This document shows positions 1 to 64,000 of a DNA stretch of 64,000 bases, one piece after another (the first letter of the stretch is position 1; every line of letters starts with the position of its first letter). The position numbers and the translations under genes were made by a program. Location of the stretch: positions 22,944,831 through 23,008,830 of the forward strand of contig OX243821.1 of assembly GCA_945859605.1 (NCBI GenBank), read 5' to 3'. The notes beneath the pieces are model-generated. The model was not told the DNA's origin. It was given only the letters and a program-made list of their open reading frames with translations, and did not search any database. Source of the stretch: Lumbricus rubellus (lineage: Eukaryota > Annelida > Clitellata > Crassiclitellata > Lumbricidae).

Positions 1-227
<227 letters not shown>

Positions 228-1531
228 CTCGTCGTCTTCTCTAATTAACGCCGAACCAGATATAGATTAAATGTCATTCGTTTTAAAGGTGTGTTATGTT
301 ATCGAAATTTCAAATCATAAGAAGCGAACGGTGAGGACAAGGCGGAGGAGACGTCGCGTTCGGACGAAGGAAGGGGACGCAGCCCCGTCTCCGCCCGATA
401 GATGACGCGCCTCGATGCTTGTGTGGAGAGCGACGGGAGGGTGTGGTGTCTGACTGATTAAGCGGCGAAAAAGAATCCGGCCTTTTTCTTACTATACTAT
501 GATAATAATTATTGTTTGCTCAAACTATGTATGGCTGGTCAGGTGGTATCCAATTATTTGCGGGCGCACGTCGACTTGGAATGGTTGTCCAGGTATTGAG
601 ATTGTTTGTGCACATTTGAAGATGAAGAAGTGTTATATGGCGATGGAATTGATTGTAGAGAGACGAAGAAGTGTGTGCTGTGATTGGTGGATGGTTAGAG
701 AACGTCGAAGAAGTGTTATGCAAAATAATAATAGAGGAAATTGTCCAGAAATAGAACACAAATGAGGAAGGGTGTCCAGATTTTGAAAGAGACTTGACAG
801 AATGACCAAAAATCTTAGTGACCATGCTATTTTTCATTTACCGGAGTAATCTTTTGCGAATGAAGCATTACGTTAACGATTTTCTGAAAAGTAATGGACC
901 TAGGCGGAGTCTATTGGAAACTTTTCCCAGATATAAATTGAAAATTGTCCTTTTTAAGGTGTCTTTTATTATATAAAGTTAATATCAAATCATCCTCATT
1001 AACTACATAGTTTCTTAATAGTCATGAATTTACAATGAAAAATTTGCAGAAACAAATATAAATTACATGTCATACGTTTTAAAGGTGTGTAATTTTATCG
1101 AAATTAAAATCATCCGTATCATTTATAAACTACAAAGTTTCTTAAAAGACATCGTTGCAAAGTCAACATTAAAGTTCTCATTATTTAGCGCATTTGACAT
1201 GATGAGTGAGGAACAGATATGACAAGGAACCGATTTGCTGCTACACCAATAACGTTGTCAGTGGTCCGCGTGAGAGAGATGTCTCCGTATTATCTGTGCG
1301 GCGGCCATGCTAAAGCGCCGACGTTTCGTGACAAGTCGTACAACTTTGAGAAAGACGATGAAGAAGGCGATTGAATTTCTTGCATAGATGGTGACAGAGA
1401 AGTTCAGGAGAGAGAGAAAGACAAGCGATCAGTCAATGAATTATGTCTTACTTGCTTGAACTGATAAGATTTATGATGGCTGAGTTAATCTGTTGGTAAT
1501 ATTGGCTGTCTATCCGAAGCGCGCTCTTTCG

Positions 1532-1565
1532 ACACCTTTTAAACATTTTTAAATAGGTGTATATA
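1532..1565 (-). promoter_or_regulatory. Bipartite ACACCT-N22-TATATA motif
   Basis: ACACCT starts at 1532 and TATATA at 1560, 28 bp apart. The paralogous intron of gene B keeps it at 37638/37666, although the 22 bp between differ. Confidence 0.5.
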
Positions 1566-2175
1566 AGACGTGCTCAGCATAATGCAAACAAATTTGTCTA
1601 GAGGGGCTCAGTCTCTGTTGTCATAAGCGATCAGTCAATGAATTACGTCTTACCTGCTTGAACTGGGAAGAGTAAATCAGTTGGTAATGTTGGCAGACAA
1701 GCTGAATCAGTGGTTCCAAACCTTTTTCGACTTTATGACCGCTTTTCTTAGTTAAAGGACATAAGATGACAACAAGGCTCAAATTTATTTAACTGAAAGC
1801 ATATACAATTATTGTTATAATTGAATCAAAATGGAATGTGTGATGTTATTTATAGACGTGAAAATAAAATTGTTTGTAATAGAAAATAATTATGTGTTCT
1901 ATCCTGTCCAAATTGTCAATTTTTCATAATTTTTTTCATTCTTTCATAGATGAGGGCCACTTTTGGCCCGCGGGCCACGGGTTGGAAACCGCTGGGCTAA
2001 ATATGCTTTTTCCAACACCTTTGAAACAAATATTAACAATTGAATATAAGTAAAAGAAACGCTTAAGCAAGCTATTAATACGTACAGTTTATTCTATGTC
2101 GCTGGGACAGGCAAAACGCAGTCAATAAGGTAAAATGAGTTAAGGCGTATAATTGTATAGATTATAGAAATTTTT

Positions 2176-2285
2176 AACTCCGCCACTGCTCCCTCTCAGT
2201 GCCAGCCCCAAGCTTTGCAAAAGGAGGAGGGCGACGTCAGTGATCTTTGTTTACACAGACTGCATGTTGAACTGAAACAAGCAAC
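2176..2285 (+). repeat. ~100-bp dispersed repeat (GGAGGAGGGCGACG family)
   Basis: Starts AACTCCGCCACTG, continues with CAGTGCCAGCCCCAAGC and GGAGGAGGGCGACG, and ends in ATCTTTG then ACTGAAAC. Relatives in this sense are near 6170-6260, 32890-32985, 37790-37890, 37940-38010, 43635-43710, 43733-43840 and 46965-47075. Opposite-sense copies are near 25185-25285, 49275-49375, 49405-49500, 50535-50600, 52180-52290 and 57965-58065. The 3' part (ATCATCTTTGATATGACACA) is also the tail of the tRNA-SINE at 11248-11438, so it is probably a SINE or LINE tail domain. Confidence 0.7.
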
Positions 2286-2534
2286 TAAATGTTGACTTCT
2301 TGTTCTCTCTTCTTTCTACTGAAACAACGACGACGACTATGATGACGACGGTGACGGTGACGGTGATAGCGACGACGATGATAATAAAAGTTGTCAAGTA
2401 GTTGTATTAACAGTTTACAGTAGTATTTTGAATATTAGTTATAGTTATGGTTATAAATATGGTGATAGTTATAGTGATTGTAATGGTGATAGAAATAAAT
2501 AATACAGAATAAGCAGTGATAACAACAACAACAT

Positions 2535-2816
2535 AGCCTCGTTAGCTACCCCGGTAAGCGCGAACGGCATTCGTCTGTTGGATACAACGGACTGCGGTTC
2601 AAGCCCCGGGCTGGGAGTTGACATTCAGAGATTTAGATTATCTCGGGCTATCACGTGTGGGACGCAGGGGTGCAAGCTCCTGCGGAGCGACCTTGGGCAA
2701 GTTGCTTACCCATCATTGTCTGTGGGGAAGGCAACGGGAAACCACCTCACTCATCTCATCCCCAGGGGCGTAAAGCCAATGAACCTGCCTACGGGCAGAG
2801 CACCATCATCATCATC
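2535..2816 (+). mobile_element. tRNA-derived SINE, second sequence type, gene A only
   Basis: A tRNA-like head contains a B-box-like GGTTCAAGCCCC near 2597. A body of about 200 bp includes ACCTTGGGCAAGTTGCTTAC, and the element ends in an ATC/AAC simple repeat. It is bracketed by AACAACAACAACAT at 2521-2534 and 2817-2830, a 14-bp target duplication (low complexity, but exact). The matching part of gene B near 38715-38760 has only one short CAACAACAT and no element, which marks an empty site. Confidence 0.8.
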
Positions 2817-3164
2817 AACAACAACAACATCAACGACAAAACAGGTTCATTAATTTTTGGTTTACCATTGCCTATGTAACACACATCGTGGCTGCGTTAG
2901 CCTAAAACTAATCATAAATTGAATGGTTTTACTAAGACATAAAAAACACAGAAGGCGGAAGCACTAATACTTTGTCGAATGCTAAATGAATAAATACAGT
3001 CACAAGCCAACGTTTTAATGGTGTTTTAAATATAAACCAAAATATAAACCAAAACAGTAGACTCATTCTCAATGAGTCTATCAAATGTTGTCGTTAACCA
3101 GTTCTAACTGCATGATTGCCTGCTAAATTTAAATCTTATCTTAATAGTAAAATACATAAATGAA

Positions 3165-3218
3165 TATATATATATATTATATATATATATATATTTAATA
3201 CATATATACGCATATATG

Positions 3219-3272
<54 letters not shown>

Positions 3273-3308
3273 ATATGTATATTTAATATATAATATATAT
3301 ATATATAA
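3165..3308. repeat. (TA)n microsatellite
   Basis: Long AT dinucleotide tract just upstream of the LIM2 exon of gene A. Gene B lacks it at the matching place. Confidence 0.95.
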
Positions 3309-3330
3309 AGTCAATGTTTTTCTTTTGTAG

Positions 3331-3456
3331 GTTATTTGGTACAACAGGATACTGTTCGGCATGTTCAAAGATGATTCCTGCGTTTGAGATGGTGATGAGA
3401 GCGAAAGGAAATGTCTACCATTTAGAATGCTTTGCTTGTCAACAGTGCAGCCACAG
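3331..3456 (+). CDS. LMO: LMO gene A, third coding exon (second LIM domain, first part)
   Basis: LIM-only transcription cofactor: a nuclear adaptor without DNA-binding domain that bridges LDB1/Chip and other regulators. The exon reads [20 protein letters not shown]... and ends [10 protein letters not shown]. The zinc ligands of the LIM2 N-terminal half are visible: Cys-x2-Cys, 18 residues, His-x2-Cys, Cys-x2-Cys. The acceptor is TTTTGTAG at 3323-3330 and the donor is CAG/GTAAGC. The 126-nt exon joins after two bases of an Arg codon (AG|G) at both ends, matching the phase of the gene B exons. The translation is identical to gene B and differs only at silent sites. Exons 1 and 2 of this copy lie left of the window. 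Paralogue choice (LMO1/3/Beadex rather than LMO4) rests on [15 protein letters not shown] and the tail; family assignment is firm. Confidence 0.95.
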
Positions 3457-3575
3457 GTAAGCATGGTCAACGCTCGTAAATAAGCTGGTGCCCGCGCTCA
3501 GCTTGTGAGAGGCGTTTTAGAAAAACGAAAATTGCAATAATGATTTATGCGTATTTAAATGGAATGCCCATCTTA

Positions 3576-3713
3576 ATACATTCATTCATTCGTTCATTCG
3601 TTCGTTCATTCATTCATTCATTCATTCATTCATTCATTCATTCACAAGGGCATGGTCATGATGATGACGACGACGACAATGATGATGATTATGTTGATGT
3701 TGATGTTGATGAT

Positions 3714-3760
<47 letters not shown>

Positions 3761-3775
3761 TGATGATGATGGTAA
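3576..3775. repeat. (TTCA)n followed by GAT/GAC triplet repeats
   Basis: TTCA tetranucleotides at about 3576-3645, then GATGAC-type triplets to about 3771. Gene B keeps the TTCA part (41150-41235) but not the triplets. Confidence 0.9.
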
Positions 3776-3867
3776 TAACATAAACAATAACAGGGAAATA
3801 ATTATTTTAGGGTTGTGATTGAAGCCCTGCAAGAACGTCCATTAGCTAATTCTACATATTGCGAATT

Positions 3868-4861
3868 TTAACCCTCGGGCTACCAAGGGGGGGGGTGGTA
3901 TCCACCCCCCCCCCCTAGGTTTTTCCCAAATAAAACTTTTTTCGTTAAGAATAAAATTTTGACGTTTTAGGTGGCTGTAGAGGATTCATTTGCACACATT
4001 TTGAGCTAAAATGTGTGATGATATACCATACCATTCAAAAGTTACACCCGATATACCCGAGGCACCAGGGGGGGGGTGGATACCACCCCCCCCCTTAGAT
4101 TATCGGCTGTATCTTATCCGTCCTTTGACATGAAGAGACACCAATTACACCATTCTGTAGAGGGAATGTGGGGCTACATTGTGGTGGTCACGGAGTTGTC
4201 ATTTGACAACCGGAAGTGCTCAAAATAAATTAAAGTATATAAAAAGGTGTTTTATTTTCATAAAAGTTTCATGTTGTTCCTATTAAAAATTATTCATAAT
4301 TTATTTTTTAAGAGAAATAAATTATGTCATTCTATAGAGGGCAATTAGGGCTATTTAGTGATACCAAATAATTTGACATTTGATGACCGGAAGTGCTCAA
4401 AATAAATTTAAATGTGTGAAAATGTTGGGTTTTTTTACAACGCAAACCGATAAGTCTGCGTAAACGTTTTTCAGCATGTTTTACGTGTTTTTTCTTTTTT
4501 TATTGTAACTAAAACTAACTTATTACTAGTTTTTATAGTTGAATATTGGACTTTATTATATGTAACCTATTTTAAATTAAATAAATTATGTTAAAAACAC
4601 ACAGAATCTAATATTTTGCTTATGCGAAAGTATACATTTTGTGGAATCGACGGGTGCCTACGGTAAAAAATTCATAACTTTGGGGTGCTTTCATATATTT
4701 TAAACCTAAATATACCATTTTGTGCAGAAATGAATGCTGAATCCATAGGTGTATTACAAGTTATGATATCTCAAACCAAACCCAAAATCCAGGGGGGGGT
4801 GGTAACCACCCCCCCCTTGGTAGTCAGTGTTACAAAAAAAGCTTGGTAGCCTGAGGGTTAA
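3868..4861. mobile_element. TTAA-flanked piggyBac-like MITE, family 1, full copy (994 bp)
   Basis: Bounded by TTAA at 3868-3871 and 4858-4861. Terminal inverted repeats are CCCTCGGGCTACCAAG at the left and CTTGGTAGCCTGAGGG at the right (one mismatch). TTAA target duplication with ends beginning CCC is the piggyBac signature. It has no transposase frame, so it is non-autonomous. It contains three palindromes of a G-run, GGTGGTA or GGTGGAT, then a C-run (near 3888-3915, 4068-4096 and 4792-4817). Near-identical relatives are at 26888-27556 (internally deleted) and 61262-62239. The gene B intron lacks it. Confidence 0.85.
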
Positions 4862-5054
4862 TCATGCTGTGTAATTTTGAAATCATACGCATATTTTTTA
4901 TGTGTTCTTGTTTCTTTTATTATATTACGATATTTATTTTTTCAACAAATATTCCCAAGTCCAATCACCCTCTTTTTGTTCTTTGTTTTTTTCATCAGCA
5001 TGCCATGATTAATACATGTACGTTTGTCAGTGACACTTCGGGCGCACTTCTAAT

Positions 5055-5088
5055 ACACCTTTAAAATATTTTTTTGTAAAGCTATATA
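5055..5088 (-). promoter_or_regulatory. Bipartite ACACCT-N22-TATATA motif
   Basis: ACACCT at 5055 and TATATA at 5083, 28 bp apart, inside the last intron of gene A. Related copies in gene B's last intron are at about 41341 and 41429. Confidence 0.5.
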
Positions 5089-5167
5089 AATTTACCACTG
5101 CATACGTAAATCTAATAATATAACAACTGGCCCATGATTTTGTCTGGACAATAATAATAGACAAATC

Positions 5168-5235
5168 ATTATTATTATTATTCCACAGTTTAACGTCATC
5201 CTATGGCAGCAAAGGCCGTTGACGACAATACAATA
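5168..5235 (-). mobile_element. 3' end fragment of the I/Nimb-like LINE
   Basis: Read on the minus strand it gives GTCGTCAACGGCCTTTGCTG, then CCATAGGATGACGTTAAACT and an ATA/AAT tail. This matches the last about 50 bp of the LINE at 17390-21543 (GTCGTCAACGGCCTTAGATG... at 21481) with few changes. It is a very short 5'-truncated insertion in gene A's last intron. Confidence 0.75.
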
Positions 5236-5440
5236 TTCATTGACAATTTCAAAATAATGTTCAGTACGGCTGCTATATTGTGGTGTGTAGACATCAGAAC
5301 TTAATTTGGAATTGCAATCCTTCTAGAGTGTGTCAGTTTGATGGAAAATTAAAATTTATATTATTACAGGTGCGCTATATAAATCCCGATTGATAGTTCG
5401 ATACTGATGGTCACGATTACGTTTTTATGTTATTGTATAG

Positions 5441-5642
5441 GTTTTGCGTTGGTGACCGTTACTACCTGTGTGACAATAAGATCCTCTGTGAGTATGACTA
5501 CGAGGAGCGATTGGCCTTTGCCAAGATGTCCTACGGTTACAACGCTTTGACTCAGATCAAGCGCCAAACACAGAGTATTCTCAATGATGATATATCCAGC
5601 GGATACGGAAGTCTAAGTCCAAAGTCATCAACGGCCCAATAA
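5441..5642 (+). CDS. LMO: LMO gene A, last coding exon (end of LIM2 and C-terminal tail)
   Basis: The acceptor is TTGTATAG before 5441. The first base completes an Arg codon, then FCVGDRYYLCDNKILCEYDY supplies the final ligands of LIM2 (Cys-x2-Asp). A 45-residue tail follows (AKMSYGYNALTQIKRQTQ, then DDISSGYGSLSP and a stop at 5640). The length, 202 nt, equals the gene B exon. Compared with gene B the tail differs at four residues: SYGYN/SYDYN, GSLSP/GSPSP, and the last residues TAQ versus AAR. The extended tail with SSGYGS is longer than in vertebrate LMO1/3; its role is unknown. No AATAAA is obvious in the next 150 bases. Confidence 0.95.
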
Positions 5643-5929
5643 AAAAAAACAAAGGCCATACTGAACACGGAAATACTTTATTATTTTCACAGCGAGCTGT
5701 TTACTACAACTGTTACAGTTATATTATATTTTCCTCCTGTCACTGTGGATGAATTAAGTCATCAGATATAAACCTAAGTAATTTGTCTGGTTCTTATAAG
5801 GAATACATCCCCTTAAAAGTGGTGTGTAATTATTTGAACTTTGTGTGAAAAGTGTTACAGCGTAACGGTACAGTAACTCGACTGTGACTTTCAGTGTCTG
5901 AACAAAAGCTGTCGCTGATTACATAAACT

Positions 5930-6125
5930 AATGTATTGTACATTACATTAAATTTTGTATTGTTATGTTTTGTATTGTATTGTATTGTACTGCATTGCAT
6001 TGCATTGTATTGTGTTGTATTGTATTTCATTGCATTGCCTTGTATTGTTTTGTATATGACCATTTGTAAAGCGCTTCTGGTGGTCCCTACGCGGAGAACA
6101 GAGATGTCAAGCCTAAGGATGTAAG
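5930..6125 (-). mobile_element. (TATTG)n tract with attached retroposon 3' tail
   Basis: About 120 bp of TATTG/CATTG units, then GACCATTTGTAAAGCGCTTC. On the minus strand this is an AAAGCG-type LINE/SINE 3' end followed by its (CAATA)n tail, as also seen at 30977-31040. The same arrangement stands at 42309-42450 downstream of gene B, so it predates the A/B duplication. Confidence 0.6.
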
Positions 6126-6431
6126 AGGATACATGATCTTGTATAATTATATTGCATGATATTGCATATTGCGTGGACGAAGGAGGAGGGCGTCGCTAAT
6201 GTTTATTTGCTATACAGGATTCTGCCGTTACACTGAGACAGCGACAACAATTAACAATAATACTGTAATAATAATTTCGTAATAATGTTGAATTTATCAA
6301 ACACATTTGGGATTGTTGACAAAATTAACCACGTGGCTGGTTAGCACGGTTGTCTTGCCTAATAGTGGGCATAGTATTTATAAATATAAATACATTGTAA
6401 AGTGTTTTTTATAATTGTGTGGTGACAGTTT
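6126..6431. other. Spacer downstream of gene A
   Basis: Contains a decayed copy of the GGAGGAGGGCGTCG repeat (about 6170-6260) and A/T-rich unique sequence; no gene seen. Confidence 0.6.
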
Positions 6432-6529
6432 TTGTCTACCAACAAAGTCGTCGTTTCCGTCATGTGCAACACACAGCTATATGATTTTTCTTGTGGAGGT
6501 TTAAATAGGAGATTGTTATATACTGTCAA

Positions 6530-6720
6530 AGGTGTTCAACTACCAAGCAAAGACCGCCCTTGGCATTTTAACACTAACTCATTCATACAGAACGTGTACG
6601 CCGTTGACATTATAGCCGAGTGTTTACATCCCGGTGGAGAACGGCTTGTATTGGAGTTGTACTTCGACCGTGAATCGTTTCAATCGACCGACGCGATATA
6701 GGATGAGTTAGTATTGCGTA
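6530..6720 (+). repeat. Dispersed repeat R (AGAACGTGTACGCCGT ... GATGAGTTAGTATTGCGTAA)
   Basis: Contains TATAGCCGAGTGTTTACATC, GGAGTTGTACTTC and TTCAATCGACCGACGCGA. Copies lie at 43398-43545 and 46100-46260, with 3' parts only near 46350-46440 and 46510-46570. The 3' edge is followed in three copies by CTCTCTTT then an ACACCT...TATATAA motif. The open frame at 6432-6701 runs across this repeat but has no recognisable domain, and the frame is not kept in other copies. I treat it as non-coding. Confidence 0.6.
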
Positions 6721-6721
6721 A

Positions 6722-7060
6722 TAATAATATAATGTTTTTTAAAAAATATTCATGTTCACAGCAATTTGCACTAATGTTCACACGACATTGCAATTGAATT
6801 TAATACCTAACGAGGTAAAGTATAAATTGAGCAAGGTTAAAAGAAGGAGTGCGCGTTATAGTTATGGTGGACCAGACCAGAGCGTGGTGAAAAAGAAGGC
6901 GACTTTACCAAATATAAGATGCTGTTAGACAGTGGTAAGTACTGCAAGCAAAGCTCTTTAAACTGATTCTGCTTTAGTTTAGCTTCACGTTTTAGACTGA
7001 ATTTCACAAGTTGCGAGTTTTAATATTGTTCGCAGTTTTAGTTATACAAATTAGTTTCAT
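6722..7060. other. Unique spacer
   Basis: A/T-rich; no gene, no repeat relationship recognised. Confidence 0.5.
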
Positions 7061-7062
7061 GA

Positions 7063-7412
7063 ATGAATGAATGAATGAATGAATGAATGAATGAATGAAT
7101 GAATGAATGAATGAATGAAGGATTTTTTTTGGTGTACGGCAGGATTGAAGAACTTTTACATTATCACATTATAATTCTATCCAAACCTTTTCTTTCTATT
7201 CTGTTGCATTCGCTTTCTATTCATTTCTATTCAATTCTATTCATTTCTATTCATTTCTATTCATTTCTATTCATTTCTACTCCATTCTAATGTATTCTAT
7301 TCCATTGTGTTCTATCTATGAAAATATACTGTATTCTACTGCATTGTATTCTATTCCGTTGTATTCTATTTCATTATATTCTATTCTATTTACTTATAGA
7401 GCGTGCACTGAC
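7063..7412. repeat. (GAAT)n and (TTCTATTCAT)n microsatellites
   Basis: GAATGAAT units at about 7063-7118, then an imperfect TTCTATTCAT/TTCTATTCCATTG array from about 7190 to 7400. Confidence 0.9.
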
Positions 7413-7894
7413 AACACGCACACACACAAGCATACACACACACACACACGCGCAAACACAGACACACACACACACAAACACACGTAGACTCGTGGCTGTT
7501 AAACCAAGCGAGCGGGCGTCCCATTCCCTTATCCGTCTGCCGTCTATTCTTCTCCCCTCCGCTTGTATCTCTATGCGAGTCGCTTCATTGACTCTTCTAA
7601 CGGGTGAGTAGATAGATTGCCGCCGACAATGTATCCGGTCAGCCGCGCGGTCGTTATCCGGGTGTGGTGATAAATCGAGACCAAGGAAAGAGTTTCCGAT
7701 ATTACCAAATATTCGTGACGTGGTCCTCCCCGTTTAGTAAAGACTGGGACTGGTACTTTTCGTGACGCTAAGGCATGGACGCATGGTTTCCGAACTTTGA
7801 GGAGTAACTGAGTGGACTCCATGGCACTGCCTGAGTACGACGTGACGATGCTGTCTTCGGCACACGCACACGCACACAGACACACAGACACACA

Positions 7895-7942
<48 letters not shown>

Positions 7943-8185
7943 TTGATTTTATGCTGTCACCAAAAGATGGAACAATTCCATACCTGACTTTTCCTTCAGA
8001 CTAAAATTATTGACTGCTTGAATTTTAGCAGCGTTTTGGTTTGTGATAGGCACCTACCGACAATGACAAACGCACAATGAGTTTTTCCGCTTGTATTTAT
8101 ATGCTAACGGAAAATTTAAAAGAGGTGTCGTAGAGACTGCCCTCCGTATATACCAAAAACGGCTAACTTTCGTCATCTGTTACCT
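7413..8185. other. Spacer with (CA)n blocks
   Basis: CACACA-rich blocks at 7413-7480 and 7860-7938 flank about 370 bp of more GC-rich unique sequence (7490-7855) that has no convincing frame. Confidence 0.6.
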
Positions 8186-8327
8186 CAAGCCGCGGCGTAA
8201 TCTTTCACTGGCAGTTGCTCTTGAGCTTCAGCGTGAAACTCCGTTTCGGTGTCCGCGCTGTATAGCTGAGAGCGCCTCTGAGAAGTAATTCTGAAGAGGT
8301 GCTATAACAAATGCACATACATACCAT
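8186..8327 (+). mobile_element. tRNA-SINE type 1, 5'-truncated
   Basis: Matches the body and tail of the full SINE at 33591-33804: GCCGCGGCGTAATC, GCGTGAAACTCCGTTTCG, GTGTCCGCGCTGTA, GAGCGCCTCTGAG and GTGCTATAACAAATGCACAT. Confidence 0.85.
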
Positions 8328-8329
8328 GT

Positions 8330-9420
8330 AGCAATTTCCACTCTTTTAGGTCAATAGTTATGGTCTATTTTGCACCATCCTACCCAATCTTTTCAATCTA
8401 TCCAATAATATCCTTTTTTTCTTTATGTACAATTCCACTCCATTCTATTTCATTCATCTATCGGAACAAATTTCGTCGAGGTCCCGAATCGCCTTCACAC
8501 CGACCGACGCATGACGATAACAGCAAGCAGACCTTGGTGACCAGGCAGCCGAGAGGAACGTTGGGCGGCGGACGGTGGGACAAGGGCTGCTTGCCTGTTT
8601 GGCTTGTCGGTTGGTGGGTCGGTGTGTTATTGCGAGTAACACGCTTAGACCATTAGTCTAATGTTGAAGACTCGTCTAAAACGGGGAACAGTTGTATTTA
8701 ATCGACCGTACAAGGGAATATTCTATCTGGTTGGCGCGCTCACTTGCTCCATTACCCTTCCAGCCTCTTTCTCTCTGACTGTCTGTTTGTTTGTCTATGT
8801 CTTTGTCTGTAAGTTCCTGTCTGTCTGACTCTGTCAGTTTCTACATTCATTGTCTATCTGTCACATGTACATGTATGTATATTTTTTGAGTCAGGAAGGA
8901 GCTGGAGACAGACAAACATACTCACAGACGCACAGAAAGAGGGCGTGGAAGTTTCAAAAGTGCATGATTCTATATTATGTGTTGTGCCTAGTCATCAGTA
9001 GACTGTGGAACAAATATGATGTTATCTTTACTAACTGATCGTTTTGAGCGTTTAGGCTACGACACATTGTCAAGTCAAGGAAGGAAAGACTGGCTTAAGT
9101 TAAACTTTGGTGCAGTGTCAGGTTTTTATATCAAACGTATTGAATCATTTTAAGGGTGTTTTAGTGTACTCCAAAATATCGCGTTTTGAAATAATTATAG
9201 TCAAAACTAAATAACGATCTTATCGTATCTGTGATCGTTTATCTGCTGATGACCAATTATTATCTAGCGCCTTTGAGATGCTGTGGGTAGACGAACGACA
9301 CGCTCCAGTGAACAACTGATGATGTGGATGACGAGGAGGAGGGAGTGTGGAAGATGAATAGGAAGATGAAGAGCAGGAGGAGAACTAGAAAGATCAGGAG
9401 TATTATATTATGAGTATGTC
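8330..9420. other. Unique spacer with short simple repeats
   Basis: CTGTCTGT-type pyrimidine stretch near 8770-8860 and an AGG-rich stretch near 9325-9400. No gene is seen; a TATATC/GGGTGT motif copy lies at 9127-9159. Confidence 0.5.
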
Positions 9421-9434
9421 CGCCCAACAATTCT

Positions 9435-9468
9435 TATATAGTACTGTATGTAAACGATTTAGAGGTGT
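9435..9468 (+). promoter_or_regulatory. Bipartite TATATA-N22-AGGTGT motif
   Basis: TATATA at 9435 and AGGTGT at 9463, exactly 28 bp apart, in unique sequence with no similarity to the flanks of other copies. Confidence 0.5.
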
Positions 9469-9534
9469 TCGCGTGAACATCTTAAATTACTTTTATAATT
9501 GTCATCATCCTTTTTTATTAGTGTTATTAATAAT

Positions 9535-9640
9535 TAGAAGGGTAAGGAGGAGCAGGAGGAGGAAGAGGAAGAAGACGAGGAGAAAGAGAAAGAGGATTAG
9601 ATCGAGACACAGAGAAGGAAAGAGGAAAGGAAATATGGTA
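9535..9640 (+). repeat. Purine-rich AGG/AGA tract
   Basis: AGGAGGAAGAGG-type low-complexity sequence. The Arg/Lys-rich frame across it is a composition artefact. Confidence 0.8.
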
Positions 9641-9689
9641 GTTACGAAATTATTCTTTGATACGATGCAACTGTAGTATATACACATAA

Positions 9690-10340
9690 TAAATTATAGT
9701 AAGCATTCGCCAATTTAATCTTATTTAGACGAATTATATCGCTTTAACAAGGTGTCTAAAAGACTACAGTTTATTTACGAAGCGACTCGACTGAAGATGT
9801 TTTAAAAGGTGTTTAAAAGGTGTTTTAAATCACTATTTTTATATGCAATGTTTAATGATTCAACCATAGGTACTTACAGTAATCATTTGCCATATTAATC
9901 TTATATTACTTTAGCAAGCAAAGGTAAATCTTTAGCAAGGTGTCTAAACGACTACAATTAATTCATCAAGATACTCGACGTTTGACATTTGAAAAAGGAG
10001 TTGAATAAATCACTTTCATCATTTGCAATATGTAAATTTTTTTTATCACACTGTAACACCTAAGACAGCTAAAATACGTGGCAACTGAAATATTGGAGCT
10101 GCAGTTAACGGCGTTTGTGAGGCTTAAATTTCATGGGGGAATGGTGGTTGTGTTTGACCTATGAGGTGGAACTGATAAAAGTAGGCGTGGTAATTTTAAT
10201 ATTAAATTAGATTAAACATTATTCTTGCTTTGAATGCTAATCTGCTTTATAGTTTGTCGACAATATGTATGTGTGAGCACTTGCTTCTGACTCTAAATCA
10301 GAATGATGCCTGTTCAAATCACGTCAGGGTCATAGTTGTT
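9690..10340. other. Spacer with clustered AGGTGT cores
   Basis: No gene. Four AAGGTGT cores lie within 190 bp (about 9749, 9810, 9821 and 9938), including a direct TTTAAAAGGTGT duplication. Confidence 0.5.
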
Positions 10341-10556
10341 GTGGGTCGCAGTGATGTAGTGGGTATGTTCGCTGCAATGCAGCCGGATGGCTGCAGGTTC
10401 AAATCCACCTCAAGTCGCCGCGTAGGGATCTTTGGCAAGTCATTCGCTCGCAATTGCTCAGCGTTTCGGCGTGAAACACGGATTCAGTGTCCGCGCTGTA
10501 GTCGGGAGCGCTTCTGAGTTAAACCTTAGAGAAACGTTCCAACAAGTGCACATACA
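10341..10556 (+). mobile_element. tRNA-SINE type 1, near full length
   Basis: Head GTGGGTCGCAGTGATGTAG with a B box GGTTCAAATCC near 10397, body AAGTCATTCGCTCGCAATTG and GCGTGAAACACGG, tail TCGGGAGCGCTTCTGAG, end AACAAGTGCACATACAG. Confidence 0.85.
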
Positions 10557-10559
10557 GAA

Positions 10560-10673
10560 ATTACAGTGCCTTTTGAAGATGTCTATTCAGAGGCGCTCCC
10601 GACTACAGCGCCGACATCGACTTGTAGTTTCACGCCGAATCGCATGAGTATAACTGCGAGTGAAGGACTTGCT
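10560..10673 (-). mobile_element. tRNA-SINE type 1 fragment, inverted next to the previous copy
   Basis: Minus-strand tail and body (CAGAGGCGCTCCCGACTACA, GTAGTTTCACGCCGAATCGC, GCGAGTGAAGGACTTGC). It makes a tail-to-tail inverted SINE pair with 10341-10556. Confidence 0.8.
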
Positions 10674-10682
10674 TTAATGTAC

Positions 10683-10715
10683 ACACCTCTTCTAAAATTT
10701 TAACTGGGCTATATA
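10683..10715 (-). promoter_or_regulatory. Bipartite ACACCT-N21-TATATA motif
   Basis: ACACCT at 10683 and TATATA at 10710. The flank AACTGGGCTATATAA is shared with the copy at 14159, where GATGACT..GTGGACAAATAAA follows, so these two are duplicates of one segment. Confidence 0.45.
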
Positions 10716-10926
10716 AGGCACCTAGATGACTAGCGGACAAATAAAAGAGCAAATAGCAAATTGGTCAATAGTCAGCAGTCAGAGTTTCGTAGCGGAAAAC
10801 GATGACAAATATTTTAACAGTCTTCCATAAGATAAGCTACATGCAGCAATTTAGTCCGGTGTCTTTATTATAAGTTAAGCTCTTAACTTTATTCCAATGC
10901 CTCTCTTCTGAAGTGAATGTTGTTAA

Positions 10927-10960
10927 ACACCTTTCTAATGGAATTAAACATTGCTATATT
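10927..10960 (-). promoter_or_regulatory. Bipartite ACACCT-N22-TATATT motif
   Basis: ACACCT at 10927, TATATT at 10955; spacing 28. A second copy at 11187/11215 has the same spacing and an AATGTATGTTG(C)TAAACACC flank in common. Confidence 0.45.
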
Positions 10961-11247
10961 AAATGTCTACATCTTTGACTTTTAATGAACGATAGCGTTG
11001 ACAGTGTTGTCTAAAGTTAACTTAATAATATCAAAACATTATTATGCACAATTATTGTAAAGCAAACCTATTCATCAAATGTATGATCGTAATATTATAC
11101 TGGTCTGAAGTTTTGAATGAACAAAAGGTGAATCTCGAAATTGAATAAAAAATCTGATACTGCGCGTTTGGAATGTATGTTGCTAAACACCTTTATAACG
11201 GAGTTAGGCCATTTTATATTAATTATCCATCAGCCCATTAGTTACTT

Positions 11248-11438
11248 TGAAGATCCTGCGTGGTCGAGTGGGTTGTAGCCCGCTCGCCGCGCCGGCGGCC
11301 CAGGTTCAATTCCCGGGCGGGGATCTTTACAGCGGGTGGCTCGGTCGCAATATAAAAGTGGAGTGTGAGGTTGTTCTCTGCCTCCGACACTAATCATCTT
11401 CGATATGAAACAGTGTCGTTAAGCCCTGAACATTTTTT
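11248..11438 (+). mobile_element. tRNA-SINE type 2 with 12-bp target duplication
   Basis: The tRNA-like head has an A-box-like TGGTCGAGTGG and a B box GGTTCAATTCC with flanking GC-rich arms. The body is GGTGGCTCGGTCGCAATAT. The tail CTAATCATCTTCGATATGAA ACAGTGTCGTTAA equals the end of the 100-bp dispersed repeat. CATTAGTTACTT flanks it at 11236-11247 and 11439-11450. Confidence 0.85.
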
Positions 11439-11683
11439 CATTAGTTACTTGATGTATTATAAGTATTGTAAACTTTTTTGCAACACAATGCTGTTAAATT
11501 GAAACTCCTACAAGGCCAGGACTTGCAATCGTTAGGGCTTCGATGGTAAGATGGTGAGTGCGTGGATGGGAGGAGAGATGACATTTTTGGGAGAAGAGGG
11601 AGTTGAGTGGTCTGTGATGAATTACGGTCGCCAGACAATGTGACAGCGCGGCCCGTATTAACTGATTTTAGACGAACGAACGG

Positions 11684-11955
11684 ATGATGATGATGACGAC
11701 GATGATGATGATGATGACAATGACGATGACGATGACGATGATGATGACGACGACGGTGGTGGTAGTGTTTGGTGATGGTGATGTTATTTGAGTCATACAC
11801 GACATGTTGACATGTCGTAATGCTGATTTCTCCAATCAGTGATGAATATTTTGATGATTATAGTTTTGAAAATAACAACGATAACGATGATGAAGATGAC
11901 GATTATACTTCCGGCAGTGGAAGTGGTAGTGTAATAGTAGTAGTAGTAGCAGCAA
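11684..11955. repeat. GAT/GAC and TAG triplet repeats
   Basis: GATGATGACGACG-type tract 11684-11770, further GAT units near 11880-11910 and TAGTAG near 11930-11950, separated by short unique DNA. Confidence 0.85.
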
Positions 11956-12128
11956 CAGCGGTTATATAAAACTTATTTCTATCTCTTCAATTCAAAAAAT
12001 GGACTTTGTCATTAGAAAATTTACATCATTCGTTTTTAGTTTTTAGTATTTTCTTCACCACCTTTCTTAAAGAAGTCATTGCTTTTACTTGTAGTAAAGA
12101 TTATATTTTACACAATTTTTTCCATGTG

Positions 12129-12666
12129 CTAAAATAGTGAAATAAGACCCGCTAATTAGAGCCAAGACAAATTAAATTAACTTTCCTCCCATATACTCTG
12201 TTAACTAATCAAAAGTTATTTTAAAGATTTTATATACTTTCTCACTCCCAACAACTCCTTCTCGTTTTCATTCCTGTTTATTAAGTCCCTCTACCTCTCC
12301 CTCCTCCTCTTTTCTCTCTTCCTCTTATTTCTCCTCTTCTTCCTATTCCTCGTCTGACCTACCTCCCCTCCTCTCCTCTCTCCCACCTTCCTTCCCACCT
12401 CCCTCCTCCATGCCTTTTTCACCATCCCAACCCCTCCCCTCCCTCTTCCTCATCTGCCTCTAATTCTGTTCAACGTAGCATAAGTCCAACGCGTGATTCC
12501 CAACGCTCTACTCAGACGAGCGCTATCTAGCGCTAGATAATTCGACTGGCAAAGCACAACGAACACCAGACATTTAAACACACGACACATAAACACGCGA
12601 CACTTAAACACAGTGTTAATTTAATTTGTCTTGGCTCTAATTAGCGGGTCTTATTTCACTTTTCTA
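12129..12666. mobile_element. Foldback/MITE-like element with ~50-bp inverted repeats
   Basis: The left arm 12129-12180 (from CTAAAATAGTGAAATAAGAC to AAATTAAATTAA) and the right arm 12616-12666 are near-perfect reverse complements. They share AGTGAAATAAGACCCGCTAA and TTAGAGCCAAGACAAATTAA. The inner part holds a CT-rich tract (about 12245-12470) and ACACGCGACAC-type repeats. No coding frame and no clear target duplication, so the superfamily is not assigned. Confidence 0.8.
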
Positions 12667-12669
12667 GAT

Positions 12670-13283
12670 GACCATGAATTTATATAAAATTCGATAGCCC
12701 GCTTTCACCGCGTTCGTGTGTATTAAAATTTCCCGGGGCGAAGCACAACATATTATACTCATAAATATAATGGGACGAGATATCGCTTATTGAATCCCAC
12801 TCTGGACAGCGGACACGTCTGCTGGAACTTTTCACAGAACGTCGTCTGTAGGCATTGGGTGCGTTTTTGTCGGCAATGCTACATCAGAAGGGACTCTTTT
12901 TAATCTGGATGGATATTTTGGATCGATATTTCTGTTGAGTGATTATCTGCAGCTGTTTGGTTGGTGGGTGTTTAACAAGGATGCTATTTTGAGTCTTGAT
13001 AATTTCTTCAGGCTTATGACTGGCACTTTCAAAAGCATGAAGGGATATGACAAATGGAGGCGATTGTGGATTAATTAAGTAATTATTTGTATTATACTTT
13101 GAATGTCATCTTGACTTGAAAAATTGCGAATTGTGTGATTACTACTTTGATAACAGGCTAAATTTTATATGTTTTCGTAATCAATTACAGTACAACTGCG
13201 ACGTTTTGCACATATAAAATATATATTATTATTGTATAATTTAAAAAGGTGTCCAAGAGGAGTCGAAATTGTTACAGTTAACG
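12670..13283. other. Unique spacer
   Basis: No gene recognised; an AAAAAGGTGTCC core lies at about 13244 with TATATT-rich sequence about 28 bp upstream. Confidence 0.5.
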
Positions 13284-13745
13284 TTAACCCGTTGGAGGTG
13301 AGGTGGGGTGTGACACACCCCAGAGGTATTTTACTGTAATTTTTTGTGGAAAACGTCAAACCAGCTTGGATTATTTTTTTTCTACCTTTGTGAATACGAA
13401 ATACGGACATTTTACCAAAATTTCAGGAATTTTGAACGAACAGTTTTTTTTATTTTAATGTATTTTTGAAGGAAATTGCGATTTTTCGTATACAAACCGA
13501 ACTTACACGGGCAAAGTACACAATGGATGGGTTCACCTTCTGGCGATCTAATAGGGATTGAAAACAGATATTTGTTCGTGATAATCACCTGTTTAGTTGA
13601 TAATTGATCATAGAAGAATAGCTTAATTCAAATTAATGTTTTCCATTTGATATCGCGACTTGAAAATAAAAATATGGGTTGGGGTATGTCAGACCCCACC
13701 TCACCTCTAACGTTACAATGCGTCACCTCACCTCCAACGGGTTAA
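13284..13745. mobile_element. TTAA-flanked piggyBac-like MITE, family 2 (462 bp)
   Basis: TTAA at 13284-13287 and 13742-13745. The 18-bp perfect inverted repeats CCCGTTGGAGGTGAGGTG / CACCTCACCTCCAACGGG directly follow. Subterminal GGGGTGTGACACACCCC is a palindrome, as in family 1, and ACCCCACCTCACCTC repeats near the right end. No transposase frame. Confidence 0.85.
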
Positions 13746-13889
13746 GTAATTATTTATGATACCATGCATTTAAATCGCAACGGCGCTTTTCAAAGTCACT
13801 CGGTTGCTTACGTCAAAATTGTAGACGTCACTAGAATAACAAGTTATCTTAATTGTAAAGTTATATATAATGCAATGTTTGGCAATTGC

Positions 13890-14100
13890 AATTCCAATTA
13901 TCTGGAATGGCCTCCTTTTTCGAACTACGCCTACACCCTGGGACTTTACCAGGATCCTTCTTTACTAAATTTAAAACTGTTCTTTTTGGGTGCGCTGGAG
14001 TCGGGAGCGCCTCTGAGTAGTTTTTACTTTAAGGAGCGCTGTAAAAAGTCTGAATGAAGGAATGATTGAATGAATGAATGAACGCAACATATTTGAAAAT
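13890..14100 (+). pseudogene. CR1/L2-like LINE: last codons of ORF2 and 3' end
   Basis: In the frame containing 13967 the DNA reads GTLPGSFFTKFKTVLFGCAG then VGSASE and a stop. This is the typical end of a CR1/L2-type ORF2, after a leucine/proline-rich WNGLPFELRL-like stretch that is decayed here. The stop lies in GAGCGCCTCTGAGTAG, the same sequence found in the tail of SINE type 1. A GAATGAATGAATGAAC microsatellite tail follows. Confidence 0.7.
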
Positions 14101-14158
14101 GCTTACACCTTTAAAAAGGTTATATTTCTGATCAATGATTGTCATAGGTGAATTTTAT

Positions 14159-14191
14159 ACACCTCTTCGAAATTTTTAACTGGGCTATATA
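14159..14191 (-). promoter_or_regulatory. Bipartite ACACCT-N21-TATATA motif
   Basis: ACACCT at 14159, TATATA at 14186; paralogous to the copy at 10683. Confidence 0.45.
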
Positions 14192-14469
14192 ACTCACCTG
14201 GATGACTTGTGGACAAATAAATTTAGTCCATAAATGGCTATTATATAGCAAATTGGTCAATAGCTATAGTCAGTGCCGTAGAAAGCGTAGAAGGCCATTT
14301 TATGTTATTGTAAGAAAGAAAAAGAAGAAGTTGAAGTCGCTCTTTCCTATTCTTTGCAAAAAATGCCACAAGATACCACAATAAAACCCATTCCACGAAA
14401 CTTATAAACTTTCAAATCAAATACAAATATTAAATGCGTCGTCCAAATTCCTACAGAAAAGCTACATGT

Positions 14470-16050
14470 ATGGCTTTTAGAATCCAACCAAAAAACGCAC
14501 CTTTTTCTAGCAACTCCTCCTCCACCGCCGTGCGCTTCTCCGTCCGTCTGTCTTATCTCATGACCCGAATATACGTCTCGTCCTGATTCCAAGCGACGGT
14601 CTGTTGTGGCCAATCTATCTATTCACACCGATTACGGCGACGCCGATCGGTCCCCGGGGTACGACCGGGTTTCCACCGACTACAACGTCCACCTTAATCG
14701 CAATCAATGTCGCCCGTCCGTTTGTCCTGCTCCGGGCATATTTGGACCGCTATACATCACGTCGCGAGCGTGTCATATTATGGGAATGCGTATAACACGC
14801 GGATGGTGGCGACGCGCAGCGGGAAGAATATACAAAGGGCGACGTTTTGATAAAATAAAACATGTGTATGATTCCTTTCAATGTTATTTGAAGTTGGTCC
14901 TACGTTAAATTTGAATTCATTACGAAATATTAATGCTATATAGGACCAATTTTATTTTAAATAGGTCCTTTAATTAATTAACATAATTATTAGACATCTT
15001 AAAAAATGTCAATTTTCCACATCATTTTGGGCAGTTTTTATCAACCTTTTTTAAACAATTAGAGCCACGTTATATACGTCTGTGCCTCATGAACTCTAAT
15101 ATAAGGGCGGTTTTAAATCACAAGTGTATTGTGTATAATCAATGAATGTGTACAAATGAAATACAAACATTGTGTCATAATACTTGCATAGATGATAATA
15201 TCAAATGAGCTATTGAAACATCGAAGTCACTGGTTAAGACCCTCTATTTGGTAAAATCACTTTGTCATCATTGATAAAAAACGTCATATTCACTGTTTCG
15301 TTGTTAAAATGTATCATTGTTTTGTTGTGCACTTTTGAATAAGCTCTCTTCATTGACACGTTCTGCCTTATTAACTTTTATCCGTATTACTTATAGATAT
15401 ATCATGAATGGTGGTTGCGTTGTTGTGCAATAGGTTGCTATAAGGTTGTCTCTCAGGCGCTCAACAATTGCGTTGGTTGTCTTCCTGACCTCAGAGAAGT
15501 TGACCAGGCTGTTATATGTACATCACTACGATCACATCCGCAAAAGTTTAGACACCCGTTTTTTATATTAACCATAACTATAAATAGTTATTGTTGGGTT
15601 CTTGTATTACATTTAAGCTCAGTGATGTGCACTGTGAGAGTCTCCTTATGGATTTATATGTAAAATGCGATAAATTATACTTTCAATATTGTGACGACAG
15701 CGTAGTGACGAGGAAAATCAATCCGACCGGACACTATTTTGCGACCGATGCTTATTTCATGTCACACCCACCATGTGCCTCCACCATGCACGGACATTAG
15801 CACAACTACTGCGACCTCTTTCGGAATATTTCCAACGTTACCGCATTTATCCTTTCTCCTTTCACTGGTGGGTCAAAGGTCAATGCATAGATACATATTT
15901 TGCCGACGAAGGAAGCCAATCGTATCTCCATATTGTGGCACTAAAGACGACATTTTATCTTCGAATGACGCATTATGTTTCCATTGCGACCCGTTATGCG
16001 TTGGACCAGCTTGCCGTGCGCATTAATTATGTGCGCCAGTTTAGATAAGC
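14470..16050. other. Uncharacterised stretch with two GC-richer islands
   Basis: Islands at about 14500-14870 and 15690-16030 are richer in CG than their surroundings and carry open frames (14606-14908; 15773-16048). Neither frame shows a family motif, low-complexity bias or a clear splice context. They are not seen elsewhere in the window. They could be exons of an unrecognised gene, regulatory DNA or old repeats. Confidence 0.3.
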
Positions 16051-16777
16051 GAAAAGATTTATTATAGCGCCGCGTTATATAAAATATCGGGTGTTTAATG
16101 CATTTCCCGCTTTGAAAAAATTACATTAATTAGTTGCCGCCACGAGTGAGTTTATTGACGATTCAGAATTTTGCCCAAGGGACGAGAGAACATGAATACA
16201 TTTCTTTCTCATGCAAGATGAGTTTCTAGTTACCGAAAATATGCTATGATCTGAGTTGGTTATACATTATTGTCATTAGTTTAAGTAGTCATTGGTAGAG
16301 ATATTCGAGTAAGGAGAGAAGTAATGATTACATAGTTCATGTTGAAAACCCTTATTAGATCGATATTAAACGCTATATAAGAGCGAACAAAGCTTGAAAC
16401 TTCGATCAATTCATTAACACACAGATAGTCTAATTGCTTTAAACTCCGCCCCGCTAGTTATTTGCCAATGGCATTGCGAACACTAATCATCCTAAATAAG
16501 GCACAGCGTTCCTATAGGACGGGCAAGAGCAGTAGGAGTGGACGTGAAGGGAGGTAGAAGAAGGGGAGAGGAAGAGGTGGAGAAGAGGAAGAGGAGTTGG
16601 GGTGGAAGAGCGGGAGAGTATTAGTTGACAGTTCTTTTTGCAGAAGAAGCTACCGTCAGTGACATGTGAGGTCACAGTGCATGACAGCATCTGTCATGGC
16701 GTCAGGTCCATATAAGCAAATAGAATTCACGAATATTTTTGAAATCATGAATTCGTGAGTAATATTATGAACTGAAG

Positions 16778-17158
16778 TTGTCATCTAAATCTCTTCCTCC
16801 ATCCGACGTCTTCATGCAATTCAGAACCGTCATCTCCGTCCATCCTCCTCCATCTCCTGCTCCTGCCCCTCCTCCTCCTCCTCCTCCTCCTCCTCCTCCT
16901 CATCCTCCTCCTCATCCTCCTCCTCCTCCTTCTCTCCTCCTCTTCCTCCTCCCCTCCTCCCCTCCTCCTCCCCTCCTCCTCCTCCTCCTTCTCCCCCTCC
17001 TCCTTCTCCTCCTCTTCCTCTTCCTCTTCCTCTTCCTCTTCCTCTTCCTCTTTCTCTTTCTCTTCCTCTTCCTCTTCCTCTTCCTCTTCCTCTTCCTCTT
17101 CCTTCTCCTCCTCCTCCCCCTCCTCTTCCTCCTCCTCCTCCTCCTCCTCCTCCTCCAT
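16778..17158. repeat. (CTC)n / (TTCCTC)n pyrimidine tract
   Basis: About 300 bp of CTCCTC and TTCCTCTTCC units. The long Leu/Phe/Pro and Glu/Arg frames over it in both directions are artefacts of composition. Confidence 0.95.
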
Positions 17159-17338
17159 CACCTTGTCTTCACCATGCACCGACCGAGTAGTCCCGAAGTC
17201 GGCTCGGAGCGCGACCGGCGTCACCCCGTGGGTGCAGCAGCAGCGACGATGCGGCGGGCGCCTCAGAGGCGAGCGTCGCACGGGCGGAGTATGGAACGCC
17301 GTCGGTCGGATGATAATAATATTAATAGTTCACAATGG

Positions 17339-17370
17339 ACACCTTTATTAAAATGAAGCTCATCTATATA
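17339..17370 (-). promoter_or_regulatory. Bipartite ACACCT-N20-TATATA motif
   Basis: ACACCT at 17339 and TATATA at 17365, 26 bp apart, just left of the LINE insertion. Confidence 0.35.
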
Positions 17371-17389
17371 AATATAAGCAACAATCTTA

Positions 17390-20300
17390 ATGTTTTTTTT
17401 TAATGAAAGAGGTCAGATTTTAGAAGAAATTATAAATGATAAAAGTTTAACTATTCTAAATACAGGACAACCCACATTAATACCTCCCATGCATTCCAAG
17501 AATCGTTCAGTAATTGACCTGTCTATTGTAACAAAGGAGCTGGCCTTAAATTGTCGGCATTATGTTTCTAATAATAGCATGGGTTCAGACCATTACTTGT
17601 GTAACATAATTGTAAATGAGGAGGTTCAAATTGAACCTAACATGAGTATGCAAATGTGGAAGTTGAAGAAGGCCGACTGGAAAGCTTTTAAGGAAAATAG
17701 TCAATATTTTTAAACTGAAGGTCTTATTGATGAAAATAATAATGATACTTTCAAAAATATTGTAGAATCTCTCACGTCATTAGCCAATGAAACGCTACCT
17801 TGTAAGAAAAATAAACCCAACAATAACCATTTCCAATTAAATAGGAAACACAAACCAACTCCATTTTGGAATAACAAATGCACCGAAGTAATCTACAGCA
17901 GAAATAAAGTTAGAAACAAAGCTATAAAGTCAAAGGAGTTGAAAGACTACATAGAATTAAAACATCAAGAAGCAGTTGTAAAGGTGACCTTACAATCAGA
18001 AGCAAAAGCTAGTTGGGAAAACTTTTGTTCTGAATTAACTGACCAAACTAAATTGGGTAAGGTATGGGACATGGCTCGACGGATGAATGGTGTAACATCA
18101 TATAGTTCCATCCCAACCTTAAATTCTAATGGATTGCTTGCAGAGAATAATTTAGACAAATCTAACCTATTGGCGCAAATGTATGCCAATACTAGTAGTA
18201 ATAGTAACTATAGTCCAAAATTTGTTGAGCATTTAAAAAGTGTCAAAAATGAACATAGCCCAATTCCATCTGATAAATTACCAGACCTAGAAGACATAGA
18301 GGCTCTTAACGAAAATTTCTCAATCAAAGAATTAAAAGATGCCATTCGAAATTCTAAATGTAATAAATCGCCAGGCGATGACAAAATTCCTTATGAATTT
18401 ATTAAACATCTACATAGGCGTGCACTTAAAATATTGTTAGATTTTTACAATAAGATATGGACAGAGAGTGAATTGCCTGATGATTGGCATCATGCTATTA
18501 TATTACCTCTTTTGAAACCGAATAAGAGTGCATCTAATCCTGAATCCTATAGGCCCATATCATTGACATCAACTCTGTGTAAAATCATGGAAAAACTGAT
18601 TACTAATCGGTTGCAGTGGTTTGTGGAAAAAAATAATCTGCTTTCAAAAAATCAGTCTGGTTTCCGAAAAAACAAAAGTACTATAAACCAGATACTTAAA
18701 TTGCAAGATAATATTTTGAAAAAGTTTAAAAATAAAGAAGATGTATTAGCAATATTTATTGATTTTGAACGTGCATATGACATGCTCCATATTCCAACAT
18801 TACAGAAAAAGCTCTTAAATATGGGAATTATAGGTAAAACATATAATTGGATAGTAAACTTTTTATCCAATAGAACATTTCAGGTCAAAGTTGGTGCTTC
18901 TCTCTCTGACAATTGCATTTTAGAAAATGGTACACCTCAAGGGTCCATTATATCACCCTTATTGTTTCTTATAATGATAAATGACATACCTGGTGAGGTA
19001 GATGGAGTACAAATGACCTTATTTGCTGATGACAGCTCCATTTATGCTAGCCATCGCAACCGTAGTAAATTGCAGAACAAAATTCAATTGTCATTAGATA
19101 CAATTAATGCTTGGTGCAATAAGAACGGTTTTAAAATTTCTATCAGTAAAACTATAGGAGTGTTATTTACTAAGAAACGCAGGCTATCAAACATTGACAT
19201 AAAAATTGGGAGTGAACACATTAAAATTGAAAAAACAGTAAAATTCCTTGGGGTAATTTTTGATCACAGGTTATCATGGAAACCACATTTAGAATATGTT
19301 ATTGCTAAGTGTAGAAATCGTATGAATCTTATGAGAGCAGTGTCTGGCCACCATTGGGGCGCTTCGAAAAAAGCCCTAATTCACATATATCGGGCCCTTA
19401 TTAGATCAGTCATTGATTACGGGGATGCAGCTTTTTCATCAGCACCTAAATCGTATCTAGATAAGTTATCATCTATTCAGACTGAAGCGCTTAGATTGTG
19501 CTGTGGCGCTGCCAAAGGAACTGCAGCCATAGCTCTTCAGAATGAGTGCGGTGAAATGCCTCTAGAAATGAGAAGATTGCAGAGTTCACTAAAGTTGGGT
19601 GCTAAAGTTTTGGGAACTTCTGATCATCCGCTTGAATCTGCTTATAAATTGCATTGGACGGATGAGTTCAGAACATCTGGTCAAAATAACCAGTCCACTT
19701 ACATAAGAACACATAGTTTTTTCTCCTCTCTTAATCTCCCCTTTCAATCCCCCACCTTTCCTACGACTCCATTTTGGTTAAATAATGATATTGATGTCGA
19801 TGTGAGTCTTCACAAAGAAATGAGTAAGAAATACGACAACCCTGAGCTTTTGCATCTTCTATCACTGGAACATATAAATAAATATCCTACTTTCACGCAC
19901 ATATATACAGATGGTTCAAAAGTAGATAATTTAGTCGCTGCAGCTTATACAATCCCTACCCTAAATTTAGACAAACAACTCCGTCTTTGTGACAACTCTA
20001 GCATATTTGCAGCTGAATTAACTGCTATTAAAGAAGTATTCTCCTGGATATCAGAAAATGAAGACCAAGACCTTAAAGACTTTGTTATATTTTCTGACTC
20101 TTTAAGTGTTCTGACGTCTATTAAGAATTCGTTTACAAAGTCCCGTCCAAACCTATTACAAGAAACAATAAGAATCTTTAATCAAATTAAAATTAGTAAA
20201 GTGCTTTTGATCTGGATCCCGAGTCATGTAAATATATTAGGTAATGAGAGAGCGGATGCTTTAGCAAAGCAATCACTGACTATGCCAATTATTAATTCAA

Positions 20301-20743
20301 CAAACTATTTAGAATTGCAAGAAGTTGCTTCAATTGTAAAATTGCATGTAATTGAGAAGTGGCAGACATACTATGACAGTGTTCCCAAGGGCCATCACTA
20401 TAAATATATATCTCCAGTTGTGAACACAAACTTGAAATTTACAGACCTTGATAGAAAGAAGGAGGTTCAAATTTCAAGATTAAGATTAGGCAAGGTAAAT
20501 CTAAATGAAAGACTCTATATTATGAAAAAGCATGAAAATGGTCTTTGTAATTTATGTAAAGTCCCAGAGAACATAGATCATTTATTATTAACTTGCAAAA
20601 AAGAAAATATCTCTACCACTTTAAGAGATTCCTGTGTTTCTTTTAAAGTAGACTTCAACATCAAGAATTTGCTTGATAGTGGTTATATGCAAAGTGTTGT
20701 TTATAGGCTTATAAACCTGATAAATAAAGGAAAAATTGTATAA
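17390..20743 (+). pseudogene. LINE ORF2 (endonuclease end, reverse transcriptase, RNase H), one in-frame stop
   Basis: The frame is open from about 17390 to 20743 except for a TAA at 17711-17713. The first part carries the end of an APE-type endonuclease (SVIDLSIVTKE, MGSDHYLCNI). Counting from 17939 (934 residues), YRPISLTSTL starts near residue 204 and FIDFERAYD near 274. GTPQGSIISPLLF near 332 and the catalytic FADD at 362-365 follow. RNase H has YTDGSK (Asp658), an AAELTAI Glu, FSDSLS, and WIPSHVNILGNERADALAKQ, so all catalytic acids are present. The C-terminus holds a CNLCKVPENIDHLLLTC zinc-knuckle-like motif. RNase H after RT points to the I superclade, and Nimb is the best guess. With the N-terminus and promoter missing, the copy should be dead. 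Confidence 0.9.
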
Positions 20744-21533
20744 TCTCCGTCATTTGTGGAACAGTGTGGAAATGTGCAAACACCATTTTAATCTAGGAAG
20801 CTTTATTTCTGAATGTTTGTTGTTATGTTTGATGTTGTTTGATTTTCTCGTAAAATGTGTGAGCTAAATTAAGAAATAGAACAAGATTCGTACGTTGGTT
20901 GATCTACAGATTTATAGAGACATTGAGTAACATATTAACAGTTTTGAAACATAGTTGTTTAGTATAACAAATATGATATAAAAAAAAATTAAGTTGTGTG
21001 ACAATGTATTCAAAACTGATCAGGCGTGTGTACTGTTGTTGTTTTGCTATTATTGATTGTCATGCAATTGTAACATGATTGTGTGGGAATATATTTTGTC
21101 GTCATTGCTTTTGTTACAGCAAAACTATATCTAATAGTAACCTGTTTAAGAATTTCTTTCAATGAAATGTAGAAGTTTTGAATCAAATTCGTATTAAGAA
21201 TGGTAATCAAGAAAATTATGTGACATTTCTTGCATGTAAGCATGTGACAATTACTGCAGTATATAAATGAATTTCCTAAGCAAAGGTTTTAACATAACTT
21301 GAATTATTGATGTTATTAACTGTTAACCATTTTGCTCTCAAGCAATGAACACTAATGACATTGAAAACTAATATTATGTTATAGCTATGGCAACGAACAT
21401 TGATATTGTTATGACAACGTTATATGGTGTATTTTGAACGCCATAAATTCACTATTACTGTCCTGTATAAGCTGTAAATTGTCGTCAACGGCCTTAGATG
21501 CCATACGACGACGTTAAACTTTGGTTAAATAAA
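17398..21533 (+). mobile_element. 5'-truncated I/Nimb-like non-LTR retrotransposon
   Basis: The element starts inside the endonuclease region of ORF2 and runs through reverse transcriptase and RNase H to a 3' UTR ending GACGTTAAACTTTGGTTAAA then TAAATAA. The flanks share TAATGTTTTT (17388-17397 and 21534-21543), a candidate 10-bp target duplication weakened by its T-run. A 68-bp relative of the 3' end is at 5168-5235 on the minus strand. It lies in the A-B spacer and has no counterpart in the B-C spacer seen here. Confidence 0.85.
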
Positions 21534-21543
21534 TAATGTTTTT

Positions 21544-23120
21544 AACGGGTATTGTGTCATAAGCCGAGAAGATAAATAATCACGTTAGCGTCGCATTACA
21601 GCCGTATTCGGTCGGACGAGGAATGATGGATGGAGCGACGGCTGGATGGGACGATCGGCCTAAATAATGAGCGTCAATGCAGGGAGGGTGGGGAAGTGGC
21701 TGGGGAGGGTGGAAGGGAGGTTGGAGAGGGTAAGGGAGGGTTGATGAAGTAGCTGGAAGGTTGCCCTTTTGGGCGGGGTGGGTTGAGTTGTGATGGGGTG
21801 GAATGACGGGGTCGTTGTTTAATGGGAGTTAGGTGGAGTTCTAGTGTTTAACGATGTCGCCCTCACTTTATTATCGTCTTGGGGCTGGCATTTTCATGGG
21901 CTATTTTAATGAAGTTAAAAGGTGGGTTTTTTTCGGGGGGGGGGGTAAAGTGTGTATAGGCGTGTGGTAGTATAGTTATAGAGTTTGGGAGGACATGGCT
22001 TAAAAAAGAGACTCATAATATTATATGGTTGGGTTCTATGGGTATGTGTGCGCCCTCCATTGTGCGACGTGTTCCAGTTATCTGTGCGGATGATTATCTG
22101 TTCTTGGCATTATCATTTATCATCTTTACGCCATTGATTACCATAAATTGCTATAAATTACCATAAATTGCCACATATTGGCTTTTACAATGTTAACGTC
22201 CACATGCTATAAACAAGACGTCCATGATCGGTTTCTTGATCGCCTCAGTGCAACGGACGATGAAAATATCAACTGACGCTACTTGTCTTCAATGTCTTCT
22301 TGCATAAACTTAGATGATAAATCGCAATGGATGTGATATATACCGTCGCTAAAAGACCTATATAATAAAGGTATCTTATGATGCAATGCATGTGGATTTT
22401 TTAAGATGGGGTATATATATTTATATATATATATATTGTATTGTATTGCATTTTATCGTCTACTAGCTGTACCCGACCACGCGTTGCTGTGGCTGAAAAG
22501 AGCGTCCAACCATCCCTCCCTACCTAAATTCCCGATCTTTTCGTAATCTCATTGATCGCGATCGTTAAACACCTTCCACAATGTGTAGGGGATCATTATT
22601 TAATTATCCTTTGGCGCAATTCCTTAGCTTCCTCCGGAGTATTGCAATTATTCGACTTAATTGGTGGACAAACGTTGTTGCAGCGTATATTATTAAATAA
22701 AAAATGTATAATTGAAGCTAACTCCGCCACTGTTTAAACTCTGTCAATGACACTCTCACACCTGCATAAAGGGAGATATTTGCCCTATAATAACCCCTTT
22801 TTCATCACACAATATCGTTCGACTGAAACTTGTGAGCGAGAGGCATTCTAAAGGTCGCTTCAGAGTGGCAACCCACAGAGCGCTTTATAAAATCCATGAC
22901 GAATGCACAGTAGCAGTGGAGGGGTCGAGCTCAAGATATATGTATTGCCCCTAAAAAGCAAAAACACATGTAGTTACTTTGACTCTTATAAATTAACAGT
23001 TGCTGTGTTTTGGCTTTTCATGGCAAAAATCTACATTGTTGCAGTTTAGCGTTATTGTGTGATAGCAATTATGATGTGCGGTCAAAGTCACTGTATTGCA
23101 CAAGATAGGAAATTTTTGCT
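21544..23120. other. Unique spacer
   Basis: G-rich stretch 21660-21780 (GGGAGGGTGG units) and a partial copy of the 100-bp repeat near 21855-21900. An (AT)n block lies near 22415-22445, and a decayed repeat edge TACTAGCTGTACCCG near 22460. No gene recognised. Confidence 0.5.
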
Positions 23121-23154
23121 TATATAGTTTCTTCTAGAAACGTTTAACAGGTGT
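23121..23154 (+). promoter_or_regulatory. Bipartite TATATA-N22-AGGTGT motif
   Basis: TATATA at 23121 and AGGTGT at 23149; spacing 28; flanks unlike any other copy. Confidence 0.5.
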
Positions 23155-24185
23155 TCAAAGCGATCGCTTTGACCATCTGGAAACCGTACTCCACAATAAA
23201 AAATTGACAGCTTGGCATGGTTTCTTACGTCAACTTACTACTTACCAACACACTCTAACAAGCTGTATTTACTCGATTGACTGATTGCCTTTCTAACTTA
23301 CTTATTTACTCAACGCAAATTTATGTCACCTTTAGTGACATCTAGCGTCGTAATATTGAGCGGATCAGAGTCGTGTAATAATAGTGAGAGAAATTTGTCA
23401 ATGCTTTCGATAATTGCCGGAGATTGTGAAATATGGTCGGATCTTGTAGATTGCGCAAATAATAAAAGAAACGCGCTTGGTTCACGAAACCGCGAAAGTG
23501 ACATGCAGAAATTAAGAAATTATATTGTACGCGGCTAATGATGGGAGTGGACGCTATCTTTATACACCATTAACACATTTAAAACATGCTTATAAAAACT
23601 TCTAGCGAGTAAACAAGTTAGCTTTGAAAAGCCCAAATCAGGAAAAATATACAGTAACATGCAATAATTACAGAATTGTCAGTAACTAATCACTAGAGAA
23701 AATGGAAATGAATTACAATTTCCAAATTATTTTGATGCAGAGCTGTAAAGTACAAAATGCGTTATTTTAAACGCATCAATAACATAATCATAACTTTCGG
23801 ACCTAAATCTCTGGAATTAAACAAAATCAGGGAGGAACCGTTTGCCTTTTCTGTTGTACGAGTATCGTTATTTATTCTGTCAGATAATGTGTATTATTTT
23901 AGTTTCTTCAAAAAGCAGCAGCTCTTCAAACTTGATAAAATTTCGCACAACACCGGCTGTTATACGATAAAATCATGCTTTAAAAATATGCAGAGCGTTA
24001 TTTTACGATGCCGACGAAAACAGCAAAAACTGTATAACTCCTTAATAATAGCCAGAAAGCATCATCTTCTATACAATTCTGCATGCGCATCATTGTCGTT
24101 GTGAGGTTCTGTATACGAGGATTTATAACAGAATTTGGCTAAAATAGTCAACCTCTTGGTTATAAATATAACGCATAATTATCAT
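23155..24185. other. Unique spacer before the upstream module of gene B
   Basis: No gene with a recognisable domain. The frame 23757-24104 is Lys/Phe/Leu-rich and has no family signature or paralogous support. Confidence 0.5.
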
Positions 24186-24686
24186 AAAAGAGGTGTTTTA
24201 AACGTAAAATTGGAAAAATATTTTACCCGTACAGCAGCGATATCTGACAACCATACTCGTTGATGTGGGTTATTCGCGGGTCCAAACTTCTTTTTTTGTG
24301 ACTGACAATACCTGAGAAATTTGGATTTTGGACTCAAAATTTTTTGATACTATTTTTGTCATTTTGACCAGTTCATTATCTATATTTGGAAATTCCCTCC
24401 ATTGGGTATTTCCAACGATTCATTCCTTTATGGCTACCGTATAAAAGCGATTGCTGAGAGTGCTGAGAATGCTGAGTGCCAGAAGGTGCGATCGCTTAAT
24501 CGCTTTGAAGTGGTTGCTTTCTGTTCTATAGACTCACTCGAATATCGCCATCTACCGTAATTTATCGTAACGTGACGATTATATAGCGCCTCTATTTGGA
24601 GAGGACGTTGAAAGCGATGTGCATACATAGAAAGCGATTGCTCAGTCATTGCTGCTTTAAGGACACCATGCATGAACGTATGAATT

Positions 24687-24727
<41 letters not shown>

Positions 24728-25403
24728 CTGTATGTGTATGTATGTATGCCTGCATGTATGTGCGTGAAGACATAATTATGTCTTGTGTAACCAAGTGAGT
24801 CTTTAAGCGTCTGCGGAAAATCCCATTCGACACAAAATGTCAAGAACAGTGGGCTATGGAGCATAGAGAAACAAGATGGCGGTTAAACCGGTAAATAAAA
24901 TCAACCTTGCTTTATAACCTATAACTTTTTTTATTTCAGCATGGTCAGAATAGTATTGAAATGCCAGTTTGCAAATTGTTACGCGAGATACTTCTACTCT
25001 GATTTTTTTACACCTAGTTTTGAGCATATTATAAAAACTGTAAAATTCTATGTATTTGATGAAGAATGTTTAGTAATTTTAAAGGTGTCCAAATTGGAAC
25101 CAATTTAATTTATTTTTTAAATTCCAAGCGATTTTTAGGAATGCGAATTTCTTTGTATCTGAAGAGTGAGTAGTTTCAATAATTATTCAACGTCACTTTG
25201 TGATAACAAAGATCGTTTGCGACGCCCTCCTCCTTTATCGAGGCTTGGGACTGGCACTGGAAGAGTGCAACCAGTGGCGGAATATAATTGGTATCAGAGA
25301 TACAAATAGAAAGACAGACAAAGAGAATTGTCTAAAGTACAAGAAAAACGATAAAGGCAGAACAAAAACAAATCGACTATTTATCTAGTTGTTCTTGCGT
25401 CAA

Positions 25404-25420
25404 CCGCCAGGTGGCAGTGG
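25404..25420 (+). promoter_or_regulatory. CTCF-like site
   Basis: CCGCCAGGTGGCAGTGG fits the animal CTCF core (CCNSYAGRKGGCR). Paralogous sites at 52420-52436 and 58224-58240 are unchanged in the core, although flanking bases vary. Confidence 0.5.
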
Positions 25421-25625
25421 CGCCGTTCGTTCGTTCGCTTTTCTCTCTGATGTATTTTAAGTAGAAGGAGCGACGTTCAAATGACGATGACAGCAAAATC
25501 AAGATTAATTCTTATAACCACGTCTCGAATTAACGACACTACGACTCGATTCGTTCCTCTTTCCACCGCTGCGTGGCGCCACCGGTGACCCCCCTTCGAG
25601 TCACAGGCCTGTCATCTTGCGGCGG

Positions 25626-25633
25626 TGACGTCA
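25626..25633. promoter_or_regulatory. CRE-like palindrome TGACGTCA
   Basis: Conserved as GTGACGTCATCATTACGAGC in the module copies at 52631-52638 and 58448-58455 (first base varies). TGACGTCA also directly overlaps the LMO start-codon region (30482-30489). Confidence 0.45.
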
Positions 25634-25956
25634 TCATTACGAGCGATTTTCTGTGACGTGCGACGCCGTCTTCATCATTCGTTGGGTGTGGCTTGATATC
25701 GGAACCGTGGTGAAAAGAGTTCCGCCAGCGAATACTGTGCTGGGTTCACTTTATAATGTAAAATATGATGCCTTTCAGAAAGTAATTTTTGTTTAAATCG
25801 ATGACAAACAGAATTTAAAATTGCAGCTTGTGTTAATTATTTTAGTTTCCAACACTCTGCTTTCTCTTGTTATGCTCAGAAATTTTCTCTCTTTTCATCA
25901 AAACACAACTCATGATGTAGTAGATAGCGAAGTTAAATGGCGTAAAAATCATTTCT

Positions 25957-25990
25957 TATGTAGCATCGGTTGACTATATTTAAACGGTGT
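25957..25990 (+). promoter_or_regulatory. Bipartite TATGTA-N22-CGGTGT motif (variant)
   Basis: Spacing 28 with variant halves. The paralogue at 58861 reads TATGTA...AGGTGT at the same spacing. Confidence 0.4.
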
Positions 25991-26477
25991 TTAAGACGAA
26001 CTATGTAAGTCACCGGAAGCAGAGACCGTTCGCATTTGAACAATTATATCTATTCAATAAATTATAAACTCAATTACCAAAATAGAGCGCCATAGAATAT
26101 AATAACCAGTCGATTCGAATCATTATATAAAACCGGTTAGTTATTTCTAGAGGTGTCCAATAGTATCGACCATAATATTCTTGTTTGTAATAACCTGTTG
26201 TGCTCTCATGGCAAAGGCTTCATCTGAAGATAATTGATCGCCTATCGAGCCCCAACTTAATATAGAATATAGTAACACCATTTAAAAGGTGTGTAAAGGA
26301 GCGTAACTGTATTTTCCAGCAGAAGACAATTATAATTTCCTGATAAAAAATGGTCGGAACCGATTTCCTACGGAACCACTCTGATACAACACCTGCGAGC
26401 GGCCAACCCGAAGTTAATAATGTTCTCAAATAGATAAACAAGGCCAGACCTGTTGGGTGAATTAATGACGCCTACGA

Positions 26478-26494
26478 CCGCCAGAGGGCTGCGG
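26478..26494 (+). promoter_or_regulatory. Second CTCF-like site
   Basis: CCGCCAGAGGGCTGCGG, a good match to the CTCF core. It sits in the best-conserved part of the module, next to CGGTCCGATTGACAATGCG. Identical in the copies at 54905-54921 and 59409-59425. Confidence 0.5.
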
Positions 26495-26887
26495 TCCGAT
26501 TGACAATGCGTTGCTCCTACTCGGCCGGACCGTTTATCGACGACCGGTCATAGCAGCAGCAGCACTCGAGTAGACCCTGCGCTGCACCAACCACCGTCTT
26601 TGTCGTCGTCGTCGTTGTCGCTAGAGGCGCTAGTGCGAACGACGGTGTGGCGGAGTATAGGTTCGGCGGTTAAAAGTGTCCAGCATGTTTATTAAAGAAA
26701 TTGATATAGCGACATTTGGTACCGCGGTTAAAAGTGTCCTACTATGTCCATCATATTTAATCAAGGAATTGATATAGCGACATTTGGTACCGCGGTTAAA
26801 AGTGTCCTACTATGTCCATCATATTTAATCAAGGAATTGATATAGCGACAAGGCTAAACATTTGCTGAAGTTTCAATTTGATCTCTG

Positions 26888-27556
26888 TTAACCCTCGGGC
26901 TACCAAATCAAAGTGCTCAAAATTAATTAAAGTATAAATAAAGGTGTTTTACTTTTATAATATTTTCATGTTTTTCCTATTAAAAATTATTCATAATTTA
27001 TTTTTTAAGAGAAATAAATTATGTCATTCTATAGAGTGCATTTAGGGCTATTTTTTGATACCAATTAATTTGACATTTGATGACCGAAAGTGCTCAAAAT
27101 AAATTTAAATGTGTGAAAATGTTGGGGTTTTTTACAACGCAAACCGATAAGTCTGCGTAAACGTTTTTCAGCATGTTTTACATGTTTTTTCTCTTTTTAT
27201 TGTAACTAAAACTAACTTATTACTAGTTTTTATAGTTGAATATTGGACTTTATTATATGTAAACTATTTTTAATTAAATAAATTATGTTAAAACACACAG
27301 AATCTAATATTTTCCTTATGCGAAAGTATACATTTTGTGGAATCGACGGGTGCCTACGGTAAAAAATTCATAACTTCGGGGTGCTTTCATATATTTTAAA
27401 CCTAAATATACCATTTTGTGCAGAAATGAATGCTGAATCCATAGGTGTATTACAAGTTATGATATCTCAAACCAAACCCAAAATCCAGGGGGGTGGTAAC
27501 CACCCCCCCCCTTGGTAGTCAGTGTTACAAAAATAGCGTGGTAGCCTGAGGGTTAA
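26888..27556. mobile_element. TTAA-flanked MITE, family 1, internally deleted (669 bp)
   Basis: TTAA at 26888-26891 and 27553-27556 with ends CCCTCGGGCTACCAA and TGGTAGCCTGAGGG. It lacks about the first 330 bp after the left end compared with 3868-4861, including two of the three G/C hairpins. The matching spacer of gene C (59690-59730) has no element, only TTATTTAAATC, so the insertion is gene B specific. Confidence 0.85.
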
Positions 27557-27920
27557 TTAAATCATTCTGTGGCTTTTCTGAGACGAGATAAGATTTAACT
27601 TGGGAACAAGATTGCCAATGAATGCAAGATTGATAGAAGACGTACACATGCGTAGACAGATAGACAAGAGACGGATACAGAGAGAGTGGCAAAGACAGAA
27701 AAATGGACAGTCACCACCAACAGAATATTGCGGAGTGGGATCGTTCATTCCCCTGGTCGTTTATCGGCACCACACCCGTCTCTTGGGTGCCCGTGAAAAA
27801 GCCAGCAGCTGTCGATGTCGTCGCTTTATTGGAGAAAATTTCCCAGATAACGTGACCGACCGTAAAAGAGGCAGAGATAGAAAAAGTCAGATAGAGGAAG
27901 AGAGACATACAGACAGACTT

Positions 27921-28001
<81 letters not shown>

Positions 28002-28264
28002 TAGACAGACAGAGACATAGAGCGTCGATTATGAATGGCTGAAGGGGATTGGCTGATTCCTATGCGCAGGGACGCACACTTACACCCACTGTTACAGTAT
28101 ATCTGAGTGTCTTTCTTTTGTTTGATCTATGTCTGTCTTTCCCTCTCTCTGACTCTCTCTTACGCTCGCTTTGCTGTGTCCATTTCGTCAATAATTATGT
28201 GTATTCTCTCTCTGACTCTCTCTCTCTTTGCTGTCTCTCTGTACGAGTTGCGTCTTGAGTCGTA
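27557..28264 (+). other. Spacer D between module and promoter of gene B
   Basis: Duplicated at 59705-60408 and partly at 55200-55573. Shared stretches include CAGAATATTGCGGAGTGGGA, ACCACACCCGTCT and TCGTCGCTTTATTGGAGAAA. (GACA)n at 27917-28003 differs in length between copies. TCTCTGACTCTCTC pyrimidine sequence lies just before the promoter. Frames here are interrupted differently in each copy. Confidence 0.6.
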
Positions 28265-28300
28265 GATAAAAGTCGACCAACGATTCGCGAGTTGTCATTC
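28265..28300 (+). promoter_or_regulatory. Candidate core promoter of LMO gene B (TATA + Inr)
   Basis: GATAAAAG at 28265-28272 and TCATTC (Inr consensus TCAKTY) at 28295-28300 put the initiator A 32 bp after the TATA-like start, the usual distance. The pair and the transcribed side (GAGTGGACATCGTCGACTCA) are conserved upstream of gene C at 60409-60441 with spacing 29. It is 2.2 kb before the start codon; a 5' UTR intron would join it to the acceptor TTTTGTAG at 30458-30465. Confidence 0.55.
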
Positions 28301-29140
28301 GAGTGGACATCGTCGACTCATACTCACATGATACACAGTCGCTGAACTCTATTACTCGCTCGAATACCGATCACCTTCTCTGTTCCGTGACTTAGCTTTT
28401 GTTTTTAGACTGTGGTTAACGTGCGGTTTTTAAAAGCTTATAATAGCTAATGCTTTGTCTCTGTTATAGAGTTCGATAGCAGCAACAGTAATAGTTAGAA
28501 ATTGATGTTATTGTTTAAAGCTGGATTTTTGTCTTTGCTAAAACGATTTCTGCGATTGTCGAAGTTTTGCAACTGGGTTAGTGTAGCCTATAATATTGAT
28601 TTCGAGAATTTCGAGAGGATTATTAAGGAGCTATTCTATTATATTGTGCCAACACTTACTGCAAATAATTGCTATTCGTACTGATACTTCTACGGCTATA
28701 TACTACAATTGCTACTACAGCTGCTGCTGCAGCTCTTTCTAGTACTGCCGCTGCAAGTAGGCTGCTATGTCTATGAGGAGGGAACACGAAGAGCTCACCG
28801 ATGTAAAACTTCTTCTATACGCATGTTACACGGTTGGCATGCTGCATAGGAAAATCGAAAAAGCCTGGCGTGGACTGTAAAAACAGAAATTCTGTGACTG
28901 AACTTTGTTGATGCAACTAAATGAAAAAAGAAATAATAATCAGAGATCAGATAGTTGAAAAATAAGACAATGACTGTTTTATTGCAAATATTTGAACACC
29001 TCTTTCAACTAACTACTTGCCATTATAAATAAAACTGCTCGACCTGGCATAATTGTCTAAATTCAGCAGGTACTTTTTCACATTGTTGGACACCTCTTTC
29101 AAGCGAGTATATGTTTTTATAAGATGGACTGTTAATCGAT
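28301..29140. other. Presumed 5' UTR / first intron of gene B
   Basis: Conserved with 60442-60800 at first, then diverges. Bipartite motif copies at 28996/29024 (ACACCT/TATAAA) and 29090/29118 (ACACCT/TATAAG), both spaced 28, occur only 94 bp apart in sequence absent from gene C. No coding exon seen. Confidence 0.5.
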
Positions 29141-29149
29141 GACATCTTA

Positions 29150-29373
29150 TCTTATCAAATCTTATCTTCTTCTTTATTCTCTTTCCGTCAGTCGAGTGAC
29201 GACGATGAGGCTCCCACATGACTTCTCCAAATTTCTCTGTTTCTGATGAGATCCTTTGCTCTTGACATGTCAATATTCATCTGTTTCAGGTCTTCCCTAA
29301 CGTTGTCCATCCAGGTTTTTGGTTGTCTTCCTCTGAGACTCTCTCCCTCAGTACAGCAAATACAAGTATGCAA
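29150..29373 (-). pseudogene. LINE ORF2 3' end fragment (endonuclease/RT element tail)
   Basis: The minus-strand frame reads GESLRGRQPKTWMDNVREDL, then AKDLIRNREIWRSHVGASSS and SLD stop. This is the GR.P.TW.DNV...WR terminal block of RTE/Jockey-like ORF2 proteins. A GATAAGATAAGATG-type tail follows at 29140-29165. Gene C lacks it. Confidence 0.65.
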
Positions 29374-29379
29374 AAGTTG

Positions 29380-30105
29380 ATATTTTCAACCGAATTTAGA
29401 ACTGAAGAACTGTATGGTATCTGCATCATGACGATGATGCAAATCGCCATTATTTCCTATCACAAGATGTCATTAAACTCATTTGCGTGTCATCTGCTTT
29501 TACATTTCCAGGTGAGACAGAATTGAGACGAATCATCAAACATTTCATTCGCCAACAACAACAAAGAAGTTTATTCTAAGGATTTGAAGAAGAAGAAATC
29601 TTTTCAATTCATTCGTTGTTTCAATTGAATTCAACGTCGACTGAATTATTTACAATTACTTCGACAGGTTGGTTCTTGTAATTACCTCGCTACATAAAAA
29701 CCACCGCAGACACATAATATAAGAAAATGAGTATAGATCAATACAAACACGATTAAGCTGGTGCTCTGCTTTCAAATGGCGCTTTAAAAATTTGAAGATT
29801 ACGATTACGATTCCATTGCAACCAATGACAAATGGAACTATAAAACGCAACGTTCGATGTTTTTATATAGCATTCAATATTGACAAAAAGGGGTATCTAA
29901 TGATTTAAGTTTTTTTAAACTCGTTGCCAGTGTTATACTATTTTATATTATTATATATTATATTATTATTAATATTAAATATATTATTAGTGTTTTAGAG
30001 TGTTCGAAACCGCTACAAGTCATTCACAGCTATGAGTAATTAAAAAGCTAAACGATCGCTATTATTTTTTGCTCTTTAAAAAAAGTATACTACATTACAC
30101 TACCA
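29380..30105. other. Intron sequence, gene B 5' region
   Basis: No gene. An AAGGGGTATCTAA variant of the motif lies near 29889 with TATATA at 29864; its gene C counterpart at 61077/61105 has the standard 28-bp spacing. Confidence 0.5.
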
Positions 30106-30460
30106 GTGCGGTTGCTGCTGTTGCTAGTGGTACTTCTGCTGCAACAGCTACTGCCGCCGCCACCATCAATGTTGTCGATTATAATCATTATTGTTATTAT
30201 AATTGTCATTGCAATTGCTATGTTATTGTTATTTTATTGTCATTGTTATTCATATTGTCATTGCTATTGTTGTTGTAATGGAACAACAGCTGTTGTCGTC
30301 GTTTTGGTATTGTTCTTCTTTTGTATGGGCACTGGCATTTGTGTTAATAAAAGTAATAGATCATTTGCCTTATTACTGCTATTGGTATTTGCAATGGTAT
30401 TAGTATCGTTATCGTTTCTGCCACTTATATTTCTACTAATATTTTCGTTGTTTTTAGTTT
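30106..30460 (+). repeat. TTATTG/TGCTATTG low-complexity region
   Basis: Imperfect ATTGTCATTGCTATTG-type units. The similar region upstream of gene C exon 1 is 62320-62620. The hydrophobic frames over it are not conserved as frames. Confidence 0.8.
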
Positions 30461-30486
30461 TGTAGGACTATTATCTCACTGACGTC

Positions 30487-30585
30487 ATGAACTGTGGTGT
30501 TCCATCCTCCTCTCACTCATCCTCCGTCGTCTCCATCGAATCCTCATCTTCCTCTTCCGCTTCCTCATCAGACCGGATGCTACAG
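30487..30585 (+). CDS. LMO: LMO gene B, first coding exon (serine-rich N-terminus)
   Basis: Starts ATG AAC TGT GGT and encodes MNCGVPSSSHSSSVVSIE followed by a run of serines and DRMLQ: 33 residues, ending on a complete codon at CAG/GTAACT. The phase (0) fits the next exon, which begins with a full GAG codon. The exon is conserved in gene C (34 residues, E to A and D to DG), with flanking splice sites kept, which is why I accept it. The start choice: it is the first ATG after the acceptor at 30464-30465 (TTTTGTAG/GACTA). The upstream in-frame stretch would need a coding exon further 5'. The serine tract is probably a disordered N-terminal extension, longer than in vertebrate LMO1/3. Confidence 0.8.
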
Positions 30586-30703
30586 GTAACTGAATGATTC
30601 AGATGAAAGTTCCGTTAATTTGAGTCTTGGCAATGGCACACATTGCGTGATGGACTAGTTTAAAGATGCGACATTAAACCCTACGCATAATGAATAACGC
30701 TAG

Positions 30704-30738
30704 ACACCTTTCTTATAGGTACAATCTAATGCTATATA
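30704..30738 (-). promoter_or_regulatory. Bipartite ACACCT-N23-TATATA motif
   Basis: ACACCT at 30704 and TATATA at 30733 (spacing 29), in the intron right after exon 1; conserved after exon 1 of gene C near 63027-63060. Confidence 0.45.
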
Positions 30739-30891
30739 AACGAAAGTTTCTTTAAGTTGTGAGTTCCATGGTAAAGCTCTTGCAAGTCATGATATTACGC
30801 GTTCGTCAATGCAGAAAATATTATTTATTTATTTATTTATTCATTTATTTATTTATTTAATTGTTTATTATTTATTTATTTATTTATTTAG

Positions 30892-30977
30892 CGCCCCTTC
30901 AAACAAACAATCCAGAGGTGCTCCTTACTACAGCACGGACACTGAATCGGCGTTTCACGCCGAGGCGCTCAAGCAAT
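30892..30977 (-). mobile_element. tRNA-SINE type 1, 3' part (split copy)
   Basis: TTAGCGCCCCTTC, GAGGTGCTCCTTACTACAGC and GTTTCACGCCGAGGCGCTCA are the SINE tail and body on the minus strand. It continues at 31650 after a LINE insertion. The gene C copy at 63186-63388 is uninterrupted. Confidence 0.85.
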
Positions 30978-31649
30978 TGTATTGTATTGTATTGTATTTA
31001 AACATTTATAAAGCGCCTCTAGTAGGGTGAACCGTTCAGAGGCGCTCCCAGTGCGCAAGGCCCAGCGAGAAGAAACAGGTTTTGAGAAGAGACAAAGCAG
31101 AAGAGAGACTACCAGAAAGAAGTGTAGAGCGAACAGAAGGAGAAAGAGCATTCCAAAGAGAAGGACCAATTGAGACAAATGATCGAGACTGAGCCATAGT
31201 AGTTCTAGACCGAGGAACCAAGAGGTCAAATCTGTTGGATGAACGAAGTGGACGATGGGAGGAAGCCGAGTGAGGACGAAGTAAAACATTAGTCAGATAT
31301 TTTGGGGCAAGACCCCGTTGAGCCTTTAAGATCAGAGTGAGGATCTTGAATTGTGTGCGAGCACGGAGAGGAAGCCAGTGAAGTTCATGAAACATAAAGG
31401 TAGAGATGTGAGAGTACTTGGGAAGGCGGGCAATCAATCTAGCAGCTGAGTTGAGAACAGACTGAATAGGTGAAAGACGAACTTTAGGAAGACCAATGAG
31501 GAGAGCATTGCAATAGTCAATTCGTGAGCATATAAAAGCATGAATTAAGGTAGTGAAGATGGAGGAGGAGACAGAGCGACGAATGACTCTGAGACGTCTT
31601 AAATGAAAATATGACGAGCGTGTCACATTTGAAGTTAAAGTTAAAGTTT
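30978..31649 (-). mobile_element. 5'-truncated CR1/L2-like LINE inserted into a SINE
   Basis: The minus-strand frame from about 31640 to 31036 encodes the end of ORF2: SRIDYCNALLIGLPKVRLSP, NSAARLIARLPKYSHIS, LHWLPLRARTQFKILTLI and IGPSLWNALSPSVRS. These are standard post-RT motifs of CR1/L2 elements. The 3' end reads GAGCGCCTCTGAACGG...AGAGGCGCTTTATAAAT with a (CAATA)n tail. The frame's first about 35 residues, up to 31752, are SINE sequence, not LINE. Confidence 0.9.
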
Positions 31650-31757
31650 GCGAGTGAAGGACTTGCCTGAGGTCCTTACGCGGCAGCTTCAGGTGGATTC
31701 GAACCTTCGACAATTTAGCTGTAAGACAACGAGCATGCCCACCTAACACCACCGCGC
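31650..31757 (-). mobile_element. tRNA-SINE type 1, 5' part (split copy)
   Basis: On the minus strand it begins GGGGCGCGGTGGTGTTAGG, has a B box GGTTCGAATCC, and ends GTCCTTCACTCGC. It is the 5' part of the SINE whose tail is at 30892-30977. Confidence 0.85.
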
Positions 31758-31973
31758 CCCACTTATGATAGAACTTCAGATAAAAGTTTCGTTATTACGA
31801 GTCTTGACGTTGGCACACAATAATTTATTTTCGTGGTGGATTATTTCAGAGATACGACGTCATTGTGGGGTGCGGTGCCATTGTGTCACTTGTGTGTATG
31901 TATAGAATTATTATAAGACGATTACAGTAACTGCATTGATAAGTGACTCATTGAACGGTTTTCGTTGGCAGTT

Positions 31974-32007
31974 TATATAGCCTTCAACTCTCCCATCTTA
32001 CAGGTGT
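31974..32007 (+). promoter_or_regulatory. Bipartite TATATA-N22-AGGTGT motif
   Basis: TATATA at 31974, AGGTGT at 32002, spacing 28; about 220 bp before the LIM1 exon. Kept before gene C's LIM1 exon at 63624/63651 (spacing 27) although the middle bases have changed. Confidence 0.5.
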
Positions 32008-32223
32008 CTAAACAGAATAATGTTAGCCTACAGATCGCCTCAACGTCAGCTTACGTACACTGCTTATAAGATATGAGTCACTTGAACCAGGATGAAAATG
32101 GGGTCAATGGGGTTCATCCCATAATTCGCATATGTGCCCTCAAACACCGAAGTCCATATAAGTCGTCGTCAAAATAGTTAATTCTGAGTGTTGACATCAT
32201 CACGTGACCGGATGTTGTTGTAG

Positions 32224-32396
32224 GAGTGTGCCGGATGTAAGAAGGTGATAATTGAGCGCTTCCTGTTGAAGGCGTTGGACGAGTTCTGGCATGAAGACTG
32301 TCTCAAATGTTCGTGTTGTGACTGTCGCCTGGGAGAGGTCGGATCAACGCTGTTCACGAAGGCCAACCTACTACTCTGCAGGAGAGACTACCTCAG
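32224..32396 (+). CDS. LMO: LMO gene B, second coding exon (first LIM domain)
   Basis: Acceptor GTTGTTGTAG before 32224, donor CTCAG/GTAACC. It reads ECAGCKKVIIERFLLKALDE, then FWHEDCLKCSCCDCRLGEVG, STLFTKANLLLCRRDYL and two bases of Arg. LIM1 ligands: Cys-x2-Cys, 17 residues, His-x2-Cys, Cys-x2-Cys, 19 residues, Cys-x2-Asp. FLLKALD.FWHEDCLKC and CDCRLGEVGSTL are diagnostic of LMO1/LMO3/Beadex rather than LMO4. The exon starts on a codon boundary (173 nt), which fits exon 1. Gene C has the same exon with one visible amino-acid change (I to S in KKVII). Confidence 0.97.
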
Positions 32397-32399
32397 GTA

Positions 32400-33180
32400 A
32401 CCAGCCTATATGCGCTATGTCTCGTATGTGGCCTATTAATTATACCGCATTGCAGTGTAAGACTACTTTATGCTTTACTGTATTGCTCTGAAGGATGAGG
32501 AAGAATAATCCATAGATTAACGACAGCAACAATTGGTTTGGCATATTAATTTTAAGCGATACTGTTTTATTGAAGGAGGTGCAACATGACGAAACAACAT
32601 TTTCATGCTGTTGCTGACTAGAATAGAGGAGCGGCGTTTGACAGCGCTACATATCACGAGACTAATACTGCCGTGAAAAGCCAAAACACAGAGTGGTCTA
32701 TTTATATCCAACGTTAATGTATAGTACAGTTGGACGCAATCGTTAAAATTCACAAATTCTTAGAAACCTTTTAAACAGGTTAACACATTTTATTTATACG
32801 TCACTAGTCCTTCCCTTTCACTACGATACAAATATGCATTTCTGAAATCCATAAACATAATCATGCTTCTGGCGTGTTTTCTTTTGTAATTACAACTCCA
32901 CCACTGTCCCAGTCCCAGACCAGAGAAAAAGGAGGGTGTCGCTGATGATCTTTTGCTATCATACAGTGGCGATAAACTACTACAGTAACTGTTGGAATTA
33001 CTTCTTGCACTGGCAATATTTAATGCTTATATCATTCTTATTTTATAATGATGACGACGACGATGATGATGATAATGATGACGACGACGATCAATTAAGT
33101 AAGCGTTAATGTCTATTTGCGCTGTTACCGTTTTGGCGGATGACGTTGTTGATCTAAAATAAAAGGCAGATCACAATGCT
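32400..33180. other. Gene B intron, 5' part
   Basis: Contains a 100-bp repeat copy (about 32890-32985) and GAT/GAC triplets near 33045-33095. No coding exon. Confidence 0.6.
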
Positions 33181-33214
33181 TATATAGTAATATTTAACCA
33201 TGTTTAAAAGGTGT
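33181..33214 (+). promoter_or_regulatory. Bipartite TATATA-N22-AGGTGT motif
   Basis: TATATA at 33181, AGGTGT at 33209; the best match to the extended form CTTATATAG ... TTTAAAAGGTGTCTAA. Confidence 0.55.
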
Positions 33215-33590
33215 CTAAGGTGTATTTTTTTTACGGTTACCGCTCTAACCGATTGGACTAAAAAGGTAGATATAGATACTGCTTAAATTTTCTATGTCAA
33301 AGTTCGAAATTAGGAAGATTAGCTGTGCCCACCTCCTTCACCTAATCTTGCACTGTTACCATCTCGCAGGAGGACAAGAATATGCGATATCAATGTTCTC
33401 GTCGTGTCCATGTATTGCCGCTACCCTAAACTCTGCTATTCTCCGACGGATCAAGTACGAGTGTAGCCGGGCGTAGGGTGGATATAGTGCTTAACGACAT
33501 CTTATTGCGATATTCTTACTTACTTACTTATAAACATCTTGACTTTGTCATAAATATAATTTGCACTTCCTGAGATGTACATGTACATGT

Positions 33591-33804
33591 GGGGCGCGGT
33601 GGTGTAGGGGTGGCGTCGTTGCCTTGGAGCCGGAAGGTTTGAGGTTCGAATCCATCTCGCCGCGTAAGGACCTTGGGCAAGTTCTTCACTCGCAATCGCT
33701 CAGCGCTTTCGCGTGAAACTCCGATGCAGTGTCCGCTCTGCATTCGATAGTGCCTCTGAGTAGTAATATAGAACTTGAAAGGGCGCGATAACAAGTGCAC
33801 ATAC
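33591..33804 (+). mobile_element. tRNA-SINE type 1, full length
   Basis: The best copy of the family. Head GGGGCGCGGTGGTGTAGG with A box, and B box GGTTCGAATCC at 33643-33653. Body AAGGACCTTGGGCAAGTTC, TCACTCGCAATCGCTCAGC and GTGAAACTCCGATGCAGTGT. Tail GTGCCTCTGAGTAG and GGGCGCGATAACAAGTGCAC. It sits in the gene B intron. Confidence 0.92.
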
Positions 33805-33809
33805 GTCTA

Positions 33810-34700
33810 AACTTGTACGTTATCAAAAAATGACCACGGGACTGTTACTACTAGTAGAGCAACAATCACTCTTAAAAGAGGTGTTTGCACTGGACACTTT
33901 TCGCATGTTTATCACCGTCTCGTAGGTGACTTCATACAAACAAGCACGCATGATAATTGAGCAATTGATACATTGCGCAAATTTTTATGTATCGTTAACA
34001 AGCTCTAAAGTATGTTTACTTTGATTAATTTTCTTAGCCATATATGCAATCTTGGGCTTGAAGGTCCGATTAGGCCAATGTGTATGTAAAATCGATTTCC
34101 TAGGCTTGGTGGTCATTACATTTAAATAGATTTAGTTAAAATTAGTTTAAAACGCTTTGCAGGTGTTTTAAGAGAGCCTTCTGAGTCCTTGTTGCGACTT
34201 TCCGCGTTTATATAGTAGTTGGTAAAAACGTTTATATGTACACACATATATTATGTATATATATATATATATAATACAGCGTCGTCTTTTTGAAACCGCA
34301 TTATTATCTTTCTGCGGTATTGACGATAATTTGATAATTTGATAAATACGTCGTTGATGGCATCGGATGAACTTATAATAAAAGCAGAAGATATCAACAA
34401 CGGTCGTATGATCCCGATTAAAGGATCACCGCTCATCGTCTTAGTCTTAGTCTCAGTCTATCTAATACACGCTGCCATTATTATATGGAAGAAGCAGCGC
34501 TACAGAAATAAATCCGAAACGGAAAAGATGAGGGGACCGAATCCGATATCACGACCACCGCTGACAGCAGTTCAACGATAATGTAATGATCGGCGAGGAG
34601 CGATAACTTTCAATACTAAGAAAGCCCTTAATCTTCCTTTATTTTTCACTGATATAATAATTTTCATATCTTGCTTGCGTCCAAAGGATTCCTCTCGGTC
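33810..34700. other. Gene B intron, middle, with one orphan open frame
   Basis: Mostly unique A/T-rich DNA with an (AT)n block near 34240-34275. The + strand frame 34339-34581 (80 residues) has acidic start, one hydrophobic segment (SPLIVLVLVSVYLIHAAIII) and a basic KKQRYRNKSE stretch after it, like a single-pass membrane anchor. No family is recognised and no paralogous copy is in view, so it may be chance. Confidence 0.3.
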
Positions 34701-34712
34701 ACCATCCGCCGT

Positions 34713-34791
<79 letters not shown>

Positions 34792-34912
34792 GCCTGCTGC
34801 TCCTCCTCCTGCTGCTGCTGCTGCTCCTCCTCCTCCTTCTCTTTCTCCTCCTCCTCCTCTTCCTCCTCCTCCTCCTCCTTCTCTTTCTCCCCCTCCTCCT
34901 CCTCGTCTTCTC
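34713..34912. repeat. (TGCTCC)n then (CTC)n array in gene B intron
   Basis: Paralogue of the array at 1-227 with far fewer TGCTCC units and more TCC/TTCTC units. Confidence 0.9.
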
Positions 34913-35377
34913 TAATTAACGCCGCAAGGAAGCGAACGGTGAGGCGGAGGAGACGTCGCGTTCGGACGGAGGAAGGGGACGCAGCCCCGTCTCTGCCCGG
35001 GGTGTGGTGTCCGATTGATTAAGCGGAGAAAAAAGAACCCTGTATTTCTTACTACACATTATGATAATGATTGCATGCTTAACATTTTAAGGCGTGCGCA
35101 GAATATTCGGCATCAGATTATTCACGAGCGCACGTCGAATGGAAGTGTTGTCCAGGCTTGAAGAAGGTTTGTGCACAGATGAAGAATTGTGCACATATGA
35201 ATGCATGGTCACGTGACTGACGTCATACAATGGCTATTTTTTTAAATTAATAATGTATTTTGTGTTGAAGACGTTTCGACGGTTATCAGCAGCCAATGCC
35301 GCTAAAATGATATCATAATCGATATCAATGGATTGAAAATGATGGTATTGATGAGGATAATGTTGAGTTTGTTGATT
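34913..35377 (+). other. Gene B intron, paralogous to 241-600
   Basis: Shares GAAGCGAACGGTGAGG, GGAGGAGACGTCGCGTTCGG and AAGGGGACGCAGCCCCGTCT with the gene A copy. No exon. Confidence 0.7.
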
Positions 35378-35385
35378 GTAATAAT

Positions 35386-36680
35386 CAGTGTTGTGCGTTA
35401 CTCGTTACTAGTAACGCGTTACTAGTAACTAGTTACTTTTTTGAGGTAACTATTGCAGTAACTAGTTACTTCTCCAAAAAAGTAATTAGTTACAGTAACT
35501 GATTACTTTTACCAGGTAACGGTAACTAAAACAACAATAGTTACTTTTCGTTACTTTAAAATTAAGATCAGTAATCTTCGGATATATCCCCTCTGGACAA
35601 TTAATTAAGATATTTCGTTTGCTTTCTGAATACCTTAAACAAAGGGGCCATCGTACAGTTTAAAGACGCAGGATCGTTAGTCAAACAACCTCACAATTGA
35701 GTAATTAATGTGACGGATGGCTGGGCACCGCTGAACACAGGGCGAAGGAAGTTAATTACAGGTGCACTGATGCATAGCCAGTATGGGGTTAGGGGAGGGG
35801 CGAGGGGGAATGTGTAAACATGAGCCTATAGATACCCAAGGTGTGGCTTGATCTTGCAAACATATCAAGCATCAGTGACACGCATACTGCTGAAATCGAG
35901 TTTGACATATTGACACCTCAATACACTTGGCAATAATAATTATGCTGATAGGGTAAGAGTCATAATACCTAGACTTCTAGATAAGCATTAAAGATCTAAC
36001 CTACCTAAATGCCTGGGGATAGGACATATGAGGATGGATAGAGGTGTCTATTGTCTATTTTGTGGCTGGCTATTGGAACTCCTGTGGTTTTGAAAGGGTG
36101 CGCAGAGTTTTATTTACATCTTGATTAATGGATCAGAGACTGCGTAGTGCGCAGTGGTGTAGCTAGGGAGCAGAGGAGACATGTGTCCCCGGGCGCCGAG
36201 GAGAGGGGGCGCCAAAATGAGGACTAAACTCAGAAATGAGCATTTTGAGACGCTGCTGCTGTTGTGAATAAAGAAGTCTAGTCATCGATGGGCGAAAGTG
36301 TAACTATAGTGTAACTATAGTTCAACTTTTAGTCAAACTAAAAAATTGAAATCGTTTTTGTAGTTATTAGCTAAGTGGCAGTAGCAAAATAAACACACAT
36401 GCAGCTGAACCATCTTCCGCAATGGCACTGAGCACTGTCAGTTACTTATTTTTTCCATCCAGACTATTACTCTGGTGATTACATGCTGAAAGACTCAATC
36501 TTGAAATTAAATTGGACCTGTGGTAACTAAAAGTAACTATAGTTACTTTGAAATGTAACTGTAATCAGTAACTAGTTACTTTTTTGGAAAAGTAATCAGT
36601 TACAGTAACTAGTTACTTTTTGCAGTCCAGTAACTAGTTACAGTAACTGATTACTTTTAAAAAGTAACTAGCCAACACTG
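35386..36680. mobile_element. hAT-like non-autonomous transposon (1295 bp)
   Basis: Ends CAGTGTTGTGCGTTACTC and AAGTAACTAGCCAACACTG form short inverted repeats. A perfect 8-bp target duplication GTAATAAT is at 35378-35385 and 36681-36688. Subterminal DNA is packed with AGTAACTAGTTAC-type palindromes. A second TE-like patch, GTGGTGTAGCTAGGGAG to CCCGGGCGCC, lies at about 36155-36210. No transposase frame. The gene A intron has no such insertion. Confidence 0.88.
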
Positions 36681-36688
36681 GTAATAAT

Positions 36689-38010
36689 GTATCGGAGCTA
36701 GATAATGTTGAAATCGATTATGTCGTAGCCCTAGACTACGCGTTGCCACTTTGTATGTGAAAAGCATGCAACAAAGCGTTACTCGTGTAGGCCTATTATA
36801 GATGACCGTAGACTCGATGATTGTGTTGATATTTTAACTTAGTTAGGCTTCATAGTTTGTCAATTTCATGCTGAACTTGAATTTAGGGCCGTTGTTGATC
36901 AAACATGATCTAATTTTATATCATAGGCCTCAAATGATGTGGGGTGAAAAATATACACCAGGTTATCCAATATGTGATTTTTTATAGGTTAGCCTCCGAT
37001 GGTTAAGTTAATTATATTCTGAAACATGAATATCGAGTTAGAGTCTATTGGAAACTTTACCCAGATATAAATTGAAAAGTATGGTTTTCAATGTGTCTTA
37101 TATTATCTAATTATCAAGTCATCTGCATAAAGAGATCTAGATTGAATGTAATACGTTTTAAAGGTATCTTATATTATATAAATATCAAATAATCCTTATC
37201 ATCTACAAACTACATAGCTTCTTAAAATACGTCGTTACAAAGTCAACATTACAGTTCTTATTTTTTTGCGCAAATGATACGATGAGTGGGAGACATATAA
37301 TTATGACAATGAACCGATTAATATTTTGTTGCTACACCAATAATGTTGTCAGCGATCCGCGTGTGAGAGATGTCTCCGTATTATCTGTGCGGCGACCATG
37401 CTAAAGCACCGACGTTTCGTGACAAGTCATAAAACTTTGAGAAAGACGATGAAGAAGGCGATTGAATTTCTAGTATATAAGATGGTGACAGAGAAGTTGT
37501 GGAGAGAGAGAGAGAGAGACAAGCGATCATTCAATGAATTACGTCTTACTTGCTTAAACTGATAAGATTTATGATGGCTGAGTGAATCTGTTGGCAATGT
37601 TGGATGACTATCTGAACTTCTGAAGCGCGCTTTTTGGACACCTTTTAAACAAGTATTAAAATGAATATATAATTATAGAAAGTGCTATTTGCTTGAATCG
37701 TCAGTGAGTCTCGTTAAATCAGACAAACGCAGAGTCAAGATGGTAAAATATTCGAACGGAGAGTTAATAATAATAACAGAGTTTTAATTAATTCGGCTAC
37801 TGCTCGCTCTCTAACAGTGCCGATACCAAGCTTTGCCAAAGGAGAAGGGCGACGTCAATGATCTTTGTTTACACAGTGTTGCTAAACTAAAACAAGCAAA
37901 CAAACGTTGACTTCTTTTTCTCTCTTCTTTCTATTGAAACACTATTTGCTCTCTAACAGTGCCAGACTACAGAGGAGGAGGGCGACATTAATCATCTTTG
38001 TGACGACACA
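36689..38010 (+). other. Gene B intron, paralogous to about 840-2290
   Basis: No exon. It includes a motif copy at 37638/37666 and two 100-bp repeat copies (about 37790-37890 and 37940-38010). Confidence 0.7.
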
Positions 38011-38020
38011 GTGTTGCTAA

Positions 38021-38150
38021 CCCTCGAGTGCCTAGAGGGGGGGGGGGGGTTCGACCGAAACCCAGGCCCGTTTTTCACAAATAACTTTTAAAGGCTATGC
38101 ATGGATCTGCAAAAATAGAGCAGCCATTTTGGGCATAGATAATTATGTCT
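38021..38150 (+). mobile_element. TTAA-type MITE family 3, left-end fragment
   Basis: CCCTCGAGTGCCTAGAGG, a G-run, GACCGAAACCCAGGCC and CCATTTTGGGCATAGAT match the left end of 49644-50508. No right end is found, and the flank is CTAA instead of TTAA. Confidence 0.7.
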
Positions 38151-38399
38151 TTTTTATGAACATAGTGACGAGCTTCTCTGCGAGTCTGAAATATTATTGG
38201 AAGAGTGTGGAAATTGATGCATAAATTAAGTATGAAATCTACGTTTTAAAGGTGTTTAATTTTAGGCTAGACAAATGGAAATTGATGAAGAATCATCACG
38301 TGTAGACTGGTGCGCCTCTGAGTAGAAATGTTGAATGGACGTTATGGAAAATGCGTGCAATAAATAATAATAAAAAAAGTGAATGGTGATGTATAAAAA

Positions 38400-38600
38400 A
38401 ATAATAATAAAAATAATATTTTATTATAAATGATGATGATGACGATAACGATGACGACGACAACGACGACGACAACGACGATGATGATGATGATGATGAT
38501 GTTGGTGAGGTGGTGGTGGTGGTGTTGGCGGGGGCGGCGGCGGCGGCGGTGGTGGTGACGATGACGATGACGACGACGACGGCGATGATAAAAAAATTGT
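38400..38600. repeat. GAT/GAC/GGT/GGC triplet repeats
   Basis: Imperfect triplet array in the gene B intron, more GC-rich in the centre (GGCGGCGGCGGTGG). Confidence 0.9.
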
Positions 38601-39280
38601 AAAATTGTTGTATTAACAGTTTGCAGCTATAGTTAGAGTATTAGTTATAGCTATGGTTATAAATATGGTGATAGTTATAGTAGTGATTGTAATGGTGATA
38701 GAAACAATTAATACCGAATAAGCAGTAATATCAGCAACAACATCAAGGACGATATGGGTTCATAAAATATTTGGTTGATCATTGCCTATGTAACACACAT
38801 CGTGTCTGCGTTAGTCTAAAACTAATCATAAATCTTCCGTGATGGTTTTACTAAGACATTAAAAAACATAAAAGGCGGCGGAAGCACTCCAACTTAGTCG
38901 AATGCTATTTAAATAACCTCTCAAGCCAACGTTTTAATGGTGTCTAAATATAAACCATTATAATAGGCTCGTTCCTAACGAGTTCATAAAATAATATTGT
39001 CGTTAACCAGTTCCAACTGATTGCCTGTTATATTTAAAATTTAAGTTGTATCTTAATCTCTAAATGAATAAATGAACGAATTTTTGATTGCGATCGGACG
39101 ATGCAAAAGCAGACCGAGAAACCTACGCCACCCGGTGTCACTTACCCTTCCCACTTTCGGTCGTGGCTGAACGCATGGGGTCCTGTGATTTACTGTTGTG
39201 TTTTTCATTATCGTCGACCGTTAAGCCTAATCAGGTGTCGCCACGTTAACGTCACCCCAGACTACGCAGGAAGGCAGCGA
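38601..39280 (+). other. Gene B intron, paralogous to 2395-3160 but lacking the SINE
   Basis: Shares TATGGTTATAAATATGGTGA and ATTGCCTATGTAACACACAT with gene A. It serves as the empty site for the SINE at 2535-2816. Confidence 0.75.
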
Positions 39281-39283
39281 CGA

Positions 39284-39662
39284 TGATCTCGGAAGAGGAG
39301 GAGGAGGAGGAGGAGGAGGAGGAGGAGGAGGAGGAGGAGGAGGAGGAGGAGGAGGAGGAGGAGGAGGAGGAGGAGGAGGAGGAGGAGGAGGAGGAGGAGG
39401 AGGAGGAGGAGGAGGAGGAGGAGGAGGAGGAGGAGGAGGAGGAGGAGGAGGAGGAGGAGGAGGAGGAGGAGGAGGAGGAGGAGGAGGTGGAGGAGGAGGA
39501 GGTGGAGGAGAAGGAGGTGGAGGAGGAGGAGGAGGAGGAGGAGGAGGAGGAGGAGGATGAGGAGGAGGTGGAGGAGGTGGAGGAGGAGGAGGAGGAGGAG
39601 ATGGAGAAGGAGGAGGAGGAGGAGGAGGAGGAGAAGGAGGAGGAGGAGGAGGAGGAGGGGAC
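39284..39662. repeat. (GGA)n array, about 375 bp
   Basis: Almost pure GAGGAG with GTG, AAG and ATG variants toward the right. All poly-Glu, poly-Pro, poly-Ser and poly-Leu frames over it are composition artefacts. Absent from gene A. Confidence 0.97.
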
Positions 39663-39669
39663 GGTGATT

Positions 39670-40885
39670 GTCGGCGGTGGCCGCCGCTGCGGGGCAACAC
39701 CTTCGCATTCGGATCCGCATTTGCGTTTATTCACCAGCTTTTAAATGAGAAGCTCATCTCCCGTGTCGACCATTCTTGTTAATCATGTGAGCGTCTTGGT
39801 CATCTGAAAAAGCATTGCCCTTCAATCACACAGCTGGTCTTCCTACGGTCATCCACACGTCCGTCTTTGTGTTGCTTTGGCTGTGTGCGTTTCTGTATGT
39901 GTTCTTTTGTCTCTTTGTGTCTTTAGTTTATGCCTCCCTGTGTGTATTCGTCTTTGATAGTTCGTCTGTGCGTTCAAACTGCGCAATGTGATCAGTGTGT
40001 TCATTTGATGGTACTTGTGTTGCGAAAGATTTTGAGTTCGTCCCTGTTCTAGAATCAAGAATCCCTATAACATATTATCTGTAGTCTCTATTCTCAATCT
40101 AACCTCTGACAATAGAAGTTGCACTACACACAAAAGTTTTAAACAAACAGATAACTCTGACAACTCTGAAAAATCTGTTTGGCTCGATGGCTAATCGACT
40201 AGAGGCTGTAATAAAAAGTATAGGAAACATTATTAAATACTAAATGATAATTTGTATAATTTAATTTTGTGTGTCTTAACAATGAAGGTCGTACAATATT
40301 GTTTGCGACAAAACTGGAAGTTTACTTGGCACTAATTTGATGACGTCACGGAAATTGGCGCTAAAATTTGATTAAGTGAGCTAGTGATCTAATTTTTTCA
40401 TATTAACATTTTCATTTGAATACCATATCCGCCAGTATAAAACTTTCCACAATATAATGTGTGTAACATATATTTGTCTGCATTCAAAATCGTTCACGAC
40501 CTATCGAGACACCTTATAATAGTCGCTGTTTAAGGACGCTTTTCATTAGATACCTCTTTTAGGCAAACTAGTCCCTCAAAAGGCACACTCTTTTTTTAAC
40601 GGAAGATCTGCCTATATATCTTCACTAAATTCATGCTAAATGTTTTTCGTACGCTGTAAAGAACGTTGCACTCGTCTTGGATTTTAGGCAATAGAAATAT
40701 GTGGCGGGTTTCAGTTTGTGACGCCATTCATTCATTCATTCATTCATTCATATATATTTTCTTGTCCCACATCACATCCACACGATTCTGTTGTTACTAC
40801 ATCGACCCCAGCACCATTCATTCTCTTCAATAATATCGTTTTGGATGAAATAAACCTGCACTATATAAAATTCTATGTTTCGCGT
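39670..40885. other. Gene B intron, right part
   Basis: About 1.2 kb not matched in gene A, with a CTGTGTGTCTTTGTGT-type stretch (39870-39960) and (CATT)n at 40727-40750. No exon seen. Confidence 0.5.
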
Positions 40886-40891
40886 GTGTAG

Positions 40892-41017
40892 GTTGTTTGG
40901 TACAACTGGATACTGTTCGGCATGTTCAAAGATGATTCCTGCGTTTGAGATGGTGATGAGAGCGAAAGGAAATGTCTACCATTTAGAATGCTTTGCTTGT
41001 CAACAGTGCAGCCACAG
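40892..41017 (+). CDS. LMO: LMO gene B, third coding exon (second LIM domain, first part)
   Basis: 126 nt, acceptor GTGTGTAG, donor CAG/GTAAAC. It carries the Cys/His ligands of the first half of LIM2 (CSAC...[10 protein letters not shown]). It differs from the gene A exon at only two silent positions near its 5' end (TTA/TTG, ACA/ACT), and 19 bp of intron upstream are unrelated. The phase matches exons 2 and 4. Confidence 0.97.
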
Positions 41018-41762
41018 GTAAACATGGTCAGCGCTCGTCAATAAGCTGGTGCTCCGCGCTTAGCTTGAGAGAGACGTTTGAGAAAATAAATTGCGATTAT
41101 GATAAAATTTTATGCGTATTTAAATGGAATATCCATCTATATATGTATTATTCACTCGTTCACTCGTTCACTCATTCGCCCATTCATTCATTCATTCATT
41201 CATTCATTCATTCATTCATTCACTCATTCGTTCAGTTATTCAGTCACTCAAACTAAACCAGTCATTCTTTTAGCGCTTATTGTTTTTTTTATGAGCATGG
41301 GTTGCATCAATGTTAGCGACACTTCGGGCGCTATCCTAAGACACCTTAAAAATTATAAAATAGATTTGTATAAATATTGTACTTTTCACATTTTACGTTG
41401 TTATTGACATGTCGTTTTCTCTTCTAAGACACCTTTAGAACATTATAACATAGTACTATATAAGATTGTCACTGCAAGCGTAAACATAATAATACGAAGT
41501 TCAATGTATAGCCTACATGTACTTCACAGATTCGGGAACCATGGGTATATCGTTAACTCAAAACAAAATGGTCAGCACCACTGTTATTATGGTGGTATGT
41601 GCATTGTGCACTTCAGAACTTAATTTCAATTGCATTCATTCTGGAGTGTGTCAGTTTGATGGAAAGTAAGGGTTAGTATATAAGCTGCTATTACTGTGCC
41701 ATATAAATCCGATTTATAGTTCGAAATTAATGGTTATGGTTACGTTTTTTTGTTCTGTGTAG
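41018..41762 (+). other. Last intron of gene B
   Basis: 745 bp against 1984 bp in gene A. The difference is the MITE, triplets and LINE scrap in gene A. (TTCA)n lies at 41150-41235, with ACACCT motif copies at about 41341 and at 41429/41457 (spacing 28). Confidence 0.8.
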
Positions 41763-41964
41763 GTTTTGCGTTGGTGACCGTTACTACCTGTGTGACAATA
41801 AGATCCTCTGTGAGTATGACTACGAAGAGCGATTGGCCTTTGCCAAGATGTCCTATGATTACAACGCTTTGACTCAGATCAAGCGACAAACACAGAGTAT
41901 TCTCAATGATGATATATCCAGCGGATACGGAAGTCCAAGTCCAAAGTCATCAGCGGCTCGATAA
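41763..41964 (+). CDS. LMO: LMO gene B, last coding exon (end of LIM2 and tail)
   Basis: Acceptor TGTGTAG, 202 nt, stop TAA at 41962. It completes LIM2 with CVGDRYYLCDNKILCEYDY and continues AKMSYDYNALTQIKRQTQS, then DDISSGYGSPSPKSSAAR. Joined with 30487-30585, 32224-32396 and 40892-41017 it gives an uninterrupted 199-residue protein: serine-rich N-terminus, LIM1, LIM2, and a 45-residue Ser/Gly-rich tail. LMO proteins act in the nucleus as bridging partners of LDB1/Chip and can compete with LIM-homeodomain proteins. Confidence 0.97.
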
Positions 41965-43380
41965 AAAAAAACCCAGGGTCATACTGATAGTTTCATTTGC
42001 AAAGCGATCTGCTTAAATAAGAGTTAAATTTCAGTCCTTTCACTATTAAATTTTCTGGATATTTCAGCAGTTAATCATAAACCTGTTTATTTTCTTCTGG
42101 ATCTTATGTGGCCAATATCAATCTTGAAAGAGGTGTTTAATTATTTTGAACTTTGTGTGAGAAGTGTTGAGCGTAACGATACACGCCTGGGACCTGCACT
42201 GCCTGGCATTATATCACGTACGGAAAGTGAAGAAGGATGACATTACTCGATGGTCGGTTTAACGACAGTTTAATACTTCAATAGAACAAAAGCTGTTGAT
42301 GTTGACACAAACTATTGCATTGTATATTATATTAAATATTGTACTGTATTTTTTATTGCATTGCATTGCTTTTGCATTGCATTGCATTGTATATGACCAT
42401 TTATAAAGCGCATCGTATATATACGGTCCTGACGCGGGGAACAAAGAATCTGATGTGGGTCAGAGGGCCTAACAGGACAAATGTTATTGCATTGGTCTGA
42501 TTCTTCTTTCGTTCTCAGTGATAGGATGTACAAGACATGTTCGTATGTCCAATTACGTCACGCATCTCTCTTCAGTCCTGAAATGAATGAGCGGGCACCA
42601 CATTCCCATTAAAAGCTAATGTCAAACGACATTCCTTTGTAAAGAATAAGGTCTCATCCCTGAAGAGCTGTAATAAACGTATATCATACAGTAATTTGTT
42701 TGCGTCTCTGTTGTCATAAGCTGTCGTTTAACCATCCACCCGTTAAAACCAAACTTGGTAAATTTTTCAATGAATTCGTTAACGTTCTTCTTAGACACCT
42801 CTGTAAAAATTCCACACAATGCTATAATAAAGTATTCATTAAAACTATTATCTCAATGTATTGACTCCACCACAACATAGCATAATATGCGGCCTCTGTT
42901 GTCAAAGACAGTCCTTAAAGTTTAAACAATTCATCCATGAAACGTGTTCAGTTTTTTACAATAAATTCATGGGCGTTCTACTTAGACACCTCTATTACAA
43001 TGAAAACCAATGCTATAATTTCGCATAATATTATAACATGATCATTGCAACCGAACGCGAGTTTCAATGTTATTGACGTCACTACAATTAACGTCTGACC
43101 AGTTAATTATCAACAACTCTCATATATATATACACCTACTGAGCATTTTCTGCTGCGCATGTCATCGGCCATGCCGCCGGGTGACTGCATGTTCGACCAC
43201 TGCTTCAATTAACGGACATTTTCATTTAAAAGCGGATTTTCTCAGTTAATTCAAAGGTGGGTTTGCTATATGTTTGCGTTCTGGAATTTATCGTCGGTTT
43301 TCCCAAATATTTAATGCGGCGTTTGAAGGAATTTGATCTCAAGGGGAAGGTGACAGCATCAAGCCCATCCTTCTGAAGCA
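41965..43380. other. 3' UTR and spacer downstream of gene B
   Basis: Shares the (TATTG/CATTG)n plus GACCATTTATAAAGCGC block (42309-42420) with gene A. Two motif copies, 42795/42823 and 42986/43014 (ACACCT...TATAAT, both 28), sit 191 bp apart in related TTCTTAGACACCTC contexts. No gene is seen. Confidence 0.55.
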
Positions 43381-43397
43381 ACGGTAAAGCCTGGCCA

Positions 43398-43860
43398 TAC
43401 AGAACGTGTACACCGTCGGTATTATATCCGAGTGTTTACATCCTCACGGAGTTCGGCTCGTGTTGGAGTTATACTTCTATCGTGAATCGCTTCAATCGAC
43501 CGACGCGACCAATACGTAAGATGAGTTAGTATTGCGTAAAATATATTTTCCTCTCTTTATACACCTCTCAAACGATTCTTCATAAACTATATAAACTGAT
43601 AACAATTGCGTTTAAATAATTAGACAGATTCTTCGATACGAATAGTTCCAGTCCCAAGCGTGCATATAGGAGGAGGGACAGTAATCATCTTTGATATGAC
43701 ACAGTGTCGTTAACAACAGCAACAACCCTAAACTCCGCCACTGGTTGAACTCTGGTAGCACCAGTCTCAAGCATGGACGAAGAAGGAGGGTGACGCTAGT
43801 TATCTTTGTCATTACATGGGTGTCGTTAAACTGAAACTACTACTACTGCTATATTTGGTG
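43398..43860 (+). repeat. Repeat R copy and two copies of the 100-bp repeat
   Basis: Repeat R at 43398-43545, then ACACCT/TATATA at 43561/43588. The 100-bp family lies at about 43635-43710 and 43733-43840, joined by AACAACAGCAACAACC. Confidence 0.65.
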
Positions 43861-44393
43861 CAGCATTTTTGGCAACCAAACTCAAAATTTCTCAGGACAG
43901 CAACTCACAGACACACGCACGCACGCACTTAAGTCAACATTTCTGACGTCACCCGAGCAAGTCACCTCCACTATCACTACATTCTGCTGCGCGTATCAGA
44001 AAGCAACCGTCAATATCACACCGAAAGCAGAGGGTTGCCGACTCAATAAGAAGAACAAATTGAATGGCTTTCCTAACTTTTCCAGGGCATGGCACAACTG
44101 CCACCAGTCGCTCATTGAAATGGCACATAATTATTGATTCCGAAAATGTCGCACTCTCAGAACCATGCACGATCTGTCAAAGTGTTCGCCTTTTAAAACT
44201 TTTGACGATTTTGGCTTTCGCGAGTGTCCGCAGATTTACTTTCTGAAAGTTTGTTCTTGATATATAAATACTCCCATAAAGCCGTTGTTTAGAAGTTGCT
44301 TTGCATACTCTTAGTCAATCGCTAGTCTCCTTCTTATTTCTCTGTGGATCTAATGGAAAATTATTGGCTATAATAATAGTGGACAAATTCACC
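43861..44393. other. Unique spacer
   Basis: CACACGCACGCACGCAC near 43910; otherwise no recognised feature. Confidence 0.5.
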
Positions 44394-44427
44394 TATATAA
44401 AATAATTTTAAATTGTTTTAAAGGTGT
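44394..44427 (+). promoter_or_regulatory. Bipartite TATATA-N22-AGGTGT motif
   Basis: TATATA at 44394, AGGTGT at 44422, spacing 28, in unique sequence. Confidence 0.5.
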
Positions 44428-44699
44428 CCAATGTTTTTCACGCTTCAATTACTGGTAGGTCACTTGACGTAGAACATATAACTAACCTAATAGGAAGAAG
44501 ACGAAGAAGCGGTTAACAATCTAGTCAACACTATATACAATGGTTCACCTACAAATGTAGCCACGTGATTATTGTCAGCACGCGTAGGATACACGACCTA
44601 CAATGTACTATTAAAGATATTCAACGATCGATGAATAAATTCGCGTATAAAATGTTTGACCATTTAAGATAGTCACTGTGTAATGAACCATTGCGCTAG

Positions 44700-44819
44700 T
44701 CGTTTAGTCAAAATTACATAGAGCCATCGAATAAGACTTCATGATACTGATGTGGACATCAGTTATGTTTACGTTTGTGAATGCTGTCTTTGGAATGTAT
44801 GGAATGTAATTGGTCGCCG
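44700..44819. repeat. Segment duplicated at 48360-48489
   Basis: TTCATGATACT, GATGTGGACATC and GTTTACGTTTGTGAATGCTG, TCTTTGGAATGTATGGAATG are shared. The copy at 48360-48489 is not interrupted and continues into AGACACCTTTG; here the LINE begins after GGTCGCCGT. Confidence 0.75.
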
Positions 44820-46100
44820 TCATGTCATGTCATGTCGCCATCGTCGCATCGCGACGGTTGGCTACATGAATGGACCTTTAATGCCCAGAGTCTTCTGTTC
44901 CTTGTCGCGCTCATTAAGTCAGAGCCTACAAGTCCTGTCCAGTTCAGGACGTTGTCGATCCAAGATATCCTCGGCCTTCCTCGTCCTCGGTTCCCCTCCA
45001 CAAAACCCGTCATGATGCTGCTTTCGATGCTACCGTTTTGTTGTCTCATGATATGACCAAAATATCGAAGTTTCCGAATTTTGGTGTGAGCCAATAGTTC
45101 TCTTGTGGCTCCCGCTGACACATACACCTGTTCATTGGTCATCATTTTAGTCCATGAAATTCTCAGCAGCTTTCTGATACACTTGTTCTCAAATGCTTGA
45201 ATTCGCTTTTCTTCATCCTTTTTCAGAGTCCATGCTTCACATCCATACGTCGCTACTGGCCACACCAAAGCCTTCATCAACCGCAATTTGGTGACGATGC
45301 TGATTGATTTATTCTTCCAAATTTTCGTCAATTTGGTCATGACGATCATTCCCATGGCTAGTCTTGATTTAACTTCACTCACACAATTCCCATCTTTTGA
45401 TATCCTACTCCCTAAATATACAAAGGAATCCACTTGTTCTAGTCTTCCCGTACCCACCACCGTTTTGAGCACCTCCTCATTAGTCGTCATAACTTTCGTC
45501 TTAGTTACGTTGATTGACATTCCATATTCTTCTGCAGCACTTGCGACTTGTTTCACGAGTTCTTGTAGTTCTTCTGGTGTTGTGGCCAGTTCTGTAGGAC
45601 AATATCGTCAGCATATCTCAGGTTATTGATGGTTCTTCCGCCAATCCTGAATCCACCGGCGAAACCTGTTAGTGCCTTTCGCATAATTTGCTCTGCTAAA
45701 ATGTTAAACAGACATGGGGAGAGGTTGCAGCCCTGTCGAACACCTTTTCTAACCTTGAACCATGCTGAAGTGTGGTCGTTTGTTCTTACATTTGCCTGTT
45801 GTTGTCTGTACAAATTTCTTAGCAGCTGGACTAGATGAGGTGGAAAGCCCATTTCAAGCATGGTTAGCCATAGCTGATCGTGTCGGACCATATCAAAGGC
45901 CTTAGTAAAGTCAATGAAACAAAGGGTAGAGTGGTTGATTTCTTTCTCTTGCTTTCTCTATTATAATCCTGAGGTTCACAATCTGGTCTCTTGTACCTCT
46001 TTTAGGTCTGAAGCCCGCTTGTGCCTGTGCAATCTCCATTTCGAGCTTGTTTTGCATGCGGTCTAGCATAACGCGCAGCAAAATTTTGCTTGCGTGCGAG
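44820..46100 (-). mobile_element. 5'-truncated RTE-like LINE with (ACATG)n tail
   Basis: On the minus strand, reverse transcriptase motifs appear in order. They are AQAGFRPKRGTRDQIVNLR (near 46030), TKAFDMVRHDQLWLTMLEM, KGVRQGCNLSPCLFNILAEQ and RINNLRYADD-like GGRTINNLRYADDIVL (near 45610). They continue SINVTKTKVMTTNEE, YLGSRISKDGNC, YGCEAWTLKKDEEKRI, LRYFGHIMRQQNG and GRGRPRISWIDNV. It ends CDDGDMT stop, then CATGT repeats at 44820-44835. Frames break near 45556 and 45905. The 5' border (about 46100) abuts repeat R sequence ACCATACAGAACGCG. Confidence 0.88.
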
Positions 46101-46598
46101 ACCATACAGAACGCGCATGTACGCCGTCCGTATAATTATAGCCGAGTGTTTACATCCCGATGGAGAAGGACTCTGGTATTGGAGTTGTACTTCTATCGTG
46201 AATCGCTTCAATCGACCGACTCGACAAATACGTAAGGTGAGTTGGTATTGGGTAAGAATATTTTGTTCTTTTTTCATACCTCTCAAATGGGTTTTCATTA
46301 ACTACATAAGCTGAGAATAATTGAGCAATGCAATTTCTGCGTTGACGCTGAAATGCTTCAATCGACCGATGCGACCAATGTATACAAGGCAATCGAGTTG
46401 TAAGATGAGTTAGTATTGCGAAAGAATATTTTGCTCTCTTTGCACACCTTTAAAATTAATTTTCATTGACTACATAAATTGATAATAATTGAGCAATTAT
46501 TAGCTTCCACCCAGAATTGCTTCAATCGACCGATGCGACCAATCGAGTTGTAAGATGAGTTATTATTGCGTAAAATATATTGCTCTCTTTATTTGTTT
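46101..46598 (+). repeat. Repeat R copies
   Basis: One copy at 46101-46260 and 3' portions at about 46350-46490 and 46510-46590. Each has TGCTTCAATCGACCGA, AAGATGAGTTAGTATTGCG and CTCTTT followed by an A(C/T)ACCT...TACATAA motif relic. Confidence 0.6.
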
Positions 46599-46810
46599 GT
46601 ATGTGCACTTGTTATAGCGCCCCTTCAAGCTCTCTCTACTCAGAGGCGCTCCCGATGCAGAGCGGACACTGCATCGGAGTTTCACGCCGAAGCGCTGAGC
46701 AATTGTAAGTGAAGGACTTGCCCAAGGTCCTTACGCGGCTTGAGGGTGGATTCGAACCTCGGACCTTCCTGCTCCAAGGCAACGACGCCACCACTAGACC
46801 ACCGCGCCCC
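46599..46810 (-). mobile_element. tRNA-SINE type 1, full length
   Basis: Complete reverse-oriented copy, from the tail GTATGTGCACTTGTTATAGC through CGCTCCCGATGCAGAGCGGA and GTTTCACGCCGAAGCGC to the B box (GGATTCGAACC) and ACCGCGCCCC. Confidence 0.92.
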
Positions 46811-46964
46811 ACAACATATACAATATATATACCTTATTCACGATTGTTCACAACATTATAATAAAGTGCTTGCAGTAAATCTTTGTTTATAATTCGACAT
46901 TCTAAATAAGGAGGGCCCATAAATATATTTGATATGACACAGCATCATTAAACAGCAACAAAAA

Positions 46965-47110
46965 ACTCCGCCACTTGTTGAACTCTGGCAGCGCCAGCCC
47001 CAAGCCTGGACGAAGGAGGAGGGTGACGCTAGTTATCTTTGTCATCACACGGGTGTCGTTAAACTGAAACTACTAATACTAGAATTAACCACACTCTAAA
47101 TTTTTTCAGG
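46965..47110 (+). repeat. 100-bp dispersed repeat, well preserved
   Basis: AACTCCGCCACTTGTTGAAC, TGGCAGCGCCAGCCCCAAGC, GGACGAAGGAGGAGGGTGAC, ATCTTTGTCATCACACGG and GTCGTTAAACTGAAACTAC. It is one of the two best copies, with 43733-43840. Confidence 0.7.
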
Positions 47111-47117
47111 ACATCAA

Positions 47118-47160
<43 letters not shown>

Positions 47161-47250
47161 GTATATATATAACACATTATTATTTCTTATCATTGTTAAT
47201 GTTTTGTTTGTTGTTGTTGTTGATGTTGTTGTCGCTGTTGTTGTTGTCAT
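47118..47250. repeat. (TA)n then (TTG)n microsatellites
   Basis: AT dinucleotides 47118-47170 and TTGTTGTTG/GATGTTG 47205-47250. Confidence 0.9.
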
Positions 47251-47253
47251 CGT

Positions 47254-47782
47254 CTTTGGGGGCCATAGCGTAATAATTATGAAGTCAGGAGCTTCATTCC
47301 TCAGAAGTGCATGCACCGTTTTTCGAGCTCCGTGCGCTAGAGCACCACCTTGCTGGAAAATGTAAAATTCAGAGTTCTCGAATTTCAGGTAGAAGGCATT
47401 CCATCAGTAAAACATCTCTGTAGTATTGGCCGTTGATTTTTACCCCCGGTTCAACAAAGTGAATTGACGTGCGCCTCAGAGAAGAAACACCGACTGGCTC
47501 CATCAGGGATTTGCTAAACGTCGGACGTGTGCGTAAAAGGCGGTCGGCTGCAATATTTCTCTTTCCAGCAACATGGCCTCTAACAGCCAAGATTTGAATT
47601 CCGTCGATTATAAAATATGGGGATGCATGCAGGAAATGGTGTACAAAACAAAGGTCCGTTATATTAAAGATCTTCGTAAGCGAATAATGCAAACTTAGAA
47701 CGATCCTGACCAGCGAATTGACTTGGCGGTGCGTGAATGGCGCAAGCGACTTCGCGCATGCGTAGAAGCAAAAGGCGGGCAG
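47254..47782. pseudogene. Rearranged mariner-type transposase fragment
   Basis: The minus strand 47574-47260 encodes NIAADRLLRTRPTFSKSLME, then GVSSLRRTSIHFVEPGVKIN and GQYYRDVLLMECLLPEIRE. After a frame slip it gives FQQGGALAHGARKTVHALLR and DFIIITLWP. The plus strand 47595-47782 encodes NSQDLNSVDYKIWGCMQEMV, YKTKVRYIKDLRKRIMQ, a stop, and REWRKRLRACVEAKGGQLE. Together these are the middle and C-terminal thirds of one mariner (DD34D) transposase, with the middle third inverted. The second Asp of the triad reads Gly in QQGGALAH. No inverted terminal repeats found. Confidence 0.8.
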
Positions 47783-47799
47783 TTGGAGTAAAAACTGTG

Positions 47800-48535
47800 A
47801 ATGTATTTACATTGACTGCTATTTGGCTATAATTTTCCTGAATTCCATTGACATTGTTTGAATATTGGTAAAATTATAGCAATTTTTCTAATAGCTTTGT
47901 TTTTATGCCTCACGGTGTAGTCTAACAGCATTTGAAGACATTGGTGTATTATGATGCTAGATTTGAATCGGTGATTTTCCCGAGGATTCTGTGTGATTGA
48001 AGGCGTCTGTTTGCAAGCTGCCACGGCCACGTGACTGCATTATGCCCATCCTTTTGATGTATACGGCTTAAAGTGTGCACAGAATAAGGCCTGAACGCCT
48101 CTTACTTTAGAATATCATAAAAGCATACGAAGACATTGGAGTTTTATGATGCTAGATTTGCGTATACCGGTCTTAAACGGTGATTTCCCCGAAGATGCTG
48201 TGTGTTTGAAGGTGCCACGGCCATGTGACTGCATCAAGCCCATCCTTTTGATGTACACTGCACTGTCACTGCAGTGCCTAAAGTGTGCAAAAGTAAGTAC
48301 TTGGACGTCGCTTACCAAAAGGAGCGCCTGGACGCCCTTTACATTTCCAGACTGAGATGGATAATAAGTCAAAATTACATTGCGCATCGGATAAATCTTC
48401 ATGATACTAGGAATAATGATGTGGACATCGGTGATGTTTACGTTTGTGAATGCTGTCTTTGGAATGTATGGAATGTATTTGGTCGCCGTAGACACCTTTG
48501 AAACGTATCATAGTGGAAAAAGTGTGCACGACCAA
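47800..48535. repeat. Diverged ~190-bp tandem duplication and spacer
   Basis: About 47930-48060 and 48125-48260 share GAAGACATTGG, TATGATGCTAGATTTG, GGTGATTT(T)CCCGA and GCCACGGCCA(C/T)GTGACTGCAT, then CCCATCCTTTTGATGTA. 48360-48489 is the uninterrupted form of 44700-44819. Confidence 0.65.
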
Positions 48536-48569
48536 ACACCTTTAAAAAGGTCTTAGACGATATTATAAG
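48536..48569 (-). promoter_or_regulatory. Bipartite ACACCT-N22-TATAAG motif
   Basis: ACACCT at 48536, TATAAG at 48564, spacing 28. Another ACACCT core at 48492 lacks a TATA partner. Confidence 0.4.
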
Positions 48570-48659
48570 AATAAGACGCGATACATGATTCATATTTGTC
48601 CCTGTACGTAATGCATAATAGCCACAATTGCGAGGTGCTTGAATAAATTCGTCGTTCAT

Positions 48660-49130
48660 AATTAATCAATCAGAATTTATATAACGCCCTTGAGGTACTC
48701 AGAGGTGCTTCCGGCCGAAATCAAGCGAAAAAAACTGTTACAGTCTTCAACAGTTTATGAAATTGAGAACAGTTTTGGAGGTATCGCATAGTCAAGGGAA
48801 GTCCATTACAGGTTGTTGGACCAACCACAGAGAACGAACGCATCTGCATTGTTGCAGAGCGAGTGAAAGGAACCATCAAGTCACCATGGACAGCAGAGCG
48901 CAGTGCACGTCGGCCTATGCAAGTGTAAAGTGAGATGCAAAGATAAGAGGGTACCATCACAAATTTAAATGCAAGTAGGCCTATAAAGGGTGGGGCAAAG
49001 CTCACCCAGATAAGATGTAAATGGACCACTCGGAAATCCTTCTGACAACCAATCTGACTCTACGCAATGCTCGTGAATAAGCTGGTGCTCTGCCTCTGAC
49101 ATCTCCCTCTCCTTTTCAGTGCACATTAGC
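48660..49130 (-). pseudogene. CR1/L2-like LINE, ORF2 end and 3' tail
   Basis: The minus-strand frame 49029-48721 reads GRRALRSAVHGDLMVPFTRS, then RSFSVVGPTTCNGLPLTMRY and FHKLLKTVTVF. This is the usual ...R(S/A)F...GP..WN.LP... end of CR1/L2 ORF2. The 3' end reads AGCACCTCTGAGTACCTCAA GGGCGTTATATAAATTCTG, then TGATTGATT, matching the SINE type 1 tail. Confidence 0.75.
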
Positions 49131-49274
49131 CTTACAACTACTACCATTTGTTAATGAACTCTGGCCTTAATTTCATTCTCTGTATACATGACCTAATTAT
49201 TTGCTTCCTTTAGGAGCAGAGTATAGCCTCAATAGCAGTAGCAGAAGCAGAAGCAGAAGCAGAAGCAGCAGTTG

Positions 49275-49500
49275 CAGTTTAACGTCACTGTGTGATAACA
49301 AAGATCATTATCGACGCCCTCCTCTTTTATCCAGAATGGTACTGGCACTGGTAGAGTGCAAACAGTGGCGGAGTTAATATATATTCTCAGTTTGACACAT
49401 ATCATTAACGTAGCCCTCCCCTCCTTTCAACGCTTGGGTCTGGCACTTCCAAAGTGATATTTAGCTTGTTGCTGTTTAACAGCACTGTGTCATATCAAGT
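49275..49500 (-). repeat. Two copies of the 100-bp dispersed repeat
   Basis: GTTTAACGTCACTGTGTGAT, ACGCCCTCCTCTTTTATCC and ACTGGCACTGGTAGAGTGC (49275-49375), then a more diverged copy to about 49500. An AGCAGAAGCAGAAGC stretch precedes. Confidence 0.7.
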
Positions 49501-49576
49501 ATGACAGTCACTGCCCTTCTTTCTTCATTGGCAGTCACTCTATAGTTTTGTCCAATATTTCAAAGCTCAATTTTAA

Positions 49577-49609
49577 ACACCCTTAAGGCCTGTCTATTGT
49601 TCCTATATA
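49577..49609 (-). promoter_or_regulatory. Bipartite ACACCC-N21-TATATA motif (variant)
   Basis: ACACCC at 49577 and TATATA at 49604, spacing 27, just left of a MITE. Confidence 0.35.
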
Positions 49610-49643
49610 AACATTGCCACCAAATTCTTGCGTCGATAGATGA

Positions 49644-50508
49644 TTAACCCTCGAGTGCCCAAGGGGGGGGGGGTCCGACCGGACCCCAGGCCTGTTTTTC
49701 CCGGATAACTTTTTAAAGCCTATAGGGATCTGCATAAATGCTTTTAGGTATTCCTAGAGCAACCATTTGGGCATAGGATGGTATATTTTGCGTGAGTATT
49801 GTCCAACCCTGCACCCTACAACCACAGCATATACTAAGGGTACCCCATGATATGCGGCTGATATTCATACAAGCGCATGGTTACTGGTCAATAACTATTA
49901 TCTTATACCAGGTGGTGCTATTGTGATATAATATATATCAATCGATTGCAAATTTAGTTGGGATTACTTACAACTAAATTATATAACGATATTCCAATCC
50001 CTTCTCAAGATATTAACATGAACACGCTGGGGTCCGCGCCGGACGTATAGGCTTTCCTTCGATGAATAACGCAAGCATGCAAGCATAACATATGTATTAC
50101 GAGATTTTTACACTATTAGTTTACACCAGGTGGTGTTATTGTGCTATGAGATACATCAATCGATTGCAAATTCATTTGGGATTACATTGAAATAAATTCT
50201 ATAACGATATTCCAATCCCTTCTCAAGATATTGGCATGAAAACGCTGGGCTTCCTTTGGTCAATAACGCAAGCAAGCGTAAAATGTGTATCACGAGATTT
50301 TACACTATTATTTAACACCAGGTGGTGTTATTGTCATATAAGATACACCAATCGATTGGAAATTCATTTGGGATCACATGGAACTAAATTCTGTGACGAT
50401 ATTCCAATCCCTTCTCAAGATATTAACATAACACGCTGGGGTCCGCGCGGACCCCCCCCCCCTTGGGCCTTCGTGTACCAAAAAATACCTTGGGCACTCG
50501 AGTGTTAA
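49644..50508. mobile_element. TTAA-flanked MITE, family 3, full copy with internal triplication
   Basis: TTAA at 49644-49647 and 50505-50508. Ends CCCTCGAGTGCCCAAGG and CCTTGGGCACTCGAGTG are inverted repeats with one mismatch. Inside, a unit of roughly 190 bp is present three times (about 49860-50050, 50060-50250 and 50255-50440). Each unit has CCAGGTGGTG(T/C)TATTGT, ATCAATCGATTG and ATTCCAATCCCTTCTCAAGA. Left and right G-run/C-run arms (near 49663 and 50450) repeat the hairpin design of family 1. Confidence 0.85.
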
Positions 50509-51125
50509 ACTCTCAGTAGGCCTAAAGCTATTTTGAAGATGACTAGTGTTGCCCTCCTCCGTTTTCCAGGCTTGTGACTGGCACTGCCAAAGAACGAGGA
50601 CACAAAATGTTGCATAGCCTATGAAAGAAGTGGACGGACGGACGGACGGACGGACGGACGGACGGACGGATAGGCCTACAATAATATTATTGCTGTGTCA
50701 AAGGTATTCTTATGTTTCTCGCTCTGACAGGTGTTGGCGTCTGACTTCCCATTCGGAAGGTGGCGCCACATCCGTCTTTTATCGGATTCAACATCAGACA
50801 ACGACTTCCGGTGGAACAGACCGGAACACAGGTAGGAACAAGTTGATAATAATATACATTGTAAAGTGACATCTGACAAATGAAGAAAACTTACTTTATG
50901 TCTGCGCAGTGAGTCAATCAATCAATCGGAAAGGATTGCCATAAACACCGTTTTTATGTTATACAATGTTTCTTAAATATTCCTGGCCATACAAATTTGA
51001 AATTGTCAAGTACAAAGTACCGGAATTTAAACGAGGTAATAAGTATAAACTGTAAGTGGTATGTTATAAACATGAAACCAATTAGAAGACAACGATTCTC
51101 AACGTCAGGACTATATATGTTTAAA
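50509..51125. other. Spacer
   Basis: Partial 100-bp repeat at about 50535-50600 and (GGAC)n at 50634-50670. A unique stretch with CATCCGTCTTTTATCGG follows. No gene recognised. Confidence 0.5.
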
Positions 51126-51651
51126 GGCGGTATTGCTTTAAAAAGGTGTATTAACGTAAAACAGAAAACTTATTTCACGCATATAACTTCAGCTACATCT
51201 GACTGCCTTACTCGTTTACGTTATCAGTGTATAGCCACCTCTTTTTCCGACGCTTGGAACTGACTATATGATATATCTGAGAAACTTGTGTTTTGGATTC
51301 AGTCAATCTGACCATTCATTCTCTCAAATTTGGAAATTCCCTCCGTTGGGTATATCCCACGCATCGTCCCTTTATGGCTACCGTATTATAATTATTCGAC
51401 TGCTGAGTGCTGAGTGCTGAGTGCCAGAATGTGCGATCGCTTAATCGCTTTGAAGTGGTTGCTTTCTGTTCTATAGACTCACAACTCGAATATCGCCATC
51501 CACCGTAATGTATCGTAGCGTGACGATTATATAGCGCCTCTCTTTGGAGAGGACGTTGATAGCGCTGTGCTTATATAGGCTACAAAGAAAGCGATTGTCC
51601 AAGTCATTGCTGATTTAAGGACTCCAAACGTGAACGTATTAATTCATGTGA

Positions 51652-51718
<67 letters not shown>

Positions 51719-53280
51719 GGTGTGTGTGTGTCGGTGTGTGTGTGTGTGTCGGTGTGTGTATGTATGCTTGCGTGTATGTGCATGAAGACATATGTCTTGT
51801 GTAACCAAGTGAGTCTTTAAGCGTCTGCGGAAAATCACATTCGGCACAAAATATCAGAAACAGTGGGTTGGGGATCAAGGGGAAACAAGATGGCGGTTAA
51901 ACCTTTAAAGAATCAATCTTGTTTTATAACCGATAATTTTGGTTCCAGCACGGTCAGATTAGTGTTGAAATGCCAGTTGGCAAATTGTTATGCGATATAT
52001 TTCTACTCTGATTTTTTACATTATGTTTTGAGCAATTTATTAAAATTGTAAAGTTCTATGCATTTGAAGAGCAATATTTACTTATTTTAAAGGTGTCCAA
52101 ATTGAGACTATTTTTTTTTTGAATTCCATGCGATTTGTTTGGAATGTGAATTTCTGGGAATTTGAAGAGTGATTAGTTGCAATTCAACGTCACTGTGTGA
52201 TAACAATTATTAACAAAGATCATTAGCGACGCCCTCCCTCTTTATCCAGGCTTGGGACTGGCACTGGAAGAGTGCAACCAGAGGCGGAGTATAATTGGTA
52301 TCAGAGACACAGCTAGAAAACTGTAGAGACAGACGAGGAGAATTGACTAAAGTACAAGAAAAACTATTGAAGCAGAACGAAAACAAAGAGACTGTTTTTC
52401 ATTGTTGTTCTTCTGTCAGCCGCCAGGTGGCAGTGTCGTCGTTCGCTTTTCTCTCTGATGTATCTTATGTAGAGGGAGCGACGTTCAAATGACGATGACA
52501 GCAAAATGAAGATTAATAATCTGGGACCACGTCTCGAATTAACGACGCTACGACTCGATTCGTTCCGCTTTCCACCGCTGCGTGGCGCCACCGGTGACCC
52601 CCGAGTCACAGGCCTGTCATCTTGCGTCGCTGACGTCATCATTACGAGCGATTTTCGATGACGTGCGACGCCGTCTTCATCTTTTGTCGGGTGTGGGTCG
52701 ATATCGGGACCGCGGTGAAATGAGTTCCGCCATCGAATAATGTGCTGGGTTCGCGTTATAATTGAGTAAGAGAAAGTAGAATATTCTGCGGAAACAGCGA
52801 CTGTTCGCATTTGAACAATTATACATAATTCAATAAATTTTAATCGTTATCACCAGAGAATATAATTACCGGTTAATTAGTTTGAGAGGTGTCTAATAAT
52901 GACCGACCATATTCATGTTTGAAATAACCTATTTTTGCTCTCTTCAAATGACATAAGCCTAAAGTATTCCGATAATTGATCGCCTCTCGAGTTTTAATTT
53001 TATTTAGAATAGAATAAACCAATTAAAAGGTGCATTAAAGAGCAGAACTATATTTTCTAGCTAAACACAATTATTCCCCTTAACAGTGGACGGAACCGAT
53101 TTCCCACGGAACCGCGCTGGTACCACACCTGCGAGCAAACTTCCATATGTCGGTGTTAGGACATTTCAACCTGTACATTTGTATAAATACTTCTCAGACA
53201 ATTCTCGCTTATCAATGCTAATAAAAACACCTCACAAAAAAGATCGACCTAAATCTGCTAATGCAAACTAATCACAAGTT

Positions 53281-53314
53281 TATGTAGCATTGCTTAAATA
53301 CGTTTAAAAGGTGT
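53281..53314 (+). promoter_or_regulatory. Bipartite TATGTA-N22-AGGTGT motif
   Basis: TATGTA at 53281 and AGGTGT at 53309, spacing 28; followed 106 bp later by the next copy. Confidence 0.45.
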
Positions 53315-53414
53315 TTAAGACGACAGAGGAAGTTTATTACAACCATTTAGCGTGATATCAATTACCTGTGAGAGGAAATGACAAAAAGTTTCTTTGCGTG
53401 TCACGTCTTATATT

Positions 53415-53448
53415 TATATAGATTACTTCAATTACTTTTAAAAGGTGT
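53415..53448 (+). promoter_or_regulatory. Bipartite TATATA-N22-AGGTGT motif
   Basis: TATATA at 53415 and AGGTGT at 53443, with the extended TTTTAAAAGGTGTCTAAGG end also seen at 33209. Confidence 0.5.
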
Positions 53449-53640
53449 CTAAGGTGGTTAGTATAATAATAATTTAAAGCAACAGACTATTTTCATGCTT
53501 ACATTTTAAACTTATTTAACGAGGATGCTTTATCTTATTTAGTGTCATGCCATGTGAACCAAAGACCAGCATAAATAATTGGTCATTAAAAGAACATAAT
53601 TATATACAAAATTTCACTGATTAGCCATATAATAGTTGGG

Positions 53641-53733
53641 ACACGCTTCGGCGTGAAACTCAGTGATTGCGCTGTAATCGGGAGCGCTTCTGAGTGAATA
53701 CATTGAAGTGGCGCTGTAACAAGTGCACAAAAA
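53641..53733 (+). mobile_element. tRNA-SINE type 1, 5'-truncated
   Basis: CGCTTCGGCGTGAAACTCAG, TCGGGAGCGCTTCTGAGTGA and GGCGCTGTAACAAGTGCACA. Confidence 0.85.
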
Positions 53734-54690
53734 TATTTTTTTTAAACAAGCAAACAAACGTTTGTTTATTAAACCATAACTTACAAAATATTGTTCTTCT
53801 TCCTATCCACGTTTCGTCCACCAGCCTCTCAGTAATTTTTGGGGTTCGTCCAATTCCATCCCAGCTTCACTTCCAATACCACCCCACTTCGTCCCGTTCC
53901 ACCACAATCCGTTCCACCAAGCACCCATACAACTGGTGTACCAGACGTTTCTCGGGAAATTTCGGTGACCCAGTGTCACCCCTCCATTCACATATCTCAC
54001 CACTATCTCCGTCCTCCAACACTCCTTTTCCTCTTTCTGCTCCTGTCCCATTTCACCAATCACCCCTTCCCTTCCTTTTCTCCCCTTCCTCCCCCCACCT
54101 ACCCTTTTATCTCCACTTTCGTTCCACCCCTTCCCGTCTCACACAATATTTCGAACTTTTTTCAATAACTCCTATATTATCTTCAGTGATCATAGTCCGT
54201 TAAAACACAACTCATAGGAGGATCAAATTGGCTCCAAAATGTGTTAATGCATTCAAATCCAATCCTTACATAGCATTGGGAGTCTGCGTTTAAAAGGTGT
54301 GTAAGACGACCGCTGAAAGCCATCGGAAGCAACGACCATCCGCCGTTTGAATAATATATAATGGATGGATACGATTTGAAGAAAGCCTATGACCACAGGG
54401 GTCGTTACAGAAATTTATTTGGCATTTTACAGCACTTAAAATCTTAAATAATAATACCCGTTCAATAAATTATAATCTCAATCACCACTAAAGGGAAATT
54501 TGCTTGACCATTAAGTTAACTCACGCATCGTATCGTTATATTGCACCGGTTGATTCCTTTTAGAGGGTGTGCAATTAAGACTGACCATATTCTTGTTTAT
54601 AATTATAACCTATTCACGTTTCGTTTGCTCTCTTCATAACATAAGCCTGAGGTGGTCGTGTGAATTAATCGCCTTTTTGAGTTCCAATTT

Positions 54691-54724
54691 TATATAGAAT
54701 AGAAATAAACCATTTAAAAGGTGT
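54691..54724 (+). promoter_or_regulatory. Bipartite TATATA-N22-AGGTGT motif
   Basis: TATATA at 54691, AGGTGT at 54719. Paralogues at 26259/26287 (AATATA) and 59196/59224 (TATATC) keep the 28-bp spacing while internal bases change. Confidence 0.5.
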
Positions 54725-55199
54725 GTAAACGTGCAGAATTATATTTCCAGCTAAAGACTAATATTTCCCCTTTACACTGGTCGGAACCGATTTCCTAAGG
54801 AACCACACTGGCACAACACCTGCGAGAGGCCAACCCGAAGTTAATAATGTTCTCAAATAGATAAACAAGGCCGGACCTTTTTGGAGAATTAATGACGCCT
54901 ACGGCCGCCAGAGGGCTGCGGTCCGATTGACAATGCGTTGCTCCTACTCGGCAGGACCGTTTATCGACGACCGGTCATAGCAGCAGCAGCACTCGAGTAG
55001 ACCTTGCGCTGCACCAACCACCGTCTTTGTCGTCGTCGTCGAAGTCGTCGCTAGAGGCGCTAGTGCGAATGACGGTGTGGTGGAGTATTGGTACCACGGT
55101 TAAAAGTGTCCTACTGCCCACAATATGTATTGTAATGTAAATTAAATAACAATTTCACCAAGGCATTTACAATGTATGTTGTGGCTGGTTTTTAATTTG

Positions 55200-55539
55200 A
55201 TCTTTGTATGATACAATGCGGGTACATAATTATGTTAAGTCATTCTGTCATTTTGAGACTAGTGGAGGCTTTAAATTTAGTGCAAATTGGACAGAGAGAA
55301 TGCTTCCGTTCATTTGAAGCCACCAACTGACACATAGGCCTACATTTCAGAATGTGTGCTGAGCAGGAGCGTTCTTATCCCGGGTCATTTCTCGGCACAA
55401 CACCCGTCTGTTGTGTGCCCGTGAAAAATCCAGCTGTCGATGTGATCGCTGGGAGCCGAACCCCGATGTCAGCGGTCGTCGCTTTATTGGAGAAAATATT
55501 ATTGTCCAGTTAACGTGACCGACCGTAAAAGAGGCAGAA

Positions 55540-55572
<33 letters not shown>

Positions 55573-55573
55573 A
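55200..55573 (+). other. Partial copy of spacer D
   Basis: Matches 27740-27930 and 59890-60080 (CACAACACCCGTCTGTTG, GTCGTCGCTTTATTGGAGAA, AACGTGACCGACCGTAAAAG), ending in (CAGA)n. It stops before the promoter, so this module copy lacks a core promoter. Confidence 0.65.
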
Positions 55574-56229
55574 AAAGCATAATGAAATACAAATAGTAAA
55601 CAATTTGCCTTGACTTGACTTTGACGTAAACACCTTTAAAACATGGATAATCACATTTATAAAAGCTAAATGACGAAACTTTTATACCAGTATGTTTTTT
55701 TCTTGACCGTGATGATGCCTTTTAGTAACATCAGGACGCCATTAGAAGTAACTTGAGATATCCGAAGATGTCATTGGGAGGAGACTGAAGAACTGGCGAT
55801 GGACGTGGAAGAGTTGATAATGTGCGTTGCCCGATGTGCAGCAGACCTGCGTGGGAATGACTAATTATCGTTAGTTCTAAGTATATGTGACAATGTGTAG
55901 CGCTTTGCTAAATACTTAAGGAAGATAGGGGCCTAGAGGTCAGCCTCCTTGTTTTAAAATCTTCGGGACTGGCACTACCGATAAACAAACAACGTCGTCA
56001 GATATTACGATGCACTGCATTTAAGACTTGTGCCACTTATTACGTCGATGTATCAAAACGAATTTTTTTTATGTTCCATCGTGCAAATAATAATAAAATA
56101 TTCACTTATGTTTTAGTTGCATTGCCTTCTATGTTATGTGATAATAGATAAACTGTGTGACTTTATGGGGCAGAAAAACGGAACAATTTTTCAAATTCAG
56201 TTTCACACATGTATAAGAGATAGATCTTA
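55574..56229. other. Spacer
   Basis: Motif copy at 55630/55658 (ACACCT/TATAAA, spacing 28) and a partial 100-bp repeat at about 55935-55990. No gene. Confidence 0.5.
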
Positions 56230-56620
56230 CTTTAAAAAGGTGTATTAAACGTTAAATTGAAAAGATATTTTACGCATATACTTCAGCGACATTTGACTGC
56301 CTTATACGTGTTGACGTGGGCTATCAGTGTAGTCCCTTTTTTAAACCACGATTTGGGCTGACAATTATACGTGAGAAATTTGTTTTGGATTTAGTCATTA
56401 TTTTTCGATTCTATTTTGTCAATTTGGACAGTTCATTATCTATATTTGGAAATTCCGTCCGTTGGGTATTTTCCACGCATCGTCCCTTCATGTCTACCGT
56501 ATAATTACGCGACTGCTGAGAGTGCTGAGTGCTGAGTGCCAGAAGGTGCGATCGCTTAATCGCTTTGAAGTGGTTGCTTTCTGTTCTATAGACTCACTAC
56601 TCGAATATCGCCATCTACCG
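56230..56620 (+). repeat. Left-end fragment of the upstream module
   Basis: Repeats the start of U1/U4 (TTTACGCATATACTTCAGCG, GAGTGCCAGAAGGTGCG, TGAAGTGGTTGCTTTCTGTT) and is cut at ATCTACCGTAATG by a SINE tail and microsatellite. Confidence 0.7.
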
Positions 56621-56622
56621 TA

Positions 56623-57120
<498 letters not shown>

Positions 57121-57221
57121 CCTATTCGCACTTTCGTGGTAATGTTGATTTCCTTTTTCAAAATTGTAAGGATGAAAGACAGTAATTTTCGACGTCAAAG
57201 TTTAATATGAAGGCAATGACA

Positions 57222-59640
57222 ATCATAAAAGAGGTGTCTTAAACGTAAAATTGGAAAGATATCCTAACCGTACAGCAGCGACATCTGACTGCCATGATAC
57301 TCCTTGATGTGGATTATTCGCAAGTCCCACCTGTGATTGACAATGCCTTTAATATTTGGTTTTTGGACTCAATCATTTTCGAACCTATTTTGAAATTCCC
57401 TCCGTCGGGTATTTCCCACGCATCGTCCCTTAACGGCTACCGTATACATGCAACTGCTGAGCGCTGTATAATTATTATATTATGAGCGCTGAGTGCCAGA
57501 AGGTGCGATCGCTTAATCGCTTTGAAGTGGTTGCTTTCTGTTCTATATACTCGAATATCGCCATCTACCGTAATGTATCGTAACATTACGATTGTATAGC
57601 GCCTTTTTGGAGAGGGCGTCGATAGCGCTGTGCATACATAGAGAGCAATTGTAATTGTAATTGTAATTGCTGTTCTAATGACACCATAGCGTGAACAGTG
57701 GGCTGGTAAGCATGTGGAAATATTATGACGATTATACCGGTATATAAATTCAATCTTGCTTTAAAATAACCCATAATTTTTTTTCACCTCGTTCAGATTA
57801 GTATTGAAATGCCAACTTATGAGTATTTGAAAAGCAAAATATACTAATTGTAAAGGTGTCCAAATTGAGACCAATATATTTTAATTTTATTTTTGAAATT
57901 CCAAGCGATTTGTCAGGGATGGACATTTCTGAGTATTTGAAGATTAGGTACATTGTAGTTGCAATTCAAAGTCACCGTGTGATAACAAAGACCATTAGTG
58001 ACGCCCTCCTCTTTTATCCATGCTTGGGACTGGCACTGGCAGCGTGCAACCAGTGGCGGAATATAATTGGTATCAGAGACACAGATAGACAGACATTCAG
58101 CTAGGCAGACCGACAGACAGACAGACAGACAGACAGACGAAGAGAATTGACTAAATTACAAGAAATACAATTGAAGCAGAACAAAAACAAAGCGACTATT
58201 AATTACTGTTCTTCGTCCGTCTACCGCCAGGTGGCAGTGGCGTCGTTCGTTCGTTCGCTTTTTTCTCTTATGTATCTTGTGTAGAGGGAGCGACGTTCAA
58301 ATGACGATGACAGCAAAATGAAGATTAATTAATTCTTTTAACCACGTCTCGAATTAACGACGCTACGACTCGATTCGTTCCTCTTTCCACCGCTGTGTTG
58401 CGCCACCAGTGACCCCCCCGAGTCACAAGCCTGTCATCTTGCGGCGGTGACGTCATCATTACGAGCGATTTTCGATGACGTGCGACGCCGTCTTCATCTT
58501 TTCGTCGGGTGTGAGTCGATATCGGGACTGCGGTGAAAAGAGTTCCGACAGCGAATACTGTGTTGGGTTCACGTTTTATGGAATCAGACAGGACCATATG
58601 ATGCGTATCTAAGAAGAAAATATTTTGTGGAACTCAATTGATGAATACAGAGTTTAAAATTGCAGCTAATGACAATTCTAGCTTCCACTTGACAGCACTC
58701 TGCCTTCTCGGTGTTAGGCCATTCGACTTCCTTTCTTTGATAACTATTCAGACATTCATCTGTTATCTTCAGATATAATTATGGTCCGTTAAATTACTAA
58801 GACAGAACTCGATAGGGATCTACAATTGAAATTAGTTAATGCGCTCGAATCATTTTTATTTATGTAGCATCGGTTGACTCTTTTTAAAAGGTGTAAGCCA
58901 TATGAAGCAGCTCATACGCTCTCTATCTACAACCAATTCCATCGACATTATAGCACTCCAATTATATTTATGCACAATCCTTCGCTTGCAAATAACCTGA
59001 TACCAATCTGACCAGCCATAAAGAGTTTAAGCATACAGTAATAATTATCCTAACGTAAGCCTACAAATTAATATGCCAGAGAATATAATTAACTGTCGCT
59101 TTAAAACCGGTTAATTACTTAGAGAGGTGTATTATAATGACCGACCACATTCTTGTTTGTAATCTGATAATTGATTGCCTATCGAATACAAATTTTATAT
59201 CTAATATATTTAATCCATTTAAAAGGTGTGTCTTAAAGAGCAGAACTGTATTTTCTAGCTAAAGACAATTATTCCCTTCCATTGGTCGGAACCGATTTCC
59301 CACGGAACCACGCTGGTACAACACCTGCGAGCGGCCAATCCGAAGTTAATAATGTTCTCAAATAGATAAACAAGGCGGACCTTTTGGAAGAATTAATTAC
59401 GTCTACGACCGCCAGAGGGCTGCGGTCCGATTGACAATGCGTTGCTCCTACTCGGCCGGACCGTTTATCGACGACCGGTCATAGCAGCAGCAGCACTCGA
59501 GTAGACCCTGCGCTGCACCAACCACCATCTTTGTCGTCGTCGTCGTCATCTTCGTCGCTAGAGGCGCTAGTGCGAACGATGGTGTGGTGGAGTATAGGTT
59601 CCGCGGTTAAAAGTGTCCGGCTATGTCCATCATATTTAAT
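57222..59640 (+). promoter_or_regulatory. Upstream module U4 of LMO gene C
   Basis: Third copy of the module: 100-bp repeat 57965-58065, CTCF-like sites at 58224 and 59409, CRE-like TGACGTCA at 58448. Motif copies at 58861, 59123 (degenerate) and 59196. Near its end GTTAAAAGTGTCC is followed directly by spacer D. Confidence 0.6.
58861..58894 (+). promoter_or_regulatory. Bipartite TATGTA-N22-AGGTGT motif
   Basis: TATGTA at 58861, AGGTGT at 58889, spacing 28; paralogue of 25957. Confidence 0.45.
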
Positions 59641-60062
59641 CCAGAAATTGATATAACGACAAGGCTAAAAATTTGCTGAAGTTTCAATTTGATCTTTGTA
59701 AGTCTGTTATTTAAATCATTCTGTGGCTTTTCTGAGACGAGATAAGATTTAAATTGGGAACAAGATTGCCAATGAATGCAAGATTGATAGAAGACATACA
59801 CATGCGTAGACAGATAGACAAGAGACGGATACAGAGAGAGTGGTGAAGACAGAGATATGGACAGTCACCTCCAACAGAATATTGCGGAGTGGGATCGTTC
59901 ATTCCCCTGGTCGTTTATCGGCACCACACCCGTCTGTTGGGCGCCTGTGAAAAGCCAGCTGTCGATGTCGTCGCTTTATTGGAGAAAATTGTCCAGTTAA
60001 CGTGACCGACCGTAAAAGAGGCAGAGAAAGAAAGAGGCAGATAGAGGAAGAGAAGCATACAT

Positions 60063-60133
<71 letters not shown>

Positions 60134-60408
60134 GGGACAGAGAGCGTCGATTATGAATGGTTGAAGGCGATTGGCTGAAGGCGATTGGCTGATTCCTATG
60201 CGCAGGGACGCACGCATGCACCCACAGTTACAGTACATGTATATCTGAGTGTCTTTCTTTTGTTTGATCTACATGTCTGTCTTTTCCTTTCTCTGACTCT
60301 CTCTCTAACGCTCGCTTTGCTGTGTCCCTTTCGTCAACACGTTTATTCTCTCCCTAACTCTCTCTCTCGCTTTGCTGTATGTCTGTATGAGTTGCGTCTT
60401 GAGTCGTA
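59641..60408 (+). other. Spacer D before the promoter of gene C
   Basis: Aligns with 27557-28264 without the MITE. (CAGA)n at 60060-60134 replaces the longer GACA tract of gene B. Confidence 0.65.
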
Positions 60409-60441
60409 GATAAAAGTCGACCGATTCGCGAGTTGTCATTC
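60409..60441 (+). promoter_or_regulatory. Candidate core promoter of LMO gene C (TATA + Inr)
   Basis: GATAAAAG 60409-60416 and TCATTC 60436-60441; initiator A 29 bp after the TATA-like start, three bases shorter than in gene B because CAA is missing after GTCGAC. Confidence 0.55.
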
Positions 60442-60854
60442 GAGTGGACATCGTCGACTCATACACAGCATACACAGTCGCTGAACTCTATTACTCGCTC
60501 GAATACCTATCAAATACTTTGGGACTTGCTTTTCTTATTAGGCTGTGGTAACCGTGTGGTTCCTAAAGTAAGACTATTATAGTTAATGATTAGAGGTCGT
60601 TAGCAATAATATTACAGATAAAGTTAAAAAAAATCGAAGTGGAGAAGTAACTAAATAACTGTTAATTTGTTAAAGGCTTTGCGTTCGTCGAAATTTTGCA
60701 AATGGGTTAGTAACTTAGTGTAACCTATATTATACGGTCTCAATGATTTTTGAGAATTTCAAGAGGGTTATTATAAATAATGTCAGGCAAGTCATTTCAC
60801 TCACAATTGTCCCGCAGTACAGCAATTGCGCCTTCGAGGTGTGTGTGTGTGTGT

Positions 60855-60886
<32 letters not shown>

Positions 60887-61261
60887 CTGTGTGTCTGTGC
60901 GTGTCGGTGTGTGCACTTTTGAGCAAGGAGAGCAATATCAGATTTCAGTTGTATTGCATTATTATTGTATTGTGTATAATAAACGTAATTTGTTGATTTG
61001 CAGTAATGCAGTGTACCGAACGACCAACATTATGATAGCCAAATGATGTTAAGCATCGCAGCAATAGAAGTGCTTTTATATAGCATTCTATGATGTCCAA
61101 AAAGAGGGGTTTAACGATTCGGTCGGCTGACAGTTATCTAAACTCGTTGGCAGTGTTGTTCATTTTTTTAAACCACTGCAATTCATTAACTATTATAAGC
61201 TATTATAAGCTTAACTAATTCCATTACCAATTTTTCTAAAAGGATCAGAATTTAAGAGAAT
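60442..61261. other. Presumed 5' UTR / first intron of gene C
   Basis: (TG)n at 60839-60905; motif variant TATATA/AGGGGT at 61077/61105 (spacing 28). No exon recognised. Confidence 0.5.
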
Positions 61262-62239
61262 TTAACCCTCGGGCTACCAGGGGGGGTGGTATCCACCCCC
61301 CCCCTAGGTTTTTTCCAAATCAATTTTTTTTTCGTTTGGAATAAAATTTTGACGTTTTATGTAGCTGTAGAGGATTCATTTGCACACATTTTGAGGTAAA
61401 ATGTGTGATGATATACCATACCATTCAAAAGTTATACCCGATATACCCGAGGCACCGGGGGGGGGGGGTGGATACCACCCCCTCTTAGATTATCGACTGT
61501 ATCTTATCTGTCCTTTGACATGAAGAGACACGAATTACACCACTCTGTAGAGGGAATGCGGGGCTACATTGTGGTGGTCACGGAGTTGTCTTTGGACAAC
61601 CGGAAGTGCTCAAAATAAATTAAAATATATAAAAAGGTGTTTTATTTTCATAATATTTTCATGTTTTTCCTATTAAACATTATTCATAATTTATTTTTCA
61701 AGAGAAGTAAATTATGCCATTCTATAGAGGACATTTAGGGCTATCTTTTGATACCAATTACTTTGACATTTGAAGACCGGAAGTGCTCAAAATAAATTTA
61801 AATGTGTGAAAATGTTGGGTTTTTTTACAACGTAAACCGATAAGTCTCCGTAAACGTTTTTCAGCAGCTAATACATGTTTTTTTTCTTTTTTTATTGTAA
61901 TTAAAACTAACTTATTACTAGTTTTTATAGTTGGATATTGGACTTTATTATATTTAAATAAATAAATTATGTTAAAAACACACAGAATCTAATATTTTGC
62001 TTTTGCGAAAGTATACATTTTGTGAAATCGACGGGTGCCTAGGGAAAAAAATTCATAATTCCGGGGTGCTTTCATATATTTCAAACCTAAATATATCATT
62101 TTGTGCAGAAATGAATGCTGAATCCATTGATGTATTACAAGTTATGATATCTCAAACCAAACCCAAAATCCAGGGGGGGTGGTAACCACCTTCCTTGGTA
62201 GTCAGTGTTACAAAAAAAGCTTGGTAGCCTGAGGGTTAA
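61262..62239. mobile_element. TTAA-flanked MITE, family 1, full copy (978 bp)
   Basis: TTAA at 61262-61265 and 62236-62239, ends CCCTCGGGCTACCAG and TTGGTAGCCTGAGGG. It has three G/C hairpins as in 3868-4861, the last with a shortened C-run. Gene B lacks it at the matching place near 30060. Confidence 0.88.
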
Positions 62240-62640
62240 GAGAAACATTGTCATGAGATTGAGAATTCCCATGACTCTGCATGCTGCTACATATCATAAT
62301 TATAATTATACTACAACCAATGTGTTACTGCCACTGCTACTGCTACTGCTACTGCTACTGCTACCTGCGACGCCACCCCATCATATTGCTTACTATGATA
62401 GTCATGCTATTGCTGTTGTTATTGTCATTGCTTTGTTATTGTTGTCGTGATCATTGCTGTTGTCATCGTATTGATTTTCTCATTGCTATTGTGTTTTTTT
62501 ACTGCTTTGGCACTGGTATTGGTATTGTTAAATTGATATGTGCATTATTATTGCCATTGCTATTTGCATTGATATTGGTATTGTTGTCGCTATCGTTTTG
62601 TTATCATCTCTGCTACTAGTTCTGCTAATCTATCTGTGGT
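62240..62640 (+). repeat. Low-complexity TGCTAC/TTATTG region upstream of gene C exon 1
   Basis: GCTACTGCTACTGC units near 62330-62365, then TTATTG-type sequence paralogous to 30106-30460. Confidence 0.8.
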
Positions 62641-62655
62641 TGTTATAATATGTCA

Positions 62656-62725
62656 GATGCAATCGGGAGAGCCTCTGAGTAGAGAGCTTTGAGTAGCGCT
62701 AGAACAAGTGCACATACATTTACAC
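62656..62725 (+). mobile_element. tRNA-SINE type 1 tail fragment
   Basis: CGGGAGAGCCTCTGAGTAGA, then AGCGCTAGAACAAGTGCACA. It is inserted about 80 bp before gene C exon 1; gene B lacks it. Confidence 0.8.
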
Positions 62726-62804
62726 ATACATGTACATAATTGCTTCTACTTCTGCTAATGTATTCGTTGTCTTTAGTTTTGTAGGACTATCTCTCACTGA
62801 CGTC

Positions 62805-62906
62805 ATGAACTGTGGTGTTCCATCCTCCTCTCACTCATCCTCCGTCGTCTCCATCGCATCCTCATCTTCCTCTTCCGCTTCATCATCAGACGGGAGGATG
62901 CTACAG
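62805..62906 (+). CDS. LMO: LMO gene C, first coding exon (serine-rich N-terminus)
   Basis: 102 nt, 34 residues, MNCGVPSSSHSSSVVSIA then a serine run and DGRMLQ, donor CAG/GTAACT. It has the same upstream acceptor (TTTTGTAG/GACTATC) and the same TGACGTCATG start context as gene B. It differs from gene B by E to A and one added codon (GGG) before the final Arg. Preservation of frame and both splice sites in the second copy supports real coding use. Confidence 0.8.
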
Positions 62907-63185
62907 GTAACTGAATAAGATTCAGATAAAAGTTCAGTTAATTCGAATCTTGGCATTGGCACACATTGCGTGATGGATTAGTTTAAAGATGCGTCATAAA
63001 ACCATACGGATAATGATTAACGCCAGACACCTTTCTTATACGTACAATCTAATGCTATATAAACGAAAGTTTCTTTAATTTGTGTGCTCCGTGCCAGTCT
63101 TGTTCAAATCATGATATTACACGCTTGTCAATGGAAAAAATATTATTTATTTATTTATTTGTTTATTTACTTATTTTTTTATATA

Positions 63186-63388
63186 GCGCCCTTTCCAACT
63201 GACAATTCCTGGGTGCTCCTTACTACAGTGCGGTCACCGAATCGGAGTTTCACGCTGACGCGCTCAAGCAACTGCGAGTGAAGGACTTGCATGAGGTCGC
63301 TACACGGCAGTTTTAGGTGGATTCGAACCTTCAACCCTCCAGCTGTAAGACAACGAATCTCACTATCGCGCTATCCCACCGCACCCAA
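63186..63388 (-). mobile_element. tRNA-SINE type 1, uninterrupted
   Basis: From TAGCGCCCTTTCC through GTTTCACGCTGACGCGCTCA, AGCAACTGCGAGTGAAGGAC and GGATTCGAACC to CCCACCGCACCC. It is the paralogue of the split SINE 30892-30977 plus 31650-31757. Confidence 0.9.
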
Positions 63389-63623
63389 CTTATGATAGAA
63401 TTTCAGCTAAAAGTTTCGTTAATTCGAGTCTTGACGTTGGCACACATTTCGTGATGGAATATTTAGAGATACGTGTGACGGTGTTGTAGAGTGTATGTAG
63501 AATTATTCATGTATGTATGTTTGTATTTCACACTTTGTATATTGCTCTGTTAGAAGACGATACTACGTGTATACTCTGTCCGGCAGTGAATGATGAACCA
63601 TTTAAAGGTTCACGTTGGCTACT

Positions 63624-63656
63624 TATATAACCCTGGATTCCAAATATTACAGGTGT
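63624..63656 (+). promoter_or_regulatory. Bipartite TATATA-N21-AGGTGT motif
   Basis: TATATA at 63624, AGGTGT at 63651; paralogue of the copy at 31974 before the gene B LIM1 exon. Confidence 0.45.
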
Positions 63657-63869
63657 CTAAAACAGAATAATGCTAACCTCAGCTTACGTACATTATACTT
63701 CCAAGACATGAGTCACTTGCATCAGGATGAGAATGGGTCATTGGGGTTCATCCCATAATTCGCATACTATGTGCAAGCGCCCGGGTTCTCAAAGACAGAA
63801 GTCCATATGAGCCGTTGTCAAAGGGTTAATTATGAGCGTTGATGATCACGTGACCGGATGTTGTTGTAG

Positions 63870-64000
63870 GAGTGTGCCGGATGTAAGAAGGTGATAAGTG
63901 AGCGCTTCCTGTTGAAGGCGTTGGACGAGTTCTGGCATGAAGACTGTCTCAAATGTTCGTGTTGTGACTGTCGCCTGGGAGAGGTCGGATCAACGCTGTT
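63870..64000 (+). CDS. LMO: LMO gene C, second coding exon (first LIM domain), cut by window edge
   Basis: Acceptor GTTGTTGTAG before 63870. It reads ECAGCKKVISERFLLKALDE, then FWHEDCLKCSCCDCRLGEVG and STL at the edge. All LIM1 ligands up to the fifth cysteine are present. The one difference from gene B is Ile to Ser after KKVI. The remaining 42 nt and the LIM2 exons must lie to the right of the window. Confidence 0.95.

Follow-up and report, generated by a model that had tools for sequence, protein, structure and literature searches.

A probable array of snRNA-type promoters with TATA boxes in the earthworm Lumbricus rubellus and its candidate piRNA-like products

Promoters and other features of the window

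The window, by which the whole 64-kb stretch of DNA analysed is meant (C14:22,944,831-23,008,830 in a 787-Mb, 368-contig assembly), holds 71 sites (gap 26–29, score of at least 18) at which an AGGTGT box, ACACCT on the other strand, is paired with a TATA box at a nearly constant distance (Table 1). Their promoter sense lies on the minus strand in 42 cases and on the plus strand in 29, and the density amounts to about 11 promoters per 10 kb. Exact TATATA/AGGTGT pairs occur 11 times at a start-to-start distance of 28, six times at 27, twice at 29 and once at 26, the background at the other distances from -100 to +199 (22–33 left out) being 0.12 exact pairs per distance on average, with a maximum of 2. 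A two-block matrix with a free gap of 20–37, refined in six rounds on the window, recovered 76 sites against an average of 1.9 over 20 order-3 Markov simulations at the same threshold; the gap was 28 in 48 of these sites, 27 in 18, 26 in three, 29 in two and outside 26–29 in five. The fixed-spacing motif, for which the original prediction had counted at least 35 copies, is real and more abundant than claimed, all 35 listed positions being found among the 71 sites.

Table 1. Promoters, one predicted transcript start segment and twister-P1-like matches in the window, with matrix scores or remarks
Feature	Position	Strand	Score or remark
PSE-TATA promoter	257..296	-	34.6
PSE-TATA promoter, weak	928..966	-	20.6
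PSE-TATA promoter	1053..1092	-	35.0
PSE-TATA promoter	1528..1567	+	33.5
PSE-TATA promoter	2011..2050	+	26.6
PSE-TATA promoter	2989..3028	-	27.3
PSE-TATA promoter	5051..5090	+	37.3
PSE-TATA promoter	6500..6539	-	24.5
PSE-TATA promoter	8094..8132	-	22.7
PSE-TATA promoter	9125..9163	-	29.2
PSE-TATA promoter	9433..9472	-	29.1
PSE-TATA promoter	9720..9759	-	33.7
PSE-TATA promoter	10679..10717	+	26.0
PSE-TATA promoter	10923..10962	+	34.7
PSE-TATA promoter, predicted +1 = 11245, 8 bp before tRNA-like gene	11183..11222	+	32.7
PSE-TATA promoter	13218..13256	-	28.2
PSE-TATA promoter	14155..14193	+	24.8
PSE-TATA promoter, weak	15548..15586	+	21.3
PSE-TATA promoter	16342..16381	+	24.1
PSE-TATA promoter	17335..17372	+	27.3
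PSE-TATA promoter, weak	22565..22604	+	21.8
PSE-TATA promoter, weak	22754..22793	+	19.2
Predicted first 30 nt of transcript of promoter 23119..23158, +1 = 23096	23067..23096	-	predicted from PSE A + 58
PSE-TATA promoter singled out in the original prediction, PSE TTGAACACCTGTTAAACG, TATA CTATATAAG	23119..23158	-	37.8
PSE-TATA promoter	23560..23598	+	26.9
PSE-TATA promoter	24161..24200	-	28.1
PSE promoter, TATA degenerate	25053..25092	-	26.6
PSE-TATA promoter	25955..25994	-	32.9
PSE-TATA promoter	26122..26160	-	28.1
PSE-TATA promoter	26257..26296	-	38.6
PSE-TATA promoter	28992..29031	+	23.6
PSE-TATA promoter	29086..29123	+	25.5
PSE-TATA promoter	29862..29900	-	23.6
PSE-TATA promoter	30700..30740	+	29.4
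PSE-TATA promoter	31972..32011	-	36.2
PSE-TATA promoter	32760..32798	+	30.7
PSE-TATA promoter, near consensus	33179..33218	-	41.1
PSE-TATA promoter, weak	34131..34170	-	20.6
PSE-TATA promoter, weak	37062..37100	-	19.3
PSE-TATA promoter, weak	37132..37171	-	21.3
PSE-TATA promoter	37634..37673	+	33.8
PSE-TATA promoter	38220..38259	-	32.4
PSE-TATA promoter	38908..38947	-	34.1
PSE-TATA promoter	41337..41376	+	26.5
PSE-TATA promoter	41425..41464	+	35.7
PSE-TATA promoter	42103..42140	-	24.9
PSE-TATA promoter	42791..42830	+	33.1
PSE-TATA promoter	42982..43021	+	30.0
PSE-TATA promoter	43557..43595	+	36.4
PSE-TATA promoter	44392..44431	-	33.7
PSE-TATA promoter	46272..46310	+	25.0
PSE-TATA promoter	46440..46478	+	32.1
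PSE-TATA promoter	48532..48571	+	22.7
PSE-TATA promoter	49573..49611	+	26.2
PSE-TATA promoter	51114..51153	-	24.5
PSE promoter, TATA degenerate	52061..52100	-	30.8
PSE-TATA promoter	52857..52896	-	23.9
PSE-TATA promoter	52999..53037	-	26.2
PSE-TATA promoter, near consensus	53279..53318	-	41.6
PSE-TATA promoter, best score	53413..53452	-	42.5
PSE-TATA promoter	54265..54304	-	36.9
PSE-TATA promoter	54535..54574	-	26.6
PSE-TATA promoter, near consensus	54689..54728	-	40.2
PSE-TATA promoter	55626..55665	+	31.7
PSE-TATA promoter	56208..56247	-	26.4
PSE-TATA promoter	57202..57241	-	26.8
PSE promoter, TATA degenerate	57824..57863	-	24.2
PSE-TATA promoter	58859..58898	-	26.5
PSE-TATA promoter	59194..59233	-	24.8
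PSE-TATA promoter	61075..61114	-	26.9
PSE-TATA promoter	63023..63063	+	27.0
PSE-TATA promoter	63622..63660	-	33.3
Twister-P1-like match	2171-2236	+	RF03160
Twister-P1-like match	43726-43794	+	RF03160
Twister-P1-like match	46959-47025	+	RF03160
Twister-P1-like match	25225-25283	-	RF03160
Twister-P1-like match	49312-49380	-	RF03160
Twister-P1-like match	50547-50602	-	RF03160
Twister-P1-like match	52232-52290	-	RF03160
Twister-P1-like match	57999-58066	-	RF03160

Several other features lie between the promoters. Non-LTR retrotransposon frames with endonuclease, reverse transcriptase and RNase H domains extend over 17378-20743 of the plus strand, where a stop at 17713 splits the frames. A tRNA-like gene at 11253-11325(+), called by ARAGORN as tRNA-Gly (GCC), is G+C-rich with imperfect stems and may be due to chance or be a tRNA-like product of the promoter just before it. 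Eight matches, none of which reaches the gathering score, resemble the twister-P1 ribozyme (E 1.6e-6 to 4.6), and three of those on the minus strand are placed about 165 bp upstream of the members of one local promoter family (TATA at 25060, 52068 and 57831). Short inverted repeats formed by a G-run, a TGGTATCCACC-like centre and a C-run are dispersed over the window (3887-3915, 4068-4094, 4792-4816, 27488-27511, 61280-61304 and 61457-61482).

The genome scan for TATATA-N20..23-AGGTGT that had been suggested returned 2,885 exact matches to TATATAGN{20,23}AGGTGT, against 162 for the reversed-pattern control. This exact pattern is matched by 13 of the 71 window sites, a ratio which, if assumed to hold elsewhere and with dispersed repeats ignored, suggests about 15,000 units genome-wide (2,723 x 71/13). 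A stricter pattern occurs in 790 places, and among the first 100 listed 86 are on contigs C1-C10 and 14 on C14; if the list is in contig order, some 700 of the 790 appear to lie on C14 or later contigs. Some dispersed near-identical repeats on several contigs also carry ACACCT-N22-TATATAA, perhaps as another ncRNA family or as a transposon with a captured snRNA-type promoter.

The distribution along C14 (36.9 Mb) was sampled in twenty 10-kb pieces, placed by hand and more densely near the window. Seven of them contain no site, one a single weak site and 12 between 2 and 14. The pieces at 14-21.5 Mb are empty except for that weak site, those at 22.0-23.4, 24.5, 28 and 30 Mb contain 5-14 sites per 10 kb, those at 10, 5 and 26 Mb contain nine, three and two, respectively, and those at 1 and 23.8 Mb none. 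In the eight pieces assigned to DNA outside the clusters after the counts had been seen, the matrix scan gave one match with a score of at least 18 in 80 kb, so the false-positive rate is low. On C1, 19 sites in all were found in eight stretches of 3 kb that surround matches at 0.9-1.7 Mb, and a scan of viral contigs for the composite motif gave nine stretches with single matches, which is uninformative. The 71 window sites and 100 sites from 28 other genome loci make up a set of 171 (gap 26–29, score of at least 19), of which 137 are left once every site whose flank is >50% identical, without gaps, to that of a better one is removed. The flanks share no single consensus and are, as had been noted, unlike those of transposon copies, some small duplication families apart.

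Identity of the two boxes

Read on the strand opposite to that of the original prediction, the composite consists of TTRRACACCTYTWWAAYG, followed by 12–13 bp and then by CTATATAAR. The polarity of the second box was determined in 68 window sites (gap 26–29, score >20), allowing at most one mismatch to STATAWAWR, the consensus of the TATA box. In the direction away from the ACACCT box 40 of the 68 fit this consensus, in the direction towards it three; therefore the TATA box points away from the PSE, the proximal sequence element of snRNA genes with which the ACACCT box is identified below. Transcription is predicted to run in that direction, opposite to that of the first of the interpretations offered before.

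The snRNA genes of the same genome were located with Rfam models, and all 13 U1 and all 10 U5 matches, 10 of 46 U2 matches and the five full-length U6 genes among six matches (the sixth, below the cut-off, was dropped) were used. A 20-column PSE matrix trained on window sites only was slid over the 120 bp upstream of each gene. The best match places the A of ACACC 57–58 bp before +1 in 12 of 13 U1 and 10 of 10 U2 genes examined, 56–58 bp before it in 8 of 10 U5 genes and 63 bp before it in 5 of 5 U6 genes. It is misplaced in one U1 and two U5 genes, one of these U5 with a deviant RNA start. Best-match scores exceed the 95% null obtained from base-shuffled upstream DNA in nine U1, nine U2, nine U5 (one of them misplaced) and two U6 genes. 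Since a matrix trained on the window finds a match at a fixed distance before most of the snRNA genes examined, the AGGTGT box is, to judge from sequence, the snRNA PSE of this genome, and the array sites share with nematode-type piRNA genes an upstream motif derived from snRNA promoters. The earlier suggestion of a PSE-like ACACCTTT followed by a TATA box finds support here, in the TATA polarity and in the comparison of copies described below.

The spacing of the boxes bears on the polymerase. A TATA block scoring >5 is present in 4 of 13 U1 (at 25–28), 1 of 10 U2 and 1 of 10 U5 genes; because few polymerase II snRNA genes have a good one, the arrays combine polymerase II snRNA geometry with a TATA box. 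They share the PSE and, as predicted, the 56–58 bp from PSE to +1 with U1, U2 and U5, whose products, unlike those predicted for the arrays, are conserved and structured. If transcription begins 30 bp beyond a TATA box at 28, the array start would fall at PSE+58, which matches the U1/U2 distance. The window is thus very probably an array of snRNA-type promoters with the spacing of polymerase II snRNA genes plus a TATA box.

In vertebrates, a PSE plus a TATA box specifies polymerase III, while the sea urchin U2 promoters, which belong to polymerase II, reportedly require a TATA sequence and would be a precedent for the combination seen here. We regard it as unlikely that the units are U6-type polymerase III genes producing diverse short non-coding RNAs with no Piwi link. 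The U6 genes of this genome do have both a PSE and a TATA box, and one unit lies directly before the tRNA-like gene. In all five U6 genes, however, the best offset of the TATA box from the PSE A is 33 bp and +1 lies 63 bp from that A, against mostly 27–28 and a predicted 58 in the arrays, where none of the 76 matrix sites has the boxes at 33 and two have them at 34, a spacing unlike that of polymerase III type 3 genes. Oligo-T terminators are not enriched downstream of the array sites (first T4 within 150 of the TATA box in 0.58 of sites and in 0.55 of controls; T5 in 0.22 and 0.22), and copies diverge more quickly over the first ~30 bases of the predicted transcript than in the flanks, which would not be expected of a folded functional RNA. 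Polymerase II is more likely for the arrays, polymerase III being its main rival.

Downstream of 156 sites, a search for a signal resembling the 3' box yielded marginal words only; CAAAAC is present in 25 versus 4 sequences, with p 5e-5 before correction for ~4,096 words. No Rfam family scored above its cut-off in the window, and at E up to 5 no snRNA-like RNA was seen at the array sites.

Predicted start and comparison of promoter copies

The start was predicted as PSE A + 58, calibrated on the U1/U2 genes. Of the 171 sites, 86 have a T at PSE+60 and 77 have one at PSE+61 (expected 51.8); for the 100 sites outside the window the counts are 47 and 47 (expected 30.3). Counted from the TATA box, T is present in 83 sites at +32 and in 83 at +33; after removal of related flanks the values are 64 at TATA+32 and 67 at TATA+33 of 137 (expected 41.5). 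With +1 at PSE+58 the enriched T falls at +3/+4, T at any one offset being present in only about half of the 171 sites. A YRNT that places its T at PSE+59..61 is present in 75 of the 171 sites (other offsets: mean 41.7, sd 6.8, maximum 58), and a pyrimidine-purine start by itself is not sharply enriched. In the window alone, 15 of 68 sites have YRNT on the wrong side, at +28 beyond AGGTGT (p 1.6e-4), a stronger excess than the 13 of 68 on the side where the start is predicted (p 1.8e-3). Equally enriched as the T, and unexplained, is an A at TATA+21 (83 of 171 against 51.8 expected), which lies some 9 bp upstream of the predicted start. PMC6436959 describes, for C. elegans loci with the SNPC-4 motif, short capped RNAs that map 2 nt upstream of the 21U sequences, with YRNT motifs present.

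Some of the sites are members of small duplication families, which allowed copies to be compared. The stretch from PSE-6 to TATA+90 was masked and BLAST anchors were required on both sides; low-complexity flanks and pairs of >97% identity were dropped, which left 52 copy pairs in 17 families, reciprocal pairs being counted twice within families. Mean identity is 0.84 in the PSE, 0.76 in the TATA box, 0.71 in the spacer, 0.69 from TATA to start, 0.62 in the first 30 predicted transcribed bases, 0.71 in the next 30 and 0.73–0.77 in the flanks. Taken by family, the difference in identity between the PSE and the spacer plus TATA-start stretch is +0.126 (95% CI 0.072 to 0.184; 14 of 17 positive), and that between the +1..+30 segment and its two neighbours is -0.093 (CI -0.151 to -0.026; 14 of 17 negative). 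The same quantities around random centres (1,778 pairs, 52 families), in a control whose pairs are more similar overall (~0.83) than the promoter copies, are +0.020 (CI -0.008 to 0.052) and -0.001 (CI -0.027 to 0.024). When binned by 5 bp (62 pairs, looser thresholds), identity reaches 0.93 in the PSE core and is 0.82 in the TATA box, 0.51–0.65 from +5 to +30 and ~0.7 beyond.

The TATA box is not clearly better conserved than the spacer in the comparison with filtered flanks (79 pairs, p 0.11). A poorly controlled one of 268 alignments, many of them spurious, gave p 0.02 for the same contrast and no significant difference between the PSE and the adjacent 60 bp. The earliest comparison (218 alignments, many spurious) was badly controlled.

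A kept PSE beside a fast-changing ~30-nt product would fit guide RNAs in an arms race, and would not be expected of a structured RNA or of dead promoters; the dip at +1..+30 may alternatively be due to mutation linked to transcription. That the sites are real snRNA-type promoters, locally duplicated and mostly dead or making non-functional short transcripts, is still less probable than the polymerase III reading. Membership of some sites in duplication families agrees with decay, as do the 12 of 71 window sites scoring <24 and the few that lack a good TATA box. Against it, copies retain the PSE better than any other part and the product segment worst, and 137 of 171 sites outlast the removal of related flanks.

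Candidate products and known small-RNA systems

The window is probably best explained as a domain of single-promoter, piRNA-like small-RNA genes of nematode style with an added TATA box. From the DNA we infer the following for each unit: SNAPc would bind the 18-bp PSE (TTRRACACCTYTWWAAYG), which is followed by 12–13 bp, CTATATAAR, ~24 bp and a start 57–58 bp from the A of ACACCT; RNA polymerase II would be recruited by SNAPc and TBP; and a short transcript would be made, in which the T at +3/+4 may become the 5'-U of a guide of ~30 nt, probably bound by Piwi and with a presumed silencing role. That the product is a piRNA-like guide made by polymerase II is fairly probable. The proposal of a start signal for short non-coding RNAs is supported as to the promoter class, by the snRNA PSE, the TATA polarity and the copies, and stays a prediction for the RNA.

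A dispersed transposon or SINE with an internal snRNA-like promoter is very improbable; some listed genomic matches are near-identical copies of a few dispersed repeats, but the window sites have no single consensus and share the boxes and their spacing alone. Least credible of all is a reading as conventional TATA promoters of focused mRNA or enhancer RNA starts in which AGGTGT covers the start or serves as a T-box half site: TATATA does stand ~30 bp from AGGTGT in the orientation first proposed, but the TATA polarity is the wrong one for it and the box is the snRNA PSE. On these two grounds a T-box or mRNA start in that orientation is rejected, and a T-box is unneeded, since most of the U1, U2, U5 and U6 genes examined have the same box upstream at a set distance.

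For the preferred reading, piRNA-like genes with one promoter each, the closest parallel is provided by the nematodes, above all by Plectus and by the type I piRNA genes of C. elegans. According to PMC6436959, their motif-driven piRNA genes have an upstream motif derived from the SNAPc motif of snRNA promoters, and the polymerase II piRNA and snRNA loci of Plectus are reported there without a TATA box; in C. elegans, PMC6317315 places USTC at type I piRNA promoters and describes TBP-1 as needed for TOFU-5 piRNA foci. The likeness lies in one small promoter per RNA with a motif related to the snRNA PSE, and in thousands of loci with unrelated products concentrated in parts of the genome, the array sites likewise being many and lying in domains with unrelated predicted products. 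As to YRNT, with T at +3 in the nematodes, both T and YRNT are enriched here in the set of 171 and outside the window, but T is present at only about half of the sites, and in the window alone YRNT is more strongly in excess on the other side of the motif. The arrays differ in their annelid host, in a full PSE instead of a GTTTC half, in an RNA that is predicted, and in a TATA box that belongs to the consensus (40 of 68 sites fit STATAWAWR). They would work like nematode piRNA genes, and are not classed among them since the host and the TATA box differ and the RNA is a prediction.

Literature searches, which did not cover annelids by name, found no annelid or other non-nematode array of this kind. 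piRNA clusters of the Drosophila or mouse type are large domains giving long precursors from few promoters; the arrays resemble them as large domains that may feed Piwi and differ by their many promoters. For earthworms, PMC6085071, in which Amynthas and Lumbricus were pooled and libraries were left untreated, oxidised or treated with polyphosphatase, reports transposon-derived, 5'-U-biased small RNAs with a peak at 29-30 nt, a length that agrees with the ~30-bp fast-diverging segment of the arrays.

Chances are about even that an annelid uses the snRNA machinery, as nematodes do, to drive piRNA genes with one promoter each, in numbers of the order of ten thousand, with guide segments under diversifying selection, and with SNAPc either co-opted independently or part of a far older bilaterian system. 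If so, the snRNA apparatus would have been turned to guide-RNA production twice, or the nematode system would be much older. Guides with one promoter apiece would then be known from a second system, in which start sites, polymerase choice (28 versus 33 bp from PSE to TATA) and guide evolution could be read from DNA.

The host was checked on the mitochondrial contig (C368, 15,811 b), which holds COX1; an echinoderm origin, suggested at first by repeats and genome size, is rejected on its code (AAA as Lys and ATA as Met) and its annelid gene order. ARAGORN in its bacterial setting found no tRNA in the 4.1 kb inspected; these read trnK-nad3-trnS1-nad2-cox1-trnN-cox2-trnD-atp8-trnY-trnG-cox3, the tRNAs and the genes besides COX1 having been read by eye, an order which we take to be the conserved annelid one. 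Reading AAA as Lys, ATA as Met and AGR as Ser restores conserved residues of COX1, so that gene order and code fit an annelid and not a nematode host.
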